This document shows positions 1-64,000 of a stretch of 64,000 bases of DNA, piece after piece. The DNA lies in the IMG/VR virus record IMGVR_UViG_3300021964_007119, positions 18,180-82,179 of that record; one strand, written 5' to 3'. The translations under genes and the position numbers were made by a program. The first letter of the stretch is position 1; each line of letters starts with the position of its first letter. A model generated the notes under the pieces. That model ran no database searches. It was not told where the DNA came from and was given only the letters and a program-made list of their open reading frames with translations. The stretch comes from a virus.

Positions 1-622
1 TTTTTTCTTCATTTAAGTATTGTCTTTTATGAATATCACCAATTAGACCCATATCGTAATCGTCAAAGTAATCTATTGTAACCTTACCTGGTAGTGAAAA
101 TCCTACATCAGTTTTTGACCTATCAACTGTTCCGTGATATAAAACAACCTTTGTATCAGCTTCAAAGTCTTTTGCTTTAATGTAGTTCTCTTCATCTTCC
201 CAAACATCCCAAACTACAAAACTCATATCGGCTATGTCGTAAACGCCTGAGCGTTTTAAGTAATGTAAGTTGGGTAAATTTAAATTATTGATGATAGGTG
301 TTAAAACATCTAATCTATTCAAGTTATTTAAATTACAATCGTGATTACCCGTTATAACTATCGTAGGACAAATCTCTGAAAGAGATTTTAAAAAACGAGA
401 AGTTTGGTCTACGAGTTCGGGGGACATATCGGTTTTTGAGTGTGCTATATCACCACCGATATAAATAATAGAATCCTCACGATTCTGTTTGATTTTTTCA
501 TACAACCTTTCAAATACTTGTTCGTATTCGGCGTGTCGTTTTAAATTTCTAATATGAACATCAGATATGTGGTGTATGTATTTAATTTTTTTTAAAGGAA
601 TATCAACTTTTGTTCTTTTCAT
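1..622 (-). CDS. Mre11/SbcD-like recombination nuclease subunit (T4 gp47-like), 3' part missing
   Basis: The reading frame starts at 622 and runs off the window, so only about the first 207 residues are seen. The visible part carries the calcineurin-type metallophosphoesterase motifs in order: DVH near residue 20, GGDIAH near 55, GNHD near 92, and later YHGT and GDIHKRQ. In this family these bind two metal ions and cut DNA ends, working with an SMC-like ATPase (gp46/SbcC), which would be expected just outside the window. The start codon overlaps the stop of the primase gene (TAATG), so the two are probably translationally coupled. A generic phosphoesterase is possible, but the GDIHKRQ block and the primase neighbour favour the recombination nuclease. 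Confidence 0.8.
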   Translation of the reverse strand, partial: MKRTKVDIPLKKIKYIHHISDVHIRNLKRHAEYEQVFERLYEKIKQNREDSIIYIGGDIAHSKTDMSPELVDQTSRFLKSLSEICPTIVITGNHDCNLNNLNRLDVLTPIINNLNLPNLHYLKRSGVYDIADMSFVVWDVWEDEENYIKAKDFEADTKVVLYHGTVDRSKTDVGFSLPGKVTIDYFDDYDMGLIGDIHKRQYLNEEK

Positions 623-1536
623 TATATCATACCAAGTTTATGTTTCATTAATTCTCTAAATGAAGTTTCTTCTGTTAAATTTTTCATATCTGTAAATTTT
701 TCATAACCAATATCATTTGGGTCTTTTTCAGTCATTTTAATCATATGAACTTTTATACCCTCGTTCATTAATTCTTCTACAATTCTCATACTATCTTTTA
801 CAGCATCATTATCAAGTGCAACATATAGAGTTTTTACTTTCTTTTCTAAAATCTTTCTTTTTAAACTATTCATAATTGTTTTACCAAATAACGGGATAGA
901 ATTTATTTTGGTTGATATTGCATCTAAGGCTCCTTCAACTAATAATATTGGTTCTTCCCAATTTACAAACAATTCAAATCCAACAATATCTTTTGGTGTT
1001 GGTGAATTTCTATATTTAAGTTTACTATCAAATACATCTCTACCGACAAAAAAATTTAATTTACCCCCACTATCATATGAAGGAATAATAATTCTGTTTG
1101 AGTATAGTCCGTCTTCACAATAACCAATTGAGTATTTAATCATATCGTCTGATGAAACTCCTCGTGATTTTAAATACTTTAATGCGTGTTTATAAATTGG
1201 TGAGTTAGATTTTACCCATATAGGTTTGTATTCGTCTGGTAATTTTACTTCTTTGTTTTCTTGTTTGGTTGGAACATACTCAAATGAAAAATCATCTGAT
1301 AATTCTTTTAGTTCACCATATTCTTTTTTGGAAGCTTTGACTTTCTTAAACAACTGAAATAAGTTATGACCACCTTGACCAGATACCCAACAATGCCATT
1401 TTCCATTTTTAACATTGACTTGTAGTTTAGGTTTGTGATGACTAACAAATGGACTCCACCACATATACTCATTTTCTTTTGTTAATTGTTGTCCTTGTGA
1501 TTTTAATACTCTATTGAGTAGATTTACTATCTTCAT
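622..1536 (-). CDS. DNA primase with Toprim domain (T4 gp61-like)
   Basis: A 304-residue protein. The C-terminal half has the Toprim signature: VEGALDAI near residue 200, then ALDNDA and DPNDIG, the acidic residues that bind the metal for RNA primer synthesis. The N-terminal region (about residues 25-65) has the layout of a CHC2-type zinc ribbon (WWSPF, then a basic strand, then WHCWVSGQGG), but only one of the expected metal-binding cysteines is visible. Length is close to T4 gp61 (342). It should act with a replicative helicase encoded elsewhere. It is coupled downstream to the gp47-like gene and overlaps the small nuclease gene upstream by 26 nt. Confidence 0.82.
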   Translation of the reverse strand: MKIVNLLNRVLKSQGQQLTKENEYMWWSPFVSHHKPKLQVNVKNGKWHCWVSGQGGHNLFQLFKKVKASKKEYGELKELSDDFSFEYVPTKQENKEVKLPDEYKPIWVKSNSPIYKHALKYLKSRGVSSDDMIKYSIGYCEDGLYSNRIIIPSYDSGGKLNFFVGRDVFDSKLKYRNSPTPKDIVGFELFVNWEEPILLVEGALDAISTKINSIPLFGKTIMNSLKRKILEKKVKTLYVALDNDAVKDSMRIVEELMNEGIKVHMIKMTEKDPNDIGYEKFTDMKNLTEETSFRELMKHKLGMI

Positions 1537-1864
1537 CTAATAATTCTAACAACCTTTCAAACTCTATTGTAGCATAAATTTTACTTCTGTTTCTTTTAAA
1601 CACTAATAATGGTATGTGTTTTCCTGCGTTTGTTTCAGCTTGTTCAAGAGAACTCCATATATTTAATTTCTCTTGATTTTTACATTCTGTTGCAAATGGA
1701 AACAATTTACGAGCGGCTGGTGATAATAAAACATCTTCACCACTATCTCCCATAGTAGTTGAACGAACATCATCTTCTTCTAGTTGTGTGAATTTTTCTA
1801 AGATTAAATCTCGGACTTTATTCTGTAACCTTTTACCTTTGTTTTTAGCACTTCTCGTTTTCAT
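1511..1864 (-). CDS. small PD-(D/E)XK-type nuclease-like protein
   Basis: A 117-residue basic protein. The pattern GEDV near residue 43 followed by ECKNQE near 62 matches the acidic and lysine positions of PD-(D/E)XK nucleases, such as VRR-Nuc or Holliday-junction resolvase-like proteins. The start is taken as the ATG at 1864 rather than the in-frame TTG at 1870, because the AT-rich promoter-like motif sits directly upstream. The place next to primase and a gp47-like nuclease suggests a replication or recombination role. The exact substrate cannot be deduced. Confidence 0.6.
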   Translation of the reverse strand: MKTRSAKNKGKRLQNKVRDLILEKFTQLEEDDVRSTTMGDSGEDVLLSPAARKLFPFATECKNQEKLNIWSSLEQAETNAGKHIPLLVFKRNRSKIYATIEFERLLELLDEDSKSTQ

Positions 1865-1871
1865 AACCAAT

Positions 1872-1884
1872 AATAAATATAATT
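1872..1884 (-). promoter_or_regulatory. AT-rich late-type promoter motif
   Basis: On the coding strand this reads AATTATATTTATT, one of nine similar elements found just upstream of transcription units in the window. It ends about 7 nt before the ATG at 1864, so a transcript starting here would have almost no leader. Confidence 0.4.
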
Positions 1885-1902
1885 GAGATTACCCAAAATC
1901 AA

Positions 1903-3684
1903 TTATTTTTTTCTTAAACTATGTTTCCATTTTCCTCTCCACTCTCGTCTAGCCCATCTTTCAGCTGCTATTTCAAATGGGTTGTTGTCGTGGAAATCTT
2001 TACCCTTATCTTCTTGTTCTTGTCCAGCTTGTGTATACATTCTTACAAACTTTTTACGACCATATTTTTTACTATCCATAGCGTGATAAATTTCGTGTAA
2101 CAAAGTTATCATAAAATCTTGAACACTTTTATAAAAAGGTCTTAACTTTATAATATCTCTGTCAAAATCATAATCACCTTTTGTTGCTCGTGGACTAAAT
2201 TCTAATTTTGAATTAACTCTGTATTTATTCATTATTTTTTTAGCTATTTGTTGAAAGTCTATTCTTTCTAATAATAAAGTTGTTCCGTCTTTTAATGTAT
2301 ATGTTTCTAACATTTTTTGTTTTCTTACCCAAGACTTACCTCTCGGATTTTTTATTGGTCTTTTGATAAATTTAGATATTCCTTTTTTAACCAACATATT
2401 AAATCGTTTTTGTGCTTGTTTTGGTGAAAGGTCTTTGTTGTTATCAATGATTATAAAGTTATTACCACCAAACAATCCTTGAAATCCACCAATATTTTTT
2501 ATAACTTCTCTGTGTGAATCAACAACTATTTTTTCCGGTAGAACTCTGTCACGATTTTTATTTCTTTTAAGTGCTACTTCTAATGTAGTGTTGACAAATA
2601 CCATATAACAATCATATCCTTTTTCCTCTAATTCTTTTTTCTCTTTTGATATTTTTGCATAATCATCACCGGTTCCGTCAATAATCATACCGAGTCTTCC
2701 GTTTTGATATAATTTTTTTCTCACACCGGTTAATTCTTTAGCATAACTTCTCAATCCACTTGCGTCTGGTCCATCACCTGTTAGATTGTCAAATACTTCG
2801 TCTGGTAATGCGTCTAAGTTAGTTCCGAACCCGTATTTTTTTAATAAGAACTTTAACTCTTTATCTGTGTTGACCATTTTCATACCGGTCTGAGATACAT
2901 TAACTCTTTCTGGTATTCCAAATAAACCTTTTGCTACCCAAGTTTTACCACTTCCAGGCCCACCTGCTAAGAAAACTGCTTTTAAAATACCTGGGTCATT
3001 GATACCTTCTTTTAAAATCATTGTTTCACCATTTTTGGTAAGTATGTTTTCCATATGTTTATAATATTCTTTTTCAAATCCCAACTCAACAAAAGCTGTA
3101 TAACCTTTTGGCCCTTGTCTACCTGATGCTTGTGAAGCTTCTTTTAATGGTAATCTAAATGTTACAACTTTTCTACCATTGATTGTTGGCATTCCGTGTT
3201 CATCTTTACCAATAGATTTGACTACGGTTTTTTTATTTTTAAATCTACCAGTTAAAATAGTATCTCCAATCTTTACTGGTATATTTACATCTTCTCTAAT
3301 ACTACGATTTAATTTTCCGTGAATTCTTTTCATTTTTTTTCTTTGTGCTAAACTTGTAGGTATCCAATCTGGTCCAAAAGTATAATCCTTGTTTTCTTTT
3401 GTTTTCTTTTTCATCTTGTTGATATAAGAACGATAAACCGCGGCTTGAGATGATTTACCCATTTCTTTTGCTCGTTGTTCCATTGCTACAGCGGCTTGAA
3501 TTTTGTGTGCGTGAGATTTACCACTACCCTTGATTTTACTTACTGAAGATTTAGCATCTTTAACAGTTGCAAACTTTAAACCTTTGATTGTTCCTTTTGG
3601 ATTTTCATCTGTGTATAAATCTGAATGAGATGAAGAACCTCTATGTTGTCCTTTTTTTCTTGGAACTCTTGGTGTTTCGTTCAT
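1903..3684 (-). CDS. multidomain P-loop kinase / HExxH metalloprotease-like protein
   Basis: A 593-residue protein made of at least three parts. Residues 1-110 are basic and Ser/Lys-rich, with a segment resembling a short domain common in aquatic phage proteins (KSHAHKIQAAVAMEQRA). Residues about 235-430 form a P-loop kinase or zeta-toxin-like domain, with GGPGSGKT near 240 and DGTGDD near 340. Residues about 490-593 contain HEIYHAMD near 529, a zinc metalloprotease HExxH motif. No single known family covers the whole protein. It lies between replication and structural genes, immediately next to the 50-residue gene upstream. It could be packaged with the virion or act on host proteins; both are inferences. 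Confidence 0.6.
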   Translation of the reverse strand: MNETPRVPRKKGQHRGSSSHSDLYTDENPKGTIKGLKFATVKDAKSSVSKIKGSGKSHAHKIQAAVAMEQRAKEMGKSSQAAVYRSYINKMKKKTKENKDYTFGPDWIPTSLAQRKKMKRIHGKLNRSIREDVNIPVKIGDTILTGRFKNKKTVVKSIGKDEHGMPTINGRKVVTFRLPLKEASQASGRQGPKGYTAFVELGFEKEYYKHMENILTKNGETMILKEGINDPGILKAVFLAGGPGSGKTWVAKGLFGIPERVNVSQTGMKMVNTDKELKFLLKKYGFGTNLDALPDEVFDNLTGDGPDASGLRSYAKELTGVRKKLYQNGRLGMIIDGTGDDYAKISKEKKELEEKGYDCYMVFVNTTLEVALKRNKNRDRVLPEKIVVDSHREVIKNIGGFQGLFGGNNFIIIDNNKDLSPKQAQKRFNMLVKKGISKFIKRPIKNPRGKSWVRKQKMLETYTLKDGTTLLLERIDFQQIAKKIMNKYRVNSKLEFSPRATKGDYDFDRDIIKLRPFYKSVQDFMITLLHEIYHAMDSKKYGRKKFVRMYTQAGQEQEDKGKDFHDNNPFEIAAERWARREWRGKWKHSLRKK

Positions 3685-3837
3685 CTATCTATACCCCATT
3701 TGATTTGGATTGATACCTAATTTTTTTAATTTGGCTTTATATTTTTTATGTTGGTTTGCAGTTCTACCTTCTTTAGCCCATTTTTCATTGAGTTTTCGTC
3801 TTCGTTCTTTTCTATCTTTGGCGTTTCTATTCGGCAT
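3685..3837 (-). CDS. small basic protein, unknown
   Basis: A 50-residue, strongly basic protein (begins MPNRNAKDRKERRRK). The stop TAG at 3685-3687 is immediately followed by the ATG of the kinase/protease gene, so the two are coupled. An AT-rich promoter motif lies just upstream. No family recognised; it could bind nucleic acid by charge. Confidence 0.6.
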   Translation of the reverse strand: MPNRNAKDRKERRRKLNEKWAKEGRTANQHKKYKAKLKKLGINPNQMGYR

Positions 3838-3845
3838 ATCTACAA

Positions 3846-3860
3846 TTATAAATATAAAAT
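3846..3860 (-). promoter_or_regulatory. AT-rich late-type promoter motif
   Basis: The coding strand reads ATTTTATATTTATAA, ending about 9 nt upstream of the ATG at 3837. It belongs to the same set as the elements at 1872, 6851 and 18441. Confidence 0.4.
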
Positions 3861-3869
3861 TTTCGATTA

Positions 3870-4988
3870 TTATGTATCAAATCTAACAATAAAACTTATG
3901 TCTAACTCTTTGTCGTTTTTGATTGGTTTGGCTAATTTACCCATAGCTAATAAATCATTGTGGTCGTCATAAAGTGCTATGGTTGTAACATATGGTGCGA
4001 AATTTGAACCTGTCGCTATATCTAACAAAGAACCAGTTCCGGCGTATCCCTCGTCACTATACGAAGAACTTGCTGGCCATATAACTGGTAAATTTAAATG
4101 TTCTGTTGAATAAGTTTCGTCTTCTGGAAATAAATTAGTTGGAACACCAAAACTACCACTATTTCCTGGTGTTAATGTAATATTTGAACTATTGGCAAAT
4201 TCACCCCTTCCAACATTACATTGAATTTCTCTTTCATAAATTGTTCTTGTTGATTTAAAAGTTATATCCCAACCATCATCACCACCCGTATTACCTATAT
4301 TATAATAAGAACCAGTATCGGTTATAACAATCAATCCGTAACTATACATAACATTACCTATAATACTACCAGTCGTTTGTCCACCACCATCAGCTTTAAA
4401 CGATTCTGATGCTACTGCGAAAGATGATGAATAGTTGTTGTCGTATAGATTTCCTAGTCCATCATCTTTTAATGTATAAGTTATATCTGTACTATTATCT
4501 GTGATAGTAACCGATTTTGGTTTTATTTTTTCACCATAAAATTGTCTTGGAATACTAATGATTGAAGCTGATTTGTGTAATATTCTTGATGAAAAGTTAT
4601 ATGTAAATCTATTAGGGAAATCTGATAAAGATGATGATACTATTGCTTTAACTGGTGAATGTGTTTTTTCCCAGTGTGTTAAATCAACTTCACTACTATC
4701 TATAACATTGACATCACGATAGAACATATTGTTTATTGTGAAATATATTGGTGATTCATAAAATGTTGCCCAATATGGATTTTTTCCCATTGAAGATGAG
4801 AGAGAATTGTATACCCCAAAACTTTGTGAATTTGCTGTTGAATTTTGGAAATTGTAAATACTTCCACTTCTTGCACGAATTCCATAAACTCCACTACCAC
4901 TGTCGTTATTTGTGAATGTAAATTCTTTATGGACTTCAAATGACCTAAGTGATACATCTTCCGGGTTTATATTTTTGTAAATACCCAT
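3870..4988 (-). CDS. virion structural protein, paralog of the next gene
   Basis: A 372-residue Ser/Gly/Asn-rich protein with no signal peptide or catalytic motif. It shares a layout with the protein encoded at 5002-6099: a central 'YGLIVITDTGSYY' versus 'FGLLILSAHRL' strand, an 'EREIQCNVGRGEFANSSN' versus 'EETISSTHYFCRVGNSEFNSS' block, and a C-terminal ending 'TTIALYDDHNDLLAMGKLAKPI' type segment. Both end in a similar strand around FVRF or KVKLDF. The pair therefore looks like a duplication. Context says baseplate, tail-fibre or capsid decoration; the exact place in the virion is unknown. Confidence 0.65.
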   Translation of the reverse strand: MGIYKNINPEDVSLRSFEVHKEFTFTNNDSGSGVYGIRARSGSIYNFQNSTANSQSFGVYNSLSSSMGKNPYWATFYESPIYFTINNMFYRDVNVIDSSEVDLTHWEKTHSPVKAIVSSSLSDFPNRFTYNFSSRILHKSASIISIPRQFYGEKIKPKSVTITDNSTDITYTLKDDGLGNLYDNNYSSSFAVASESFKADGGGQTTGSIIGNVMYSYGLIVITDTGSYYNIGNTGGDDGWDITFKSTRTIYEREIQCNVGRGEFANSSNITLTPGNSGSFGVPTNLFPEDETYSTEHLNLPVIWPASSSYSDEGYAGTGSLLDIATGSNFAPYVTTIALYDDHNDLLAMGKLAKPIKNDKELDISFIVRFDT

Positions 4989-5001
4989 TTGTATAACCTA
5001 A

Positions 5002-6099
5002 TTAAAAGTCTAACTTAACTTTAATAAGTGCTTCTCTACTTCTTGATTTTAAAATTGGTTGACTTAGTTTTGCAATAGCTAATGGTTCTGCTGTTTCTTC
5101 ACCATAAAGTGCTACAGTTGTAATATAAGTTTTCGGGTCATTTTTAAATGCTTCAATTTTTATATCACCAGAACTTGACACATAAGTTGGATTTGTGCTT
5201 GAATTAAATTCACTATTTCCAACTCTACAAAAGTAATGTGTTGAACTAATTGTTTCTTCTCTACGAGCTTGGAACAATGAACCAGAATCTATAGCTTCAA
5301 CCATTCTATGTAAACTATGCGATATTCTTGAATTTATTACATTTGAACCTGTTTTGTTCGCTAGATAAAATAAAGGGTCTTGTTGTGGAACTGATAATGT
5401 ATGAACATCAGCTACACTTCCAAGTTGTGTAGATTGTAATCTATGAGCACTTAGGATAAGTAATCCAAAGTCTGGATAAAACTTACCATAAGAACCACTT
5501 GCAGCTCCTTCAGATGAAGCGGCTGTATCAATTGTTGTTGAACCACCTTGTATAGAACCAGAAACAATATTATATTCTGTTACTCCAGCTGAGTTTATAG
5601 GGTTCGTATTTGTTGAACTATCATCAATCAATTTAACTTTTATTGTTGACTTATGACCACTCAAATTTAGTTCCCAATTTCCAGGGTCAACTTTTTCTCT
5701 CATACGACTTCTGTCAAGTGATAAAGCGTATATATGTTGTTTAGTAACATCTGTTCCTTGTTCAAAAGTAAATAATTCTGTTTCAGGTGGTTGGGTTAAA
5801 TTTAACATCTGTCCATAAACAGTTGCTGTTTCTCTATTACCATCAACACCAGCTTTTCCTAATGAACCACTACCACCTTTGTGTCCATATAAAACTGAAA
5901 ATTGTTTTTCTGATGTAGAACCAGAAACATCTGTGTTAAATAATTGTAAGTAATATTGTCCATTTGAACTAGACTGTACTGAAGATGTATAAACATTAGT
6001 AAGAGTTGATACTCCACTTGACCATATTCCCGAAGAAACTGTTTGGTTCACCTCTCTTACGATATCATTTTCTTCCACTAATGGTTTTTGATAACTCAT
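5002..6099 (-). CDS. virion structural protein, paralog of the downstream gene
   Basis: A 365-residue Ser/Thr-rich protein with the same C-terminal pattern as its neighbour (ITTVALYGEETAEPLAIAK, then KLSQPI). A GGGGG-containing ribosome-binding site lies upstream of the ATG at 6099. It is co-oriented with the baseplate genes and separated from the next gene by 11 nt. No enzymatic motif was seen. It is probably a structural or fibre-attachment protein. Confidence 0.65.
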   Translation of the reverse strand: MSYQKPLVEENDIVREVNQTVSSGIWSSGVSTLTNVYTSSVQSSSNGQYYLQLFNTDVSGSTSEKQFSVLYGHKGGSGSLGKAGVDGNRETATVYGQMLNLTQPPETELFTFEQGTDVTKQHIYALSLDRSRMREKVDPGNWELNLSGHKSTIKVKLIDDSSTNTNPINSAGVTEYNIVSGSIQGGSTTIDTAASSEGAASGSYGKFYPDFGLLILSAHRLQSTQLGSVADVHTLSVPQQDPLFYLANKTGSNVINSRISHSLHRMVEAIDSGSLFQARREETISSTHYFCRVGNSEFNSSTNPTYVSSSGDIKIEAFKNDPKTYITTVALYGEETAEPLAIAKLSQPILKSRSREALIKVKLDF

Positions 6100-6110
6100 T
6101 ATTTATCCCC

Positions 6111-6794
6111 CTAAGTTCTTGTTAAGTTAATTGTTAAACTATCTAATTTACCAGTCTGAAGACCTCTAGCAGTTAAAACTACTTGTCTGTCTTGACTTCC
6201 AAGAATTGCGGTAGGTCTACATTTAATAGTAACTGATGTTCCTATTGTACTTGTTGTTCCTGATGGATTTCCTCCTCCACCAGTACCAGTATATCCACCA
6301 CTTTGACCTGGAGTGACTTGACCTAGACCACCACCTGTTTCTTGTTCTACTTGTGGAACTGAACGATTTGGTTGAGAAGTTGTTACGATAGTAGCATATT
6401 GACTTGAACCTAATACAAATTCATATAACTCTCCTGCAGCATTATCAGTTTCTGCTGTGTATACACTTGATTTTCCTGCTTGGATAGTAGAAGCTCCTGT
6501 AAGTGTTATTATTGGTGCTGTTCCACTATTTTGATTTGCATTATTATTTAAAAAGTATTTAACTGCTAAAGTTTGATTTGGAATAGCTTCTAGAAGATTC
6601 ATACTCTCTATCGCTTGTCCATAAAAGTTTGAACCATTAGGATGTGTGATATCATATAATCCATAATCAATCTCATCATCTGCTAATGCAAACTTTGTAA
6701 TTTTAAATTTTCCTTCTCCTTGTGCTAATAACTCACGACCTTTTTTAGTTAATATAGCATCTACCGTTATGGTTGTGTTATCTAAAACTCCCAT
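6111..6794 (-). CDS. virion structural protein with Gly-rich linker
   Basis: A 227-residue protein. The N-terminal stretch (ILTKKGRELLAQG, then KITKFALADDEIDYG, about residues 14-47) matches a domain often seen in structural proteins of aquatic T4-like phages. Residues about 150-185 are Gly/Ser/Thr-rich and probably a flexible linker. The C-terminus (about 187-227) reads like an Ig-like beta strand set. The start has a good AGGAG site. Probably a small fibre or baseplate-associated protein. Confidence 0.65.
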   Translation of the reverse strand: MGVLDNTTITVDAILTKKGRELLAQGEGKFKITKFALADDEIDYGLYDITHPNGSNFYGQAIESMNLLEAIPNQTLAVKYFLNNNANQNSGTAPIITLTGASTIQAGKSSVYTAETDNAAGELYEFVLGSSQYATIVTTSQPNRSVPQVEQETGGGLGQVTPGQSGGYTGTGGGGNPSGTTSTIGTSVTIKCRPTAILGSQDRQVVLTARGLQTGKLDSLTINLTRT

Positions 6795-6850
6795 TTTTAC
6801 TCCTAATTGTGATTAAATTTTGATTTCATTTTGAAACTACTTCGGTGTCA

Positions 6851-6868
6851 ATTATAAATATATGAAAA
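6851..6868 (-). promoter_or_regulatory. AT-rich late-type promoter motif
   Basis: The coding strand reads TTTTCATATATTTATAAT, 56 nt upstream of the ATG at 6794, between two structural genes. It is almost identical to the element at 18441 (TTTCCATATATTTATAGT). Confidence 0.45.
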
Positions 6869-6885
6869 CAAAATTTTTAGTTAAA

Positions 6886-9800
6886 TTAATTATTTTTTAC
6901 TACCTCAAGTCTTTTACCAGTACTAGTCTGTTTAGTGACTACGGCTGTCTGTGATGTTGCTGATACAATAAATGGAAGTTCCCCATCTATTGTAGTTTCA
7001 ATCGTATTTTTTACCCCCTCAAAATGAATTTTTCTATATCCACTCAAATAATCTGAAGGTGGTTGGTATTCAGCCTTTTTAAATGATGATGAATACGCGT
7101 GAAGTGCAGAACTTGAATATTGTGCATAAATCTGTTGACTTAAACTTGTAGTTAAAGGTTCTCCGACAGCACCTGAACCAGTATAGAATATATCTCTTAC
7201 TTCAAATCTATCACTTAATCTTGATGATGAAATAAATGGTGATAATGCTTCATTGAACAATACATCAGGAACTTTTACACCTTGTACAATAGAACCCGTT
7301 TTATAAGTAGTTGAACTTCTTACAAAAGAGTCTTTGTATCTACTACTATTTAATGATGATGATAATGACGCACTTCCAATCAAATAAAATGAAGGTTCTT
7401 GGAATAAACTCTCTGATACCACACCAGTATAATCATTTGTTGAACCAGAAGCAGATATTATTGCTCTACGGAGTGATTGTGTTGCTTCTAACAAACCTAC
7501 ATTTATTTCTCCCTCTCGTAACAAACTTTCAATACTTGGTGTCTTACCTATTATTTCTTTTGGTCTTTCTAATATAGTAGGTTCGATTAATAAACCAAAA
7601 TTAAACTTGGTTCTTGCTGGAATTACTTTTTTAATTTGTTCAAATATTGCTTGGTCATAAAATTTTATTAACCTTATATATTCCCAAAAATTATTTGTTT
7701 TTGTATATTTTTGGAAATAAGATTCAGCTAGTTCTCTTAAACCTCTATAAAATAATTCTTGTTCATCTCTCGGGTCTCCAATCTCTTTGTCAATGTCTAT
7801 GTCTGCTACTGATTCAATTATATCTCTGTTAATAACATCTGTTGGTGAGAAGAACACACCGACCTTATTCGAATCAATTGGTGCTGTATCATATGAACTT
7901 TGTTCTGTTCTATAATCAACTGATAATCCAGAACCACTATTTATCCAATTTCTTTCTATACGAACTTTTGAATTTGATAGTTTATATCCTATATTTGGCG
8001 TAAGAGATTTTTCTTCTTGTTCTACATTACTAAATGTATTTGCGGTAAATCCAACTGCACTACCTGACTCAAACGCTCCGTCAGAGTTAGCAAACAAGTT
8101 TTGGTCTGGTGCTATATTGTTTAAAGTTGGTGATGTTGATAAATTTTTGTTATCATCTAATCTTAATCTAAATACTAAATCTGTAAATGATGATGATGCG
8201 TGATTACCATTTATTGCTTTTGGAGCTCTTGTATGGTTGTTAAATGCTGATTCTGTTAGTGGTGAATTGTAATATCTTATTTCTTGTAAAGAACCTGTAA
8301 ACTCTCCACCTAAATCACCAAAAGAACCTGTTGAACCAAAGAACATATCACCACTTGCAGTCCATTGTCCGTTATGTAGTGATGAAGTTAATCCTGCTCC
8401 TGTGGTTGAACCACTTAAAATCATTGAAGTTGATGAATCATAAAGTATTTTACTTCTGCCAGCTTCATATTGTTTTACAAATAAATTATATTTTATACTT
8501 GATGTTGTCTCAAATTCGTTCTTTACTTCTTGGTCATATCCACTACTTAGTTCTCTTGTAATACCTACTGACCAAAACTCATTATTGTAAACTGGGAATA
8601 AAGATGAAGTAACACTCGTTGTTCCTAGTGAACTTGTGATTAAAAATTCTACTTTACCTTTATTATCTGTGATTGAACCTTGTTCTAATAATCTTACTGC
8701 AAATCTTTGGTCTTTGGCTACCAATACTTGATTGGAACTTGACGCGGCTCTAAATCTAAACTCAATAGTATCCGGTGTTCTTAAACTACCTGATGTTTCT
8801 TTCCATTGTGTTTGAATATGTTGACTATTTTTAAAATCTAACGCTCTTGTAAATCTTTGTCTAATATCAAATGTTGGTTGATATTCTTTTACATCTGGTC
8901 CACCATACTCATTAATTCTTAATATTGTTGGTGGAATACCATACGCATTAACAAGAGCTTGAATTGACTCTTTTGTTCCTTTTCTTTTTAAAATATAAGG
9001 CATACTCGATAACACACGACCCCATATTTCTCTTTCAATATCTTTTTCTGATTCTGTTGAGTAAACTTCATATGTTGATGAAGTTGCTGAACCACTTAAT
9101 TGGTATCCTTTTATGTATCTATGTAGTTCTACTAGTTCTTTACCTGATGGTTGTTTCCAACCGAATGCATCTGATATAGTCCAAACTAAATCTTTTGATA
9201 ATCCTTCTGTTAATTTTTCTCGTCTATCATAGGTGTCTTCAAATGCTTTAATGTAAATTAAAAAGTTGTCAAAGTAATGTCCAACCATATCTAAGAAATC
9301 TAAAAATGGTTGATTTTCAGAATCTCTTATAATGTGCTCTGGAATTAAATTGACTAAACGATTTGGATTGTTTTGGTCATAGATAGAAGCGGAAGTTATA
9401 TTGTTGTTATACCAAGTTGTAGCGGCTGATGCTGTTACATCTGCTATTGTATATGGTTTAGAAGAATTTGTCTTTGGCCAACTTGTGTCAAATTCTAACC
9501 CAAATGAACTTGTGTTGGCTGATGAGCTTTCATAAAATAAATACTTTTCGTAATGGTCAAAGTTATTTACAATACCATTTTTTAATTCTTCATTTTTGGC
9601 TATTGCTGAATCATATACTGATGATGTTGTTGTGGCTTTTACTGCGAAAGATGCACTTTCTAATGAGTATGCTTCATATTGTTGTAATTTTGTTCTAAAG
9701 TTTTGTAGTCTTTTTTCTACCGAACCAAATGTTGAAAAGTTTTTATATTCATTATAGTCAACATTTATTTTTACTGAGTTACTACCGCTTTGTAATTCAT

Positions 9801-10710
9801 TAAATAAAGAACTTGATAAAAAATTATTATTAGTATAAATGTCTTCTAAACTTTTTTGTCCTGTTTTAGAATTGTTAATATAGTCTATTGATTGTTCTGT
9901 TGGTTGTCTTAGTATAGGGTCTCCTAATTCAGCATCTTCAAATGGATACAGTCTTATAGTTTCTCTAATTGGTTCAGACATTTCTTGAACAATATGAACA
10001 TTTTGTTTTACTTGAACATTATTTGGAACTTCATCATAAGTTTTTAAAACTACCGAGTGTGGTGCTATTTTTACACTATCAACATCAGTTTGTGAATTTA
10101 CAATTACTGATTTTTGATTATTTCCAAAATCAATTAGTGTGTTTAGTTTTTTATAATCAAAATTATTATATTTAATAGCCCAATTAATACTTTGGTCATA
10201 TGTTTTTGGATTTAAATTATCATCAAGTTTATCTTTTAAAGCATCTTGTGTAGTTATGATACCTTGTTCAACATCTACATTTGTAATTTTTGAAACAAAT
10301 CTTTGATATATTTTTTTTGGGATAGATGAACTACCACCAGTACTTCCACCACCAGTTCCAGTTCCACCACTACTATTAATAACTTTCCAATTACCAGGAA
10401 TTTCATATACCACTTCTTTAGTCGAATCTGGTCCAGATTGTTCTCTAGTGAATACTCTAGCTACAACATTCCAATTACCAGTATAATTCTCGAAGTCTAG
10501 TGTTAGTTTTGAATTACTACTTGGTGGTGATGGACGAAAAGTTTGACCATTGTATGAAAGAAGAAATTGATAATTCGTTATTTGTATTCCAGAATCATTT
10601 TCGGTTGTTTCTACTTCAATAGTTCCTTTTTTAATTGAATCACTAACGACAAATGTTTGTAATCCATTTACAATTGAAAAATTTTCTCCATATGTTAGTT
10701 TAAGTTGCAT
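6886..10710 (-). CDS. giant baseplate/tail protein with gpI-like motif and LamG-like domain
   Basis: 1274 residues, the largest gene here. Residues 1-115 read as an Ig-like domain, followed by a Gly/Ser linker at about 115-130. Around residues 571-600 is ILKRKGTKESIQALVNAYG and following, which resembles the conserved core of phage tail protein I / baseplate wedge proteins. Residues about 640-830 resemble a concanavalin/LamG-like fold and could bind glycans. The remaining C-terminal part is Ser-rich with a basic end. The gene overlaps the upstream structural gene by one base (TAATG). It is most likely a baseplate wedge protein carrying a receptor- or glycan-binding insert, comparable in position to T4 gp7. 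Confidence 0.7.
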   Translation of the reverse strand: MQLKLTYGENFSIVNGLQTFVVSDSIKKGTIEVETTENDSGIQITNYQFLLSYNGQTFRPSPPSSNSKLTLDFENYTGNWNVVARVFTREQSGPDSTKEVVYEIPGNWKVINSSGGTGTGGGSTGGSSSIPKKIYQRFVSKITNVDVEQGIITTQDALKDKLDDNLNPKTYDQSINWAIKYNNFDYKKLNTLIDFGNNQKSVIVNSQTDVDSVKIAPHSVVLKTYDEVPNNVQVKQNVHIVQEMSEPIRETIRLYPFEDAELGDPILRQPTEQSIDYINNSKTGQKSLEDIYTNNNFLSSSLFNELQSGSNSVKINVDYNEYKNFSTFGSVEKRLQNFRTKLQQYEAYSLESASFAVKATTTSSVYDSAIAKNEELKNGIVNNFDHYEKYLFYESSSANTSSFGLEFDTSWPKTNSSKPYTIADVTASAATTWYNNNITSASIYDQNNPNRLVNLIPEHIIRDSENQPFLDFLDMVGHYFDNFLIYIKAFEDTYDRREKLTEGLSKDLVWTISDAFGWKQPSGKELVELHRYIKGYQLSGSATSSTYEVYSTESEKDIEREIWGRVLSSMPYILKRKGTKESIQALVNAYGIPPTILRINEYGGPDVKEYQPTFDIRQRFTRALDFKNSQHIQTQWKETSGSLRTPDTIEFRFRAASSSNQVLVAKDQRFAVRLLEQGSITDNKGKVEFLITSSLGTTSVTSSLFPVYNNEFWSVGITRELSSGYDQEVKNEFETTSSIKYNLFVKQYEAGRSKILYDSSTSMILSGSTTGAGLTSSLHNGQWTASGDMFFGSTGSFGDLGGEFTGSLQEIRYYNSPLTESAFNNHTRAPKAINGNHASSSFTDLVFRLRLDDNKNLSTSPTLNNIAPDQNLFANSDGAFESGSAVGFTANTFSNVEQEEKSLTPNIGYKLSNSKVRIERNWINSGSGLSVDYRTEQSSYDTAPIDSNKVGVFFSPTDVINRDIIESVADIDIDKEIGDPRDEQELFYRGLRELAESYFQKYTKTNNFWEYIRLIKFYDQAIFEQIKKVIPARTKFNFGLLIEPTILERPKEIIGKTPSIESLLREGEINVGLLEATQSLRRAIISASGSTNDYTGVVSESLFQEPSFYLIGSASLSSSLNSSRYKDSFVRSSTTYKTGSIVQGVKVPDVLFNEALSPFISSSRLSDRFEVRDIFYTGSGAVGEPLTTSLSQQIYAQYSSSALHAYSSSFKKAEYQPPSDYLSGYRKIHFEGVKNTIETTIDGELPFIVSATSQTAVVTKQTSTGKRLEVVKNN

Positions 10711-12065
10711 TAGAAGTTAATTCCTTGTCTTACAAATTGTTGTGCAAATTTTAAGTTTTCAGAACCCTCTGATACATTATAATCTGGTATTACTGTAAAC
10801 AAGTTTGGTCTGTAAATAGTAAATCCTCTTTTTGTGTTATTCAAGTTAAAATTTAAATTAAATTCTACACTATATAGTCCACCAAATCTTTTGTGGTCAG
10901 TTGGGATTGGTATTGTTCCTGTTGTTCCATTACCATTAAATTTTTGTTTTGACTCTGATACAAACTTATCATTACTTACTAAATCAATACCATATAATTT
11001 AACTAAAAGTTCTGGTTGTAAAAATTTTATTTTATCCAAATCTGATATTGTTGTATTTATTTTAAATGGAAAACCAACTACATTAGCTGTCTTATAACCC
11101 ATTATAAAAGCTCCGTCAAAAAGTTTAAGTCCACTATCTTCTTTAACTTCTAGTGCTATATCTCTAAGTTTTCTATTATTATCTTGATTCGAATCAATTC
11201 CTAATTCATTGAAAGTATCTATAAAATTAATATCGTTTGACCCTTCTTGGTCTCCACGATTAATATACGCTCCACCACCAGGCCCATAGTTTGTATTTGC
11301 TCCCTTATTACCTATTGTTATTTGGAATCCATCATTTTCTACTGATAAAGATTCTAAATCCATAATTTCAAACGCATCATTAATAACAAAATTACCACCA
11401 ACCATACTATTGTCTAATTGAATAGAACTATCAGTTCCAAGTGTAAATTGATTTGAATAATTTGAATTTGGATTATCAAAGTTTACTATATCTTCAGTTG
11501 TATTAGCATAAGTTACAATTTCTTGTTCTGTTAGGGAATTGAATTGTTTTTTATATTCTTCATTTTTTATCGGTAAAGTTGCTAATCTTATTTCCTTTTT
11601 ACTATTTGATATTTGGTGAACATAGTATTTATAGTCTATTTCTCGTAGTGGTTTTCCTGTTGTTCTTTCAACAACACTACCATCAATCAATACATCATAC
11701 TCACCAGTATAAATTTCGTTATTTTGATTTACTAAAACTGATTCACTACTTCCGGCTACCTCTCTTAAAAAATTAAATTGTATTTCATAATCTCCTGAAA
11801 AATAACCATTTCTTCTCATTATTATTCCTGGATTTATTTTAAACTCACCACTTTTATCAATGTATTTATTTATTTCATTAAGCCTTATGGAATCCAATAA
11901 TGTTCCGTTGGTGTTAAAAATGTTCATTTCAATATAATCTCTTGATGATTTACCAAATTCTGTTCCTTCTTTTTTTCCAAGCGTAGTCTTTCTACCAAGA
12001 GAAATTATATCATAATCTGTATCTGATATATTTGTTTTATATTTTTTATTTAAAAAGTGTGCCAT
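10710..12065 (-). CDS. putative baseplate/tail structural protein
   Basis: 451 residues, Asn/Ile-rich, without signal peptide or catalytic motif. It sits between the giant wedge-like protein and a 249-residue partner, with a 1-nt overlap and a 2-nt gap. Such tight packing inside a baseplate operon suggests a part of the same assembly. No family recognised with confidence. Confidence 0.6.
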   Translation of the reverse strand: MAHFLNKKYKTNISDTDYDIISLGRKTTLGKKEGTEFGKSSRDYIEMNIFNTNGTLLDSIRLNEINKYIDKSGEFKINPGIIMRRNGYFSGDYEIQFNFLREVAGSSESVLVNQNNEIYTGEYDVLIDGSVVERTTGKPLREIDYKYYVHQISNSKKEIRLATLPIKNEEYKKQFNSLTEQEIVTYANTTEDIVNFDNPNSNYSNQFTLGTDSSIQLDNSMVGGNFVINDAFEIMDLESLSVENDGFQITIGNKGANTNYGPGGGAYINRGDQEGSNDINFIDTFNELGIDSNQDNNRKLRDIALEVKEDSGLKLFDGAFIMGYKTANVVGFPFKINTTISDLDKIKFLQPELLVKLYGIDLVSNDKFVSESKQKFNGNGTTGTIPIPTDHKRFGGLYSVEFNLNFNLNNTKRGFTIYRPNLFTVIPDYNVSEGSENLKFAQQFVRQGINF

Positions 12066-12067
12066 AA

Positions 12068-12817
12068 TTAACCTGCATTATAAATCATTGGTGAACCTAA
12101 TGGAATAGAATCTAAATCTTCTCTTTCAACTACTAAAATTTCTAATTCAATGTATAGAGACAAAAGTGTTCCCACATAAGAATTAAGAATTTCTTGTGTT
12201 GGAAATTGTCTTCTAACATTATTTTCTAAATAATAAACTTGTAAATAATTATCAATTTTCTCTTCGTCGGTACTGACTAAAACTTCATTCCAACCATTTG
12301 GTGCTATTATATCACCATTAACTAAATCAATTGTGTATCCGTTAGTTCTTTCATCTGGAGTTTTTCTTGATGGTGTTAATAGTGTTGGTGTTACTATTGT
12401 TCCATCATCATCTACATTTTGAAATAATCTTGGTTCTAATACATTGTCTTGTGGTTGATTAGCTAATCTAATGGTAGGTAATGATGTTGGTTGATTTACT
12501 AACTCATCTATTCTTGTATCAATTGTTAAATTAAATTTTTCACCAGATGAATAAACTGGATATTGATTTGGTTTGATAATATTTTGGTCTTCTCTATCTA
12601 ATCCAGCTCTTTTAAATGGTTCTTTTAATCTAACTTCATCATTAATATTTTCGAAACTTAACAAAGTCCCGTTTTCGTCAATTATATGATTTCTTATTTC
12701 ATTATCAATTTGGTCTTGTTGAGCTTCATCAAGATATAAATTATATTCATCTTGTCTGGCTTTTTTTCTATCTTGATACCATTGATAGTTTTCTAATTCT
12801 TCTCGTGTGTAAGGCAC
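12068..12817 (-). CDS. putative baseplate/tail structural protein
   Basis: 249 residues. The first 50 residues are highly charged and probably helical; the rest looks beta-rich. A GTG start at 12817 is supported by a GAGG site about 9 nt upstream. It lies in the baseplate operon between the DNRLRE-like protein and the 451-residue protein. Function unknown. Confidence 0.6.
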   Translation of the reverse strand: MPYTREELENYQWYQDRKKARQDEYNLYLDEAQQDQIDNEIRNHIIDENGTLLSFENINDEVRLKEPFKRAGLDREDQNIIKPNQYPVYSSGEKFNLTIDTRIDELVNQPTSLPTIRLANQPQDNVLEPRLFQNVDDDGTIVTPTLLTPSRKTPDERTNGYTIDLVNGDIIAPNGWNEVLVSTDEEKIDNYLQVYYLENNVRRQFPTQEILNSYVGTLLSLYIELEILVVEREDLDSIPLGSPMIYNAG

Positions 12818-12821
12818 TTGT

Positions 12822-13922
12822 TTACCTCGTTACTTTAAATATGTGGTCATTGTCTACAATATGTTCTACTCTTGTGTTTCCACTACCACTAACTACCTTG
12901 TAAAGAAAACGATAATGTCTTTCTGGTTGAAATGCGTTTAAATCTAATCTGAAAAAGTTTCCAGTTCCATCACAACTTAAGTAAGAACCTGTTGAAAATG
13001 GAATAATAACATCTTCTGTCAAAGCATCTCTAACTGAATATTGACTTTGACTTGGAATAAATTTCACAGTTAAATTTTGTGAACTTGTTGAATAAGTTCT
13101 TGTTGGAAATCTTTCACGACCATATACTCTAAATTTAACTTTTGATTTTTCTTTATATTCTTCTCTTAAACCTGACATATAAACCATAACTTCATCAACA
13201 TCATCTGCGTCCAATGTAGATAGTGAACCAGTATTAAATACTGAATCATCATATTCTACTTCTAACTTTGGTGGATAAATTGTATGTGTGTCTCTTGAAA
13301 AGAATGCAAAATGTCCAAGTCTATTCGTACTTCCCTCGTCTAATGAAGATGATGTATTACCTACACTACCAGAGCGTTTTACCATAAATCCTTCGTTTGC
13401 TATAGAACCACTTAACCATAGTTTAGTGATGTCAGTTACATCCATTCTCATATCGGTTGTTTCGTGATTAAACGATTGTGATGCTTCATATTGATTAAAC
13501 CAAGTTCCACCAGTATTGTTTGAACCACTAATCCATTGTGTTCCAGTTGTTTCTCCGTCACGATATCTCCAAGAACAACCATCAGTAGTTGCTGGTTGGT
13601 CGAAGAATCTACCATCACCTTGAACCCAAGACTGACTTACTGGATAAGCAAATAATAATTGACTTGTTGTTAATTCTTTTGAGTTAGCGTCATATAAATT
13701 TAAATAATATCTTGCATTTTCAGGAATAATTCCTGCTACAATTGATGACGATATATCTGCTAAATCAAACTTTATTAAAGCTCTTGAAACATTTACAACC
13801 GAACCATCGGCGTTCATATCTTTACGAACTTCTAATATTTCATCTAACCCAGTATTTCTACTTTGAGTAGCACTACCTTCGTATAGTGTTGAATCTTTTT
13901 CTGCAAATGAAAAGAAATGCAT
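12822..13922 (-). CDS. structural protein with DNRLRE/CBM96-like fold
   Basis: 366 residues. The pattern 'TLYEGSA' near the N-terminus, 'SRALIKFDL' near residue 45, 'TWFNQYEASQSF' near 140, 'ITKLWLSG' and 'NEGFMVKRS' near 180 matches DNRLRE (CBM96-like) modules found in surface and adhesive proteins. It would be a carbohydrate-contacting or structural beta-sandwich in the baseplate or fibres. It follows the gp6-like gene by 2 nt. Binding to sugar is inferred from fold resemblance only. Confidence 0.6.
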   Translation of the reverse strand: MHFFSFAEKDSTLYEGSATQSRNTGLDEILEVRKDMNADGSVVNVSRALIKFDLADISSSIVAGIIPENARYYLNLYDANSKELTTSQLLFAYPVSQSWVQGDGRFFDQPATTDGCSWRYRDGETTGTQWISGSNNTGGTWFNQYEASQSFNHETTDMRMDVTDITKLWLSGSIANEGFMVKRSGSVGNTSSSLDEGSTNRLGHFAFFSRDTHTIYPPKLEVEYDDSVFNTGSLSTLDADDVDEVMVYMSGLREEYKEKSKVKFRVYGRERFPTRTYSTSSQNLTVKFIPSQSQYSVRDALTEDVIIPFSTGSYLSCDGTGNFFRLDLNAFQPERHYRFLYKVVSGSGNTRVEHIVDNDHIFKVTR

Positions 13923-13924
13923 TA

Positions 13925-15892
13925 TTAGTATCCTCCTTGATTAGTGTTTGTTCCAACGACTTCTCCACGAATATCTTTTAGTGGAAACTTAAGTTCAAAT
14001 ATACTTGGGTCTAATGATGGATATAGAATCCCATTTTTTAGGGCTGTATCAACATCATATCCATTACCACTATATCCTTCTGATGTTTCAAATTTATTTA
14101 CTATTTTAATATCAGTTACTGAAGCTACACCATCTACTAATGATATTTCGTATCCTAAATCACTCAATACTATTGGTTGATTTATTTGCCAATTATCAAT
14201 ATTAAAAAATTCTGATACTCTTTCATTTGCTAAACCAAGAACTTGTTCTTGTGAGAAGTTTGATTTGGTAATGATTTTATATTGAACACCTATGTTAATT
14301 ATGTATCCGTTTTTAATATTTACTGCGTCAGTAATTGGTCTAAATCTTGTTAAGTAAGTTTTTAAATTTTGTTTTACTGCATCATTTACAAGTGATAACT
14401 TTCTATTAGAGTTATACCCCAATACATATAGGTTTAATGCTAATGGATTAGGTATTCTGTTTTGTATTTCTGAAAGTGGTTTACCAACATCTTCTTGTGT
14501 TATTTCATAACTTGATTGTGGTGTTCCACTTAGTTGGTCATCTTGAACTATATAAGCTTTTGCAATGTTTCCATATTTGTCAGGTAATGCATAAGTTCTA
14601 ATGATATAATCTTCTTTAGTAACTGCTCTACCTTGAGCTTGAAAATAAGCTTTAATATTTTCTCTCAACTCGTCAACACTTTCTGCACCAAGACCACCTG
14701 ACGATGCTTCTGGATTAGAAATTCTAACTGATTGTTTTACGGTATCTAATGTTGATTGACTTAAGTTAGTAGAATCTATTTCTAATGTGATACCAGCAAT
14801 CTTATTAATTTCATCAACACCAACATTGTCTTGAATACCACCACCATATTGATAAGTAATTGATAGTGTTGTGTTGGAAGGTGCTAACCCGTAAGTTTTT
14901 GTTTTTAAAAAATTACTTGGGTCAAATGTTTCATAAATTTTTGAAGGACTATCTGGTAGATTAGAACCAACATTATCAGGATTTGGAATAATGTCTTCAT
15001 CTGCATTATCACTAACACCGGCTCCAAATCGTAATTCTGTTTTTCCATCTGGTCTTCTGTAAGTTGTAAATCTTCTTGATACTCTTTTTAATTTTAATAG
15101 ATAAGGAACATCATCTGAGTATTGTGCTAATCCTGGGTCATTGTTTGAATTATTTTCTACTTCATCAAATACTGTATCTTGTGCTAAAGAATCAACTTCG
15201 TTCCAATTGTTTCCGTCTGAATCTACTACACTTATAATGTCTATGATACTAGTGTTTGATAATTTAATTCTTGAATATTTTTTAGCACTTGTAAAAGTAA
15301 AATCTTCACTTGTAATAGCACCACTTTGTGCTTGAACTTGTTTTTTTAACAAATAAAATGTTGGTGAATCATTACTATCGGTTTCAAATACCGTAGTAAC
15401 TCTTGGTGAAGAAGTTGTGTTGTTGTATCTAAAATCACAACCTTGTATTGTTCTGAAAGTTACTCCGTCTGATGTTTCAACGCGAGCTCCTACTGGAATA
15501 TTTAATGCATAATCATAATCGGGTTCTATACTAGATGCTGTTCCTTTTGCTGGAACTAATTGAAATATGTCTAGTGTTACTTGTGAAGGAGCAGTTAATC
15601 TTGGTTTATATCCAAATGTTTGAGCCATTGAATATAAAGTTCTTAATTCTTCCGAATATCCTAATAAAGATTCTTTGAATTGTGAATCAACATAATATGA
15701 CATAACATCACCAACATAAGATGCCATTTCAATAAACATCATACCAGGTGATGATTCGTTAAAATCTTTGTAAGTGTTTGGATAATATTGTTTTGAAAAC
15801 TCAATCAAGTTATTTCTAATTTGAGAGAAGTCTTTATTTAAATACCTCACTTCTTTATTTACTTTTCCAGTTTTATTACTTCTGTATGCCAT
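13925..15892 (-). CDS. baseplate wedge protein gp6-like (J-like)
   Basis: 655 residues, matching the size of T4 gp6 (660). The N-terminal region FSKQYYPNTYKDFNESSPG with MMFIEMASYVGDVMSYYVD (about residues 32-68) is the characteristic start of gp6/J-type baseplate proteins. The central part contains 'RTYALPDKYGNIAKAYIV' (about 425), a segment of the gpJ-like fold. The C-terminus includes strands used for wedge dimerisation in T4. It stands directly upstream of the tail genes and downstream of gp25, as in other contractile-tail phages. It forms the baseplate inner ring around the hub. Confidence 0.88.
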   Translation of the reverse strand: MAYRSNKTGKVNKEVRYLNKDFSQIRNNLIEFSKQYYPNTYKDFNESSPGMMFIEMASYVGDVMSYYVDSQFKESLLGYSEELRTLYSMAQTFGYKPRLTAPSQVTLDIFQLVPAKGTASSIEPDYDYALNIPVGARVETSDGVTFRTIQGCDFRYNNTTSSPRVTTVFETDSNDSPTFYLLKKQVQAQSGAITSEDFTFTSAKKYSRIKLSNTSIIDIISVVDSDGNNWNEVDSLAQDTVFDEVENNSNNDPGLAQYSDDVPYLLKLKRVSRRFTTYRRPDGKTELRFGAGVSDNADEDIIPNPDNVGSNLPDSPSKIYETFDPSNFLKTKTYGLAPSNTTLSITYQYGGGIQDNVGVDEINKIAGITLEIDSTNLSQSTLDTVKQSVRISNPEASSGGLGAESVDELRENIKAYFQAQGRAVTKEDYIIRTYALPDKYGNIAKAYIVQDDQLSGTPQSSYEITQEDVGKPLSEIQNRIPNPLALNLYVLGYNSNRKLSLVNDAVKQNLKTYLTRFRPITDAVNIKNGYIINIGVQYKIITKSNFSQEQVLGLANERVSEFFNIDNWQINQPIVLSDLGYEISLVDGVASVTDIKIVNKFETSEGYSGNGYDVDTALKNGILYPSLDPSIFELKFPLKDIRGEVVGTNTNQGGY

Positions 15893-15901
15893 TATTTACT
15901 C

Positions 15902-16345
15902 CTAATATCCACCACTAGTTGTTGTTGACTCTGATGTAGTGTCAAAATTTAATGTGATAGAATTAAATCTATTTGGTTCATAGTTTAAAGAAAAATCAAT
16001 ATCTACTTTTGTTTCTGTTGGATTGGTTTCGTTTTGAATTACATCAACTTTCGCTATATCAATGTATGGTAACCAAGTAGACATTGCTTCTTGTATTTCT
16101 TGTTTTATTCTTTCGGTTAAATCTTCTGTATATTGTTCAAACAATAAATCTCTTAAACGAGAGCCGAAGTTAGGTTGCATTACTCGTTCACCTTTAGCGG
16201 TTAGTAAAAGGTTTTTTATGTTAGAACCCGCTTGTTCTAATGTTGTTTCCGTTTGTGGAAATAAACCTGACTTTCCTCTATTGAAAGGTAGTTTTAAACC
16301 GATACGAATATCTGGGTTTAAATCATTTTCTCTTGCACTTGCCAT
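15902..16345 (-). CDS. baseplate wedge protein gp25-like
   Basis: 147 residues, typical gp25 size. Key blocks: 'GLKLPF' near residue 17, 'ETTLEQAGSNIKNLLLTAKGERVMQPNFGSRL' split over about 31-62, and 'LFEQYTED' near 70. This is the gp25/GpW family that links wedge and tail sheath and shares a fold with type VI secretion TssE. It overlaps the 141-residue gene by one base and precedes gp6 by 9 nt. The identification is secure from sequence pattern and synteny. Confidence 0.9.
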   Translation of the reverse strand: MASARENDLNPDIRIGLKLPFNRGKSGLFPQTETTLEQAGSNIKNLLLTAKGERVMQPNFGSRLRDLLFEQYTEDLTERIKQEIQEAMSTWLPYIDIAKVDVIQNETNPTETKVDIDFSLNYEPNRFNSITLNFDTTSESTTTSGGY

Positions 16346-16770
16346 TATTTACCTTTTTTCTTATCTATAGCTTTTATTAAATCTGAATAGTCTCTTGTCA
16401 AAGCGTTCTTTAAGTGCTCTGGAGCTGCTTCTGGATTCATACCCGCACTTTTCATTGTGCTTGCGGCCGCTACTTCTCGTTTAACTTCTTTATTTCCCAA
16501 ACCACCGCCGTATCCTAACATTTCGGTCATACGACTTGTATCAAAAGTTCCCCCGCCTAATGTTGGGTATTCTTCTTGTTGTTGAGCAGTTTCGTTTAGA
16601 ATTTTATTAAGAACCGAGTTGTCTGTAAACTTCTGTTCCTTAACTTTTTTCTTAACTACTGGTTTTGTTTTGGGAATATTTGTTTCGTTAATAAGTATAT
16701 CGGTTATCTGTTTTTTAACCTCTTGTTTGACAACTTCTTTTATTAATGATACTAATTTATTCGATTTCAT
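16345..16770 (-). CDS. hypothetical protein between hub-like and gp25 genes
   Basis: 141 residues, highly charged N-terminus (residues 1-50: KEVVKQEVKKQ, KVKEQK), then a Gly-rich turn LGYGGGLGNKEVKREV near 90. No membrane segments. Possibly a tail chaperone or minor virion protein, judged only by its place. Confidence 0.5.
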   Translation of the reverse strand: MKSNKLVSLIKEVVKQEVKKQITDILINETNIPKTKPVVKKKVKEQKFTDNSVLNKILNETAQQQEEYPTLGGGTFDTSRMTEMLGYGGGLGNKEVKREVAAASTMKSAGMNPEAAPEHLKNALTRDYSDLIKAIDKKKGK

Positions 16771-16778
16771 TTTTACTC

Positions 16779-18035
16779 CTAATCTGTTATGATATCCCTT
16801 CTTAAAAAATCTCCTTTTGCAAATTTACTAATTACTTTTGTAAGTTTACCAAGTGCTATTGCAAAACCAACTGGGTCTGTTGCAGCTTTCGGTGTTGCTT
16901 GTTCTAAACCTTTTTGAGCATTTTTATATTCATTTTCTAATTTTACAAATTCATCTGTTTTAAGTGTTGGTCTTAAATTTGTTATTTGTCCTAAAGTTTT
17001 ACTTGGGTCAATTTTTATATTGTTTAACTTTTGTTGTAATTGTTTTAGTTCTTCAAATTCTTTTTGTGGAACATTACCAAGTTTTTTAATTTCTTCAATA
17101 CACTTTTGAATTTCTCTTTTTACAGCTTCAATAGGGCCGTTTCTTAAATTATCTAAAATCTTTTTGGTTTCACCAGTAAATATTGTTCCGTCTTTTTGAT
17201 TATGTTTTATTTCAACATTTTTTCCAATAACTTCATTAAGTTCTCCTGATTGTTGTCTAAGAACTTGTTTGGCGTTTAAAACAATATAATCGGCATCCAA
17301 CACAATTACTGAACCTTTAGTATAAATATCACTTAAATCTGGATTTGGATTTTTTATTTCTTGACTACTACCTCTACCTTGAACATAAATTGAAGCTTCA
17401 TCTTTTTCTAAATCGTGTTTTACTGGTTCATTTACTTCAAGTTCTTCGGTGTTGTGTCCGGCTACTATTTGAACACTTGGAACTAAATCGTTTTCACCAA
17501 TTTTTATAGAACTAGCATATCTACCAGTTAAAACTAAATCACCACGATTAGCTTCTATGTTTCTTTGATATCTAAAATCTTCATCTGTTGTTTGTATAGA
17601 AATTTTTGTGTTGTTTCTATCACTTAGTCCTGTTTTAATATTATTGTTTGGATTGTTTTTTATATTGATAATATCACTATAATAAGTTTGTCCAAAATAA
17701 TTTACACATACAACATTTTCACCAACAACAGGATATCTTTTTATTTGTGTATCTATTGGCAGTATGTGGACACCATCACCTAAAATTTGTTGGTCTTTAT
17801 TGTTACACCAACTTCCTTTTATAGCTCCGTAATATTTGTAGTTTGGTTTTCCATTAGATTTTTTTGGAAGTTTATTTTTATCTAGTAAAACTTCTTTTAC
17901 TTCTAGTGGTTCAAGTTCATAAAAATCATATTCTCTTGAATCCATTATTCTATGAATATCAGAGTGAATTCTTTGAACTTGTGAATTACCAAAACTTGTT
18001 ATGTTTGATGATTTGGTTTTTCTTCTTTCGGCCAT
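16779..18035 (-). CDS. baseplate hub protein with OB-like N-terminus (gp5-like, no lysozyme)
   Basis: 418 residues. The first 170 residues contain a beta-rich segment 'KYYGAIKGSWCNN', 'VHILPIDTQIKRYPVVGENVVCVNY' (split here) and 'FGQTYYSDI', typical of the OB-fold part of gp5/VgrG-type hubs. The middle is beta-rich ('GDLVLTGRYASSIKIG'), and residues about 290-410 are helical. The T4 gp5 lysozyme domain (E, D, T triad) was not seen, so cell-wall entry must be served by another protein. It precedes the gp25 block. Confidence 0.6.
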   Translation of the reverse strand: MAERRKTKSSNITSFGNSQVQRIHSDIHRIMDSREYDFYELEPLEVKEVLLDKNKLPKKSNGKPNYKYYGAIKGSWCNNKDQQILGDGVHILPIDTQIKRYPVVGENVVCVNYFGQTYYSDIINIKNNPNNNIKTGLSDRNNTKISIQTTDEDFRYQRNIEANRGDLVLTGRYASSIKIGENDLVPSVQIVAGHNTEELEVNEPVKHDLEKDEASIYVQGRGSSQEIKNPNPDLSDIYTKGSVIVLDADYIVLNAKQVLRQQSGELNEVIGKNVEIKHNQKDGTIFTGETKKILDNLRNGPIEAVKREIQKCIEEIKKLGNVPQKEFEELKQLQQKLNNIKIDPSKTLGQITNLRPTLKTDEFVKLENEYKNAQKGLEQATPKAATDPVGFAIALGKLTKVISKFAKGDFLRRDIITD

Positions 18036-18036
18036 T

Positions 18037-18426
18037 TTATTGTTTAGATTCTATATCTTTTCTAATTTTATCAGATGTTTCTTGCAAATCTTTTGTATCG
18101 TGTTCTAATATAGTGTTCATAATATCTTGTTTTTCTATTTCAGATAAACCAAATTCACTTTCTGCTTCACCCTTACTTTCTGCAGAAATAATTTTCTGAA
18201 CAATGTTAGCTAACTTTACTAATAACTCATCATTACGAACATTGATTTCTAAATACTCTTTAATCATTGGAACTATCTGAACAGCTGTATCTCCGTCTTT
18301 AATCATAGAAGTAATGTTCTTAGTTAAGACATCTAATTGTTTTCTGTTGTAGTTTTGATTTTCGTAAATATCTTGAAACAACGACGATAATGACTTTCCT
18401 TTAAATATTTCATAATCGTTTGACAT
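18037..18426 (-). CDS. hypothetical protein, helical
   Basis: 129 residues, acidic and helical, with KIISAESKGEAESEFGLSEIE in the middle of the C-terminal half. It overlaps nothing and lies 1 nt upstream of the hub-like gene, with an AAAGGA site and an AT-rich promoter motif upstream. It is the first gene of the main tail operon as transcribed. Possibly a tail assembly or chaperone protein. Confidence 0.5.
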   Translation of the reverse strand: MSNDYEIFKGKSLSSLFQDIYENQNYNRKQLDVLTKNITSMIKDGDTAVQIVPMIKEYLEINVRNDELLVKLANIVQKIISAESKGEAESEFGLSEIEKQDIMNTILEHDTKDLQETSDKIRKDIESKQ

Positions 18427-18440
18427 AATATAATCCTTTA

Positions 18441-18458
18441 ACTATAAATATATGGAAA
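18441..18458 (-). promoter_or_regulatory. AT-rich late-type promoter motif for the tail operon
   Basis: The coding strand reads TTTCCATATATTTATAGT, 15 nt upstream of the first tail gene and just after a terminator. The position between terminator and operon makes this the strongest member of the set. Confidence 0.5.
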
Positions 18459-18459
18459 C

Positions 18460-18501
18460 AAAAAAAGGGAACAAAATAAATTAATACTCTGTCCCCCTTT
18501 T
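18460..18501 (-). terminator. rho-independent terminator
   Basis: The coding strand forms an 11-bp stem (AAAAGGGGGAC with GTTCCCTTTTT, two G-U pairs) closed by an AT-rich loop, then continues into a T-run. It lies below the small membrane protein gene and before the tail-operon promoter motif. Confidence 0.7.
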
Positions 18502-18507
18502 CAGTTT

Positions 18508-18550
18508 AAGTAATATGTAGGAAATATTACTTATTATTTCGCGTTCCTAC
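18508..18550 (-). other. overlapping alternative hairpins
   Basis: A 9-bp hairpin (AAGTAATAT / ATATTACTT, 18508-18532) has in its loop the GTAGGAA sequence that can instead pair with TTCCTAC at 18544-18550. The two stems cannot form together. The second one includes the stop codon of the membrane protein gene. Confidence 0.45.
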
Positions 18551-18768
18551 TTACGAATTAGACCTAATAATATCACTAATGTGATGAAACCAGCAAAACC
18601 GCTTTCACCAAACATATTAACAAGTGACATTAAATTAGCTATAACATCTAACCCAAATAATCCGCCTTGGAATATAATTCCTGCAACGGCACCCAGGCCA
18701 ATAAGAGAAATAAGAACTGACATTAAGTCGTCTACATATCCCTTTATTAATTTAATGATGTCTTTCAT
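18547..18768 (-). CDS. small two-helix membrane protein, holin-like
   Basis: 73 residues when started at the ATG at 18768, preceded by a strong GGAGG site. Two hydrophobic segments lie at about residues 15-37 and 50-70, with a charged N-terminus (MKDIIKLIKGYVDD) and C-terminal RK. Size and topology fit a class II holin, but no diagnostic motif exists. It has its own terminator below and stands between the sigma-like gene and the tail operon. A virion membrane or immunity protein is also possible. Confidence 0.5.
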   Translation of the reverse strand: MKDIIKLIKGYVDDLMSVLISLIGLGAVAGIIFQGGLFGLDVIANLMSLVNMFGESGFAGFITLVILLGLIRK

Positions 18769-18842
18769 AGTTTGTTTCCTCCGTATTGTGAACAAATATA
18801 CCCCACATACGCGGGGTAATCCTAAATAACTATCTATATTTA

Positions 18843-19559
18843 TTAGTTATGAATAACAAAAGACCCAGTGGTCTTTGTGTCAATGAATCCATTTACTTGA
18901 AATTCCTTGTAAATACCTTTCTGATACTTTTTCATTACATTGATAACTCGTGTAATGTGTTGTGTGTTTGATTGTGTCATTTCTCTAATTAAGATGTATA
19001 GAGCTTTTTTATTAAACAATTCTATATTACCTTTGATTCTAAAAATATGTAATACTGCATCAGCAACTCTTACATCTTTTTGTCGTCTAAATATTACATT
19101 CATATTGTTATCCCAATACTCTAACATCTGTTGAACAAATTCATTAAACTCTTGGTTTGTATTTTTTTGAGAAATCTCTGTTTGAATACTTCTATCCCAA
19201 TCCATAACATCAATCTTGTCGTGTGTTTTCATTTTTTTATAATTGTTGTTGTTATGTAGGATTAAATAATTTTTAGCTACGATACTAAAATATGAAAATG
19301 CTTTTCCTTTACCTGATGTAAACTTATGCATATTCATAACTAAAAAACTTACTACTTCATTTTTAACTTCTTCTGATGAAACATCAAAATAATAAAACTT
19401 AAATGTGTGAATTATGTTTTCACATAATTTATCAAAAGCATCTTTTATGTGGTCGTTGTATATTCTATTTCTCATAGCAGGTCTTTCTTCGTTGTTATAA
19501 CGAATAATTGCTTTTTCTGTTACATCTGTAAAGTAATAATTTTTTCTCTTACGGCCCAT
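18843..19559 (-). CDS. probable phage RNA polymerase sigma factor (T4 gp55-like)
   Basis: 238 residues. The N-terminal half has a sigma region 2-like pattern: 'NEERPAMRNRIYNDHIKDAF', a helical 'LCENIIHTFKFYYF' and 'GKGKAFSYFSIVAKNYLI' near residue 95, resembling the region that binds the polymerase clamp and melts DNA. In T4, gp55 directs RNA polymerase to late promoters. This fits the shared AT-rich motif upstream of structural operons. The C-terminus has a further helical block. A non-sigma DNA-binding protein cannot be fully excluded. Confidence 0.6.
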   Translation of the reverse strand: MGRKRKNYYFTDVTEKAIIRYNNEERPAMRNRIYNDHIKDAFDKLCENIIHTFKFYYFDVSSEEVKNEVVSFLVMNMHKFTSGKGKAFSYFSIVAKNYLILHNNNNYKKMKTHDKIDVMDWDRSIQTEISQKNTNQEFNEFVQQMLEYWDNNMNVIFRRQKDVRVADAVLHIFRIKGNIELFNKKALYILIREMTQSNTQHITRVINVMKKYQKGIYKEFQVNGFIDTKTTGSFVIHN

Positions 19560-19826
19560 TTAGTTCTCCTCAGTAATTTCTGTTAATTCCTCAAGTGATT
19601 GAACTTCTTGTTTTATTTGTTCAAACACTTGACCCACCTCATCATCAACTTCAAAGTATCCTTTGTAATCAATCTTTCTAATATTTGTATTTACTTCATT
19701 AATCTTATCAATATAATCTTCAACCCAATCCTCAAGTTGTTCTTGTTTAACCAATAAGTTATAAACTGCATAAATTAATGATACTGAAAGTATTACAAAA
19801 AATCCTAATGTTATTTCTAATATCAT
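19560..19826 (-). CDS. membrane-anchored coiled-coil protein
   Basis: 88 residues: one N-terminal membrane helix (about residues 2-24, ITLGFFVILSVSLIYAVYN) followed by an acidic coiled coil to the end. It overlaps the HD gene by 4 nt and touches the sigma-like gene. Possibly a membrane tether or spanin-like piece, but no lipobox or partner was seen. Confidence 0.5.
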   Translation of the reverse strand: MILEITLGFFVILSVSLIYAVYNLLVKQEQLEDWVEDYIDKINEVNTNIRKIDYKGYFEVDDEVGQVFEQIKQEVQSLEELTEITEEN

Positions 19827-20611
19827 TTTTTATCTCCAAATAATTCATCAAATAAGTCATTAGATATTTTACCAGGTTTATCTTGTAGTTCTACTGGTTT
19901 ATCATTACTACCTAAAACTTCTTTGATGTTTTTTATTTTTTCAAATGTTTCTGTTTCTTCTTTTTCAATTGATTCTTTTGTTAAACGACCCTCTATCTGA
20001 GCGGCCATCATATCAGCTTGATGAAGAATATATTGTATTGTAGAACGAAGTTGAAACTCTGATTTATACGCTACTAAATAACTTTTATTTGCTTCTTCAT
20101 ACATTCCGTCTGTTAATCTGATTCCGATAAATTCTTTTTTAGTAATTGGTATATTATAATGTTGTAGTAAAAAGAAAGCTCTATCTGTTACTGACATATA
20201 TTCACACTTTGGATTGTGTGTAAATATTTCCCCCATATTCTTTCTTCTCCACTCGTTGTCTTGTGGAATATAATAATCATTTTCTAAATCACCAACTTTA
20301 CCTAAGTCGTGGTGTAAGGCCGAAAATACTAATTCTTCATCTGTAAAATCTATTTTACAATTACTTTGTTCCCACAACTCTTTTACTTTTAATGAAAAAT
20401 CTACTACTCTTAATATATGGTCTACATAACCACCTAACATTGCGTTATGATAGTGTTCTTTAGCACTTGCGGGAGCCATCATAAATCTATCTTTCATATC
20501 TTCATACATCTTTAATACTTTTTCTTTCCTATCACCAGTAATGTGAAGTTGGATTGTATTAATTAATGAATCATAATTCTGTTGTATTTGTTCTGCTGTA
20601 AGTTCTCTCAT
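19823..20611 (-). CDS. HD-domain phosphohydrolase
   Basis: 262 residues from the ATG at 20611. Metal-binding HD motifs: H at about 69 in GGYVDHI, HHDLGK near 100 with the His-Asp pair, and a later D in LHQADMM near 200. HD proteins of this size cut phosphate esters of nucleotides or signalling molecules; in phages they commonly serve nucleotide pools. The start follows the stop of the glycosyltransferase gene closely (TAAAATG). The exact substrate is unknown. Confidence 0.7.
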   Translation of the reverse strand: MRELTAEQIQQNYDSLINTIQLHITGDRKEKVLKMYEDMKDRFMMAPASAKEHYHNAMLGGYVDHILRVVDFSLKVKELWEQSNCKIDFTDEELVFSALHHDLGKVGDLENDYYIPQDNEWRRKNMGEIFTHNPKCEYMSVTDRAFFLLQHYNIPITKKEFIGIRLTDGMYEEANKSYLVAYKSEFQLRSTIQYILHQADMMAAQIEGRLTKESIEKEETETFEKIKNIKEVLGSNDKPVELQDKPGKISNDLFDELFGDKK

Positions 20612-20612
20612 T

Positions 20613-22088
20613 TTACCACCATTGGTTTTCTTTATCATTAAAAGTCGGGTCTTTTAATGAGTGTTCTAATTTTTTACCATTTTCCCCGAGACCACCTGCG
20701 TCATCAACTATCTTTTGTATTTCATCTCGTCTTTCATCAGGTATCCATAGTCTTGTAAATTCTTTTGTTGGGTCATCTAATACACCTTTACTCATACACC
20801 ACAATCTAATCTTCTCCCAAGAGTTGCTTAAAAATAAATTTGGGTGTGAGTTGTGAAGTAAGTTTTTCTTATATCCGTTTCCTTGTAAAATATGATACAA
20901 CCACTCTACACCAGATTTTGTATTCTTAACTTGTTTCTTTTTACTATCTAGTGCACTAATTAAATCACCAACCAAGTTTTCTTCAAATTGTTTGTCGTGT
21001 TCTGGTAAAGTCCAATCTAATGTTTGTCCAACTGATACATTGTCTAACATTTCTTTAAATGATTTTTTATCTTTAAAGTATAAAGGATAATCTTTACCTA
21101 ATACATGCTCGTGTGTATCGTGTTTATAAGTTAAACTTGGTCTACCAACTTTAATAGCATCTTGGACTGATAAATTCCAAGTCATATAATCATCTACTAA
21201 ACATAAACTTGCAAAACATTTGTCCAATAGATAGCGATAGTTTCCGCCACTTGGTAAGTTCTTAACCATCATCCAATCTGGTGCTGGTGCACCTGCTTTA
21301 GGTTTTTTAGCTTCATCATCAGTTACCCAAACTAACCACTCATCTCTATCTAAATCTTCTGTAAACTTAATTAATTTTTTTATACCGGTTGTGTTGTTCC
21401 ACCTATGGTTAAATACTAAAATCTTTTTATCTGGTAATGGAAATGGTTCTGGGTCAGGTAAATCTCCAACACCTAATGGAAAGTAATTTATTTTTTCTTT
21501 CATTACTTCTTCGTCAACACCTTTTGATGTATGTTTATTTTTATCCCAATTAGATTTCATATAATCTAAACTAACAGGACAATGGAAGTAAGAACGATAA
21601 GACAAATCAATGGCTTCTAATTGTCTGAAAAATCCAACAGGATAGCCACCAGTTGGTCTACTCTTTGCACAATCAACCCAATGGAAAAAGTTAAATGACT
21701 CTACTGACATACCATATCTACCAGTTAATAATGCATTATAAACATTGTATAATAATTCTGGTTGATGATTGAACACAAAATCAAAATCTTTTGCTCTCCA
21801 ATCCGTATGTTTAACTAAATGTCTTCCGTGAAAGAACCCACGATTAAACAATACTGATTGAGCATAGGGGAATGGAACTAATGTTACATTATCTCCTAAA
21901 TCTGGTATTGTATGATTTTCAGGGGTTAATATTGTGTGATGACACATAGGTAGCCATTTAATAGTTTTGGCCATTACCTTATAGTTTGAATCTGCGTGAA
22001 CGATATGTTTACTACCTTTCCACCTGACTGGCGACATTATATGTAGTATTCGTCTTCCGTATAGTTTGTGTGTATAACCTGTTTTCAT
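20613..22088 (-). CDS. GT-B type glycosyltransferase with extra C-terminal domain
   Basis: 491 residues. The N-terminal half has a GT-B style start (HIMSPVRWKGSKH) and the C-terminal half has strands LVFNHRWNNTTG near 225 and VWVTDD near 250, followed by a 'DKCFASLCLVDDYMTWNLSVQDAIKVGRPSL' region (about 290-320) that should hold the sugar-nucleotide. Residues about 385-491 form an added helical module. It could glycosylate phage DNA, a protein or a surface glycan. It stands far from the glycan cluster, so a DNA-modifying role is a reasonable alternative. Two promoter-like elements lie upstream. Confidence 0.6.
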   Translation of the reverse strand: MKTGYTHKLYGRRILHIMSPVRWKGSKHIVHADSNYKVMAKTIKWLPMCHHTILTPENHTIPDLGDNVTLVPFPYAQSVLFNRGFFHGRHLVKHTDWRAKDFDFVFNHQPELLYNVYNALLTGRYGMSVESFNFFHWVDCAKSRPTGGYPVGFFRQLEAIDLSYRSYFHCPVSLDYMKSNWDKNKHTSKGVDEEVMKEKINYFPLGVGDLPDPEPFPLPDKKILVFNHRWNNTTGIKKLIKFTEDLDRDEWLVWVTDDEAKKPKAGAPAPDWMMVKNLPSGGNYRYLLDKCFASLCLVDDYMTWNLSVQDAIKVGRPSLTYKHDTHEHVLGKDYPLYFKDKKSFKEMLDNVSVGQTLDWTLPEHDKQFEENLVGDLISALDSKKKQVKNTKSGVEWLYHILQGNGYKKNLLHNSHPNLFLSNSWEKIRLWCMSKGVLDDPTKEFTRLWIPDERRDEIQKIVDDAGGLGENGKKLEHSLKDPTFNDKENQWW

Positions 22089-22120
22089 AATAAATTTTTA
22101 ATTGTTAATTATTCTACTAG

Positions 22121-22135
22121 TAATAAATATCATTT
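22121..22135 (-). promoter_or_regulatory. AT-rich late-type promoter motif
   Basis: The coding strand reads AAATGATATTTATTA. The same AAATGATA(T/C)TTATTA core recurs at 41881 and 48881. It lies 33 nt before the glycosyltransferase start. Confidence 0.4.
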
Positions 22136-22144
22136 AACTTTGTC

Positions 22145-22173
22145 AAAATACAAAATATTTTTTCCAATGTCAA
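22145..22173 (-). promoter_or_regulatory. early-type sigma70 promoter
   Basis: On the coding strand: TTGACA (22168-22173), 17-bp spacer, TATTTT (22145-22150), with an upstream AAAAAAGTTC extension. It drives the glycosyltransferase gene. The same layout recurs seven more times between 24.6 and 38.3 kb. Confidence 0.65.
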
Positions 22174-22181
22174 GAACTTTT

Positions 22182-22718
22182 TTAGTTATCAGTAATAAAT
22201 ATAATATCTTCGTTTAAATTTGCTTTCTTAATCTTAGCATCTGTAAACTTATATGGTTTAGTTCCTGGTGATTCCAAGATATCAATACGATTTACAAATC
22301 GTTTATTCATAGTATCTTTAACTTGGTAAACTCCGTCCTTTCCGTCTGTTCCACTCAACACAATAAAATCACCATAGTCTAACCAACCACCCCAACGCTT
22401 TAAAAGGTTTCTACTAACAGCAACATATTTGTATTCTGATGCTTTATGTATTGTAATTTTAGTTCCGTCGGCTAATATATTTGGTGTTCTATCAGTTTGA
22501 CCTCTTACTGGGTGATACATTGTAACCACAACATCAAGTCCGTCTAATCTATAACCATTTTCTAATTCATCAATTCTTAATTGCAATCTAACTCTATCGT
22601 CTTCTAGACTATCAATTGTCTGTAACCAATATTCACGATATCCTTTAAATAAATCTATCCAGATGTATCCATTGAATATCATAAAGATTGTTAAAAATAT
22701 AATAAAATATTTTTTCAT
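22182..22718 (-). CDS. membrane-anchored 3D-domain (double-psi barrel) protein
   Basis: 178 residues. An N-terminal membrane anchor at about residues 4-26 precedes a short charged coiled segment. Residues about 60-165 have the 3D pattern: VTMYHPV, then ADGTKI, YKYVAVSR, YGDFIVLSG, and three conserved Asp (DG, D in VKDTM, RIDI). 3D domains occur in MltA-type lytic transglycosylases and related cell-wall proteins, so this may act on peptidoglycan in lysis or at entry. No catalytic assignment can be made beyond that. Confidence 0.65.
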   Translation of the reverse strand: MKKYFIIFLTIFMIFNGYIWIDLFKGYREYWLQTIDSLEDDRVRLQLRIDELENGYRLDGLDVVVTMYHPVRGQTDRTPNILADGTKITIHKASEYKYVAVSRNLLKRWGGWLDYGDFIVLSGTDGKDGVYQVKDTMNKRFVNRIDILESPGTKPYKFTDAKIKKANLNEDIIFITDN

Positions 22719-22750
22719 AATAAACTCCTGTGTTCTTATTATCTTAAATA

Positions 22751-22900
22751 TTAATATATGTCAATTTCGTCATCAGTTTCAAATTCATCATATTCTGACT
22801 CACCTTTGATAACTCTTATTGCTTCTTCTACTAATGACCAATCTTCTCTTTCAATCGCATCATAAAGTAGTTCTAATACTTGTTGTTTGTCAATTTCCAT
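22751..22900 (-). CDS. small acidic protein
   Basis: 49 residues, very acidic C-terminus (ESEYDEFETDDEIDIY). The ATG at 22900 lies inside the end of the deformylase gene (11-nt overlap), so it is coupled to it. Function unknown; a DNA mimic or small regulator would fit the charge, but nothing proves it. Confidence 0.55.
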   Translation of the reverse strand: MEIDKQQVLELLYDAIEREDWSLVEEAIRVIKGESEYDEFETDDEIDIY

Positions 22901-23483
22901 TTATAACCCAACCTTTCTCCAAATAAGGAATAGCTTTTTTATACTTCATTGTTAAAGTTTCTTTGTCTTTCGTAATTGTAACTTTTTCGTTTCTACCAAT
23001 CTTTAATTCGGTTCTACGAAAACTTTCTCTTTTAAATTCTCTATCGTAAATAGTCTTACCATTTAAGTGGTCTATCTCGTGTTGAACACAAACTGATTCT
23101 AATATTAGTAAATCATTATCAACTTGATTATCTTTTTCTGGACCAAATATCATTGTTCCCTCAACATTGTCTGCTTCAACTTCAATTCTCTCGTATCGTT
23201 TTGTCGTAACCATTTTGTCCGGTATAGACAAACAACCTTCTTTATAAATTATTTCTTTTTGTTTTTTAACAATAACGGGATTCAATAAGAAAAAAGGATT
23301 CGTAACATCAACAACACAAACTGATTTATCTTCTCCGATTTGATTTGCTGATAATCCTAATCCACCCTCTTGTTTTAAGGTTTTAAACATCTCAACCGCT
23401 AATTTTTGAGCAGTCTTTAAGTCTGTTTTCTTTGTTGGTGTAGTTAATATATCATTTGGATATACTACAATTTCTTTTATCAT
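22890..23483 (-). CDS. def: peptide deformylase
   Basis: 197 residues. All three deformylase motifs are present: GLGLSANQIG near residue 40 (GxGLAAxQ type), EGCLS near 82 and HEIDH near 131, which bind the catalytic metal. The enzyme removes formyl groups from new proteins. Phage deformylases are known from other aquatic phages and often lack parts of the C-terminal helix; here an extra C-terminal stretch of about 40 residues (KRESFRRTELKIG and beyond) is present. It is coupled to the 49-residue gene. Confidence 0.92.
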   Translation of the reverse strand: MIKEIVVYPNDILTTPTKKTDLKTAQKLAVEMFKTLKQEGGLGLSANQIGEDKSVCVVDVTNPFFLLNPVIVKKQKEIIYKEGCLSIPDKMVTTKRYERIEVEADNVEGTMIFGPEKDNQVDNDLLILESVCVQHEIDHLNGKTIYDREFKRESFRRTELKIGRNEKVTITKDKETLTMKYKKAIPYLEKGWVINGN

Positions 23484-23490
23484 ATAACCT

Positions 23491-23715
23491 CTATTTAAAT
23501 TTCTTTACTATTTTCTTGGCTTTTTCTAATTGTTCTTTATTCAATTCAATGTCCCAGGCAATATCATCACCCTCTCTCATATAAACAGCCGGTTTGAACT
23601 TTCTATCTCTTTTAAGTTTTAAAGTATCTCTAATTTCTTTATAGATTTCCCAACTAGGTATATGCATTTTCCATTGACCTTCTCCAATACTCCAAGTTTT
23701 TATTTTACTTTTCAT
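23491..23715 (-). CDS. hypothetical protein
   Basis: 74 basic residues, with WSIGEGQWKMHIPSWE near the N-terminus and Lys-rich end. It overlaps the end of the UV endonuclease gene by 11 nt and precedes deformylase by 7 nt. No family recognised. Confidence 0.5.
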   Translation of the reverse strand: MKSKIKTWSIGEGQWKMHIPSWEIYKEIRDTLKLKRDRKFKPAVYMREGDDIAWDIELNKEQLEKAKKIVKKFK

Positions 23716-24634
23716 AACTTTCCTTTATAAATGGTTGTATCGCTAATTCCTTGTGTTTAGCCTCCACCATTACATCTACCTCTTTTCCATAAGTATTAGG
23801 AAGTTCATTTATTATGTCAGAATGTGCTTGTGGTTTAATTGACTCATCTAATTGATGTTCTGCTTTTGATTCTGAATAATGAACTACTGGAACAATATCT
23901 TTTGGCCAAGTTGATAGAGCCATTTCTAAGGCTTCTTGTTCTGTTTGTCCACCTGTATTAAACTTAAAGTGGTGGTAATCAAACACAATAGGAATACCAA
24001 TTCTTTTGTGAATACCCTCGTATAAATCTTTTACTGAATACATAGAAGCTTTGTCGTCATTTTCGACGGTAAGTCTTGTTTGAACTGACTCTGGTAGTTG
24101 TTCAAAATTTTTACAAAATCTATCTAATGCTGACTCCTTATCACCATATACCCCGTTACAATGTATATTGAGTTTGTTGTATGGTGTTCTTGATAAACCC
24201 ATAAAGTCAAATATGTCTGCGTGGATAGTCAAATCTGTGATTGTGTTCTGAACTACATTTTCATTTGGTGATACCAATACATTGAAAGGCCCCGGGTGTG
24301 AAGTTAGTCTATGTCCATACTTTGTTGCTAAATCTCCACAATCTTGTAGTATGTTTTTAATCTTATCAATGTTTGGAAAGTTATTCCAATCTTGGTAATA
24401 CTCAGAAGCCCAAGGAAACATTTCTGATGATAAACGAAAGAACTTAATATTGTTTTGTTCGTTCCACTCTATAATAGAATATAAGTCTGTTACATTTTTT
24501 AGAACTAATTCTGATGTATAGTCCAAACCTTTCTCTTGGAAAGTTCTTTTAATCATTGTTCTATTCGTGGTAATTCTATCATCACCCTTACGAGAACTTA
24601 ATTCTGTGTTGATACATGCGTAACCTAAATTCAT
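23705..24634 (-). CDS. uvsE: UV damage endonuclease (UvsE/UVDE)
   Basis: 309 residues. It begins LGYACIN and contains FRLSSEMFPWASE (about 61-75), SHPGPFN near 113, HCNGVYG near 150, TVENDDKASMYS near 190 and VFDYHHFKFNTGG near 220, the TIM-barrel metal sites of UVDE enzymes, which nick DNA 5' to UV photoproducts. Family length is about 300. A sigma70-like promoter sits so close that the transcript may begin at the ATG itself. It protects phage DNA from sunlight damage, which fits a surface-water phage. Confidence 0.9.
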   Translation of the reverse strand: MNLGYACINTELSSRKGDDRITTNRTMIKRTFQEKGLDYTSELVLKNVTDLYSIIEWNEQNNIKFFRLSSEMFPWASEYYQDWNNFPNIDKIKNILQDCGDLATKYGHRLTSHPGPFNVLVSPNENVVQNTITDLTIHADIFDFMGLSRTPYNKLNIHCNGVYGDKESALDRFCKNFEQLPESVQTRLTVENDDKASMYSVKDLYEGIHKRIGIPIVFDYHHFKFNTGGQTEQEALEMALSTWPKDIVPVVHYSESKAEHQLDESIKPQAHSDIINELPNTYGKEVDVMVEAKHKELAIQPFIKESYEK

Positions 24635-24640
24635 ACTTAT

Positions 24641-24669
24641 AATATAACCTATTTATTTTCGTTTGTCAA
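24641..24669 (-). promoter_or_regulatory. early-type promoter of uvsE
   Basis: TTGACA (24664-24669), 17-bp spacer, TATATT (24641-24646) on the coding strand, with the AAAAAGCTC extension. Only 6 nt separate the -10 box from the ATG at 24634, so transcription could begin at the start codon. Confidence 0.75.
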
Positions 24670-24886
24670 GAGCTTTTTTAAAACTTTTTTCAATCCAATA
24701 AATAACTACCATAACTTGTTCTTCTAATAGTGTTCCTAAAAACCAACTTAATGCTGGAAATACTATTAAAAAAGGTATCCACCAAAAGAAATATGCTATT
24801 AAATATATAACATATAAAACTAATAGTGTTGGTAGAAATCCAATTGTTATAAATTTAAAGTCTTCTTGTTTCAATTTTAATTTCAT
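24653..24886 (-). CDS. small membrane protein
   Basis: 77 residues with two hydrophobic stretches (about 12-35 and 37-62) and a basic tail. It ends inside the promoter region of uvsE. Unknown function. Confidence 0.5.
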   Translation of the reverse strand: MKLKLKQEDFKFITIGFLPTLLVLYVIYLIAYFFWWIPFLIVFPALSWFLGTLLEEQVMVVIYWIEKSFKKALDKRK

Positions 24887-24887
24887 A

Positions 24888-25451
24888 CTATCCTACTTCT
24901 ATAATGTTTTTAATTTCTAACAAATGATTAATTCTGTATTTAGAATCTACATCTTTATTATACTCTCTATTAAATACAATAAAGTTATCTTTGTCTTCTC
25001 TGTTTTCAACCCAATGTTTGTGATTGACGGGTGAATCATCAATTAAATAATCTATATCGTGTATCCATTTAAATCTACTTTTCTCAAATATAACTTGATT
25101 TGGATTTAAACCATACTTACCTAACCAAGTTAAAGTGTGATGAAAGTTTCCTTTGAATTGAGATGTTACGATAATTAACTCGTGTCCGTTTTGTTCTGCC
25201 CATTTTTCAAGTGTCCAAAAGGCCGGAACTACTTCTGGAAAAGGAAGTGCTTCTTCAAAACATTCTCTTGAAAATTTATGTTTGTAAATTTCTTTTAGTT
25301 CATCTCTTGTTAATCCGGTTATATCGTTTTCAAATTTCCAAGACGATATAATTTCCGGGAACACAACATCAGGGTGTTCTTGTCCAACAACCTTTTTAAA
25401 AGCTGCTATGAAGTCTCTTAACACTCCGTCTACATCAATTCCTATTCTCAT
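24888..25451 (-). CDS. HAD-family nucleotidase-like protein
   Basis: 187 residues. The motif GIDVDGVLRDF at residues 4-13 is HAD motif I (DxDGxxRD); VTSQ near 96 is motif II (Thr/Ser); a Lys in KSRFKWIHDIDYLIDDSP near 128 is motif III; DD in LIDDSP is motif IV. This is the layout of 5'(3')-deoxyribonucleotidase-like hydrolases, which dephosphorylate nucleotides. A 5'-nucleotidase role in dNTP balance is plausible. The stop overlaps the start of the next gene by one base. Confidence 0.75.
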   Translation of the reverse strand: MRIGIDVDGVLRDFIAAFKKVVGQEHPDVVFPEIISSWKFENDITGLTRDELKEIYKHKFSRECFEEALPFPEVVPAFWTLEKWAEQNGHELIIVTSQFKGNFHHTLTWLGKYGLNPNQVIFEKSRFKWIHDIDYLIDDSPVNHKHWVENREDKDNFIVFNREYNKDVDSKYRINHLLEIKNIIEVG

Positions 25452-25675
25452 TATCTCTCTCCGTATAAGTCAAATGTTTCTATTACTGGTTCAACTTCTA
25501 CCCCGTCATCAATCATTATCACACCTTTTTTAGCATCAATGTGAAAATCTGATACCTTGTATTGTAAATAAATTGAATTAAGTGCTTCTGTTAAAGATGT
25601 AAACAATACATCTGAACCCTCTACTTTCCACCTATCTCCTGGTGGTTGTCTAAATGCTATCTCTTTGTCTGCCAT
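25451..25675 (-). CDS. hypothetical protein
   Basis: 74 residues, acidic, with EVEPVIETFDLYGER at the end and an RQPPGDRW segment near residue 9. Overlaps the HAD gene by one base. No function seen. Confidence 0.5.
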   Translation of the reverse strand: MADKEIAFRQPPGDRWKVEGSDVLFTSLTEALNSIYLQYKVSDFHIDAKKGVIMIDDGVEVEPVIETFDLYGER

Positions 25676-25679
25676 AATC

Positions 25680-26030
25680 TTACTCCACTAAGTTTGTTAC
25701 TTGAATTAATATAATTGCTATTGCTAATATAATACATATAAAAGTTTTTAGTGTTGGTATTTCATCTAACATAGTCCAACTCATAATACCAAACACAATT
25801 GTTCCTACTCCGAATCCTATCATACGCATATTCCAAGTGAAACCAAAATACTCATAACATAATTTTGTTGCTATAAAAAAAGCATATCCAACTGGTATCC
25901 CGAATATTGACATATAATATGGATTGTTCCAAAATGCACTTTCAGTCCATTTGAATTGTGCGTTTAATTGATACCACGCTAAAATATTACTTATAATTAA
26001 TATTACGATTGTTAAAAAAAGCTTGTTCAT
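25680..26030 (-). CDS. four-helix membrane protein
   Basis: 116 residues with about four hydrophobic segments (about 3-18, 40-55, 70-85, 93-113). The size and last segment resemble small multidrug-resistance or EamA-half transporters, but conserved residues were not clear. Probably an inner-membrane protein in the accessory block. Confidence 0.5.
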   Translation of the reverse strand: MNKLFLTIVILIISNILAWYQLNAQFKWTESAFWNNPYYMSIFGIPVGYAFFIATKLCYEYFGFTWNMRMIGFGVGTIVFGIMSWTMLDEIPTLKTFICIILAIAIILIQVTNLVE

Positions 26031-26090
26031 TTATTTTTTTTCCCGATATTTACCTTTGGTAATAACAAAAAGGAAGAATGATATACCTCG

Positions 26091-26990
26091 TCAACTACCA
26101 ATTTTTTTCACCACATAATTTACTATTTTTTCCCCAACATTTACTTTCGTAAACTTTTCCATACCTTCAAACCCTGGTGCAGAATTTACTTCACAAATTG
26201 TATAAGTTCCTTCATTGAATAATAAGTCTACTCCTGCAATATCTAAGTTTAATAATCTAGAACACTCACCTGCTATCCACTCGATATCTTCATCAACTTG
26301 ATAAGGAATCGCTTCTCCACCACGAGTTAAGTTTGCTCTAAAATCTCCGTCAACTGATTGTCTCATCATACAACCTACGACTTTTCCGTTTACTACTAAT
26401 ACTCTTAAATCTTTTCCGTAAGAATCCTGAATAAACTCTTGTAAAATAATATTATAACTTGGTTTGGTTAGTTCTGCCATTTTCATCAGTTGTCTAAATT
26501 GTTTTCTGTCCTCAACTAGAAATACTCCACTACCATATGAACCACTTAAAGTTTTTACTATCATTGGATATTTTAAATTCTTTTCAACTAGTTCCAGATT
26601 AATAGGGTGTTTTACCAACATAGTTTTTGGAACTGGTAAATTTGATTGTCCAAGAATTTGTTGTGAATATAATTTATCTTTAACATTATCTATAGCATCA
26701 CTTCCGTTAATCATCACAACACCTAGTCTTTCCATATGTCTAATAATGGCTTTAATAAAGTAAGTTGTTCCAGAACCTGTTCTTGGAAATACAAAGTCAG
26801 GTAATTTTCTTGGTTTACCATCAACGATAATAGATTTTCTATCATCTCTGTCTACAAAGATATCTACATCTTGTGGATTAACTACACGAATATCTACTCC
26901 TTGTTTTTCAAATTCATCTACAAGTCTTTTGACTTCGTGGTTCTCACCCAATTCTTTTTTATGTATTATCCAACCTGTTAAATTCGCCAT
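26091..26990 (-). CDS. RimK-type ATP-grasp ligase
   Basis: 299 residues. The ATP-grasp core is visible: 'PRTGSG' near residue 70, MIVKTLSGSYGSGVFLVED near 145-165 (Gly-rich nucleotide loop), 'ILQEFI' near 187, 'DLRVLVVNGKVVGCMMR' near 200, and GVDLLFN with ICEVNSAPG near 265-285 for Mg binding. RimK enzymes add glutamate to the C-terminus of ribosomal protein S6; other family members make peptide-like bonds. It may modify a host or virion protein. It overlaps the next gene by 13 nt. Confidence 0.8.
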   Translation of the reverse strand: MANLTGWIIHKKELGENHEVKRLVDEFEKQGVDIRVVNPQDVDIFVDRDDRKSIIVDGKPRKLPDFVFPRTGSGTTYFIKAIIRHMERLGVVMINGSDAIDNVKDKLYSQQILGQSNLPVPKTMLVKHPINLELVEKNLKYPMIVKTLSGSYGSGVFLVEDRKQFRQLMKMAELTKPSYNIILQEFIQDSYGKDLRVLVVNGKVVGCMMRQSVDGDFRANLTRGGEAIPYQVDEDIEWIAGECSRLLNLDIAGVDLLFNEGTYTICEVNSAPGFEGMEKFTKVNVGEKIVNYVVKKIGS

Positions 26991-27193
26991 AATCTATCTT
27001 CCTCTGATTTGTCAGGATTTGTATCTTCTGGTTTTAATTCTTTGATGTATTGTATTAGTTCTACATAATCACTATCACTTACAACTTCAGATAGGTGTTC
27101 TACATATTTTAAAGCATTATCTTTACCACCATTCTGATACTCGTGTAGTGCCTTTCTTTTAAACCAATCTATACTTAACCAACTCTTGTTCAT
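26978..27193 (-). CDS. hypothetical protein
   Basis: 71 residues, charged (YKELKPEDTNPDKSEEDRLWRI-like tail, only partly quoted). It sits between the ATP-grasp ligase and cupin genes and overlaps both. It may be a small partner of the ATP-grasp enzyme, which is inference. Confidence 0.5.
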   Translation of the reverse strand: MNKSWLSIDWFKRKALHEYQNGGKDNALKYVEHLSEVVSDSDYVELIQYIKELKPEDTNPDKSEEDRLWRI

Positions 27194-27573
27194 TTATTTT
27201 CTGTTTCCCATTCTTCCCCGAAGTGTCCTATCGGTACTCGTATCTCATCTTCTACATCATACTTTCTTGTTACATAATATAATAATATAGAGCCTGGTTC
27301 TAATGCTTTATATCCGTGATAAATACTTGGTGTTATCTCTAATACTCTTGGATTTTTGTCTGAAAGATATTCAAACTTACAACCATCTTCTTCTGTTGCT
27401 AATCCTACTTTAAATGAACCTTTTATACATACCCAATAATCTGTTTGTAGATTATGTTTATGCCATGCTACAATATGACTCGTATTATTTACATACGAAA
27501 CATTTACTTGTCCTGGTAAAGTATCAAAGACATCTAATAGTCTTTGTGCTCTATCATCTTCATTATACATCAT
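27190..27573 (-). CDS. cupin sugar isomerase/epimerase-like (RmlC-like)
   Basis: 127 residues. The block HKHNLQTDYWVCIKGSFKVGL near 40-60 and the 'SIYHGYKALEPGSILLYYVT' region near 85-105 match the cupin barrel of dTDP-4-dehydrorhamnose 3,5-epimerases and related dTDP-sugar isomerases. It would use dTDP-4-keto sugar from RmlA/RmlB, whose genes lie at 51.7 and 58.9 kb. The protein is shorter than full RmlC (about 180), so a QdtA/WxcM-type isomerase fits better. It sits outside the glycan cluster. Confidence 0.7.
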   Translation of the reverse strand: MMYNEDDRAQRLLDVFDTLPGQVNVSYVNNTSHIVAWHKHNLQTDYWVCIKGSFKVGLATEEDGCKFEYLSDKNPRVLEITPSIYHGYKALEPGSILLYYVTRKYDVEDEIRVPIGHFGEEWETENK

Positions 27574-28067
27574 TTTAATACCAACTTTCTTTGTTTTCTA
27601 TTTAACATATGTATTGTGGTTAAGTAGTTTACACAATTTTGTTTCGTTGTTAAATTAATTTTATTTGTTTTAAATAACTCGGATAAAAATTCTAATGATT
27701 TATCATAACCACTTTGTTTATAAGTATCTCTACACTTTACAAAAACATCAGAAAACTTTTTATGGTTATATCTTACAACCTTTGATTGTTTTTTTGTTTT
27801 TGGTTGTGGTATAGGTTCTGACATTTTCCACTCGCGAGCTTTTGGTGCATTAATCTTACCACCAACTTTAACTGCTCGTCTATCTAATCTGTCTAAATTC
27901 TTTTTTGTTTCTGACGATACTGGTTGTATAAATGCTCCAGTCTTGTGTGGATATACAATATGTGCTGAATAAGCTTCTACTGATGAACACTCAACACATT
28001 CACGATACCCAAGATGAACTCTTTCATCAGGTATTTTAGTATCACATTTTATGCACTTATCAATCAC
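27570..28067 (-). CDS. protein with DksA/TraR-like zinc finger
   Basis: 165 residues. The N-terminus has CIKCDTKIPDERVHLGYREC then VEC, which follows the C4 zinc finger of DksA/TraR proteins (CxxC, I, R, then CxxC). Residues about 100-165 are basic and helical. DksA/TraR proteins bind RNA polymerase, so a transcription role is possible. It overlaps both neighbours. Confidence 0.6.
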   Translation of the reverse strand: MIDKCIKCDTKIPDERVHLGYRECVECSSVEAYSAHIVYPHKTGAFIQPVSSETKKNLDRLDRRAVKVGGKINAPKAREWKMSEPIPQPKTKKQSKVVRYNHKKFSDVFVKCRDTYKQSGYDKSLEFLSELFKTNKINLTTKQNCVNYLTTIHMLNRKQRKLVLK

Positions 28068-28497
28068 ATTTAGTCCATTTGTTATTTATCTTTTTAAATT
28101 TTGTAACTCGTTCTGTTAATGGAACAATTAGAAAATTACAATATTCTGGTTTCCAACCATTACAATCTCTGTATTCAACATCATATTTATTTATCCAAGT
28201 TCTCATTTTTTTATCAGATACAGCAATACATTTTGTTTTTTGTTTATTAAACAAAACATAATGACAAGGTTTTTTTCTTTTCCAATATCTTAATTTTCTA
28301 TCTTCAATTCTCCACTCGGTTCTTCTGTTATCCTGGATAGTAGTAAATGCTACTTCAACATCATAAGAAGTAGAAACCAAGTCCACATCTTTTACTGGTC
28401 CATTTACTAACCTATCATTAGAACCCATATCTTTCCATAGTCGTTTAGTTTCTTCACGATATGGTTTGTCATTGTATGTTACATCTTTATGTTTCAT
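28060..28497 (-). CDS. hypothetical protein
   Basis: 145 residues from the ATG at 28497; an upstream in-frame start would run through the tRNA-Lys gene and is rejected. Basic and aromatic-rich (RKLRYWKRKKPCHYVLF near 70-85). A loosely endonuclease-like look but no motif confirmed. Confidence 0.55.
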   Translation of the reverse strand: MKHKDVTYNDKPYREETKRLWKDMGSNDRLVNGPVKDVDLVSTSYDVEVAFTTIQDNRRTEWRIEDRKLRYWKRKKPCHYVLFNKQKTKCIAVSDKKMRTWINKYDVEYRDCNGWKPEYCNFLIVPLTERVTKFKKINNKWTKCD

Positions 28498-28499
28498 AG

Positions 28500-28573
28500 T
28501 GGGAGCACAAGGACTCGAACCTTGAACCAAGAGCTTAAAAGGCTCCTGCTCTACCAAATTGAGCTATACTCCC
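28500..28573 (-). tRNA. tRNA-Lys(UUU)
   Basis: Full cloverleaf: acceptor GGGAGTA/TGCTCCC, D arm GCTC..GAGC, anticodon stem GGAGC/GCTCT around CTTTTAA, and T arm CAAGG-TTCGAGT-CCTTG. No encoded CCA. Preceded by its own early-type promoter. Confidence 0.9.
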
Positions 28574-28585
28574 GTATACAACATT

Positions 28586-28614
28586 AATATACAAAATTAA
28601 TTGTCGTATGTCAA
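28586..28614 (-). promoter_or_regulatory. early-type promoter of the tRNA-Lys gene
   Basis: TTGACA (28609-28614), 17-bp spacer, TATATT (28586-28591), extended CTC before the -35. It is a perfect match to the family. Confidence 0.75.
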
Positions 28615-28621
28615 GAGTTTT

Positions 28622-30424
28622 TTATAATATTTGTTTATTATTAAGTTCTTGATACTTTTTATTTCTTGTTTCGCGAACAACATTATCATCTTTATGTATA
28701 ACCTTCATATATTCAGAAAGTCTTAAAACTCCCATTCTTAAATTATGGTGTTGACTCATAGCTCTACAATTCGTATCAAAGTCAAATACATCACCAAGAC
28801 CTTCTTCTTGAAAAGCTTTATTTCTTTCTTCATCAGTCATACGACTTAATTCCATATCTGAAATTATATGTCCACCAACTGGTGTTGATAGTAATTTGTT
28901 TCCGTCAATATCGTAGTGGTTGTTATCTTCCAAAGAATCTAATATGACTTCTCTACTAAATGTTCTATTTAATCCTGTTGGATTTGGAACTATACCTATT
29001 GTTTTTAAATACTCATCTTTGTAAAGACCTTTTAGAAACTCTTTCTTAATTTCATTGTAAACTAGTTTCATTTGACCTTGACCACTATTACGAGTATTTA
29101 ATCCAAACTTTGTTAAAGACCCCTCATTATCAACGGCTCTATTTCTATAAAACTCATTGAAACAACTCACAAAAGTTACTGGGTCATTAATAGTAAATTG
29201 TGTATCTTCAATATCTCTATTCATTAATAACAATTGTAAAAGATATTGTCTTTTAGGAAAAGGTTCTGACTCCTTAGTAGTTCTTAATGAAGAAATCATA
29301 TCATATAAAAAATCTAATTGGGTTTCAATTTCATCAAAGAAATTTATATCATCAGATTTATTATCAAATGCATTTCTATTGTTGTATTGTTCGATTAATT
29401 TAAAATCACTAAGGTCTACGGCTTTTTTATTAGAGTCAACAAAACAACCCACCATAGTTGAAACAGCTAAAGATTGTAATTTAACTCTTTCTTTTTCTGA
29501 CATCAACTCATATAGTGGATGATAGTTTGATTCCATAGCTCGAAACTCAACATACTTTGGTGATGACATTCTTAATATCTTCTTCATAAAATTACTTGTT
29601 TCTGCATGAAACATTTGTAAATCAGATTTTGGTGAATGAACATTGACTTCTTTAAAGTAGTTCTTTGTTTCTTCTGGACTATAAAATGGAAGTATTGTAA
29701 AATTAAATTTATTACCATACCAGTAATCATTTAATACTTCATCTTTTGTTATTGAAACTCCTTTTGATTCGGCTTCTTTTATGATGTCTTCTAAATACAT
29801 TCTGTTAACTTTGAATCCTCTAACGGATTCTTTATTTTGTTCGTCCCATTCTTCTGGTAATTGTTCATTATAATACCAAAGATTTTGTTTAGCATCAACT
29901 TGAACTAAACCTAGTGGAAAACCAATTAGTCCCCATAGACGATGTTCAACATCACAAGGTTCTAACACAACTTTACCATTGTTGTATCTTGTCATATTAA
30001 ATGTTCCAGAACTAATCCATTGAGAATCACTTTTTATTCTTTTATTGTCTTTGTTATACCTGATTGTCCAACCCCAATGTCTTCCAGCGTGTTCACAAGC
30101 ACTTCTATGGTTTGGTGCTGTATAAACCTTTGGGTCTTGACCGGTTTCTGGTTGAGAAAATAATTCTCCATTTATATATTTGTCAACTAATGGTTTTGGT
30201 GAACTTGAAAACTGGTATGAACCATATGATTCGTGTGGTTTTAAATTCTTCACATCAACATCAAATATCAATCCAATATTTTTTATAATTTGTTCTGTAT
30301 TAAATGATTGTTTTAAAGATGGATAATTTTTAAGATATTTTCCATATTCATCTTCTGTTAACCAGTCTGGTGCTGATTGTTTGATTAGTTTGTTGAGTAT
30401 CTCTCTCTTTTCTTTTTTAGTCAT
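28622..30424 (-). CDS. DUF262/HNH-like large protein
   Basis: 600 residues. The part at about 135-165 (RYNNGKVVL then DVEHRLWGLIGF) has the outline of the DUF262/ParB-like motif whose usual core is DGQQR. The C-terminal part at about 505-575 has an HNH-like layout with GGHIISD and MSQHHNLRMG. In GmrSD-type systems the two domains form a nucleotide-driven nuclease that attacks modified DNA. Here the canonical motif is changed, so activity is uncertain. It is driven by an early-type promoter with a leader of about 140 nt. Confidence 0.55.
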   Translation of the reverse strand: MTKKEKREILNKLIKQSAPDWLTEDEYGKYLKNYPSLKQSFNTEQIIKNIGLIFDVDVKNLKPHESYGSYQFSSSPKPLVDKYINGELFSQPETGQDPKVYTAPNHRSACEHAGRHWGWTIRYNKDNKRIKSDSQWISSGTFNMTRYNNGKVVLEPCDVEHRLWGLIGFPLGLVQVDAKQNLWYYNEQLPEEWDEQNKESVRGFKVNRMYLEDIIKEAESKGVSITKDEVLNDYWYGNKFNFTILPFYSPEETKNYFKEVNVHSPKSDLQMFHAETSNFMKKILRMSSPKYVEFRAMESNYHPLYELMSEKERVKLQSLAVSTMVGCFVDSNKKAVDLSDFKLIEQYNNRNAFDNKSDDINFFDEIETQLDFLYDMISSLRTTKESEPFPKRQYLLQLLLMNRDIEDTQFTINDPVTFVSCFNEFYRNRAVDNEGSLTKFGLNTRNSGQGQMKLVYNEIKKEFLKGLYKDEYLKTIGIVPNPTGLNRTFSREVILDSLEDNNHYDIDGNKLLSTPVGGHIISDMELSRMTDEERNKAFQEEGLGDVFDFDTNCRAMSQHHNLRMGVLRLSEYMKVIHKDDNVVRETRNKKYQELNNKQIL

Positions 30425-30566
30425 TATAGACTCCTATGTTTATGAGGTTCTACCTCTTTTATAAATGTTACTTTTAATGGTGAACATTACTAACCATATA
30501 TCAATAAGTATATGTTAATACGCCTAAACAATCAAGCTATTTTAATCATATAAAACTTACAATTAT

Positions 30567-30595
30567 AATATAATACTTTTTTTGTTGTTTGTCAA
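30567..30595 (-). promoter_or_regulatory. early-type promoter of the DUF262/HNH-like gene
   Basis: TTGACA (30590-30595), 17-bp spacer, TATATT (30567-30572) on the coding strand. It overlaps the end of the 53-residue gene upstream. Confidence 0.75.
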
Positions 30596-30598
30596 GAA

Positions 30599-30760
30599 CT
30601 ATTTTTCTCTAATACGGTTTATGTATTTCTTTATCAGTCGTTCTCTAAACGAAACTTTATCTTGTGAATGACCTGGATTCTGTTTAGTCCTAGTCAGTCT
30701 TTTTTGTAGTTGGTGAATCTTTCTAAATAATTTTGACTTGTATTCAAACTTCTTACTCAT
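30599..30760 (-). CDS. small basic protein
   Basis: 53 residues, very Lys/Arg-rich (KRLTRTKQN and FRERLIKKYINR). A GGAGAA-type site is present before the ATG at 30760. Possibly nucleic-acid binding. Unknown family. Confidence 0.55.
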   Translation of the reverse strand: MSKKFEYKSKLFRKIHQLQKRLTRTKQNPGHSQDKVSFRERLIKKYINRIREK

Positions 30761-30791
30761 TGCATTCTCCTATCTAAATTGTGATTTTATT

Positions 30792-31172
30792 TCAATATTC
30801 GTTTTTGTTTAATTTCTTTTTATGGATTCTATACTTCCACAAGTTTTTTGGATTAAATGGAACATCTGGTATTTTGTCTACTTCTGCTTTCAATTTCAAT
30901 ATACTTGGTATCTGTACTACATAAGTATCATCAATAACATTGAACCTACAAAGTTTATTTGTTTTATCACAAATACCCACTAAATCACCTTCTTTGGTTT
31001 CTATCAAATGTTTTCTATCACTTGGTAACCCATACATATTTACATACTCTCCGCCTTCACTTGGAACTGAATGAAATATGCTTGGTTTAGGTGAACCATT
31101 ATACTCAGACACATATGTCAAACACAATAGTTCATCTTCTGGTGTTTTGGTTGTTTGGTTATACCTTTTCAC
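30792..31172 (-). CDS. hypothetical protein
   Basis: 126 residues, beta-rich in the first 90 residues (LLCLTYVSEYNGSPK, VQIPSILKL) and basic at the end. It shares the last base with the cytidylyltransferase gene (ATG/TAG coupling). Function unknown. Confidence 0.5.
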   Translation of the reverse strand: MKRYNQTTKTPEDELLCLTYVSEYNGSPKPSIFHSVPSEGGEYVNMYGLPSDRKHLIETKEGDLVGICDKTNKLCRFNVIDDTYVVQIPSILKLKAEVDKIPDVPFNPKNLWKYRIHKKKLNKNEY

Positions 31173-31627
31173 TATCTACGAAATGCATTTGGTTCATCAT
31201 ATTCGACTAATCCACTAAATTCTGATGATGAACGAATTTTCTTTCCAAGACCTTGTTGAAAATCAATTCCTAATTCACCACATACTTTTACTTCTGGTGA
31301 ATTTGAAGCATCTCTATCACCACCATTACAAAATATTAGTTTGTCCATAGGTTTAAATCTGTGAATCATCTTAATAGTTTCACATACTGACTTATCTTCA
31401 TCAATTGATATGATAGCTTCATCAACCATATCTAAATGATATACGATTTCTAATCTATCGTGTTCTATCATAAATTCATCACCTTTCTTTAACAAACATT
31501 GTTCACGATTATTTACAATAACCACCAACTCATCTGCTAATTCTTTAGCTAATTTAAAGTATTCTAAGTGTCCTATGTGTAGTGGGTCAAAGTATCCACT
31601 AACTATTGCTGTTTTTTTTCTTTTCAT
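31172..31627 (-). CDS. cytidylyltransferase-like nucleotidyltransferase (RfaE/GCT type)
   Basis: 151 residues. The motif SGYFDPLHIGHLEYF at about 10-24 contains the HxGH nucleotide-binding site, and KKIRSSSEFS at about 128-137 is the second signature. It belongs to the nucleotidylyltransferase superfamily that activates alcohol or sugar phosphates (glycerol-3-phosphate or heptose-phosphate). It may feed a sugar or polyol precursor into the glycan cluster, but the genes are 11 kb apart. Stop and start overlap with its neighbours. Confidence 0.75.
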   Translation of the reverse strand: MKRKKTAIVSGYFDPLHIGHLEYFKLAKELADELVVIVNNREQCLLKKGDEFMIEHDRLEIVYHLDMVDEAIISIDEDKSVCETIKMIHRFKPMDKLIFCNGGDRDASNSPEVKVCGELGIDFQQGLGKKIRSSSEFSGLVEYDEPNAFRR

Positions 31628-31629
31628 TA

Positions 31630-32538
31630 TTACTCCTTTATAATAAGTATTTCGTGAGAATCCTTTTGATTACTGATTCCCATCTGTTTTCTGTTTTTTC
31701 CTATTCTCGTTTCACCCGTTCCCATAGAATAATTCCATTTAGGAAATACTTGGTGAAAATCTTTATACCATTCTCTAATGGTTTCACAATTATTATATGA
31801 TAGAACAAATGAACCTTCGTGGTCATATAACATATCTCTCAACTTCTCGTGGTCAAATCCGTCGTGATGAACGGGTATATTCCTCATTGGATAAATACCA
31901 TTGAACATCTTGTTGTCTTTGTCTTGTTCCAAATAATAAGGTGGGTCTAAATATAATAAATCTTTTTTGTGATTAGGTATCACATCTCTATAATCTGCTT
32001 GTTGAACTGACAAATTGGGGCACAAAAAGTTATTGATGTTTTTGCACATTTGTTTCCACTTATCTGCTTGTAAATATACTGAACTACCCCAACCGAGATA
32101 ACCCGGCCCATAAGAAGTATTGTGGTTAAAGTAATAAAGAGAAGCTCTTTCTAAATCAGATAACGATATCACATTGTCTCGTTTGTAAGAATCTGTTTTC
32201 CAATCTGCTAGCATATCTTGTGTTTTATCTAATGACATAAGAATTTCTTTTACTTCTTTATAAGTCTTATCATCAGGGGTAATCTTGGAAAGTTCCTTTG
32301 ACAACTCTTGTGGTTGTGATAAAAGAACTTCCCAAAAATTAACCAACATATCGAACACATCATATCCAATAACTTCAATATCCAATTCATTAGCCCAACG
32401 AACCTCTAACGAACCACCACCAATAAATGGCGATATAATTCGTTTAGGTTTAGGCCAAAATGGAATGTAAGTTGAGATAAATCCATACGCTCTGGACTTA
32501 CCACCTGCATATCTTAATGGTGTTCGACTATGTTTCAT
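31630..32538 (-). CDS. DNA adenine methyltransferase (Dam-type)
   Basis: 302 residues. FIGGGSLEVRWA near 38 is the AdoMet-binding motif, and the DLLYLDPPYYL region near 192 contains the catalytic DPPY. This is the N6-adenine (D12 class) MTase pattern. It may protect phage DNA from GATC-cleaving enzymes or alter host restriction. It ends next to the cytidylyltransferase and touches the next gene. Confidence 0.85.
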   Translation of the reverse strand: MKHSRTPLRYAGGKSRAYGFISTYIPFWPKPKRIISPFIGGGSLEVRWANELDIEVIGYDVFDMLVNFWEVLLSQPQELSKELSKITPDDKTYKEVKEILMSLDKTQDMLADWKTDSYKRDNVISLSDLERASLYYFNHNTSYGPGYLGWGSSVYLQADKWKQMCKNINNFLCPNLSVQQADYRDVIPNHKKDLLYLDPPYYLEQDKDNKMFNGIYPMRNIPVHHDGFDHEKLRDMLYDHEGSFVLSYNNCETIREWYKDFHQVFPKWNYSMGTGETRIGKNRKQMGISNQKDSHEILIIKE

Positions 32539-32720
32539 TATTTATTTTCTTCAACTGAAGCTTTACGATACTCAGTAACTAACTTTTTTACTTCACCAAT
32601 CGCTTTACGAGCTCTCGTTCCAGCGGCTTTGTTTCCAGTATTTAAGTTAGTTTGATGATTCGTTGAAAAGTCTGTAAACAAATCATTCAGTTGTGAATAT
32701 AACTCATCTAATTTACTCAT
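32538..32720 (-). CDS. small helical protein
   Basis: 60 residues (KLDELYSQLNDLFTDF, KKLVTEYRK), probably alpha-helical. It overlaps the Dam gene by one base and has a good AAGGAG site. Function unknown. Confidence 0.5.
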   Translation of the reverse strand: MSKLDELYSQLNDLFTDFSTNHQTNLNTGNKAAGTRARKAIGEVKKLVTEYRKASVEENK

Positions 32721-32765
32721 TGTAATCTCCTTAAGGTTTGAGTTTTAGTTTTTCCTTTTCTTATG

Positions 32766-32837
32766 AGGCGTGTGTAGGAATCGAACCTACGAACAATGGT
32801 TTTGCAAACCACGACATTGCCATTCTGTCAACACGCC
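32766..32837 (-). tRNA. tRNA-Cys(GCA)
   Basis: Acceptor GGCGTGT/ACACGCC, T arm GTAGG-TTCGATT-CCTAC, anticodon loop TTGCAAA with stem TGGTT. No CCA. First of a cluster of four packed tRNA genes. Confidence 0.85.
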
Positions 32838-32841
32838 GTTG

Positions 32842-32926
32842 TGGTAAGTGATGGATTTGAACCACCGTATCTCATACGAGAGTCAGATTTACAGTCTGAT
32901 GCTTTTAACCGCTCAGCCAACTTACC
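32842..32926 (-). tRNA. tRNA-Tyr(GUA)
   Basis: Class II tRNA with a long variable arm. Acceptor GGTAAGT/ACTTACC; anticodon loop CTGTAAA in stem CAGA/TCTG. Separated from tRNA-Cys by 4 nt. Confidence 0.85.
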
Positions 32927-32927
32927 G

Positions 32928-33001
32928 AGCTTCCAGTAGGATTTGAACCCACGACATTCTCATTACAAATGAGATGCTCTACCAAACTGAGCTATGGAAG
33001 C
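32928..33001 (-). tRNA. tRNA-Thr(UGU)
   Basis: Acceptor GCTTCCA/TGGAAGC; anticodon loop TTTGTAA in stem TCTCA/TGAGA; T arm GTGGG-TTCAAAT-CCTAC with one mismatch. No CCA. Confidence 0.85.
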
Positions 33002-33006
33002 GTTTG

Positions 33007-33078
33007 TACTCCGACGGGTAGTCGAAACCCGATTTTATGGATGAAAACCATATGTCCTAACCATTAGACGACCGGAGC
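33007..33078 (-). tRNA. tRNA-Glu(UUC)
   Basis: Acceptor GCTCCGG with TCGGAGT (two G-U pairs); anticodon loop TTTTCAT in stem TATGG/CCATA; T arm CGGGT-TTCGACT-ACCCG. The terminal G-U pair is unusual but tolerated. Confidence 0.8.
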
Positions 33079-33197
33079 ATTACTTATAGAAGCTTTGTTA
33101 TGTCCTTGAAGAATAGCATTTAAGTCTTGTTCTGACAAGGTGTGGAATTATTTAATCGGTTTTCCAATCATTTCCGAACTACCTATAAGTGTTTAAT

Positions 33198-33278
33198 TTA
33201 AAGGTTAATTTTTCTCAGACCTCTGTTTATAACCAGTCCAATACAAAAACCTAATAATACTAATAATATTTCTTGCAT
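33198..33278 (-). CDS. 26-residue membrane peptide
   Basis: Sequence MQEILLVLLGFCIGLVINRG then LRKINL. It has a strong AAGGAG site 6 nt upstream of the ATG, one membrane span and a basic tail. Lies between tRNA-Glu and tRNA-Ala. Confidence 0.5.
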   Translation of the reverse strand: MQEILLVLLGFCIGLVINRGLRKINL

Positions 33279-33301
33279 GTTTATCTCCTTTTATATGTTT
33301 G

Positions 33302-33374
33302 TGGAGCTGACAGGAATCGAACCCGCGACCTACGCAGTGCAAGTGCGTCGCTCTTCCAACTGAGCTACAGCCCC
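33302..33374 (-). tRNA. tRNA-Ala(UGC)
   Basis: Acceptor GGGGCTG/CAGCTCC, anticodon loop CTTGCAC in stem ACGCA/TGCGT, T arm GCGGG-TTCGATT-CCTGT. Fourth in the tRNA block except for the peptide gene between it and tRNA-Glu. Confidence 0.88.
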
Positions 33375-33382
33375 ATATCTGT

Positions 33383-33445
33383 TTATCTATTAACTATTAA
33401 GTTAAATAAAATTACACTCGCTAATACACCAGTCATTTCTACCAT
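33383..33445 (-). CDS. 20-residue hydrophobic peptide
   Basis: MVEMTGVLASVILFNLIVNR, started by an ATG 6 nt after AAGGAG. Short but with all features of a translated micro-gene. Its ATG overlaps the tail of the 50-residue gene just above. Confidence 0.4.
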   Translation of the reverse strand: MVEMTGVLASVILFNLIVNR

Positions 33446-33446
33446 A

Positions 33447-33599
33447 CTATCTCCTTTTCTTATATCTGTTCAAAGTTTTCTTAGGAACTGCTCCTAAGTG
33501 TGTTTGTGGTTTCGTTCCAAACTTGGTATTCTTTCCTTTACCTTGTCTGGTTTTTTTCTGACCATTACCCGTTCTACTATCACTTGTTAATACTGCCAT
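33447..33599 (-). CDS. small basic protein
   Basis: 50 residues, Lys/Arg/Thr-rich (KKTRQGKGKNTKFGTK). Ends next to the ATG of the 20-residue peptide. Similar in composition to ribosomal or DNA-binding peptides; no family assigned. Confidence 0.55.
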   Translation of the reverse strand: MAVLTSDSRTGNGQKKTRQGKGKNTKFGTKPQTHLGAVPKKTLNRYKKRR

Positions 33600-33608
33600 A
33601 CTCTCTCC

Positions 33609-33875
33609 TTATACTTTCCAAAAATCTTCTTCTTTATATGTGTTGGTAAATGAACCTTCTCCGTGTACTTCTTCAGCACCTTCGGTTGAACTATAATAGT
33701 TAACAACAGCTCCTTTAATATCAACAACCTTACCTTCTTCTTTTGGATTGAAGTTTCTATTACTTGGTGGAATCTTTATGTGGATATGTTCCACTTGTCC
33801 TACTCTTCCAGTATCTGAACACTTCTTTCGTAGTCCTTCTAAATTAATTCCTTGATTTCTTCTTCTTCTTGGCAT
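33609..33875 (-). CDS. hypothetical protein
   Basis: 88 residues, basic N-terminus (MPRRRRNQ) and acidic C-terminus. It overlaps the HNH gene by 32 nt and may be translated with it. Function unknown. Confidence 0.5.
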   Translation of the reverse strand: MPRRRRNQGINLEGLRKKCSDTGRVGQVEHIHIKIPPSNRNFNPKEEGKVVDIKGAVVNYYSSTEGAEEVHGEGSFTNTYKEEDFWKV

Positions 33876-34341
33876 TTTTGCTCCTCGTTTTTAGTTTTAC
33901 TTCTGAAGTTGTCTTTTCTCTATGACACTTCTTACATAGTGTTTGTAAATTTTCTAATTTATAATAATTCCAATCTAAATCTTTTTCTTTTACACCCTTT
34001 TGTTCTACCAATGGTTTGATGTGGTCTGCTTCCCAATGTAAATCAAAGTATCCACATTTTTTACAAATACCTTCATCACGATTCCATAGTTGAGCTCGTT
34101 GTTCTCCACTATGATAGATTAATAAGTATTCAGTTGCACAATCTTCGTGCCAACTTTTACGGGTGTTAATCGTATCTTCTTTCTCATTCAATATAACATT
34201 ACCACACCACCTACAATTACCTTTGGTCTTGGTATAGTAATGTTTTGGTTTTGGTGGTTTACGGAAATCTCCGTTCCACTTCTCTTTTTTCTTTTTTCCA
34301 AATGTCTTCTCGTGTCGTGAACTCCACCTACTTAACGGCAC
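33844..34341 (-). CDS. HNH endonuclease
   Basis: 165 residues. Two metal-finger pairs (CRWCGNV near 43; CKKCGY near 94) lead into WEADHIKPLVE near 104 and NLQTLCKKCHREKT near 132, the HNH motif with conserved His and Asn. The GTG start has AAAGGAG 7 nt upstream. Phage HNH enzymes nick host or phage DNA or are homing enzymes; this one sits close to tRNAs, a common homing niche. No intron is seen here. Confidence 0.85.
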   Translation of the reverse strand: MPLSRWSSRHEKTFGKKKKEKWNGDFRKPPKPKHYYTKTKGNCRWCGNVILNEKEDTINTRKSWHEDCATEYLLIYHSGEQRAQLWNRDEGICKKCGYFDLHWEADHIKPLVEQKGVKEKDLDWNYYKLENLQTLCKKCHREKTTSEVKLKTRSKNAKKKKKSRN

Positions 34342-34410
34342 ATAAACTCCTTTGAAAGACGCGGGCCGTGGGGGCCGTCATAAACATCTGCCTTTGCCTC
34401 CCGAACCATT

Positions 34411-34524
34411 TTATTTTAAATCCTCATATAAGTTTAATAATATCACATATACAGCTATTCCACATATCAACAAAACAAAGCTTGTGACAATCCATTGTAT
34501 TATCGTAAATATTAAACTAAACAT
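34411..34524 (-). CDS. 37-residue membrane peptide
   Basis: A single hydrophobic helix (IFTIIQWIVTSFVLLICGIA) after MFSL. No ribosome-binding site could be confirmed. It may belong to the tiny-gene block between 33 and 40 kb. Confidence 0.45.
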   Translation of the reverse strand: MFSLIFTIIQWIVTSFVLLICGIAVYVILLNLYEDLK

Positions 34525-34575
34525 TTATAACTTTCATTGTACTCATAATTTTTTAAAACTCGGGTAATAATAAAA

Positions 34576-34719
34576 CTAAAGAAGCTCACCCTCATAACTA
34601 TCGTCGTCCGTATCGTCCATAGGTATATCTATATTAAGATGTGATACAATATTCACATATAAAAAGAATACCCCACACCCTATACCGATGATACCGGTTA
34701 ATAATTCTAATCCGTTCAT
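34576..34719 (-). CDS. 47-residue membrane protein with acidic tail
   Basis: One membrane span (residues 6-24, LLTGIIGIGCGVFFLYV) and acidic C-terminus (DIPMDDTDDDSYEGELL). The ATG overlaps the stop of the 41-residue gene above (ATGA), so coupled. Confidence 0.55.
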   Translation of the reverse strand: MNGLELLTGIIGIGCGVFFLYVNIVSHLNIDIPMDDTDDDSYEGELL

Positions 34720-34841
34720 TTCTTAAACATTTGGATACACAATTGTAACATAGATATCAGTTTAGACTTTAACGAAGTCGATTCTGATATAATGTTAGAT
34801 TGTAATTCCGATGCCGTTTTATTTTTCTTTTTCTTAAACAT
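34716..34841 (-). CDS. 41-residue lysine-rich protein
   Basis: MFKKKKNKT start, then a helical Ser-rich segment and KLISMLQLCIQMF. It is followed by the 47-residue gene in overlapping frames. An AT-rich motif lies 30 nt upstream. Confidence 0.5.
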   Translation of the reverse strand: MFKKKKNKTASELQSNIISESTSLKSKLISMLQLCIQMFKK

Positions 34842-34870
34842 ATTTATCCACTCTATTACATTAACCCACA

Positions 34871-34883
34871 TTTATAAATATCA
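34871..34883 (-). promoter_or_regulatory. AT-rich late-type motif (weak)
   Basis: The coding strand reads TGATATTTATAAA, resembling the other members but without an extended upstream match. It lies before the 41-residue gene. Confidence 0.3.
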
Positions 34884-34907
34884 GGTAAGCCTTCCAAACC
34901 ACCAGGC

Positions 34908-35240
34908 TTACGCGTCTATTTCTCTCTGGTCTTCTAAAGGTCTTTCATCTATTTCTTGTTTCCAATCTAAGATTTCCCAAGAAAAGGCCTTTCTATTTCT
35001 TTGAAACTCAGTCATAGACCAATTAATGTTATCAGTTGTTAATGTCACGACCTCTGTATTGTGATTCTCATAATACATAATTTCAATCAGATAACTTTTT
35101 CTCTGTGATATTCTACTATTCATATTCTTTCCTTTATTCTTTATTAATACTATTCCTAAATCATTCATCTTGATATAACCCACGCCATACCAATTATAAT
35201 TAGTATGTTCATAAACATTTCCATTAATAATTTCTCCCAT
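34908..35240 (-). CDS. hypothetical protein, beta-rich
   Basis: 110 residues with YLIEIMYYENHNTEVVTLTTDN in the middle, so probably a small beta barrel or SH3-like fold. The ATG lies inside the end of the 31-residue peptide gene (overlap 17 nt). Unknown function. Confidence 0.5.
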   Translation of the reverse strand: MGEIINGNVYEHTNYNWYGVGYIKMNDLGIVLIKNKGKNMNSRISQRKSYLIEIMYYENHNTEVVTLTTDNINWSMTEFQRNRKAFSWEILDWKQEIDERPLEDQREIDA

Positions 35241-35319
35241 ACTTATCGGCGTTTCTCATTGCCCATAAAGTAAACACTATTAAACCTAATCCATATATTG
35301 TATATCCTAATATCTCCAT
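35224..35319 (-). CDS. 31-residue membrane peptide
   Basis: MEILGYTIYGLGLIVFTLWA then MRNADKYGRNY. One membrane span, basic tail. Its ATG overlaps the TAA of the 45-residue gene. Confidence 0.5.
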   Translation of the reverse strand: MEILGYTIYGLGLIVFTLWAMRNADKYGRNY

Positions 35320-35456
35320 TATCCTATCCTCGTTAAAATATAAAATTGTAAGAACAACACCATCAGTGCAATGATTGTTCTGATAAACTCCATTAAATGA
35401 TTATGTCTATCGAAGAACCTTTCAATTCTATACCATATACTATCTCTGTAATCCAT
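35319..35456 (-). CDS. 45-residue membrane peptide
   Basis: Basic N-terminal part (RDSIWYRIERFFDRHNH) then a membrane span (FIRTIIALMVLFLQFYIL). The stop overlaps the next start (TAATG). First gene after an early-type promoter with a leader of about 150 nt. Confidence 0.5.
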   Translation of the reverse strand: MDYRDSIWYRIERFFDRHNHLMEFIRTIIALMVLFLQFYILTRIG

Positions 35457-35606
35457 ACTATTACCTATTCCTTCCCTTGACACCTTGTGTCAAAAAACCT
35501 ATGTGTTAAAAATACTCCCGAGTTTTGCACGACCTCGAGATAAAAATCAGTCAGAGCCTCCTCTATAAATCTTGCGACTTTGCAATCACGGTTAAATGCT
35601 CCCTAT
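35457..35606 (-). other. leader RNA with inverted repeats (possible regulatory RNA)
   Basis: Transcribed from the promoter at 35607, about 150 nt without a gene. The stretch TTGACACAAGGTGTCAA is a near-perfect inverted repeat (7-bp stem). CTCGAG and CTCGGGAG pieces could form other helices. Confidence 0.4.
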
Positions 35607-35635
35607 AATATACGACATCTATTTCTCAATGTCAA
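35607..35635 (-). promoter_or_regulatory. early-type promoter
   Basis: TTGACA (35630-35635), 17-bp spacer, TATATT (35607-35612), AAAAAGCTC extension. Confidence 0.75.
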
Positions 35636-35647
35636 GAGCTTTTTTTA

Positions 35648-35836
35648 TTATCCTATTCCTATTTGAAATCCTAATTCTTCTGCGTTTTCTTTAAACTCCC
35701 ATATACCTTGAACTAAGCCCTCTACTTCTTTATCGGACTTTTCCCAGAATTTGGGGTCGTGAAAGTCTTTTTGTATATCTTTCATTACTTGTTTCATCAT
35801 ATGTTGTAATTCTTTATCGTCTATATTACTTCTCAT
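35648..35836 (-). CDS. small protein, unknown
   Basis: 62 residues, acidic with Lys (MMKQVMKDIQKDFHD). It lies between the early promoter at 35607 and the tRNA-like RNA, with a palindrome (CTCGTGG/CCACGAG) upstream of the start. Function unknown. Confidence 0.5.
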   Translation of the reverse strand: MRSNIDDKELQHMMKQVMKDIQKDFHDPKFWEKSDKEVEGLVQGIWEFKENAEELGFQIGIG

Positions 35837-35993
35837 AGTAGGAGCTTCTTTACCTTTATACTTACCCGTGATATACCAAGCCTCGTGGATTTACGATATT
35901 AACACCACGAGAACTTGACGAACCTATTTGTTTATAATGTTTTCTTAGAACATTTATGTAAATCACTTATCCTTTTGTTAATAAAATTTTTGA

Positions 35994-36189
35994 GGGTGTT
36001 GTAGGATTCGAACCTACACGCTCCAATACTAACTCGTTACTTAGGTGAATATCACTATGGGTTCTCACACCCTACTTATCTAGATTCAGTATCACCGACC
36101 TTCGTCTTATTCTCGTCAGTCCCCTATTGGACTCGCACCGATTTTCATAACTCGTGTTCTTGACGACAAAACCAATCGTCATAACACCC
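35994..36189 (-). ncRNA. tRNA-like structured RNA, 196 nt
   Basis: The coding strand starts GGGTGTT and ends AACACCC, a perfect 7-bp acceptor-like stem. A hairpin TGACGA..TCGTCA near the 5' end and a canonical T arm (GTAGG-TTCGAAT-CCTAC) sit where D and T arms would be. About 130 nt of other structured sequence lie between, including a 7-bp helix TCCAATA/TATTGGA and hairpins GGGT..ACCC and GTGA..TCAC. No clean tag reading frame and no CCA. It could be a short tmRNA-like RNA, an interrupted tRNA or a new type. An early promoter precedes it. Confidence 0.5.
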
Positions 36190-36207
36190 AATTTTCAAAT
36201 ACATCTT

Positions 36208-36236
36208 AACTTACTACAATTACCCGTAAAAGTCAA
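36208..36236 (-). promoter_or_regulatory. early-type promoter of the tRNA-like RNA
   Basis: TTGACT (36231-36236), 17-bp spacer, TAAGTT (36208-36213). The -10 is weaker than in other members; the transcript would start about 12 nt before the RNA's first paired base. Confidence 0.6.
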
Positions 36237-36250
36237 GAGCTTTTTTTAAA

Positions 36251-36667
36251 TTATTTCGGATAGATAGCAAAGGTATCAGCATACTCAGCCAGACAATGCC
36301 CTTGAGCTCTCTCGTATCCGTATTGTTCTTTACTACAACCTCTATACTTAATTCTATAATTCCCCGTTTTCATCATATTCCTAATCGTAGGATTATACCT
36401 AACTCTCATAGGAATACCTTTGTACAACGCTTGTTCAAAATAACCAGCTTCATATTGTTCCAACCTAATTGCTGGTTGATTCTGATTTAATCTATACAAC
36501 TCCATAGGATTATGAGCATATCTATAACTCGTTATCTCGTGAGTTCCGTTCTCAACATACTCTCCTTTATCATTATAATAACCATAAAAATTTTGAATAT
36601 ATCGTGTACATAGTGTATCTTCATAATTCCTCATAGGAATACCAAAAGTATCAGTTTGAATTTCCAT
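36251..36667 (-). CDS. hypothetical protein, early
   Basis: 138 residues from the ATG at 36667, chosen over an upstream ATG at 36694 because GAGGA lies 5 nt before it. Tyr/Arg-rich (TRYIQNFYGYYND, MRVRYNPTIRN), with a Cys near the end. Driven by the promoter at 36700. Function unknown. Confidence 0.55.
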   Translation of the reverse strand: MEIQTDTFGIPMRNYEDTLCTRYIQNFYGYYNDKGEYVENGTHEITSYRYAHNPMELYRLNQNQPAIRLEQYEAGYFEQALYKGIPMRVRYNPTIRNMMKTGNYRIKYRGCSKEQYGYERAQGHCLAEYADTFAIYPK

Positions 36668-36699
36668 ATTTTCCTCGTTGTTTTGTTCTATCATACTCT

Positions 36700-36728
36700 A
36701 TATTACGAATACCCGAACTAAAAGTCAA
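36700..36728 (-). promoter_or_regulatory. early-type promoter
   Basis: TTGACT (36723-36728), 17-bp spacer, TAATAT (36700-36705), AAAAGCTC extension. Leader of about 25 nt to the chosen start. Confidence 0.7.
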
Positions 36729-36842
36729 GAGCTTTTTCACATATTTCTCAGCTTTTTCCCCCAAAATCCCCTATGCCCCACACAGGCCGCAGTCTGTCAT
36801 TTTGTCATACATCAGATTTTTTTACTTTTTTTCAAAAAGCAC

Positions 36843-36871
36843 TTGACAATAACGGCCATTTTTAGTAAATT
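36843..36871 (+). promoter_or_regulatory. plus-strand early-type promoter
   Basis: TTGACA (36843-36848), 17-bp spacer, TAAATT (36866-36871), preceded by AAAAAGCAC, the same extension as on the minus strand. It points away from the leftward gene block and towards the DnaA boxes. Confidence 0.6.
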
Positions 36872-36947
36872 ATAAGTTAAGCTGTATTATGTATCTGCAA
36901 GATTAGGATTGTCGCTCTAATATCTAGTAGCTCTTTCTTTTTGTATA

Positions 36948-36967
36948 TGTGGATAAGCTGTGGATAA
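36948..36967. other. two perfect DnaA boxes, candidate replication origin
   Basis: TGTGGATAA (reverse complement TTATCCACA) occurs at 36948-36956 and 36959-36967, both in the same direction, 11 bp apart, one helical turn. AT-rich DNA and a plus-strand promoter lie on both sides. The region 36695-37285 carries no clear minus-strand gene. Confidence 0.5.
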
Positions 36968-36971
36968 GTGT

Positions 36972-37202
36972 ATGTCATTGTGTCATATCAGGGAAAAAAA
37001 TCGCAGGGCTCAACACGAACATATTATATTTCTTGTTATGATATTAAGAACTTGGTGGTCTGGTTGGGAAATTATGTGTGAAAAGTGGGTTGAATTCCCT
37101 TACTTTCCCTATTTTGATAAAAATGATATGTAGATTGGTGATGCACCAAATGAGTTTATAGGATTAAATATAATGATAGATTACTTTTTATTTGATATAT
37201 GA
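36972..37202 (+). pseudogene. plus-strand reading frame interrupted by one TAG
   Basis: From the ATG at 36972 the frame codes 53 residues (rich in W, F, Y: RTWWSGWEIMCEKWVEF), then a TAG at 37131-37133, then 22 further coding-like residues (IGDAPNEFIGLNIMIDYFLF) to TGA at 37200. Unusual for intergenic DNA, and the only candidate gene on this strand. Broken gene, read-through or chance. Confidence 0.3.
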
Positions 37203-37285
37203 CAACCTTTTTTTATAAAAGTGTCTTAAAGGGGTATTCCCGTTCCAAATTTACCTATACCCGTTGATGAAATTTTGTTTGTGAG

Positions 37286-37450
37286 TTATTTCTTGATGTC
37301 GAACCAAATCGTTTCGTCGTCTTGATTTTTTGGTTCTTTTTTCTTGGTAGGTTTATCACTCCAGATGAGTAATAAAATTCCGATAATGAGTAGGATATGC
37401 AAGAATATTCCTATCCATTGATAGTCTGATATGTGATTTAAAAAATCCAT
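37286..37450 (-). CDS. 54-residue membrane protein
   Basis: One membrane span (residues 10-30, WIGIFLHILLIIGILLLIW) and a charged tail (KPTKKKEPKNQDDET). Between the origin-like region and other tiny genes. No obvious ribosome site. Confidence 0.5.
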   Translation of the reverse strand: MDFLNHISDYQWIGIFLHILLIIGILLLIWSDKPTKKKEPKNQDDETIWFDIKK

Positions 37451-37475
37451 AGTTGAGTATAACTATTTAGATATA

Positions 37476-37559
37476 TTAATTATCTATCAGTTTTTTAAGT
37501 GAATACAATACCCACGCGGATATAGTTAAAGATGAGATTGCTATGATAAAGTGTTCCAT
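37476..37559 (-). CDS. 27-residue membrane peptide
   Basis: MEHFIIAISSLTISAWVLYS then LKKLIDN. The ATG is just 4 nt below the stop of the 25-residue peptide, so translation is probably coupled. Confidence 0.4.
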   Translation of the reverse strand: MEHFIIAISSLTISAWVLYSLKKLIDN

Positions 37560-37562
37560 ATA

Positions 37563-37640
37563 CTATTCTATAATAGATGAGATTCCTAAACATAAAATCG
37601 TTCCTATGTAAATTATTAATGCTATCGTTTCAACAACCAT
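37563..37640 (-). CDS. 25-residue membrane peptide
   Basis: MVVETIALIIYIGTILCLGI then SSIIE. AGGAG site in good place. Its ATG lies inside the end of the SWIM-like gene. Confidence 0.45.
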   Translation of the reverse strand: MVVETIALIIYIGTILCLGISSIIE

Positions 37641-37843
37641 AGTTTTTTCTCCTGAAAATGTTTGATGTGTTTACAAGGTTTCCCTCGTCTAAATTTGTAT
37701 CCTGGACAAGTACAAGTCCACTCCAATACTCTTGGATTAAAAGTTATATCGTAGTCTTTATCTTTGATTTTTAGGTGTTGAGTTCCGTCGTCTTCTACCC
37801 ATACTCCACCTATTAAATCAATGAGATAATTATAATTGTTCAT
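37622..37843 (-). CDS. SWIM-type zinc finger protein
   Basis: 73 residues. The motif CTCPGYKFRRGKPCKHIKH near 45-63 follows the SWIM pattern CxCx(n)CxH. SWIM fingers bind DNA or proteins and occur in recombination mediators. Upstream it overlaps the 62-residue gene by 14 nt. The exact role is unknown. Confidence 0.7.
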   Translation of the reverse strand: MNNYNYLIDLIGGVWVEDDGTQHLKIKDKDYDITFNPRVLEWTCTCPGYKFRRGKPCKHIKHFQEKKLWLLKR

Positions 37844-38018
37844 TAAAATCCTTTTGGTATAATTTTACTAATTCTTTGTCCATACGCATCCACCTTTTGA
37901 AATCTTTAACTTCCAATACCATTATATCCAAACACTCTTCTATTTGAGTATCTGAATATCCTAATTTCAATAGGTGCTCAATTAAATCTGATAATGTGTA
38001 ATTATTCTTCAAAACCAC
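37830..38018 (-). CDS. small helical protein
   Basis: 62 residues (DLIEHLLKLGYSDTQIEECLDIM), probably a helical bundle. Overlaps neighbours on both sides by about 15 nt. Unknown function. Confidence 0.5.
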   Translation of the reverse strand: MVLKNNYTLSDLIEHLLKLGYSDTQIEECLDIMVLEVKDFKRWMRMDKELVKLYQKDFNEQL

Positions 38019-38226
38019 CTAAATATTCGTGTATTTCGTCATCAGTCATTCTGTTATCTTCTTGAAGTCTTTCAACCATTTCATCATAGGTTAAAGGTCT
38101 TCCATTGTTATAAACTGGTCCAATATTGGTTTCCATTTGAAACTCAATATCGTGTTGAGGTAATTTACCATTATCCCTATTCAATTCATAGTTCATACAA
38201 CCCATAGCGAAAGTTCCCATATCCAT
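38002..38226 (-). CDS. small acidic protein
   Basis: 74 residues, acidic C-terminal half (RLQEDNRMTDDEIHEYLGGFEE). It is the first gene after the promoter at 38262. Unknown function. Confidence 0.5.
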   Translation of the reverse strand: MDMGTFAMGCMNYELNRDNGKLPQHDIEFQMETNIGPVYNNGRPLTYDEMVERLQEDNRMTDDEIHEYLGGFEE

Positions 38227-38261
38227 AATTTAAATTCTCCTATTCATTATCATTACAATAC

Positions 38262-38290
38262 AATATAGGAGCTTCCTCATTCAAAGTCAA
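38262..38290 (-). promoter_or_regulatory. early-type promoter
   Basis: TTGACT (38285-38290), 17-bp spacer, TATATT (38262-38267), extended AAAGCTC. Start of the small-gene operon running leftward to 37286. Confidence 0.75.
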
Positions 38291-38475
38291 GAGCTTTCTT
38301 TAAAAAAGATGAATTTTAATGCGAAAAATCTTTGATTTTTCCAATATATATGGTGGGCCTATTAACATATATCTATAATATTATCAGAATTGACTCTTTC
38401 AGTCCAGTGTATAGGTACGATATGTGATTAGTGTGATGTATGGAGATTCTGATATATGGGAATTCTCAAATCAAG

Positions 38476-38498
38476 ACAGTTCCCGCGGGGGGAACTGT
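38476..38498. repeat. strong GC-rich hairpin in a gene-free stretch
   Basis: ACAGTTCCC/GGGAACTGT form a perfect 9-bp stem around a 5-nt loop. No T-run follows on either strand. The surrounding 38.3-38.76 kb shows no convincing gene; nothing else recognisable was seen in it. Confidence 0.55.
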
Positions 38499-38761
38499 GG
38501 TTGAATGGGAAAAGAGCTTCTACTTATACTCATCTATTAGGGATATTTTCACGGGATGTAGACCCTTATTATGATGTATGTAAGTGTAAGCTACTTTCCT
38601 TTTTATAATTCTTTACACAAGAACTGTCTATTTTTTGTGGACTTTTTTATTTCGTGTGATTACTTGATTACTATTACTATATGTAGTGGCTTCTATACTA
38701 TCTATATTATTATTACCCGAGATGGCTCATATATCCATATTCTTTACCACCATAAAAGTCG

Positions 38762-38902
38762 TTAGACTTTTTTGGATTGGGATTTGAGTATTTTCGTTGT
38801 TCCTTTGGTATGTTTCGGGTCGTAAGGGCACATTTTACAACCACTCCCGCAACAATAACCACGAGCCAAGTGTTTCTCTCTTGACATTACTTTCTTTTTC
38901 AT
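38762..38902 (-). CDS. Cys-rich DUF5522-like small protein
   Basis: 46 residues with GYCCGSGCKMCPYD near 15-28, the compact cysteine pattern of DUF5522-like proteins, possibly metal-binding. Unknown function. Lies just below the 102-residue gene. Confidence 0.6.
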   Translation of the reverse strand: MKKKVMSREKHLARGYCCGSGCKMCPYDPKHTKGTTKILKSQSKKV

Positions 38903-38909
38903 TTTGATT

Positions 38910-39218
38910 TTAGTTTGAGAACATATCCCAGAACATATCACCTATTAATGCGATTAAACCACCACCAATTATAGTTCTCCACATAGTTGTGTTTTCTCTA
39001 AATTGTGTGTTTTGTTTGGTTTCCGCCCATAGGCCTTCATTGGGATTGAATAGATTTTCTTTGATAAATGAAATATCTTGGTGTATTTCATCAAATTTTG
39101 ATGTGAAATGTTTTTCCAACTTTTGAACTGATTTATCTTGTTCGTTTAGTCGGTATAGTATTAATTCTAAATCTTGTTTGTCTTGTTTATTCATAGGTTT
39201 TTTTAATCCTTTTTTCAT
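38910..39218 (-). CDS. coiled-coil protein with C-terminal membrane segment
   Basis: 102 residues, coiled coil at about 12-60 (LELILYRLNEQDKSVQKLEKHF), then a hydrophobic tail (IIGGGLIALIGDMFWDM). Its layout resembles small phage tail-anchored or lysis accessory proteins. An AT-rich promoter motif sits directly upstream. Confidence 0.5.
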   Translation of the reverse strand: MKKGLKKPMNKQDKQDLELILYRLNEQDKSVQKLEKHFTSKFDEIHQDISFIKENLFNPNEGLWAETKQNTQFRENTTMWRTIIGGGLIALIGDMFWDMFSN

Positions 39219-39220
39219 CT

Positions 39221-39240
39221 CAAATATAAATATAACATTT
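39221..39240 (-). promoter_or_regulatory. AT-rich late-type motif
   Basis: The coding strand reads AAATGTTATATTTATATTTG, ending 2 nt before the ATG at 39218; a transcript from it would be essentially leaderless. Confidence 0.35.
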
Positions 39241-39241
39241 A

Positions 39242-39598
39242 TTATTTTTGAGTAGGATTCGGGTCATTTTCTTCACGGGGTTCGTTATTATTTTTACCAC
39301 GAAGTGTATCTATTGGGCCTCCAACACCACCCATACCTGTTACTTTGGTTTTTTTACTAAAATCATTTATTTTTGGTTTCATATTTACCTCTTTTAATTC
39401 CTCTTTTGTTAATGGTCTATCTAACATTGGTATTTCTTCATCACATTCACAAATGTTACAACCACATTCTTCTTGATTAACTATTTTTTTGTTCTCATTC
39501 ATAACTTGCATAATTATCCAACCACTCATCAATACGATTGTCACCGAAATAAAGATAAATAATAAAAATCCTAATAATATGCTTAATAATGTGTTCAT
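39242..39598 (-). CDS. membrane protein with cytoplasmic Cys cluster
   Basis: 118 residues: one membrane span (about 4-30) then ECGCNICECDEE near 44-55, a possible metal-binding cluster, and a disordered tail. Unknown function. Confidence 0.5.
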   Translation of the reverse strand: MNTLLSILLGFLLFIFISVTIVLMSGWIIMQVMNENKKIVNQEECGCNICECDEEIPMLDRPLTKEELKEVNMKPKINDFSKKTKVTGMGGVGGPIDTLRGKNNNEPREENDPNPTQK

Positions 39599-39603
39599 TT
39601 CGT

Positions 39604-39696
39604 CTATAAGTATTTGTTTTTGTTATTTTCTTCTATAATAAACAACACTATTAATGTTAATATTACGAATATCGGGAAGGCAGAGGCAGATAACAT
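39604..39696 (-). CDS. 30-residue membrane peptide
   Basis: MLSASAFPIFVILTLIVLFI then IEENNKNKYL. The ATG overlaps the stop of the gene above (TAATG). Confidence 0.45.
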   Translation of the reverse strand: MLSASAFPIFVILTLIVLFIIEENNKNKYL

Positions 39697-39893
39697 TACA
39701 CCGAGCCCCCTTTGTATTCAAACACCACCTCGTATTTATATTCTGGTTCTGATTGTTTTAATCTATTGAGTTCTGTGTCGATATCTTTTGTCGTTATCCA
39801 CTTTTCTTGAACTTGATTATTGTTTTTGTCTGTGATTTTAACAATAAATCTTGAGTCAATCTCTCTTTTCTGTTGTTCTGTTAATTCTTCCAT
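39696..39893 (-). CDS. small charged protein
   Basis: 65 residues from the ATG at 39893, where AAGGACG lies upstream; a longer form starting at 39932 is possible. Lys/Glu-rich, beta-like end (YEVVFEYKG). Unknown. Confidence 0.5.
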   Translation of the reverse strand: MEELTEQQKREIDSRFIVKITDKNNNQVQEKWITTKDIDTELNRLKQSEPEYKYEVVFEYKGGSV

Positions 39894-40071
39894 TGTCGTC
39901 CTTTTGTTTAGTGCTCCAAACTCCGTCGTCATAACACACTTTTTTGTGTATTTTTAAATCTTCTCTATCTTCTAATTCTGAATCTATTGTGTCGTAGTAG
40001 TCTTCGCTTTCTCTAATTAATTTTGTAAATGTCTCTCCGCCGTTCCATATTCCTTTCTCGGAATCACTCAT
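39856..40071 (-). CDS. small charged protein
   Basis: 71 residues, acidic middle (SEDYYDTIDSELEDREDLK), overlaps both neighbours. Unknown function. Confidence 0.5.
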   Translation of the reverse strand: MSDSEKGIWNGGETFTKLIRESEDYYDTIDSELEDREDLKIHKKVCYDDGVWSTKQKDDNGRINRTTEKRD

Positions 40072-40711
40072 TATCGTTGTCCTTTCCTTTATCTTCCCAA
40101 GTTTTCATTTTTTTAATAGTCCAACCCAAATTATCGGGACTTTTTGGGGTTTCCATAATCTTTTTTTCTTTCGTGTTTAATATGAAAAAACAATTATAAC
40201 ACAATGTTCTTAAATTACTTAAATCTCTGTTTGACTTATCTTTGTCAATATAATCTAAGATTAACGGCGATTGTGAGTCTGATTTTCTAAATTCTGAATA
40301 TCCACAATTGGAACATTCTTGAATTAACCAACCCACTTTGATTAATCTATTTAATAATTTGTGGTCAGGATAGTTAGGGTGATTACCACTTAATATACTG
40401 GATAACCAGCCCTCGGTATTAAACCTATCCCCACCTTTGTTAACACCAACTCCTGCGGCATTCTTATTTTGTTCAAATAAGTCATACATTTTCGCATACT
40501 TCTTAAATGTATTATAGGATACTCCTAAAAACTTTGAGGCGGCTCGGATAGACCTCGTGTTTTGAATAGCCCACTCAATTTTAGATTTTGGAATTGGTTT
40601 ACTTCTAAAAGGATTTTTCTTATGTCTTTGTGGTTGAACTAATCCTCGTCCAAAAGCGTTTTCAAGTTCTTCCAAACTCTCTTGATGTTCTTTTTTTACA
40701 TCTTCACTCAT
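40064..40711 (-). CDS. HTH plus degenerate HNH-like protein
   Basis: 215 residues. Residues about 45-80 (IEWAIQNTRSIRAASKFLGVS) look like a helix-turn-helix. At about 130-185 lies a zinc-ribbon HNH frame: CSNC, then ILDYIDKD, NLRTLCYNC. The catalytic His (usually DH) is Tyr, and the last CH is CF, so nuclease activity is probably lost. It may be a former homing nuclease now used as a DNA-binding protein. It overlaps the 71-residue gene by 8 nt. Confidence 0.65.
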   Translation of the reverse strand: MSEDVKKEHQESLEELENAFGRGLVQPQRHKKNPFRSKPIPKSKIEWAIQNTRSIRAASKFLGVSYNTFKKYAKMYDLFEQNKNAAGVGVNKGGDRFNTEGWLSSILSGNHPNYPDHKLLNRLIKVGWLIQECSNCGYSEFRKSDSQSPLILDYIDKDKSNRDLSNLRTLCYNCFFILNTKEKKIMETPKSPDNLGWTIKKMKTWEDKGKDNDNE

Positions 40712-40713
40712 TT

Positions 40714-40926
40714 TTACTTTTTATATTTCTTTTTAAAAGGTTTCTTTTTATATCTTTTTTTAGGTTTTTGTTTTAATAGTTCGTCTTTTAACATTTTTCT
40801 TTGTATTCTTAAACTAATAACTTCATTATCTAAATCACTCATTTTTCCTGATGATACTATTGCTACTGCTAAACTACCACCAATACTACCTATTAATAAA
40901 CCTATTGTAAATAAAATCCATTCCAT
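40714..40926 (-). CDS. membrane protein with Lys-rich tail
   Basis: 70 residues; one membrane span (about 4-25), then a coiled and strongly basic tail (KKRYKKKPFKKKYKK). Could hold DNA or phosphate groups at the membrane. Unknown. Confidence 0.5.
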   Translation of the reverse strand: MEWILFTIGLLIGSIGGSLAVAIVSSGKMSDLDNEVISLRIQRKMLKDELLKQKPKKRYKKKPFKKKYKK

Positions 40927-40927
40927 T

Positions 40928-41116
40928 TTATTCCTCCTCTAAATATTCACTATTCTGATGTATTATAATTAACGAGCCACTATCTTCGTTTGGATTTTCT
41001 TCATAATCCAATCGGACATTTACTGCTTCATCAAAAATAGTTTTTTTTAATTCAGTTAATTCTTTATCAGAATTTAACTCTTGTATTTGTTTCGTCTTTT
41101 TCTTTTTTAACTTCAT
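40928..41116 (-). CDS. small protein
   Basis: 62 residues from the ATG at 41116 (GAGAGG site). Basic start KLKKKKTKQ, acidic end. Overlaps the next gene. Unknown. Confidence 0.45.
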   Translation of the reverse strand: MKLKKKKTKQIQELNSDKELTELKKTIFDEAVNVRLDYEENPNEDSGSLIIIHQNSEYLEEE

Positions 41117-41255
41117 ATAACCTCTCAAAATCATCTTTACTTGGTATTTGTTTTTTAAAGTAAAAGAATTCTTTTGCTTCTTCCATATCTGTTAAATTAT
41201 CTTGGACATCTACTACTTCTTTTGCTGTTTTGTTGATTAATCTATATCTACCCAT
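41067..41255 (-). CDS. small protein
   Basis: 62 residues, mixed charge (KEVVDVQDNLTDMEEAKEFF), long overlap of 50 nt with the gene below. Function unknown. Confidence 0.45.
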   Translation of the reverse strand: MGRYRLINKTAKEVVDVQDNLTDMEEAKEFFYFKKQIPSKDDFERLYEVKKEKDETNTRVKF

Positions 41256-41472
41256 ATAATTTCATTAAATCCGTATAACCACCGATAACTTTTTCATTCA
41301 CAACTATTGTTGGAATTGCTAATCTACCGGTTAATTCCATTAATCTGTTTCTACTTATTCCTTGCGAGTCTATGTTAATTTCTTCATAAGGAATGTTTTT
41401 CTCGTCGAGAAATCTTTTTGCGGATACACAACCAGAACACCAATCTGCTGAATATATTACTATCTTATCCAC
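41248..41472 (-). CDS. glutaredoxin-like protein
   Basis: 74 residues with the CSGC redox pair at 12-15, cis-Pro at AIPTI near 53, and GGYTDL near 64, the glutaredoxin/thioredoxin pattern. In T4, a small thioredoxin/glutaredoxin gives electrons to ribonucleotide reductase. It overlaps both neighbours. Confidence 0.85.
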   Translation of the reverse strand: MDKIVIYSADWCSGCVSAKRFLDEKNIPYEEINIDSQGISRNRLMELTGRLAIPTIVVNEKVIGGYTDLMKLYG

Positions 41473-41848
41473 CTAAAACCTTTTTCTTTCCACCATCATA
41501 TTCGTATGCGTGTCCATTATCTATCAGTAATTGGTTCAATGATTTATCTTCACCTTCAATAAAGATTTCACCAAGTAATCTACCATATTTTCCAACCCCG
41601 TGTGATTTCACTGTGAATTTACCATCATTTCTTGATAACATTTCTAATGTGTATGCTTTCGCTTTTAAACCTAATTTTTTTTCTTCAAGGTTTCGTGTTC
41701 TACTTTCCCAGGTATCAACACCCATAAATCTAATTCTTTTCTTTACTTGTGTATTGAATCCTAAATCTATCCATGCATCGGCGGTATCTCCGTCAACTCC
41801 TTTTATTAATCTTGCATTATAAATCCACGGGTCTAATTTTTTACCCAT
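41465..41848 (-). CDS. Staphylococcal nuclease (thermonuclease)-like protein
   Basis: 127 residues. VDGDTADAWIDLGF near 18-31, RIRFMGVDTWESR near 38-50, and GVGKYGRLLGEIF near 85-97 match the calcium and phosphate sites of SNase proteins. It may degrade host DNA or act in DNA repair. It overlaps the glutaredoxin gene and has an AT-rich motif upstream. No signal peptide, so probably intracellular. Confidence 0.85.
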   Translation of the reverse strand: MGKKLDPWIYNARLIKGVDGDTADAWIDLGFNTQVKKRIRFMGVDTWESRTRNLEEKKLGLKAKAYTLEMLSRNDGKFTVKSHGVGKYGRLLGEIFIEGEDKSLNQLLIDNGHAYEYDGGKKKVLGG

Positions 41849-41880
41849 TTTATTTCTCCTGATATTGTGAACATTTCATA

Positions 41881-41900
41881 TAGTAATAAATATCATTTTA
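41881..41900 (-). promoter_or_regulatory. AT-rich late-type promoter motif
   Basis: The coding strand reads TAAAATGATATTTATTACTA, nearly the same as at 22121 and 48881. It lies between the sugar cluster side gene (41898) and the nuclease operon, about 35 nt before the ATG at 41848. Confidence 0.45.
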
Positions 41901-42134
41901 TTTAATTTTTAAGCCTTTTATTTTATCTAAAAACTCTTCTATTGTATAATCTTTAACTTGTTGGTCTATAATACGAACTTCTTCTAATTTTTCTGGATAT
42001 TTTTCTACCAAGTTCATTAGAATTTTAAATCCGTCTTCGGTATGAAATGTGTTGAAACTAATCTCACCCAATGTATTTGTTGAGTTGATTGCATCCTTTT
42101 CGGTATCACCTTTCATTAAAATATAGAAAGTCAT
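41898..42134 (-). CDS. hypothetical protein at cluster edge
   Basis: 78 residues, acidic (EEVRIIDQQVKDYTIEEF). It overlaps the dehydrogenase gene by 4 nt, thus belongs to the glycan operon. Unknown function. Confidence 0.5.
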   Translation of the reverse strand: MTFYILMKGDTEKDAINSTNTLGEISFNTFHTEDGFKILMNLVEKYPEKLEEVRIIDQQVKDYTIEEFLDKIKGLKIK

Positions 42135-43054
42135 TCTGAATCAAATGGTATTTCTAATTGTTCTGACTTTTCCCAAGCAACACCAGTATCATTGTCTTCC
42201 CAATCTTTTTCCGGTCTTACTTCTAAATTGGTATTCCACACACCACTTAAAGTGTGCATATCCAATCCTAATTCATTACCAAATGAAATCATTGCACTAA
42301 TATCTTTTGGAAAACATTTACCACCAAAACCAAACTTTCCATCTGGTCCTGGAACATTCATATGTGAGTGTCCTATTCTTCCGTCTCTTATGAAACCTTC
42401 AACTGCCATATTCCAATCTGCTTCACACAAATCAGAAACTTGTCTCATTTCGTTTAAGAAAGATACTTTAGTTGCAAAGAAACAATTATTCATATATTTT
42501 ATTAGTTCTGCTGTTTGATAATTTGTTTCAATAACTGGGATAGTATCACCAAATCTCCAACGATATAAATCTGCTACTTTATTTGTATTTTCTTTATCAC
42601 CACCCAATATATAACGAGTTTGATTTATAAAATCAAAGTTAGCACTTCGTTCTGTTAAAAACTCTGGATTAAATACCAAGTTTAAGTTTTGATATTTTTG
42701 TTGAAGCTTTTTGGTTGTTCCAGGTGTTATGGTGCTTCTTATCAATACAATGTTATCAACTGCTGGAACTAATTCTAAATGTTCTGGTTCTATTTCAGCA
42801 GTTATTTTAGATATTTCTTGTAATGCATCTTCTACATAACTTAAATTTATACTTCCGTCTGAATTTGATGGTGTTGGTACTGATAAAAATATAAAGTCAG
42901 AATATGCAACTACATCTTCCAATGTGTGCAATGACCTTGATTTGTCTTTATCGTAGATATACATTTCATCTACATCACAACCCGTTTGTGGTGAAAATCC
43001 AAACTCTACCGCTGAACCTACAAATCCTCTACCTACTATACCAATTTTATACAT
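42131..43054 (-). CDS. UDP-glucose/GDP-mannose dehydrogenase-like, C-terminally short
   Basis: 307 residues. NAD-binding GIVGRGFVGSA at 4-14, VPTPSN near 59, RSTITPG near 109, NPEFLTE near 134, and the active Cys in FGFGGKCFPKD near 250. The family is usually 400 or more residues, with a C-terminal sugar-nucleotide domain that is almost absent here. The enzyme would oxidise a nucleotide sugar to a uronate, or be a smaller variant with another substrate. It is in the sugar operon. Confidence 0.75.
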   Translation of the reverse strand: MYKIGIVGRGFVGSAVEFGFSPQTGCDVDEMYIYDKDKSRSLHTLEDVVAYSDFIFLSVPTPSNSDGSINLSYVEDALQEISKITAEIEPEHLELVPAVDNIVLIRSTITPGTTKKLQQKYQNLNLVFNPEFLTERSANFDFINQTRYILGGDKENTNKVADLYRWRFGDTIPVIETNYQTAELIKYMNNCFFATKVSFLNEMRQVSDLCEADWNMAVEGFIRDGRIGHSHMNVPGPDGKFGFGGKCFPKDISAMISFGNELGLDMHTLSGVWNTNLEVRPEKDWEDNDTGVAWEKSEQLEIPFDSE

Positions 43055-43961
43055 CTAATCCCATCTCCTTTTTATATTTTGGAATCCAAGTATCAATATT
43101 TCCTTTTGGTTTCCAACCCAACAATTCTTCTGCTAATGAATTGTCTGCTAATGTTTCTGGTGGTTCAATTACTGGGTCTACATTAACTTTATCTCCACCA
43201 ATCATATCTGCGATGTCATTAATTGAACGATTATCACCATTACCAATATTGATGACTTCACCATTACCAACATTTTCAGATTGAGATGCTAGTATGTTTG
43301 CGTTTACAACATCACCTACATAAGTGAAATCTCGTCTTTGTTCTCCGTCGCCTCTAATTGTCATTGGTTTTCCATTTAATAATTGGTCTACGAATATACC
43401 AATAACCATTGCGTAAGCTCCACCAACATTTTGTCGTTCACCATAGATATTAAAATATCTTAATGATACGGTTTCTAATCCGTATACTTCGGAAAACATT
43501 TTACACATAACTTCACCATAATATTTTTGTGCTCCATACGGGGACAATGGATTTACCGGGTCTGATTCTTTTGATGGTAATTTCTCGGTATTTCCGTAGG
43601 CTGATGATGACGCACTATATACGACTCTCCTCACACCTGCGTCTGAAGCACATTTTAAAACATTTAAAGTTCCGATTGTATTATTAGTTTCATATTCAAC
43701 AGGTTCTTCGATTGAAGGTTGAACTCTCGCTTTAGCGGCTAGTAAAAATACTGAATCCGCTCCCTTCATAACTTCTGTCATATTCTTATCTTGTTTAGGG
43801 TCACTAATATCCATATACTCTAACTGAACTTTTGGATTAATATTCTCTCTCTTACCCGTTGATAAATTATCTATTACTACTACTTCGTGGTTCTGTTCTA
43901 CAAGTTTATCTACGATATTACTACCGATAAAACCTGCACCACCTACTACTACATATTTCAT
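43047..43961 (-). CDS. NAD-dependent sugar epimerase/dehydratase (GalE/WbpP type)
   Basis: 304 residues. The NAD motif GGAGFIGSN at 7-15, SASSSAYG near 115 and YGAQKYYGE near 142 (YxxxK) mark the extended SDR family. RYFNIYG near 167 and RRDFTYVGDV near 210 are typical of UDP-hexose 4-epimerases. It may convert UDP-GlcNAc to UDP-GalNAc, or a uronate. Overlaps by 8 nt with the dehydrogenase gene. Confidence 0.8.
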   Translation of the reverse strand: MKYVVVGGAGFIGSNIVDKLVEQNHEVVVIDNLSTGKRENINPKVQLEYMDISDPKQDKNMTEVMKGADSVFLLAAKARVQPSIEEPVEYETNNTIGTLNVLKCASDAGVRRVVYSASSSAYGNTEKLPSKESDPVNPLSPYGAQKYYGEVMCKMFSEVYGLETVSLRYFNIYGERQNVGGAYAMVIGIFVDQLLNGKPMTIRGDGEQRRDFTYVGDVVNANILASQSENVGNGEVINIGNGDNRSINDIADMIGGDKVNVDPVIEPPETLADNSLAEELLGWKPKGNIDTWIPKYKKEMGLDV

Positions 43962-44632
43962 TGTTTTTTCTCCAATTTACTATCATATTTTTTTGTTTCT
44001 TCCGAATCATTTGTTCTATTGTTGTCGTGGAAACGATAACGATATAATGGCATTCTCAAATGATACATTTTATATTTATCTAAAAATCTTTTATTCAAGT
44101 CGTGTCCTTCTCTCATTTTGAAACTCTCATCATAAAAACCAAGATTTGCAAGTGATTCGTAAGTATACATTATACCACACGCAACAAATTCTTCTTTTGA
44201 ATTGTGTCTAGATAATAATTCGGCCGTGTCATTGACTTTAAAATAATCACACGCTACTGCTTGATAATTACAATCTGTGTTCATTACTCTTGGTCCAGAA
44301 TTTGACTTTAAAAAGGTTGACAAGACATATAAAAAATGACTTGAAACATAATCATCACAATCCACTCTTACAAAATACTTTGACATTGATGTTTTTAAAA
44401 TTTTGTTTAATGATGTTGGTAATCCTAAGTTTTTTTCGTTATTGATTACCCTAATGTTCATATGTTCTTTAAAAATATCAGTAACATCATCTAATGTTTC
44501 ATTTGGGTCATCATTGACTACTACAACTTCATATCTTGATTTTTCTAATGTTTGTGAGTTTAAACTTCTTAAACAGCGGTGTAACCACTCTTTTTGTTTA
44601 TAAACACAAACTGCTACAGTGATTTCATACAT
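43958..44632 (-). CDS. family 2 glycosyltransferase
   Basis: 224 residues. Starts ITVAVCVYKQKEWLHRCLRS, then VVVNDDP near 37 and VRVDCDDYVS near 90, the DxD-like metal site of GT-A enzymes. A short C-terminal part (MREGHDLNKRF) completes it. Probably adds a sugar to the glycan. Overlaps the next gene by 19 nt. Confidence 0.8.
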   Translation of the reverse strand: MYEITVAVCVYKQKEWLHRCLRSLNSQTLEKSRYEVVVVNDDPNETLDDVTDIFKEHMNIRVINNEKNLGLPTSLNKILKTSMSKYFVRVDCDDYVSSHFLYVLSTFLKSNSGPRVMNTDCNYQAVACDYFKVNDTAELLSRHNSKEEFVACGIMYTYESLANLGFYDESFKMREGHDLNKRFLDKYKMYHLRMPLYRYRFHDNNRTNDSEETKKYDSKLEKKQ

Positions 44633-45546
44633 AATTCTAATATACTCCTAAATGCTATTTCTTGACTATCTGTCGTTACACCAGCAACATGCGGTGTTAA
44701 AGTTAAATTTTCATACTTACCACTTTGATACAATTGAAATAATTCTGAGTGGAATGGTGTGTTTTCATTTTGTTCATCTACAATTACATCAGCAGAATAA
44801 TAAATTTCTCTTGACTTTATCAATAAACTTATGTATCTTTCATCAACGACTTCACCTCTTGAAGTATTAATGACCACAAGACCCTTTTTAAAGTCTTTAA
44901 AGGTATCATATGTGATTAAATTTCTACTCGTATCATTTAACCCACAATTAATTGATACAATATCTACATCTTTTAATGATTCAATATTTGGAACTTTATT
45001 TTTTCCTCGTAAAACATTTGGGTCATAGAATTTATAATTCATACCGAAAGTTTCTGCATATTTTGAAACATTTTTACCTATTCTACCATAACCAATAATA
45101 CCAATGGTTTTTCCATATAATTGTTGAGTTCTTAAATTTTCTTCGTTATTTTTTTCTCTCCAATGTTTTGTATTGTTAGTTGCTTCTCTAAACTTTCTCA
45201 TAGCATTCATAATATGTAACCAAGTAAATTCTGATGAAGCTGTTATTTTATCTAATGATTTTCTATCATCTAATAATGAATAAAATTGTATTCCTCTTTT
45301 CTTTAAATAATCTAAATCAATGTGTGTATTACCGGTTGAAGGTGTTGCTACTATTTTTAAGTCTTTACACCACTCGTTATTAAGTGAACTTTTATCATAT
45401 TTAAAATCACTACCAGGATTAGTTATTAATATTTCTGGATAAATACTTTCTTCTAATCCTAAATCAAATAATAAATCATCTTTAATATTAATAAAATCTG
45501 TTGGACAATCTATTTGTATTTTAGTTCGTTCTTTTTTCCAACTCAT
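44614..45546 (-). CDS. D-isomer 2-hydroxyacid dehydrogenase
   Basis: 310 residues. GKTIGIIGYGRIGKNVSKYA near 140-160 is the NAD loop; INTSRGEVVDE near 228 and LTPHVAGVT near 285 (catalytic His) complete the family signature. It would reduce or oxidise a 2-keto acid, for example in side-chain or glycerate-linked sugar synthesis. In the operon it lies next to NeuA-like enzyme. Confidence 0.85.
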   Translation of the reverse strand: MSWKKERTKIQIDCPTDFINIKDDLLFDLGLEESIYPEILITNPGSDFKYDKSSLNNEWCKDLKIVATPSTGNTHIDLDYLKKRGIQFYSLLDDRKSLDKITASSEFTWLHIMNAMRKFREATNNTKHWREKNNEENLRTQQLYGKTIGIIGYGRIGKNVSKYAETFGMNYKFYDPNVLRGKNKVPNIESLKDVDIVSINCGLNDTSRNLITYDTFKDFKKGLVVINTSRGEVVDERYISLLIKSREIYYSADVIVDEQNENTPFHSELFQLYQSGKYENLTLTPHVAGVTTDSQEIAFRSILELCMKSL

Positions 45547-46280
45547 TAACTTCTCTCTATTGCTTCTTTTATGTTTAACATTACTTCTGCTATTCTTAAA
45601 TCTATTTCACTATCTATGTTGATTGAATATTTATCTTCCATTACATAAGGTCTTGAAATTTTTCCGTGTCTTGTTTTTTCGTTCATTAGTGTATCTCTTT
45701 TCATTGAATAGATACCACCATTTCTAATATAACACGGCTCTAAATCTTGTCTTCTACCAGCATCTCCCTCTGGATATTCTGAACAAAAGTCTTCAATCAA
45801 ATCATCATCAGTAATTCTTTTCATTCTAACGGGGTGTTTGTCGGTCATTTGTGTGACTGAAATAACACTATCTGCATCTGTTGTGATTAATTTATTTACA
45901 GCTTCTCGAATGTGGTCTTCGTTTCTTAATGGACACACTACTGGAAGTTCTACTACATAATCATATGTAATTCCTTTTAACTTTTCAATCTCACCAACCG
46001 CCCAATGTAAAGAATCAACTGATAAAACTTCATCTCCTGATAATTCTTCTGGTCTTTTTATTGTATTGACTTCTTCTTGTCTTCCAACTTCTAGTATTTC
46101 ATCTGAATCAGAACTAACCCAAATACTATCAAATACATTACTTTTTTTAGCAGATTCGATAGTCCAAGTCATTAATGGTTTTCCATTAACTTTTCTAATG
46201 TTCTTTCTTGGAACACCTTTTGAACCACCACGAACTTGCAATACACACAAAATTTTATTCTTCTGATAAGTATGATTCAC
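45546..46280 (-). CDS. CMP-nonulosonate cytidylyltransferase (NeuA-like)
   Basis: 244 residues, from a GTG start. The motif VRGGSKGVPRKNIRKVNGKP near 16-35 is the CTP site; DEILEVG, RPEELSGD near 69-80 and INIDSEIDLRIAE near 223-235 (metal Asp) agree with CMP-sialic acid synthases. The reaction is CTP + nonulosonic acid to CMP-sugar. The NeuB-like gene adjacent makes the acid. Overlap 26 nt. Confidence 0.85.
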   Translation of the reverse strand: MNHTYQKNKILCVLQVRGGSKGVPRKNIRKVNGKPLMTWTIESAKKSNVFDSIWVSSDSDEILEVGRQEEVNTIKRPEELSGDEVLSVDSLHWAVGEIEKLKGITYDYVVELPVVCPLRNEDHIREAVNKLITTDADSVISVTQMTDKHPVRMKRITDDDLIEDFCSEYPEGDAGRRQDLEPCYIRNGGIYSMKRDTLMNEKTRHGKISRPYVMEDKYSINIDSEIDLRIAEVMLNIKEAIERS

Positions 46281-47211
46281 TCATTTTCTCCTTTAATTGT
46301 TCTTCGGTAAGAGGCTTTTGTTCAACTTTCATATCCCAACGACCTGTATAATTTTCTCTTGTTTCGGCTTCTATATCTTGATAATCTCTACCTAAAAATT
46401 GACTTGTTTCTTCTCTTAATTTAATGTAGTTATTTAATTCCAACATTTCATCAGGAAGTATTGAGAATTTATTATCTCTACCAGGTAAACTTTTATCTAT
46501 TGTGAAATGTTTTTCAATCCAATCAACACCATATTCTAATGATTGTTTTGCAACTTCAATACCTTCACAATGGTCTGAATAACCTATTTCAAATTTTTCT
46601 AATCCAGGTGTTTGTTCACACAATTCTCTTAACAAATTAATTTTTGGTAAGTTTGCTCTACTTGGTTCACAAGGATAAGACGAAACACAATGCATCAAAA
46701 TAAGTTTTTTATTATATCCACCTACTGATGTAGGGAAATATTTACAAGTGTTTTCTATGTTTTCTCTTATTTCTGAAAACTTTGAAGTTCCGGTTGACAT
46801 AAAAACATTATCAAATACTGAAAAAGTATATTTTAATAAATCTTTATTTCTTGACTCCATACTTGGAATTTTAACGCTTCTATGTTGAAAAGAATTGTGT
46901 CTTCTGTCCGACATCATTAACATTCTCATTCCTTGTTGACTAAAACCTGTGCATAAAAACTTTATACCTACATCTCTACAAATATCTCTTATTTCACTTA
47001 AACTTGTTGGATAACCATTTGCCATTGAAGCCTTTTCATAAATTTCCCTACGACCATCAGTATCCCAAGGCCCAGGTTTTAAATATTTAGGGTCAAAGTA
47101 TTGGAACTTTGCGAATTCAGCACCACTATCTTTAGCGGCTTGAACCATTTCTTTACATAATCCTGCATCATCTATGTAATTAAATCCTATTTCAGCTATT
47201 AATTTCGTCAT
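46255..47211 (-). CDS. N-acetylneuraminate synthase family (NeuB-like), no SAF domain
   Basis: 318 residues from the ATG at 47211 (GAGGAG site). LIAEIGFNYID at the N-terminus, AKFQYFDP near 36, GIKFLCTGFSQQGM near 77-90, MSTGTSKFSEI near 138 and IGYSDHCEGIEVAKQS near 214, EKHFTIDKSLPGRDNKFS near 240, all match the TIM-barrel condensing enzyme that joins PEP to a 6-carbon sugar. The C-terminal antifreeze-like (SAF) domain is not seen; the chain ends with a short helical tail. Overlaps the deacetylase gene. Confidence 0.82.
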   Translation of the reverse strand: MTKLIAEIGFNYIDDAGLCKEMVQAAKDSGAEFAKFQYFDPKYLKPGPWDTDGRREIYEKASMANGYPTSLSEIRDICRDVGIKFLCTGFSQQGMRMLMMSDRRHNSFQHRSVKIPSMESRNKDLLKYTFSVFDNVFMSTGTSKFSEIRENIENTCKYFPTSVGGYNKKLILMHCVSSYPCEPSRANLPKINLLRELCEQTPGLEKFEIGYSDHCEGIEVAKQSLEYGVDWIEKHFTIDKSLPGRDNKFSILPDEMLELNNYIKLREETSQFLGRDYQDIEAETRENYTGRWDMKVEQKPLTEEQLKEKMSESYLSEE

Positions 47212-48145
47212 AATACTCCTCAAATGGAAATGGAATTTCATTAAATCCAACCATTATTCTTTTTAAATTAAAGTTATCTAATTTAGCATCGTTATCACCA
47301 GGCATTGCTGATGGACATATTGCTATGTTTGAATCTTTTAAAAACTGAATTACTTTTTCATTGTAATGTTTTTTCTGTCCTTCTGGATAACTAAACAAAC
47401 TTATTTTTCTATCTAGTTTTTCTTCTAATATTTCTAAACAAGTTGTTATTTCAGTTGCTAATTCTGCGGTTGATAAATAAGACATTATTTCGTGATTGTG
47501 TGTATGTCCGCCAATATCAAACAATAGATTTTCATCAATTTCTTTTATTTGTTCCCAAGAAAGATTTTGTATATCTGGATAATAATAATCCATATCAATA
47601 CCAACAGCTTGAAACTCTTTTTTAAATCCTTGTATAAATTCATCTCTTTTTTTCGGACTACAATTTTTTAAATATCCTTTTACATCTTCTACAAAATTTA
47701 TCTTACCTTCATCAGTTTTTAAATTGTATTCTTTACCATATACATCTAATTTTGTTTTTTCTTCATTGGAATAGTTTACAAAGTAATCAACGATATCAGT
47801 CCAATAAAATCTATTCGTTGGAAATGGTCTACCAACTCCTTTTAAATCATCAACAAATCCTGTTGAAATAAAAAATGTTGCTGGTAAATTATATTTTTTT
47901 AATATTGGAACTGCATTGTGATATAGATTTTCATACGAGTCATCAAAGGTAATTGCTACATCATCTTTTGGTCTGTATTGAATCCAATCAGTTAGTTTGA
48001 CTACTCTTTTGTTTTCACTTAACCACCTCATTTGTCTTTCAAATTCAAACAAATCAATATGTTTTCCATTGTAGTTTAGAAAAGTTCCATCTCTTGGCTC
48101 TTTTTTCCAATCTGTTACTCCGTGATATAATAATATTTTACTCAT
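47192..48145 (-). CDS. polysaccharide deacetylase (NodB-type)
   Basis: 317 residues. TFDDSYENL near 69 (metal Asp), PATFFIS near 89, and GGHTHNHEIM near 195 (His pair) mark the carbohydrate esterase 4 fold. It would remove acetyl groups from N-acetyl sugars in glycan or host cell-wall. No signal peptide, so acts inside the cell on a precursor. Overlaps neighbours. Confidence 0.8.
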   Translation of the reverse strand: MSKILLYHGVTDWKKEPRDGTFLNYNGKHIDLFEFERQMRWLSENKRVVKLTDWIQYRPKDDVAITFDDSYENLYHNAVPILKKYNLPATFFISTGFVDDLKGVGRPFPTNRFYWTDIVDYFVNYSNEEKTKLDVYGKEYNLKTDEGKINFVEDVKGYLKNCSPKKRDEFIQGFKKEFQAVGIDMDYYYPDIQNLSWEQIKEIDENLLFDIGGHTHNHEIMSYLSTAELATEITTCLEILEEKLDRKISLFSYPEGQKKHYNEKVIQFLKDSNIAICPSAMPGDNDAKLDNFNLKRIMVGFNEIPFPFEEYYDEINS

Positions 48146-48872
48146 TGTATAATTTATAATCGTTAATGTATTTAATAAAGATATCCTCTGTTAAATGTTT
48201 TTCTTCTAATGACATTGCTGTGTAGTATTCTCCAAATTCTGTTTGTCTTTCCCCTTTAATCTTACCATCTTTTTGTTTAAATTTTTCCAAAACTTCCAAC
48301 ATCATATTTGTTGCTAATATTGTGGTGTGGTATTTTAAATGATATATTTCATCAACTTTTGTTAGTGAAACTTTTCCTGTTGAAAGAACATCACCGGTGT
48401 CTAAATCCTCATCAACATAATGTATTGCTACCCCAATGTTATCAAAGTCTTCGTTCTTAATAGCCCACAAATCAGAGTCTAATCCTCTATACTTATCAAT
48501 CTGTCCTCTATGAACATTAATTGTTCCCCACTTAGAAGCATTAAAAATATAAGGTTTTACTATACCAGTTCCAAAAGTAATAATTAAATCTGGATTCATT
48601 GACTCAATATATTTTTGTAGGTTTTTATTGTTTACTGAATAAACCTCTACAATTTTCTTTTTTAACTCGTCTGATAAATCATTAGGTGTCCCATCTTCAA
48701 AAAACTTGTCTTCATATTTGTTTTCTAAATTACTATAAAATGGACCTGTTGGATAATCTTTTTTCAAAACTTTGCGTTCATAGATTATACCACAAATGTT
48801 GTGTAGTTCAGCTATCTTATTTATGAAATAAGTGTGATGTTTAGTCGGTGTTGATAGAATCAGAATTTTCAT
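48138..48872 (-). CDS. sugar N-formyltransferase-like (10-formyl-THF type)
   Basis: 244 residues. IITFGTGIVKP near 100 and INVHRGQIDKYRGLDS near 119-135 are the folate site (N-x-H), and the DEDLDTGDVLSTG block near 155-167 holds the catalytic Asp. Such enzymes add formyl groups to 4-amino sugars on dTDP or GDP. It would follow the aminotransferase at 50.2 kb. Preceded by an AT-rich motif and a 35-nt gap, so may begin a transcription unit. Confidence 0.78.
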   Translation of the reverse strand: MKILILSTPTKHHTYFINKIAELHNICGIIYERKVLKKDYPTGPFYSNLENKYEDKFFEDGTPNDLSDELKKKIVEVYSVNNKNLQKYIESMNPDLIITFGTGIVKPYIFNASKWGTINVHRGQIDKYRGLDSDLWAIKNEDFDNIGVAIHYVDEDLDTGDVLSTGKVSLTKVDEIYHLKYHTTILATNMMLEVLEKFKQKDGKIKGERQTEFGEYYTAMSLEEKHLTEDIFIKYINDYKLYNE

Positions 48873-48880
48873 TATAACCT

Positions 48881-48900
48881 TTGGTAATAAGTATCATTTA
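48881..48900 (-). promoter_or_regulatory. AT-rich late-type promoter motif inside the glycan cluster
   Basis: TAAATGATACTTATTACCAA on the coding strand, 8 nt before the 48872 start. One base differs from the consensus core. Confidence 0.4.
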
Positions 48901-48907
48901 ATTGCCC

Positions 48908-50185
48908 CTAATTAAACTTTTTTTTTATTTCGTGTAAGTTTTTTAACGAAGTAATGTTTAAATGAAATATTGAATAAGCCATCTCACCCAATTCTCCACT
49001 ATCAGTTAATATGTCTCCAAGATTAAGTAAAAAATTATACAACTCATTTGTTAATTCAGAACCATCAAATCGAACTACAACTCCATTGTTAATTTCATCA
49101 TCATAATGACCGACTCTTTCTTTCAAAGGTCTTGTTGTATTTTTTTGTTCTCTATGAATATACAAATCTAATTCTCGTTGATTACAATCTGTATAGATAT
49201 TTGAACACCAAGGCTCTAATTGATATAACATTGCTAAATCACAATTTTTAATCTTGAAAGCTATATCATACTTTGGTTGTATAATTGGATACATAAGTGC
49301 ATCGTGTTTAACTACACTACCCCATTTTCTAATAAATTCTCTTGTTGAATTATTCATTAGATTCTGCCATTCTGCTGATTTTTGTGAATGGTCTTTGGTT
49401 AATTTTCCGTGTTGAAATTGTCCACCTCTTGCTGTTAAATGATAAACAAATGAATTCCAAGATTGAATTAATTCCATACCACCCAATACCATACGATTAA
49501 ACAAATCAGAATCTTCTCTTGCTGATTTAAAACGATAATCGTGTCCACCAATTATTTCTAAATCTTTTTTGTGAATTAGCCAAGGAGCGAAACAACCCTC
49601 AGTTGTCTTTTCCCCATATTGTTCTTTACATTTTTCAACATATTCATCAAATCCTTTTTCATCAAAACCTTCTTCAACATCTTGTTCAGGCCACATACCA
49701 AAGTTTTCAACTATTTTTTCTGGACCTTCGGGGTGTAGTGGTGGTTCTATTCTTGTTGAACAAACTACTACTCCTCGTTTCCAATGTTTAAACGCGTGAT
49801 AGTCAGCATCTTTACCTAACATCATATCGGCGTGAAATATCATACCAATATCTGTTGGTGCATTATAAATAAGATAATCATACGCCTCTCCAATACCATA
49901 CAAACCATCTCTTTCGTTTAACTTGACGATTGTGTTTTCGTCTTTGTTTTCCATTAACCACTCGTAACATTTATCTTCATTAGAATCAACCAAAATATGT
50001 ATGTAGTGGTCTTTTCTAAATGCATTCTTTCTAATACTTTCTATGGCTACTTTTACATATCTCAAATTATTTTTACTTGGAATACAAAAAGTTATTCTTG
50101 GCATATATCTTTCTTTTTTCAAATGATGTGGTGGATTACCAAATTGGTGTTTTACTTTTCGTTTGTGTTGTTTACTTTTTGCCAT
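48908..50185 (-). CDS. family 2 glycosyltransferase with basic N-terminus
   Basis: 425 residues. The first 25 residues are basic (SKQHKRKVKHQ). The GT-A domain starts at MPRITFCIPSKNNLRYVKVAI, with LVDSNED near 65 and HADMM near 118 (DxD-like). The end about 300-425 is another domain. A lone large transferase, possibly attaching a sugar to a protein. Overlaps the aminotransferase by 14 nt. Confidence 0.75.
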   Translation of the reverse strand: MAKSKQHKRKVKHQFGNPPHHLKKERYMPRITFCIPSKNNLRYVKVAIESIRKNAFRKDHYIHILVDSNEDKCYEWLMENKDENTIVKLNERDGLYGIGEAYDYLIYNAPTDIGMIFHADMMLGKDADYHAFKHWKRGVVVCSTRIEPPLHPEGPEKIVENFGMWPEQDVEEGFDEKGFDEYVEKCKEQYGEKTTEGCFAPWLIHKKDLEIIGGHDYRFKSAREDSDLFNRMVLGGMELIQSWNSFVYHLTARGGQFQHGKLTKDHSQKSAEWQNLMNNSTREFIRKWGSVVKHDALMYPIIQPKYDIAFKIKNCDLAMLYQLEPWCSNIYTDCNQRELDLYIHREQKNTTRPLKERVGHYDDEINNGVVVRFDGSELTNELYNFLLNLGDILTDSGELGEMAYSIFHLNITSLKNLHEIKKKFN

Positions 50186-51407
50186 TGTCTGCTCTTCCCA
50201 ATAACCCTTTTGTTATTGATTTGTCTTTATCATATTCTGGAAGTATATCTGCTATTTCAGTTACTACTCTTCTTACATCTTCTTTTGACATATGTAAATG
50301 TAATGGTAATGATATTAGTTCTGAACTAATTTCGTGAGCGTTTTTACAAGTTCCGTGTGCGTAATTATACATTGGATATTGTGTGTTGTCTAAGTAATGA
50401 ACACCACAATAGATATCTCTTTTTGATAATTCTTCCATTACAAAATCTCTCAACCCTTTTTTAATTCTGATTGGATACAAATGTCTTGAATGAGTTCCCT
50501 CAACCAATGTATTTTTTACCGATTGGATTGATTCTAAATTAAGTATATTAAAATAATAATCATAAGTTTCAGAAAGTAAATTTCGGTATTGGTTATCTTC
50601 ATTTAAATATTTTAGTTGAACTAATCCAATAGCTCCCATAAGTGCATTTCCGTGATACTTATATCCAACATTTGGCACATCATACTTCCAATTATAAGTT
50701 CCTTTGTTGTATCTATCGTATGTAGATTTATCAATACCCAACCAAGATAATTGTCTCGCGAGTTTGTCATCTTCTTCGTCTTTGAAACAAACCATACCAC
50801 TATCTGCTGTTGGTAAGTTCTTTACCGCTTGAAAACTAAATACCGAAACATCAGCATCCCAACCAACTTGTGATTGTGTCATCGCTTGATATTGTGGATA
50901 AACTCTCATTGTTTGTGTTCCTGCTAAATGAGCCGCGTCTAAAATCAATGGTATATTTTGTAAATTACAAATCTCTCTAATCTTATCATATTGTCCAATA
51001 TTACCACCAATCCCAACAAACATTACTGCTCTTGTTTTGTCTGTGATATTACTCAGAACTGAATCTGGGTCTAAACACAAGCTATCATCAACATCAGCGA
51101 ATACTGGTTTTAAGTTTTCATACATAATGGCGTGATTGGTAGAAACAAATGTTAATGGTGTTGTGATAATTTCATCTCCGTCTTCCCAACCATATTTTTC
51201 TTTAAACACTTTAAGTGCTAAATGTAATCCTGCTGTTGCTGATTGTAGAAAATGAGCGTGTTCAAGGTCTGCATAGGTTTTCCACTTTTCTTCAAACTCA
51301 ATAGCTTTTCCACCCATACCAGTCCAACTCGTATCTAAACACTCTTGAATTTCTTTTAGAATTTCTTCTGTTCTGTATTTTGGTTTTAAAACTTGTATCT
51401 TATCCAT
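50172..51407 (-). CDS. DegT/DnrJ-type sugar aminotransferase
   Basis: 411 residues. SATAGLHLAL near 56-65 is the PLP phosphate site, ILDAAH near 155 includes the pyridine-N Asp, and SFQAVKNL near 191 contains the Schiff-base Lys. It converts a keto-sugar nucleotide to a 4-amino sugar. With GMD at 53.2 kb it could make GDP-perosamine; with RmlA/B, a dTDP amino sugar. Overlaps GroES by one base. Confidence 0.88.
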   Translation of the reverse strand: MDKIQVLKPKYRTEEILKEIQECLDTSWTGMGGKAIEFEEKWKTYADLEHAHFLQSATAGLHLALKVFKEKYGWEDGDEIITTPLTFVSTNHAIMYENLKPVFADVDDSLCLDPDSVLSNITDKTRAVMFVGIGGNIGQYDKIREICNLQNIPLILDAAHLAGTQTMRVYPQYQAMTQSQVGWDADVSVFSFQAVKNLPTADSGMVCFKDEEDDKLARQLSWLGIDKSTYDRYNKGTYNWKYDVPNVGYKYHGNALMGAIGLVQLKYLNEDNQYRNLLSETYDYYFNILNLESIQSVKNTLVEGTHSRHLYPIRIKKGLRDFVMEELSKRDIYCGVHYLDNTQYPMYNYAHGTCKNAHEISSELISLPLHLHMSKEDVRRVVTEIADILPEYDKDKSITKGLLGRADNGKK

Positions 51408-51661
51408 TATCCCACCACAGCTAACACTTCTTTTTCAGACATTATTAATACATCTTGTCCTTCGTGATTTACTTCTGTTCCTGTATATTTAGGATACAAA
51501 ATTAAATCATCTTTTTTAATTGTTTCACAATCACCAACTGCTAATACTTTACCTTCTTGCGGTTTGTCTTGAGCTGTATCTGGTAATATAATTCCACTCT
51601 CTGTTTTTTCTGATTGTGTCGTTGGTTCTACAACAACTCTATCTCCTAATGGTTTAATCAT
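51407..51661 (-). CDS. groES: co-chaperonin GroES, short form
   Basis: 84 residues. IKPLGDRVVVEP at 2-13 and SGIILPD near 22-28 (mobile loop) are the standard GroES blocks, and VLIMSEKEVLAVV ends it. Most GroES are 94-97 residues; about ten residues are missing, mainly around the middle roof loop. Together with GroEL at the window edge it would form the folding cage for large virion or sugar enzymes. It lies between RmlA and the aminotransferase, an odd place. Confidence 0.92.
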   Translation of the reverse strand: MIKPLGDRVVVEPTTQSEKTESGIILPDTAQDKPQEGKVLAVGDCETIKKDDLILYPKYTGTEVNHEGQDVLIMSEKEVLAVVG

Positions 51662-52377
51662 TTTTTCTCCTTTTGACTAACTAATTTATTTGCTTGAACT
51701 AAACTATCTGGTGTTCCGGCGTCTGACCAAAATCCTTTTAATTCACTATGTGTTGTTTTTCCTCTATCAATATACCAATTAATTAAATCAACCACTTCTA
51801 ACTCACCTCGTTCTGATGGTTTTAGTGTGTCGATAACGCTCCAAACTTCATCATTAAACATATAAAGTCCTGTAACTGCATAATTAGACATTGGTTTTTC
51901 TGGTTTTTCTTCTACTTTTACTAAGTGTCTGTCCATACCTTGAAATACTGGAACTCCAAACCTCCCAGGGTCTGGAACTTCTTTTAAAAATATATGACAC
52001 CAACTATCGTAATAATTTAATTTTAAATCACTAAAGTCATCTTCAAAAATATTATCACCCAAACAAACAAAAACATTATCTCTCCCTGCAAATTCTTTAC
52101 ACAATCCTAAAGCTTGAGCGATACCACCAGGTTTTTCTTGAACTCTGTAAGTAATATCTACTCCATATTCACCACCACTTCCTAATTGGTTCATTATTTG
52201 TCCACAATGTTCTTTACCAGAAACAATACAAATTTCTTTACAACCAATTTGTTTTAGTGTTTGTAATGGATAATAAATCATTGGTTTATCGTAAACAGGT
52301 AATAATGATTTGTTGAATATTTTTGTTAATGGATACAACCTTGAGCCGTGTCCACCTGCTAGTATTATACCCTTCAT
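51658..52377 (-). CDS. rmlA: glucose-1-phosphate thymidylyltransferase (RmlA-like)
   Basis: 239 residues from the ATG at 52377. GIILAGGHGSRLYPLTK near 3-19 is the nucleotide loop, KPMIYYPL near 31, GDNIFEDDF near 107 and VEEKPEKP near 160. Length slightly below the usual 290, so C-terminal helices are short. Makes dTDP-glucose from dTTP and Glc-1-P. It feeds RmlB at 58.9 kb. Confidence 0.88.
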   Translation of the reverse strand: MKGIILAGGHGSRLYPLTKIFNKSLLPVYDKPMIYYPLQTLKQIGCKEICIVSGKEHCGQIMNQLGSGGEYGVDITYRVQEKPGGIAQALGLCKEFAGRDNVFVCLGDNIFEDDFSDLKLNYYDSWCHIFLKEVPDPGRFGVPVFQGMDRHLVKVEEKPEKPMSNYAVTGLYMFNDEVWSVIDTLKPSERGELEVVDLINWYIDRGKTTHSELKGFWSDAGTPDSLVQANKLVSQKEKK

Positions 52378-53183
52378 TCCATTCTCTCCCCAATAATACA
52401 AGCATCTGGTAATTGTCTAAATGGTGGTTCTTCGTATTTCAATCTAACTTGACCAGCTCCACATTCAGTCATATATTTCGAAAAACGATATTGGTCTGAT
52501 AAATATTTCATACCTTGTTGTCCAAATACTTTTGTGAATTTGTATCCGTTTAGATATTCCGAAGTATTTCCATTAGGGTCTCTTGAATCACTACCATCAG
52601 GCATTTCAATCAATGGAAAGTTTACATAATCAAATCCACCAACTTCTCTAATGTATTTCATTTTAGAAGCAAAGAAACTTCCTCTCATTGACCAACATTG
52701 TAAAGGTTCTTCATAAAGATGTTTGTTTTCTTCTTTTGCATAATCTCTCCAATTGTATCCGTTTTTTAACCAATAAGATAATCTTGCTTCTTCTAATGGA
52801 TTAATATCCCACGGGTAATTCCACCCATTTCCAATTACTTTTGTAGTTGGATTTAAATTGAAATGGTCTACACAAACATTAATGAAAGACCAATCGTGAA
52901 CAACCATATCATCTTGAATAAAGAATAAAAAAGTATCATCATCTAAATCCATATCATTTAGAACTTTATCATAAGCTCCCCACTCTAATCCAATATTTTC
53001 ATATTCTTTGTAATCAAATTTTTCTGTGATTATTTTTGGTGGTGTCTTATGACAGGTCCACATCACATCTAAATTTTCGTTTTCTTCTTTTAGTTCGTAT
53101 AGTGCATCAATGAAATCTGTTTGGTTTTTCTTTCCGTCCCATTCATCATACCACCAACCACATACTATAAATTGTATTTTCAT
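52374..53183 (-). CDS. glycosyltransferase-like protein (GT-A)
   Basis: 269 residues from the ATG at 53183 (ATGA overlap with GMD). FLFFIQDDMVVHDW near 80-95 contains DD metal site. Substrate unknown. Probably transfers a sugar in the glycan operon, as the neighbours do. Confidence 0.6.
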   Translation of the reverse strand: MKIQFIVCGWWYDEWDGKKNQTDFIDALYELKEENENLDVMWTCHKTPPKIITEKFDYKEYENIGLEWGAYDKVLNDMDLDDDTFLFFIQDDMVVHDWSFINVCVDHFNLNPTTKVIGNGWNYPWDINPLEEARLSYWLKNGYNWRDYAKEENKHLYEEPLQCWSMRGSFFASKMKYIREVGGFDYVNFPLIEMPDGSDSRDPNGNTSEYLNGYKFTKVFGQQGMKYLSDQYRFSKYMTECGAGQVRLKYEEPPFRQLPDACIIGERME

Positions 53184-54166
53184 GCTTGTTTCCAACCTTT
53201 CGGGTCTAATAATGCTAAATCACTTTCAACCATATTTTTTACTAATTGTTTAAAATCTGTTTTAGGTTTCCAACCTAATTCATATTTTGCTTTACTTGCA
53301 TCACCTCGTAAAACATCAACTTCTGCGGGTCTCATAAATCTTGGGTCTTGTTTAACATATTTTTCCCAATTAGAAATACCAACCACATCAAAAGCAGAAT
53401 CTAAAAATTCTCTAATAGTGTGTGTTTCTCCTGTTGCTATCACAAAGTCATCTGGTTTATCTTGTTGTAACATTAACCACATTGACTCAACATAGTCAGG
53501 TGCATAACCCCAATCTCTTTTTGCTTCTAAATTACCTAATGTTATGTGGTCTGATAATCCGTGAACTATTTGAGCAACTCCATCAGAAATCTTTCTCGTA
53601 ACAAATTGGTGTCCTCTTCTTTCAGATTCGTGATTAAATAAAATACCACAAGTATTAAACATATCATAAGATTCACGATAGTTTTTAGTAATCCAATGAG
53701 CGTATAATTTAGAAACACCATAAGGACTTCTTGGATAAAAAGGTGTTCTTTCTGTTGCTGGATTTTCTATCATACGACCAAATAGTTCTGATGTTGATGC
53801 TTGATAAAATCTTGTATCCATATTTAATGTTCTGATTGCATCTAATATTCTTAATGAACCTAACCCTGTTACATTTGAAGTTTGTTCTGGTGTGTTCCAA
53901 CTTTCTCCAACAAAAGATTGAGAACCTAAATTATAAACTTCATCTGGTTGAGCAGTTGATAGTGCTGAAAGTAAAGAAGTGCTATCAGTTAAATCTCCCG
54001 TAATAAACTCAAAGTTTTCATTTGATTCTAAATGTTTTGTATTGGTTCTGTTTTTCAATGACGAATGTCTTTCCATACCATAAACTTTATAACCTTTTTC
54101 TAATAAGAAATCGGCTAAATGGCTTCCGTCCATACCATTTATTCCTGTTATTAACGCTCTTTTCAT
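53180..54166 (-). CDS. gmd: GDP-mannose 4,6-dehydratase
   Basis: 328 residues. ALITGINGMDGSHLADFL near 4-21 (NADP loop), YNLGSQSFVGESW near 77-89, STSELFG near 121, YPRSPYGVSKLYAHW near 143 (catalytic YxxxK), and NHESERRG near 176, match GMD strongly. Produces GDP-4-keto-6-deoxy-mannose, a precursor of fucose, rhamnose or perosamine. No partner epimerase/reductase (WcaG) is seen in the window, so the aminotransferase route is more likely. Confidence 0.92.
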   Translation of the reverse strand: MKRALITGINGMDGSHLADFLLEKGYKVYGMERHSSLKNRTNTKHLESNENFEFITGDLTDSTSLLSALSTAQPDEVYNLGSQSFVGESWNTPEQTSNVTGLGSLRILDAIRTLNMDTRFYQASTSELFGRMIENPATERTPFYPRSPYGVSKLYAHWITKNYRESYDMFNTCGILFNHESERRGHQFVTRKISDGVAQIVHGLSDHITLGNLEAKRDWGYAPDYVESMWLMLQQDKPDDFVIATGETHTIREFLDSAFDVVGISNWEKYVKQDPRFMRPAEVDVLRGDASKAKYELGWKPKTDFKQLVKNMVESDLALLDPKGWKQA

Positions 54167-54759
54167 TCTTTACTCCTGTTTTGGTCTTGTAAATTATTAA
54201 TATCAAGTCGTGTGTTCATTTCTACGACATTATCTGATTTTTTATTGAAAAAGTTTGGTAAGAAAAAACTATTAATTTCTTTACCAACAAAAATTATACC
54301 TGGTTCAGTATATATGTCTAGACTATGATAACCTAAATAATTACATAGTGTTGCTGCCCATCTTTGATTTTCTGGAATCATTACTCTACCAAAAATATTA
54401 TCAGCATCGCGACCCCAGTTTGCTTTAACATATCTTTCCCCAATAAGATTAAGATAAAGTCCCAAGTGTTCTCCCCTGTGTCCTTTTTTTACTACTGTTG
54501 AAGTTTCTACAGCTCTAACTTCGATATCAAACATAAAAGTCCATAAAGCAACCATTTCTTTTTTCTTATTAAATATTACAATATTTTGGAAATTTTTTTG
54601 ACCATCATAAAAAAATTGTCCCCAAGTTTCCGCATATTGTAAATCCAATGACCAAGTTTTAGTAGTCGACTCACACTCTTTTACAAAATTTTCAAATTCA
54701 TCAAATGTTTCAACATCAGACAAATTTCCTACAATATATTTATTTTTATTTATCAACAT
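54163..54759 (-). CDS. GNAT-like acetyltransferase
   Basis: 198 residues. Strand pattern and KKGHRGEHLGLYLNLIGE near 93-110 (the acyl-CoA loop, here R-G-E-H-L-G) plus NQRWAATLCNYLGYHS near 130-146 fit a GNAT fold. Would acylate an amino sugar. Overlaps neighbours by 4 and 14 nt. Confidence 0.6.
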   Translation of the reverse strand: MLINKNKYIVGNLSDVETFDEFENFVKECESTTKTWSLDLQYAETWGQFFYDGQKNFQNIVIFNKKKEMVALWTFMFDIEVRAVETSTVVKKGHRGEHLGLYLNLIGERYVKANWGRDADNIFGRVMIPENQRWAATLCNYLGYHSLDIYTEPGIIFVGKEINSFFLPNFFNKKSDNVVEMNTRLDINNLQDQNRSKE

Positions 54760-55645
54760 TTTTATTCCTGTCTATCCTATTTGGTGAACCATCTATAATT
54801 GGCATCGGTCTAACAAACTGAAACTCATCTATATCTGGTAATTTTCCATACTTTAATTGAAATTCTGTCATACTATTGATTTCAAATTCTTCTAAATGTT
54901 TTGGTCGTGTTGTAAAATCATCATCTGGGAAACGACTTGTTCTTGATGCAAAATGATAAATGTTTGATTTATAAGTTAGAGCTATTTTAAAACCCTCGTT
55001 TTGCATTCTAATAAATAAATCTGCATCTTCCCAATACATTGGAGCGAATCTATCATCATTACCACCAATGTAATCCCAATCTTCTTTTTTAATTAAACCA
55101 CTTACACCCTCGGCCTTTCTAATAATTCTCTTTCCATTTAATTCTGAAAACTCATCACACCAATCTAAAAAATATTCTTCATTGAAGTCGTGGTGATACG
55201 CTCCAAATAAATCTAATGGAACAAAAACCGTACCTGGTCTTTCGTTGTCGTTAAAAATATCTGGTTGTATTCTATTACTGAAAACTATTCCTCTATCATT
55301 TCCAACCATTTCATCATAACACTCAAACAAATGTTTATCCCAATCTCTTGAAACATAAATGTCTGCTTGTAAAAAGTTTATAAATTCTGTTTTAACTTTG
55401 TCAGCACAATAGTTCATTCCACCACCAATACCTCGTCTGACTTTGTTTCCGGTTTCTACATAAACATCTAAATTATATTTTTCTTTGTTTTCTTCTAACC
55501 ATTCATTTGTTCCGTCATCAGAATTTTCTGAATAAATTACAAATGGACAATCTTTATCATAAGAGTTTTCTCTTACTGATTTTACTACTAATGGAAGATA
55601 ATTTATTCCATTGTGAACTGATATACATATTGTTTGTTCTCTCAT
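54746..55645 (-). CDS. family 2 glycosyltransferase
   Basis: 299 residues. ICISVHNGINYLPLVVKSV near 5-23, IYSENSDDGTNEWLEENK near 37-54, and FLQADIYVSRDW near 91 (DxD-like QADI). Typical GT2. Adds a sugar. Confidence 0.8.
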   Translation of the reverse strand: MREQTICISVHNGINYLPLVVKSVRENSYDKDCPFVIYSENSDDGTNEWLEENKEKYNLDVYVETGNKVRRGIGGGMNYCADKVKTEFINFLQADIYVSRDWDKHLFECYDEMVGNDRGIVFSNRIQPDIFNDNERPGTVFVPLDLFGAYHHDFNEEYFLDWCDEFSELNGKRIIRKAEGVSGLIKKEDWDYIGGNDDRFAPMYWEDADLFIRMQNEGFKIALTYKSNIYHFASRTSRFPDDDFTTRPKHLEEFEINSMTEFQLKYGKLPDIDEFQFVRPMPIIDGSPNRIDRNKNVDK

Positions 55646-56418
55646 AACTCTACTCTCGGTATTGATTTATCTGCTGGATTTCTATCAGAACATATCTTAA
55701 AGTCTATCCCTTTTTCTTTTAACCAATTGTGTATAAATGGAACACTATTTGTAACTAACTCTATTTCTTTCTTTGTCATAGGTGTCGGTGCATATTTAAT
55801 GTTTTGTTTCCCCTCATAAAAATGGTCTTGCCATTGTTCTTCGTTTTCATTATCACTATCAAATTTTGAAATATCTCCGATATCCCAACCGACCGTAATA
55901 ATTTCTTTACAACCTAAAAACATTGCTAATGGAATAGCCATTTCATACATTAAACCAGGCCCCCACGCTCTATCATAAGTTTTGTCCATTGTAAAATCAT
56001 CAAAGTCCAATCTAGCGGCTTGTGTATTGTCCATTGTTCCGTGATTTCTTATAACTGGAAACATAACATCTACATTAAAACCATTTTCTAAAATCATTTG
56101 TGGGTGATATTGTTCAAATACTTCCCACGCTACTATTGTTTCATTTAACCATTGATATGGTTCAAAATTTGTGAAATTTAAAATGTGAAAATCACAAATT
56201 TCCTTTAATAATAAATAGGATTGTTTAATCGTAAATACCAATTTATTTTCTAATTTTGACTTTAAATATTCGGGTTCATAGTTCTTTAAAGAAGGCCCTG
56301 CTGATACAATATAACAAGTTTCCCCGTGATATCTATCTTTTAAACTTTCTATTCTTTCTGGAACACTTTCGTATTTCTGTAAATCTTGTTTTACGCTTCT
56401 TGTAATACTTTCTATCAT
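55642..56418 (-). CDS. DUF115/MptE-like protein
   Basis: 258 residues. ETCYIVSAGPSLKNYEPEYL near 31-50 is the DUF115 signature; family members transfer or make sugar-linked groups, including the Maf flagellin glycosyltransferases. Here it may glycosylate a protein with a nonulosonate. Overlaps by 4 nt with both neighbours. Confidence 0.7.
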   Translation of the reverse strand: MIESITRSVKQDLQKYESVPERIESLKDRYHGETCYIVSAGPSLKNYEPEYLKSKLENKLVFTIKQSYLLLKEICDFHILNFTNFEPYQWLNETIVAWEVFEQYHPQMILENGFNVDVMFPVIRNHGTMDNTQAARLDFDDFTMDKTYDRAWGPGLMYEMAIPLAMFLGCKEIITVGWDIGDISKFDSDNENEEQWQDHFYEGKQNIKYAPTPMTKKEIELVTNSVPFIHNWLKEKGIDFKICSDRNPADKSIPRVEL

Positions 56419-57149
56419 CTTTTATCCTCAAATTCATATCCAAAAAAGTTTAAATCTTTGTTAAACATTTTAGAAACTAACCAAATTGACTCGTCATCAT
56501 AGTAATGTGAATAGTGTTTGTGTTCTGATGTATTTCTTTGTGGAAGTTTTGGTGGTGTGTATCCTAATTTCTTAAACATTGCTTCCCACTCCTCATTTAA
56601 ATTTTCTTGACGAAGTATTGTATCTGTCATTAATCTACCACCTGTCAATGGATTGGATAAAAAATCAACTTGATTAAGATATTCTAAATGACTTCTTAAA
56701 TAATTTCTACCCATAAATCCTCTGTCTTTTGATTTATAAGCCCAATAAGAATTGAAATAAGCATCACTACACATTCTTGCAATGCCCTCATCCGTTGTCC
56801 CTTTCATAATAGGACTTTTTATCCAACGATTAAAATCCCACTCTGTTCCGTCTGGACCCAAATTGGTATCAAATAAATTTGCGTGAATATATAAATCCCC
56901 TTGCTTTTTTCTAAATGAATATAAAGATACCATTCTTTCAAAAGGATTTCTTACAATAGAAAACTTGTGATAAGAATTATAAATATCATCATTGGTTGTA
57001 TACCTAACATCAATGGCTAATGCAGTTGACACATTTTTGTGTGGAAACGGGTGTGTTGATTTATCGATTCCAATAGCTCTTCTAACACTAACACCAGCAC
57101 ATTTTGGTATATGAAAATAAATTAATTTATATTTATGACTTTCGTTCAT
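56415..57149 (-). CDS. sulfotransferase (Sulfotransfer_2 type)
   Basis: 244 residues. The YFHIPKCAGVSVRRAIG block near 11-27 is the PAPS 5'-phosphosulfate loop, and KFSIVRNPFERMVSLYSF near 62-79 is the 3'-phosphate site. It would add sulfate to a sugar or protein. No PAPS-making genes were seen nearby, so host PAPS must be used. Overlaps the fusion gene by 17 nt. Confidence 0.8.
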   Translation of the reverse strand: MNESHKYKLIYFHIPKCAGVSVRRAIGIDKSTHPFPHKNVSTALAIDVRYTTNDDIYNSYHKFSIVRNPFERMVSLYSFRKKQGDLYIHANLFDTNLGPDGTEWDFNRWIKSPIMKGTTDEGIARMCSDAYFNSYWAYKSKDRGFMGRNYLRSHLEYLNQVDFLSNPLTGGRLMTDTILRQENLNEEWEAMFKKLGYTPPKLPQRNTSEHKHYSHYYDDESIWLVSKMFNKDLNFFGYEFEDKR

Positions 57150-58863
57150 TTAATATCTCCAATACTTTATCAACATCTTCTGGAATATCAACGGCTTGTG
57201 TTGTTCCGTATGTTTCCAACATTTTTACATTTATTCCTAATTCTAAAAACCTTAAAATTTCAATATCTTCTGACCACTCTATTTGAGTTTTTCCGTGTTT
57301 TAATCCAAACTGATAAAACTTATCTAACTCATCTTTTGTAAATGCATAAATACAAACTTGTTTATGAACTAATTTTGAGTGTCCTTCTTTTGTTCCAGGT
57401 ATTGCACTTCTTGACATATAAACCAAGTTATTGTTGAAGTTAGACACAACTTTTGGAATATTTCTGTTTGTTGCTTCTGATGAATCAAATCTACTCATAC
57501 AATTAACAACACTATCCATATTTTCTAATTTACAATCAATAACTTTTTGTATATCTTCTGGGTCTAACAATGGTTCATCACCTTGAATATTTACAATAAT
57601 ATCACTATCTATTTCTTGTGATGCTTCACAAACTCTATCAGTTCCAGTTAAACAATTATCAGAAGTCAAAATAACTTTGTAATCATAATCATCAACTACT
57701 TTTGCTATTCTTTCGTCTTCTGTTGCAATATAAATGTTTTCTTTTGGAACGACTTGTGATGCTATATCAGCCACTCTAATAATCATTGGTGTTCCGTCAA
57801 TATCTACAATTGGTTTTCCAGGAAATCTACTTGACTTGTATCTTGCTGGTATCACAATACTTACTGACTTTTCTGATAATGGTTTTATCTCGTCTTGATT
57901 GTAAAATTCCTTACCACCACTAAACGATAATTCTTCTAATTTGTCTTGTATTTCGGAATCTGAAATGTGGTAGGTTTGTAATTCTTGTGGATAAGAAGGG
58001 TGTATTTCATTAATCCCAGAATACATATAACTTGGACTCCAACCCCACTTTGATTTTTGTTTCATTGGTTCAAATTTTCTTTGAACTAAGTCTAATAAAT
58101 TTTTTGTAGGTTTTTTCTTCCACATTAAATATTGTTCTATTCTTAAATTACCAGCACCTCTACCCATACCGGTAATTGTTCCGTCAACAATGTCCACCCC
58201 AAATTTTTCTGCTTGATATGAATTAGAAAAGGCTAATCCTAAATTATTATGTGGATGAAAACCTAACCATTTATCCCAGTCATCACAAGTCGCTCTAAAT
58301 TTTTTAAATAATTTTGTAAGTTTTTCTCCTTGCAATGAACCCAATGAATCTGCTACATATATCATATCAGAACTAGATTTACCAATCTTTTGAAGTGCTA
58401 ATCCTACTTCAAGATTAGTCAATGTGGCTACTTTCATCAGATTTAATGCTGTGTAATATCCTAAATCAGAAATTATTTCTAACATTTCTAATGATTTGTC
58501 TAATGTTTTATAATTAGTTGCTATTCTACAAAGTGTAAATGGTGATTTATCTTTTGGTTTAATAACATCAAGTAATAATCTTTTATTTACTTTGTTGTCC
58601 TCTATGAAATCTTTAGCATCAATCATAAATGCAAGTTTAGATTGTTTACCAAAAACTTCAACATCTTTTAAAAGGTTTTCAATAAACTTATCATTACATT
58701 TTCTAAATCTACCACCGGGTAATGGCGATTTATAACCTAATTCAATGTAATCTACTTCTGAAAAGTTTAAACACTTGACCATTTCTTTAACCAAGTCATC
58801 ATCAAACTCCCAATTAGTATAATAACCCCCGTCTCTTAATGTGCAATCTAATATTAAACTCAT
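57133..58863 (-). CDS. fusion: HMGL-like aldolase + KdsB-like CMP-sugar synthetase
   Basis: 576 residues. Residues 1-325: DCTLRDGGYYTNW at 6-18, FHPHNNLGLAF near 202-212 (metal His pair) and DGTITGMGRGAGN near 225, the pattern of HMG-CoA lyase/DmpG-like aldolases. Residues about 332-576: IVIPARYKSSRFPGKP near 333-350 and NIQGDEPLLDPEDI near 425, the CTP-binding KdsB pattern. The two could make a keto-deoxy sugar acid from pyruvate and activate it to CMP form. Substrate unknown. Confidence 0.82.
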   Translation of the reverse strand: MSLILDCTLRDGGYYTNWEFDDDLVKEMVKCLNFSEVDYIELGYKSPLPGGRFRKCNDKFIENLLKDVEVFGKQSKLAFMIDAKDFIEDNKVNKRLLLDVIKPKDKSPFTLCRIATNYKTLDKSLEMLEIISDLGYYTALNLMKVATLTNLEVGLALQKIGKSSSDMIYVADSLGSLQGEKLTKLFKKFRATCDDWDKWLGFHPHNNLGLAFSNSYQAEKFGVDIVDGTITGMGRGAGNLRIEQYLMWKKKPTKNLLDLVQRKFEPMKQKSKWGWSPSYMYSGINEIHPSYPQELQTYHISDSEIQDKLEELSFSGGKEFYNQDEIKPLSEKSVSIVIPARYKSSRFPGKPIVDIDGTPMIIRVADIASQVVPKENIYIATEDERIAKVVDDYDYKVILTSDNCLTGTDRVCEASQEIDSDIIVNIQGDEPLLDPEDIQKVIDCKLENMDSVVNCMSRFDSSEATNRNIPKVVSNFNNNLVYMSRSAIPGTKEGHSKLVHKQVCIYAFTKDELDKFYQFGLKHGKTQIEWSEDIEILRFLELGINVKMLETYGTTQAVDIPEDVDKVLEILNERKS

Positions 58864-59756
58864 TGAAATGTATCCTCTAAATATTTTTCTAAATCCATTG
58901 TTGGATAATAACCCAACTCTTGTTCTAATTTATAACAATCCAACCAATATGCTTTATCGTGTCCAAGTCTATCGTCAACTTGTTGAAAGTTAACTCCACC
59001 CTCAGTCAACATAGTTACTTTATCAACAATATCAACATTACACCAAATGTCACCTGTTCCGACATTGTAAATACCATAATGATTTGAACTATGAGTTAAC
59101 AAGTCAATAATTCTTATATTATCTCCAACCCAAATCCACTCTCGTCTATTCAATCCGTCTCCGTATAACGGGAAAGCCATTTGTTCTTTATAACACTTAA
59201 AGAGCTTGGGAAGAAACTTTTCTTCGTGTTGTCTATCACCATAATTATTACAACTGCGTGTAATTAGATAAGGTAATTCGTATGTTTTACCGGCCGCAAG
59301 CACAATTTGGTCAGCCGCAGCTTTTGTGGCGGAATAATAAGAACTTGGTTTTAAAACATCTGTTTCAATTGAAGGTTCTTTAACATCACCATAAACTTCG
59401 TCAGTTGAAATCTGAACAAACTTCTTAAAGTTTTTCATTTGTCTACATAATTCTAGTAAGTTAAATGTTCCATTAACATTTGTTTTGACAAATGGACTTC
59501 CGTCATCAATAGAATTATCTACATGCGATTCAGCTGCAAAGTTTACACAATATTGTATTTCACCAATATCATCATAAGTTAAATCATTGATATCTTTTTT
59601 GATTAGTTTAGCATTACCTGGTAAATAATCAATGTTAGAAGCGTATGTAAGTTTGTCCACCACTATCACTTCCATATCTACATAACCCATTTGGAAATCT
59701 GTAAAGTGTGAACCAATAAATCCACACCCACCTGTTATTAACATTCTTTCTTTCAT
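58860..59756 (-). CDS. rmlB: dTDP-glucose 4,6-dehydratase (RmlB-like)
   Basis: 298 residues, slightly shorter than RmlB (about 340). TGGCGFIGSHF near 8-18, NFAAESHVDNS near 71-81, STDEVYGDV near 116-124, and YSATKAAADQIV near 141 (YxxxK). Makes dTDP-4-keto-6-deoxyglucose. Product could go to the cupin isomerase at 27 kb and the aminotransferase. Confidence 0.9.
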   Translation of the reverse strand: MKERMLITGGCGFIGSHFTDFQMGYVDMEVIVVDKLTYASNIDYLPGNAKLIKKDINDLTYDDIGEIQYCVNFAAESHVDNSIDDGSPFVKTNVNGTFNLLELCRQMKNFKKFVQISTDEVYGDVKEPSIETDVLKPSSYYSATKAAADQIVLAAGKTYELPYLITRSCNNYGDRQHEEKFLPKLFKCYKEQMAFPLYGDGLNRREWIWVGDNIRIIDLLTHSSNHYGIYNVGTGDIWCNVDIVDKVTMLTEGGVNFQQVDDRLGHDKAYWLDCYKLEQELGYYPTMDLEKYLEDTFQ

Positions 59757-60670
59757 AATCTCTCACTCAACTTTCGTAGTTCTTCTGGATAATATTTGTT
59801 AGCATTATCTCTGTATCTTTGTTTAAATTCATCTGAATTTGTTTTGTCTGCTATGTAATTTACATAAGGATTTAAATCTCTATACTTTCTGTTTTCACAA
59901 ACCAACATATTATCTAAAGTATATTGTTTTATATCATATCCTTTTTGTTGCATCATACGACAACCTTCTTCTACAAATGTATCATCTAATCCGTATGAAC
60001 TTAATGAATCTGGAACATCAATTAATTTTAATAAATTAGAACTAAACACATTAAACCAACCACCACCAAATTTAAATCCATTTAATTCTTTAATTCCAAT
60101 TGTAGATGAATATTCAAAAACTTCTGAATCTAATTTGAACGGGTCATAGTTCAACCAAATTTTAGAATCATAACCCATAGGAATATATCTTTCATTTGAA
60201 ATTATATTCCAACTTTCGTCCCACAATCTTAACAATTGTGAATTTAAAATATAATATTTATTATTAATTTGTTCCATTGCTCTAAACAAATAAGATAAAT
60301 TAAACATTGAAAAATAAACATCAGTATCTAAATACATAAAGTTTTTAGGATTATTTTCTCTAATACTATTTCTTCTCTTATCGTTTATTCCTAAACATCT
60401 ATTACTATCGTTTATTTCAAAAATATTTTTAGAAGTCCAATCACATCTTTGTTTCATCATCTCAAATTTATCGGCGAAAAACTCTTTTGGTAATTGACTT
60501 GTTTCCCAATCGGTTAATTTATCTGATAGGTTTAGGGTAAAGTCTAAAATAACTTCATCATTTGATTCTAAAAAATGTGATGACCTTTTTAAGTGATTAA
60601 CTATTCTGTCTAGTTCATCTATTTCTCTTGGTAAACAATGTAATATTATATGTAAATCATTCGTCTTCAA
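59753..60670 (-). CDS. glycosyltransferase-like protein
   Basis: 305 residues. MYLDTDVYFS near 111 has the DxD motif; FKFGGGWFNVFSSN near 198 resembles a binding loop. No family assigned with certainty. Overlaps RmlB by 4 nt. Confidence 0.55.
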   Translation of the reverse strand: MKTNDLHIILHCLPREIDELDRIVNHLKRSSHFLESNDEVILDFTLNLSDKLTDWETSQLPKEFFADKFEMMKQRCDWTSKNIFEINDSNRCLGINDKRRNSIRENNPKNFMYLDTDVYFSMFNLSYLFRAMEQINNKYYILNSQLLRLWDESWNIISNERYIPMGYDSKIWLNYDPFKLDSEVFEYSSTIGIKELNGFKFGGGWFNVFSSNLLKLIDVPDSLSSYGLDDTFVEEGCRMMQQKGYDIKQYTLDNMLVCENRKYRDLNPYVNYIADKTNSDEFKQRYRDNANKYYPEELRKLSERL

Positions 60671-61289
60671 GTCTTATAACCTTTTTTTGTTTAACTAAAT
60701 AATCTAAATAATCTTTTTCTTTTTGTAAATTATGGTCTGTTCTACCACTTCTCCACGCGTGTTTTGATGTTCTAGTTTCTTTTGTATCATAGTAATGAAT
60801 ATATTTATACTCTTTACTATGTCCATCAAATCCGTGAATATAAATTTGGTCATAACTATTAGTCAAAAACTGAATAGCTATTAGACCACTAGTTGGCCAT
60901 GCTGGTGAAAAGTTTACGACTGAATTAATATCATCTTCTAATTGACTTGGTAGTAATTGTATATCTTCATATTGATTACAAAATTTTAAAACTCGTTGAC
61001 ACTCATCAGTTTGTAAATTAATATTGTGTTTAAATTTTGGACTAATAAAATAAACATAACCGAACTCGTTCCAACGACTAGAACCCTCAATTTTTTCATT
61101 TTCATTTTCTAACCATTGAACACCATTATCTGCTAAAAACCAAGCATCAACTCTTGTCCCAACATTTTTTTCATAACTCTTAGTTTTGAATCTATTAATT
61201 CTGTAAACTAAGTCGAAGTCATTATCTATTTTTTCACCAAATTCATTGTCCATAACTGATGAACCATTTCCCATTAATAATATTTTCAT
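60657..61289 (-). CDS. GT29 sialyltransferase-like protein
   Basis: 210 residues from the ATG at 61289. LLMGNGSSVMDNEFGEKID near 4-22 and VYRINRFKTKSYEKNVGTR near 28-46, then a His at GFDGHSKEYKYIHYYD near 158, follow the sialyl motifs of GT29. These enzymes move sialic acid from CMP-sialic acid. Fits with NeuA/NeuB-like genes in the same operon. Shorter than animal GT29, close to bacterial/viral relatives. Confidence 0.72.
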   Translation of the reverse strand: MKILLMGNGSSVMDNEFGEKIDNDFDLVYRINRFKTKSYEKNVGTRVDAWFLADNGVQWLENENEKIEGSSRWNEFGYVYFISPKFKHNINLQTDECQRVLKFCNQYEDIQLLPSQLEDDINSVVNFSPAWPTSGLIAIQFLTNSYDQIYIHGFDGHSKEYKYIHYYDTKETRTSKHAWRSGRTDHNLQKEKDYLDYLVKQKKVIRLEDE

Positions 61290-62041
61290 TTTACAACACA
61301 CCACCTTTCAAATGAATCTTCTGTGATATATTTTTCAAATCTATCAACTGGTTGATTAAAGAAAAATTCATTTACGGCTATTCTTGCACCAGGATATTTT
61401 AACGAATAATATTCGTCAAAAATTATTGAACCACCTTGTTTTACATTTTTGTAAAGGTTACTCAAAACATCTAAATAACTTTGGTATAAATCACAATCTA
61501 AATGTAATATGTCTATTTCTTTGTTAAAATTTTCTGTGGTTTCTGAAAATGTTCCTTTATGATATTTGACAAATAAATCTGAAAAGTGATTTTCAAATGT
61601 TAAAACATTCCCTATATTTGAAAAGTATTCCTCTGATAAATGATTTAGTCCTTTGAAATTATTTGTTCTTTCTTTTGCTTTATCAAAATGTTCTTGGTCT
61701 ATAGCTCCATTTTCAAAAAGGTCTATAAATTGTGCGGGTTCGTCATTTGAATTAGAAACTACATCACTAGGAAATCCACCGAAAGTATCAAATCCGTGAA
61801 ACTCAATATCATAATTATATTTTTTACAATACAAAAGTACTGGAACTAATGTCCAACCTTTGAATACTCCACATTGAACAAATACTCCTGATTTTATTTC
61901 TTTTATTTTTTGTAAAAGTAATAAATTATTATAACCAACACTCCATTCTTCAGTATTTACAATATCTAGTAATTCATTGGCTACTGGTTTTATTTCTTCA
62001 AAGTCTTGGACTACATCATTATCTATTTGATATGTTTTCAT
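61286..62041 (-). CDS. TylF/MycF-type O-methyltransferase
   Basis: 251 residues. VFVQCGVFKGWTLVPVLL near 52-70 is the AdoMet loop; EFHGFDTFGGFPSD near 81-93; DILHLDCDLYQS near 180 and IIFDEYYSLKYPGAR near 205 (metal/catalytic Asp). It would O-methylate a sugar. Overlaps both neighbours (4 and 23 nt). Confidence 0.82.
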   Translation of the reverse strand: MKTYQIDNDVVQDFEEIKPVANELLDIVNTEEWSVGYNNLLLLQKIKEIKSGVFVQCGVFKGWTLVPVLLYCKKYNYDIEFHGFDTFGGFPSDVVSNSNDEPAQFIDLFENGAIDQEHFDKAKERTNNFKGLNHLSEEYFSNIGNVLTFENHFSDLFVKYHKGTFSETTENFNKEIDILHLDCDLYQSYLDVLSNLYKNVKQGGSIIFDEYYSLKYPGARIAVNEFFFNQPVDRFEKYITEDSFERWCVVK

Positions 62042-62648
62042 ATAACCTATTTTGTCTTTCTTGTCTTTTTATATCTTTCGGGTGATATAAACAAAATTCT
62101 TCTTGTGGTGGAAAATGTGAAACTTTTTTTGCTCCCTCAACGACTTCGTGAACTGGATTTATCCAATAAATAGATTTATCATTACGATAAATTCTACCTT
62201 GATAATCTGGGAAGTTTATCCACCCTTGTTCCGTTACTCTCCAACCCCATTTCTGTATGTGTTCTTCTGTAATTCCTTCTACGGTATTTACTCTTGGTAA
62301 CCAAATTAAATCTACATCATTTGATTCTAAAATTTCGTGTATATTTTTAATCAACCATTTGTTTGGTATTTCGTCTGCGTCAATACAAAAAATATAATCA
62401 AATTCTTCTCTAATTAAACTATTGGCGTAATTGTGTTGTTTTGAAAAATCACCAGCTAACTCGTGTTGATAATAATCGTATTGTTTTGACTCAGAATATT
62501 TTGAAAGTATTTTTCTTGTTGGTGCATCTGAAAAATCATCAACGACTATAATGTGGTCTTGTTCTTTAATGTTTTCAAATAAAAAGTCTAATAGTTTTTC
62601 TAAACTATCGGTTTCGTTGTGTGTTAATATTTTATAACATATTCTCAT
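62019..62648 (-). CDS. family 2 glycosyltransferase (short)
   Basis: 209 residues. IVVDDFSDAPTRKIL near 34-48, KQHNYANSLIREEFDYIFCI near 70-89, IDADEIPNKWL near 90 (DxD). GT2, likely the first sugar transferase transcribed in this operon. Overlaps the neighbouring gene by 1 nt. Confidence 0.78.
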   Translation of the reverse strand: MRICYKILTHNETDSLEKLLDFLFENIKEQDHIIVVDDFSDAPTRKILSKYSESKQYDYYQHELAGDFSKQHNYANSLIREEFDYIFCIDADEIPNKWLIKNIHEILESNDVDLIWLPRVNTVEGITEEHIQKWGWRVTEQGWINFPDYQGRIYRNDKSIYWINPVHEVVEGAKKVSHFPPQEEFCLYHPKDIKRQERQNRLYENISNR

Positions 62649-63400
62649 TAACCTTTAACTCCCGTATCTAAATTACTTTCTCTAAGTTTTAGTTCAAATT
62701 TTATATTTTGTTCTTTTTTTAATTTTGCCATAACTTTTTCTAAAGCTTTCATTGCGGCTTTTAATTGTTTTTCTCTTAGTTTTTTTAATTTTATGTCTTT
62801 TTTTGTTTTTTCAGTCTTGATAGTTTGTTTTTCAGATATGTTTTCTTTAATTTCTTTTATTTCTTCTTCTGGTTGTTCTGGTGCTTCTTCTTTTGGTAGT
62901 TTTTTCATTTCTAACTCAATTAATTTTCTTTGAATGTCAAATTTTGAAAAGTCATATGTTACTTTTTTAATTCCAGTCATTTTGTCTAATGAATAAGTTC
63001 TGTATAAATCATATCTGTCAAATCGTTTAAGATGTCTGTAATAAGTTTTATCTCCGTCTTCACCACCTTCAAACACAAAATTTAATATTTGTAAACTTTT
63101 ATCAATGTAATTTGTGTCAACAAGGTATTCAACACTTCTAGTTTTATATTCGGTATAAAATCTATTAATGAGTCTGTTAAAAATAGGTATTGGCATATTT
63201 TTTAATAATAGTCCGTGCATTTTTCTTATTTTTTTTCCACCTTTTAACGGGTAAACATTTGTCACCAACACTAATTCTAATTCTTGTCTTCCTGATTTAT
63301 CAACATATCTAAATGCAACAATGTATCCAGGCCTCATTTCTGAATATTGAATACCTTGTCTATCTTTAATATTTGCTCTATGTGTTGCTAAAAAACTCAT
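62648..63400 (-). CDS. hypothetical protein with coiled-coil tail
   Basis: 250 residues. The first half is beta-rich (YIVAFRYVDKSGRQELELVL near 25-45), and about 165-230 is a long charged helix (KEEAPEQPEEEIKEIKENIS, KKDIKLKKLREKQLKAA). Function unknown. It lies between GroEL (1 nt away) and the glycan cluster; may be a structural or chaperone-client protein. Confidence 0.55.
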   Translation of the reverse strand: MSFLATHRANIKDRQGIQYSEMRPGYIVAFRYVDKSGRQELELVLVTNVYPLKGGKKIRKMHGLLLKNMPIPIFNRLINRFYTEYKTRSVEYLVDTNYIDKSLQILNFVFEGGEDGDKTYYRHLKRFDRYDLYRTYSLDKMTGIKKVTYDFSKFDIQRKLIELEMKKLPKEEAPEQPEEEIKEIKENISEKQTIKTEKTKKDIKLKKLREKQLKAAMKALEKVMAKLKKEQNIKFELKLRESNLDTGVKG

Positions 63401-63401
63401 C

Positions 63402-64000
63402 TTACATCATCATTCCGGGATTCATAGGTGGTTGTGTTGAATCAGATTTTTCTTCTGGTTTATCTGTAATGGCTACTTCCGTAGTTAATAACAATCCAGA
63501 TATTGATGAAGCATTTTCAACGGCTACTCTGGAAACTTTAGCTGGGTCAATAATACCCGACTCAAACATATTAACATATTCTTCGTTTCTTGCGTCATAA
63601 CCAAAATCATCTTCACTCTCAAGAACTTTCTGAACAACGATTGATGATTCCACACCAGCGTTTGAACATATTTGTCTGATTGGCCCTTCCAATGCTCTTT
63701 TCATAATATCAACACCGACTTGTAAACTTGGTGTTGTTTCTATGTTTTCTAAGTCTTTACTTGCTCTAAGTAATACAACTCCACCACCTGTTACAATTCC
63801 TTCTTCAACAGCGGCTCTTGTTGCGTGTAAAGCATCATCAACTCTATCTTTCTTTTCTTTCATTTCAACTTCGGTAGCGGCTCCAACATTTAATACTGCT
63901 ACACCACCACTTAATTTTGCTAGTCGTTCTTGTAGTTTTTCTTTATCGTAGTCTGATTTACTTTTTTCAATATGAACTCTTATTTCATTAACTCTGTTTG
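63402..64000 (-). CDS. groEL: chaperonin GroEL, N-terminal part missing
   Basis: The C-terminal ~200 residues of GroEL are seen: [38 protein letters not shown] then TGGGV, and the equatorial C-terminus ending GMMM. The start is outside the window. A phage-coded full GroEL with GroES suggests its own folding machine, perhaps for large structural proteins or the glycan enzymes. Confidence 0.92.

Follow-up and report, generated by a model that had tools for sequence, protein, structure and literature searches.

The 64,000-nucleotide stretch of DNA analysed here (the window) belongs to an 82,179-base record of a marine virus of bacteria, and between 42 and 62 kb it carries a long series of sugar genes on the minus strand. 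Within this series an intact open reading frame (ORF) of 576 residues with an ATG start joins an HMGL-like aldolase to a KdsB-like cytidylyltransferase, as the initial annotation had recognized, and both Pfam domains score above their cut-offs (Table 1). The ends of the ORF overlap both adjoining genes by a few bases, in an operon-like arrangement.

Table 1. The aldolase–KdsB fusion gene, its motifs and selected neighbours, in window coordinates
Feature	Position	Strand	Basis
Aldolase–KdsB fusion gene	57133..58863	−	ORF and domain matches; 38 other contigs with the same fusion
HMGL-like (DRE-TIM) aldolase domain, residues 4–312	57928..58854	−	Profile, structure matches, model
Arg10-Asp11 of TLRDGGY motif (substrate Arg, metal Asp), then Tyr14	58831..58836	−	Alignment
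His203-x-His205 metal ligands	58249..58257	−	Alignment
His288-Pro289-x-Tyr291-x-Gln293 motif	57985..58002	−	Alignment
Linker, residues 313–332	57868..57927	−	pLDDT about 61–72 around residues 271–330
KdsB-like cytidylyltransferase domain, residues 333–574	57142..57867	−	Pfam, NCBIfam, alignment, model
GTDR motif of KdsB, residues 407–410	57634..57645	−	Invariant in 25 fused proteins
QGDEP motif, metal Asp429, residues 427–431	57571..57585	−	Invariant; equivalent to Asp95 of A. aeolicus KdsB
KQVCIYAF signature, residues 501–508	57340..57363	−	Canonical KdsB: H-[IL]-G-x-Y
AVD motif, second metal Asp559, residues 557–559	57187..57195	−	Invariant; equivalent to Asp219 of A. aeolicus KdsB
NAD-dependent sugar epimerase/dehydratase	58860..59756	−	5′ neighbour of fusion gene, same operon
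Sulfotransferase family 2	56415..57149	−	3′ neighbour of fusion gene, same operon
GT29 sialyltransferase-like gene	60657..61304	−	PF00777, 51.5 bits against a cut-off of 23

The phage has most of a modified-sugar pathway, comprising a formyltransferase, a DegT aminotransferase, a sugar-1-phosphate nucleotidyltransferase and a GDP-mannose dehydratase-like gene (48138–48872, 50172–52401 and 53180–54166). A NeuB-like PEP synthase and a NeuA-like CMP-synthetase are paired at 45546–47250, separate from the fusion, so that, besides the system described here, the phage probably has a route to a nonulosonic acid. On its profile match, the GT29 sialyltransferase-like gene is a candidate CMP-sugar-dependent transferase. 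By eye, we also recognized, at the edge of the window (63402–63998), a C-terminal end resembling that of GroEL and a small-heat-shock-like ORF in the remainder of the record (L151, 8402–8872).

The N-terminal domain of the fusion belongs to the HMGL-like (DRE-TIM) metallolyases, scoring 74.6 bits against the PF00682 cut-off of 29 and retaining the Asp and His-x-His metal ligands. The metal motifs had been called intact from the outset, and Asp11, His203 and His205 are indeed present and near-universal in the alignment. The closest solved structure to residues 4–289 is 3dxi, the putative aldolase BVU_2661 of Bacteroides vulgatus. Pyruvate aldolases are the nearest characterized relatives by sequence, and a fold search shows that isopropylmalate and homocitrate synthases share the fold. 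The domain scores far below the equivalog model for 4-hydroxy-2-oxovalerate aldolase (TIGR03217; 83.2 bits against a cut-off of 286) and lacks the catalytic histidine of that enzyme: where DmpG (1nvm), a 4-hydroxy-2-oxovalerate aldolase, has His21, this domain and all aligned CMP-linked aldolases have Tyr14, suggesting that the aldolase chemistry may differ. The Tyr-x-Gln of the His288-Pro289-x-Tyr291-x-Gln293 motif is likewise typical of the CMP-linked aldolase subfamily.

The C-terminal domain matches PF02348 (CTP_transf_3) with 132.7 bits against a cut-off of 22.6 and passes two NCBIfam KdsB subfamily models (NF009905, 277.5 bits against 255; NF003952, 237.4 bits against 193). It narrowly misses the kdsB equivalog TIGR00466 (143.1 against 155.2 bits); most aldolase-linked KdsB copies of bacteria also score below this cut-off. 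Its closest solved structure is the CMP-Kdo synthetase 1gq9 (residues 335–571), and it is 34% identical to KpsU. The catalytic residues of KdsB, whose roles have been described together with those of the metal ligands Asp95 and Asp219 of the A. aeolicus enzyme (PMC3149649), are all present (IPAR, Lys, GTDR, the QGDEP Asp and the AVD Asp) and are invariant in 25 fused proteins. The canonical His-x-Gly-x-Tyr motif is replaced by KQVCIYAF.

An AlphaFold model of the fusion, for which 25 fused homologues were supplied as input, has a mean pLDDT of 85.6. One half resembles KpsU/KdsB, with a TM-score of about 0.9 on the target, and the other resembles 3dxi/DmpG-type aldolases. The pTM of 0.56 makes the relative placement of the two domains unsure.

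The aldolase profile matched 60 loci when scanned against viral sequences. Both domains occur in one ORF in 37 of these, corresponding to about 24 distinct sequences, as well as in the window and in a marine Bacteroidetes single-cell contig (L011). The search for further fusions proposed in the initial annotation has thus been answered, and the recurrence of the one-ORF architecture in 38 other contigs indicates that it is not an assembly artefact. L011 is the only bacterial fusion that we saw; tblastn of the phage collection gave single-domain matches only, and PHROGs contains no family covering the fusion. Fused proteins (25 compared) are 44–57% identical to the window protein, and the set is invariant at Arg10, Asp11, His203 and His205 in the aldolase and at Pro339, Arg341, Lys350, Arg410, Asp429 and Asp559 in the KdsB-like domain. 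In the KdsB tree the fused phage domains form one clade (SH-aLRT 95). The aldolase tree likewise unites the phage proteins (support 97), in a clade that includes four unfused phage aldolases. The sole unfused member of the KdsB clade, L004, is a close relative (71% identity) in which the KdsB domain stands without an aldolase. Although L004 might be taken as a sign of a degenerate or opportunistic fusion without joint function, it is nested inside the fused clade, suggesting secondary loss of the aldolase. In addition, the fusion persists, its active sites invariant, among widely diverged proteins, and the two genes are kept adjacent in bacteria, leaving a merely fortuitous fusion with a negligible chance of being correct.

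Bacterial aldolases of the same subfamily, recognized by Tyr14 and Tyr-x-Gln, are proteins of 510–546 residues with an extra C-terminal domain. Among the genomes sampled, they occur in 7 of 369 from Gammaproteobacteria, 8 of 395 from Bacteroidota and 20 of 197 from the SAR11 family; carriers in culture include Nitrincola tapanii and Pseudidiomarina planktonica. Among 32 bacterial loci, which were search-selected with repeated near relatives (SAR11 and Bacteroidota) so that the fractions are not unbiased estimates, 31 have a KdsB- or NeuA-type CMP-synthetase no more than four genes downstream of the aldolase (30 by neighbourhood analysis and L199 by six-frame search) and 21 have a HAD phosphatase nearby. 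By contrast, outgroup aldolases, nearly all of which have Leu14, are accompanied by a CMP-synthetase within six genes in 0 of 58 cases and by a HAD gene in 2 of 58. This difference is the strongest evidence that the aldolase and the CMP-synthetase work in one pathway. It also speaks against the possibility, raised with the original proposal, that the domains might prove to be separate and functionally unrelated in all relatives. Because the aldolase subfamily is accompanied interchangeably by KdsB and NeuA types, what these loci have in common is CMP activation.

The extra C-terminal domain of the bacterial aldolases is conserved and about 200 residues long (L013, 9000–9602, with equivalents in about 30 loci). 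It has no Pfam match, and among PDB entries it matches only an MptE-like pterin pyrophosphokinase, weakly (8.7e-4); a relationship to the GT29-like or MptE-like proteins of the window was considered and found no profile support. The matches listed from a fold search with the whole bacterial aldolase protein cover the aldolase part only.

In two of the bacterial glycan islands, PEP-mutase genes are found at a distance of about 7 kb from the aldolase (L015, 9438–10736; G1192:C1:118283–119056). Phosphonate pathways include both HMGL-family and cytidylyltransferase enzymes, and a scheme in which a phosphonomethylmalate-synthase-like reaction precedes the transfer of CMP to a phosphonate would accommodate this pairing as well as the PEP mutases of these contigs (G036 and G1192). 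However, all 31 phage records lack PEP mutase, the CMP domain has the KdsB fold and KdsB motifs, and the partner genes belong to sugar pathways. We dropped the phosphonate idea after the PEP mutase search of the phage records and regard it as very improbable.

The CMP-synthetase linked to the aldolase is a paralogue of canonical KdsB. KdsA scores above its cut-off in 22 of 28 carrier genomes, and most carrier genomes have another, higher-scoring canonical KdsB. Canonical copies have the H-[IL]-G-x-Y motif, whereas aldolase-linked and fused copies have Q-V-C-[IV]-Y, preceded by K/R; some of the linked copies, such as L018, L035, L055, L129, L132 and L146, depart from the exact motif. The KdsB tree separates the two groups with an SH-aLRT of 91, under the 95 mark. 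The changed motif, the separation in the tree and the retention of KdsA and canonical KdsB together suggest that the linked KdsB most likely activates a different acid. The KdsB fold, the identity to KpsU and the two KdsB subfamily models passed would also be compatible with the aldolase simply substituting for KdsA in making ordinary Kdo, with which the phage would remodel host LPS. That the linked KdsB differs at His-x-Gly and mostly scores under the kdsB cut-off speaks against ordinary Kdo as the product, and with KdsA already in 22 of the 28 host genomes another route to Kdo would be superfluous; we consider this explanation improbable.

No KdsA-type synthase (PF00793) was found in the record containing the window or in 30 of 31 phage records, which may be fragments. 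The single exception among the 31 tested, G015 (locus L108), encodes a KdsA/DAHP-synthase-type enzyme at 40045–40752. The earlier suggestion that a different acid is made, bypassing the PEP-dependent synthase, gains partial support from the linkage of the enzymes, the scarcity of KdsA matches and the altered motif of the KdsB paralogue. The acid could alternatively come from host KdsA.

Of the 39 fused loci, L011 included, 31 have a HAD gene no more than about seven genes away from the fusion. Because the bacterial modules usually include a HAD phosphatase, the aldolase product is probably phosphorylated, with a separate enzyme acting between the steps of the two domains. The original idea that the acid is both made and activated on one chain is consistent with the fusion itself, but would probably have to be relaxed to allow for this additional enzyme. 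For the present phage the phosphate step can be assigned only tentatively, since the small phage HAD is unspecific, also accompanying other phage aldolases that have no CMP-synthetase (L141), and a search of the 82-kb record detected no HAD relative. At locus L132, a protein encoded two genes before an aldolase–KdsB pair joins a SIS-like isomerase domain to a small HAD phosphatase (5581–6552). It was the only match in a SIS_2 search of the phage records, and would provide the isomerase and phosphatase of a Kdo-like route.

Five further phage loci (L137, L141, L144, L147 and L149) contain a different aldolase module, a cluster comprising an epimerase, a related aldolase, an ORF of about 600 residues, a protein of about 450 residues and a HAD gene. 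The ORF of about 600 residues resembles TPP-dependent enzymes, as judged by eye from L141 and L147. The related aldolases form a sister group, and this ORF adjoins them in place of a CMP-synthetase. At four bacterial loci (L195, L196, L202 and L207), an HpcH/HpaI aldolase gene directly follows the HMGL-like aldolase, and a NeuA-type CMP-synthetase comes next or soon after; the HpcH/HpaI aldolase is additional there, so the HMGL-like one may do another step. Taken together with Tyr14, these loci and the TPP-like sister module suggest that the family could catalyse related but different condensations. The HMGL-like domain might then use another 2-oxo acid, or carry out an acyl-CoA Claisen or retro-aldol reaction, to provide a precursor from which an HpcH/HpaI aldolase, NeuB or host KdsA forms the acid. 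The fold shared with isopropylmalate and homocitrate synthases and the presence of NeuB and NeuA in the window would fit such a scheme. Against it, the HpcH/HpaI partner is absent nearby in 28 of the 32 bacterial loci and absent from all 31 phage records, and KdsA was found in a single one of those records. Moreover, fusion to a CMP-synthetase suggests consecutive or nearly consecutive steps, and the nearest characterized relatives are pyruvate aldolases. We judge precursor synthesis to be unlikely, while giving it some weight.

We favour, as reasonably likely, the reading that the fusion is a bifunctional enzyme of surface-glycan synthesis in which the aldolase makes a 3-deoxy-2-ulosonic acid, probably not Kdo, and the KdsB domain activates this product with CMP. 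The N-terminal metal-dependent aldolase would condense a 2-oxo acid, most likely pyruvate, with an aldose, probably an aldose phosphate. The phosphate would be removed by a HAD phosphatase, which is encoded nearby in most relatives and is possibly supplied by the host here. The C-terminal domain would then transfer CMP from CTP to the anomeric hydroxyl of the acid, and a CMP-dependent glycosyltransferase, perhaps the GT29-like neighbour, would attach the sugar to a glycan. Fusing a reversible aldol step to a CTP-consuming one could pull the equilibrium of the former. In this best reading, the steps would run parallel to the Kdo route, except that an aldolase would take the role of the PEP-dependent KdsA.

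The phage fusion and the bacterial neighbour genes point to an undescribed route to an unusual surface sugar. It is possible, though we propose it with less confidence, that an HMGL-like aldolase, a HAD phosphatase and a KdsB/NeuA-type enzyme constitute a widespread, undescribed class of pathway to a CMP-3-deoxy-ulosonic acid that is neither Kdo nor a known nonulosonic acid, present in some SAR11, Gammaproteobacteria and Bacteroidota and condensed by marine phages into one fused enzyme. We found no description of an HMGL-like aldolase with a CMP-synthetase in the open-licence literature, which does not prove that none exists. To our knowledge, the known pathways to CMP-activated ulosonic acids all form the acid by a PEP-dependent synthase of the KdsA or NeuB family. 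A conserved aldolase/CMP-synthetase/phosphatase module would, if confirmed, represent a second solution to acid synthesis and probably a new surface sugar, one that may be common in the ocean given the frequency of the aldolase subfamily in SAR11-family genomes. A phage-borne fused version would imply remodelling of host or virion glycans, and it offers a single compact protein in which to assay the idea.

The system resembles the canonical Kdo pathway (KdsD, KdsA, KdsC and KdsB) in its KdsB-like CMP activation, intact two-metal site and sugar-acid logic, and the HAD phosphatase of most aldolase/CMP-synthetase modules is comparable to KdsC. It differs in having an HMGL-like aldolase where the Kdo pathway uses the PEP-dependent KdsA, and in a KdsB that belongs to a paralogous branch, carries Gln-Val-Cys for His-x-Gly and shares one chain with the aldolase. 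The NeuB/NeuA, PseI/PseF and LegI/LegF pathways similarly form an acid and then activate it with CMP, and the NeuA-type enzymes adjoining the aldolase in many bacteria recall these nonulosonic acid pathways, in which a PEP-dependent NeuB-type synthase stands in the place of the aldolase. With the 4-hydroxy-2-oxovalerate aldolases DmpG and BphI (PF00682), the N-terminal domain shares the TIM barrel, the RD metal/substrate motif and the HxH ligands, but it has Tyr14 for the catalytic His21, no aldehyde dehydrogenase partner was seen adjoining it, and it lies far from the TIGR03217 cut-off. BVU_2661, the nearest solved structure, is of the same Tyr14 subfamily and groups in the tree with the two-domain aldolases of the Bacteroidota; the deposited structure covers the N-terminal domain only, the full protein being longer.
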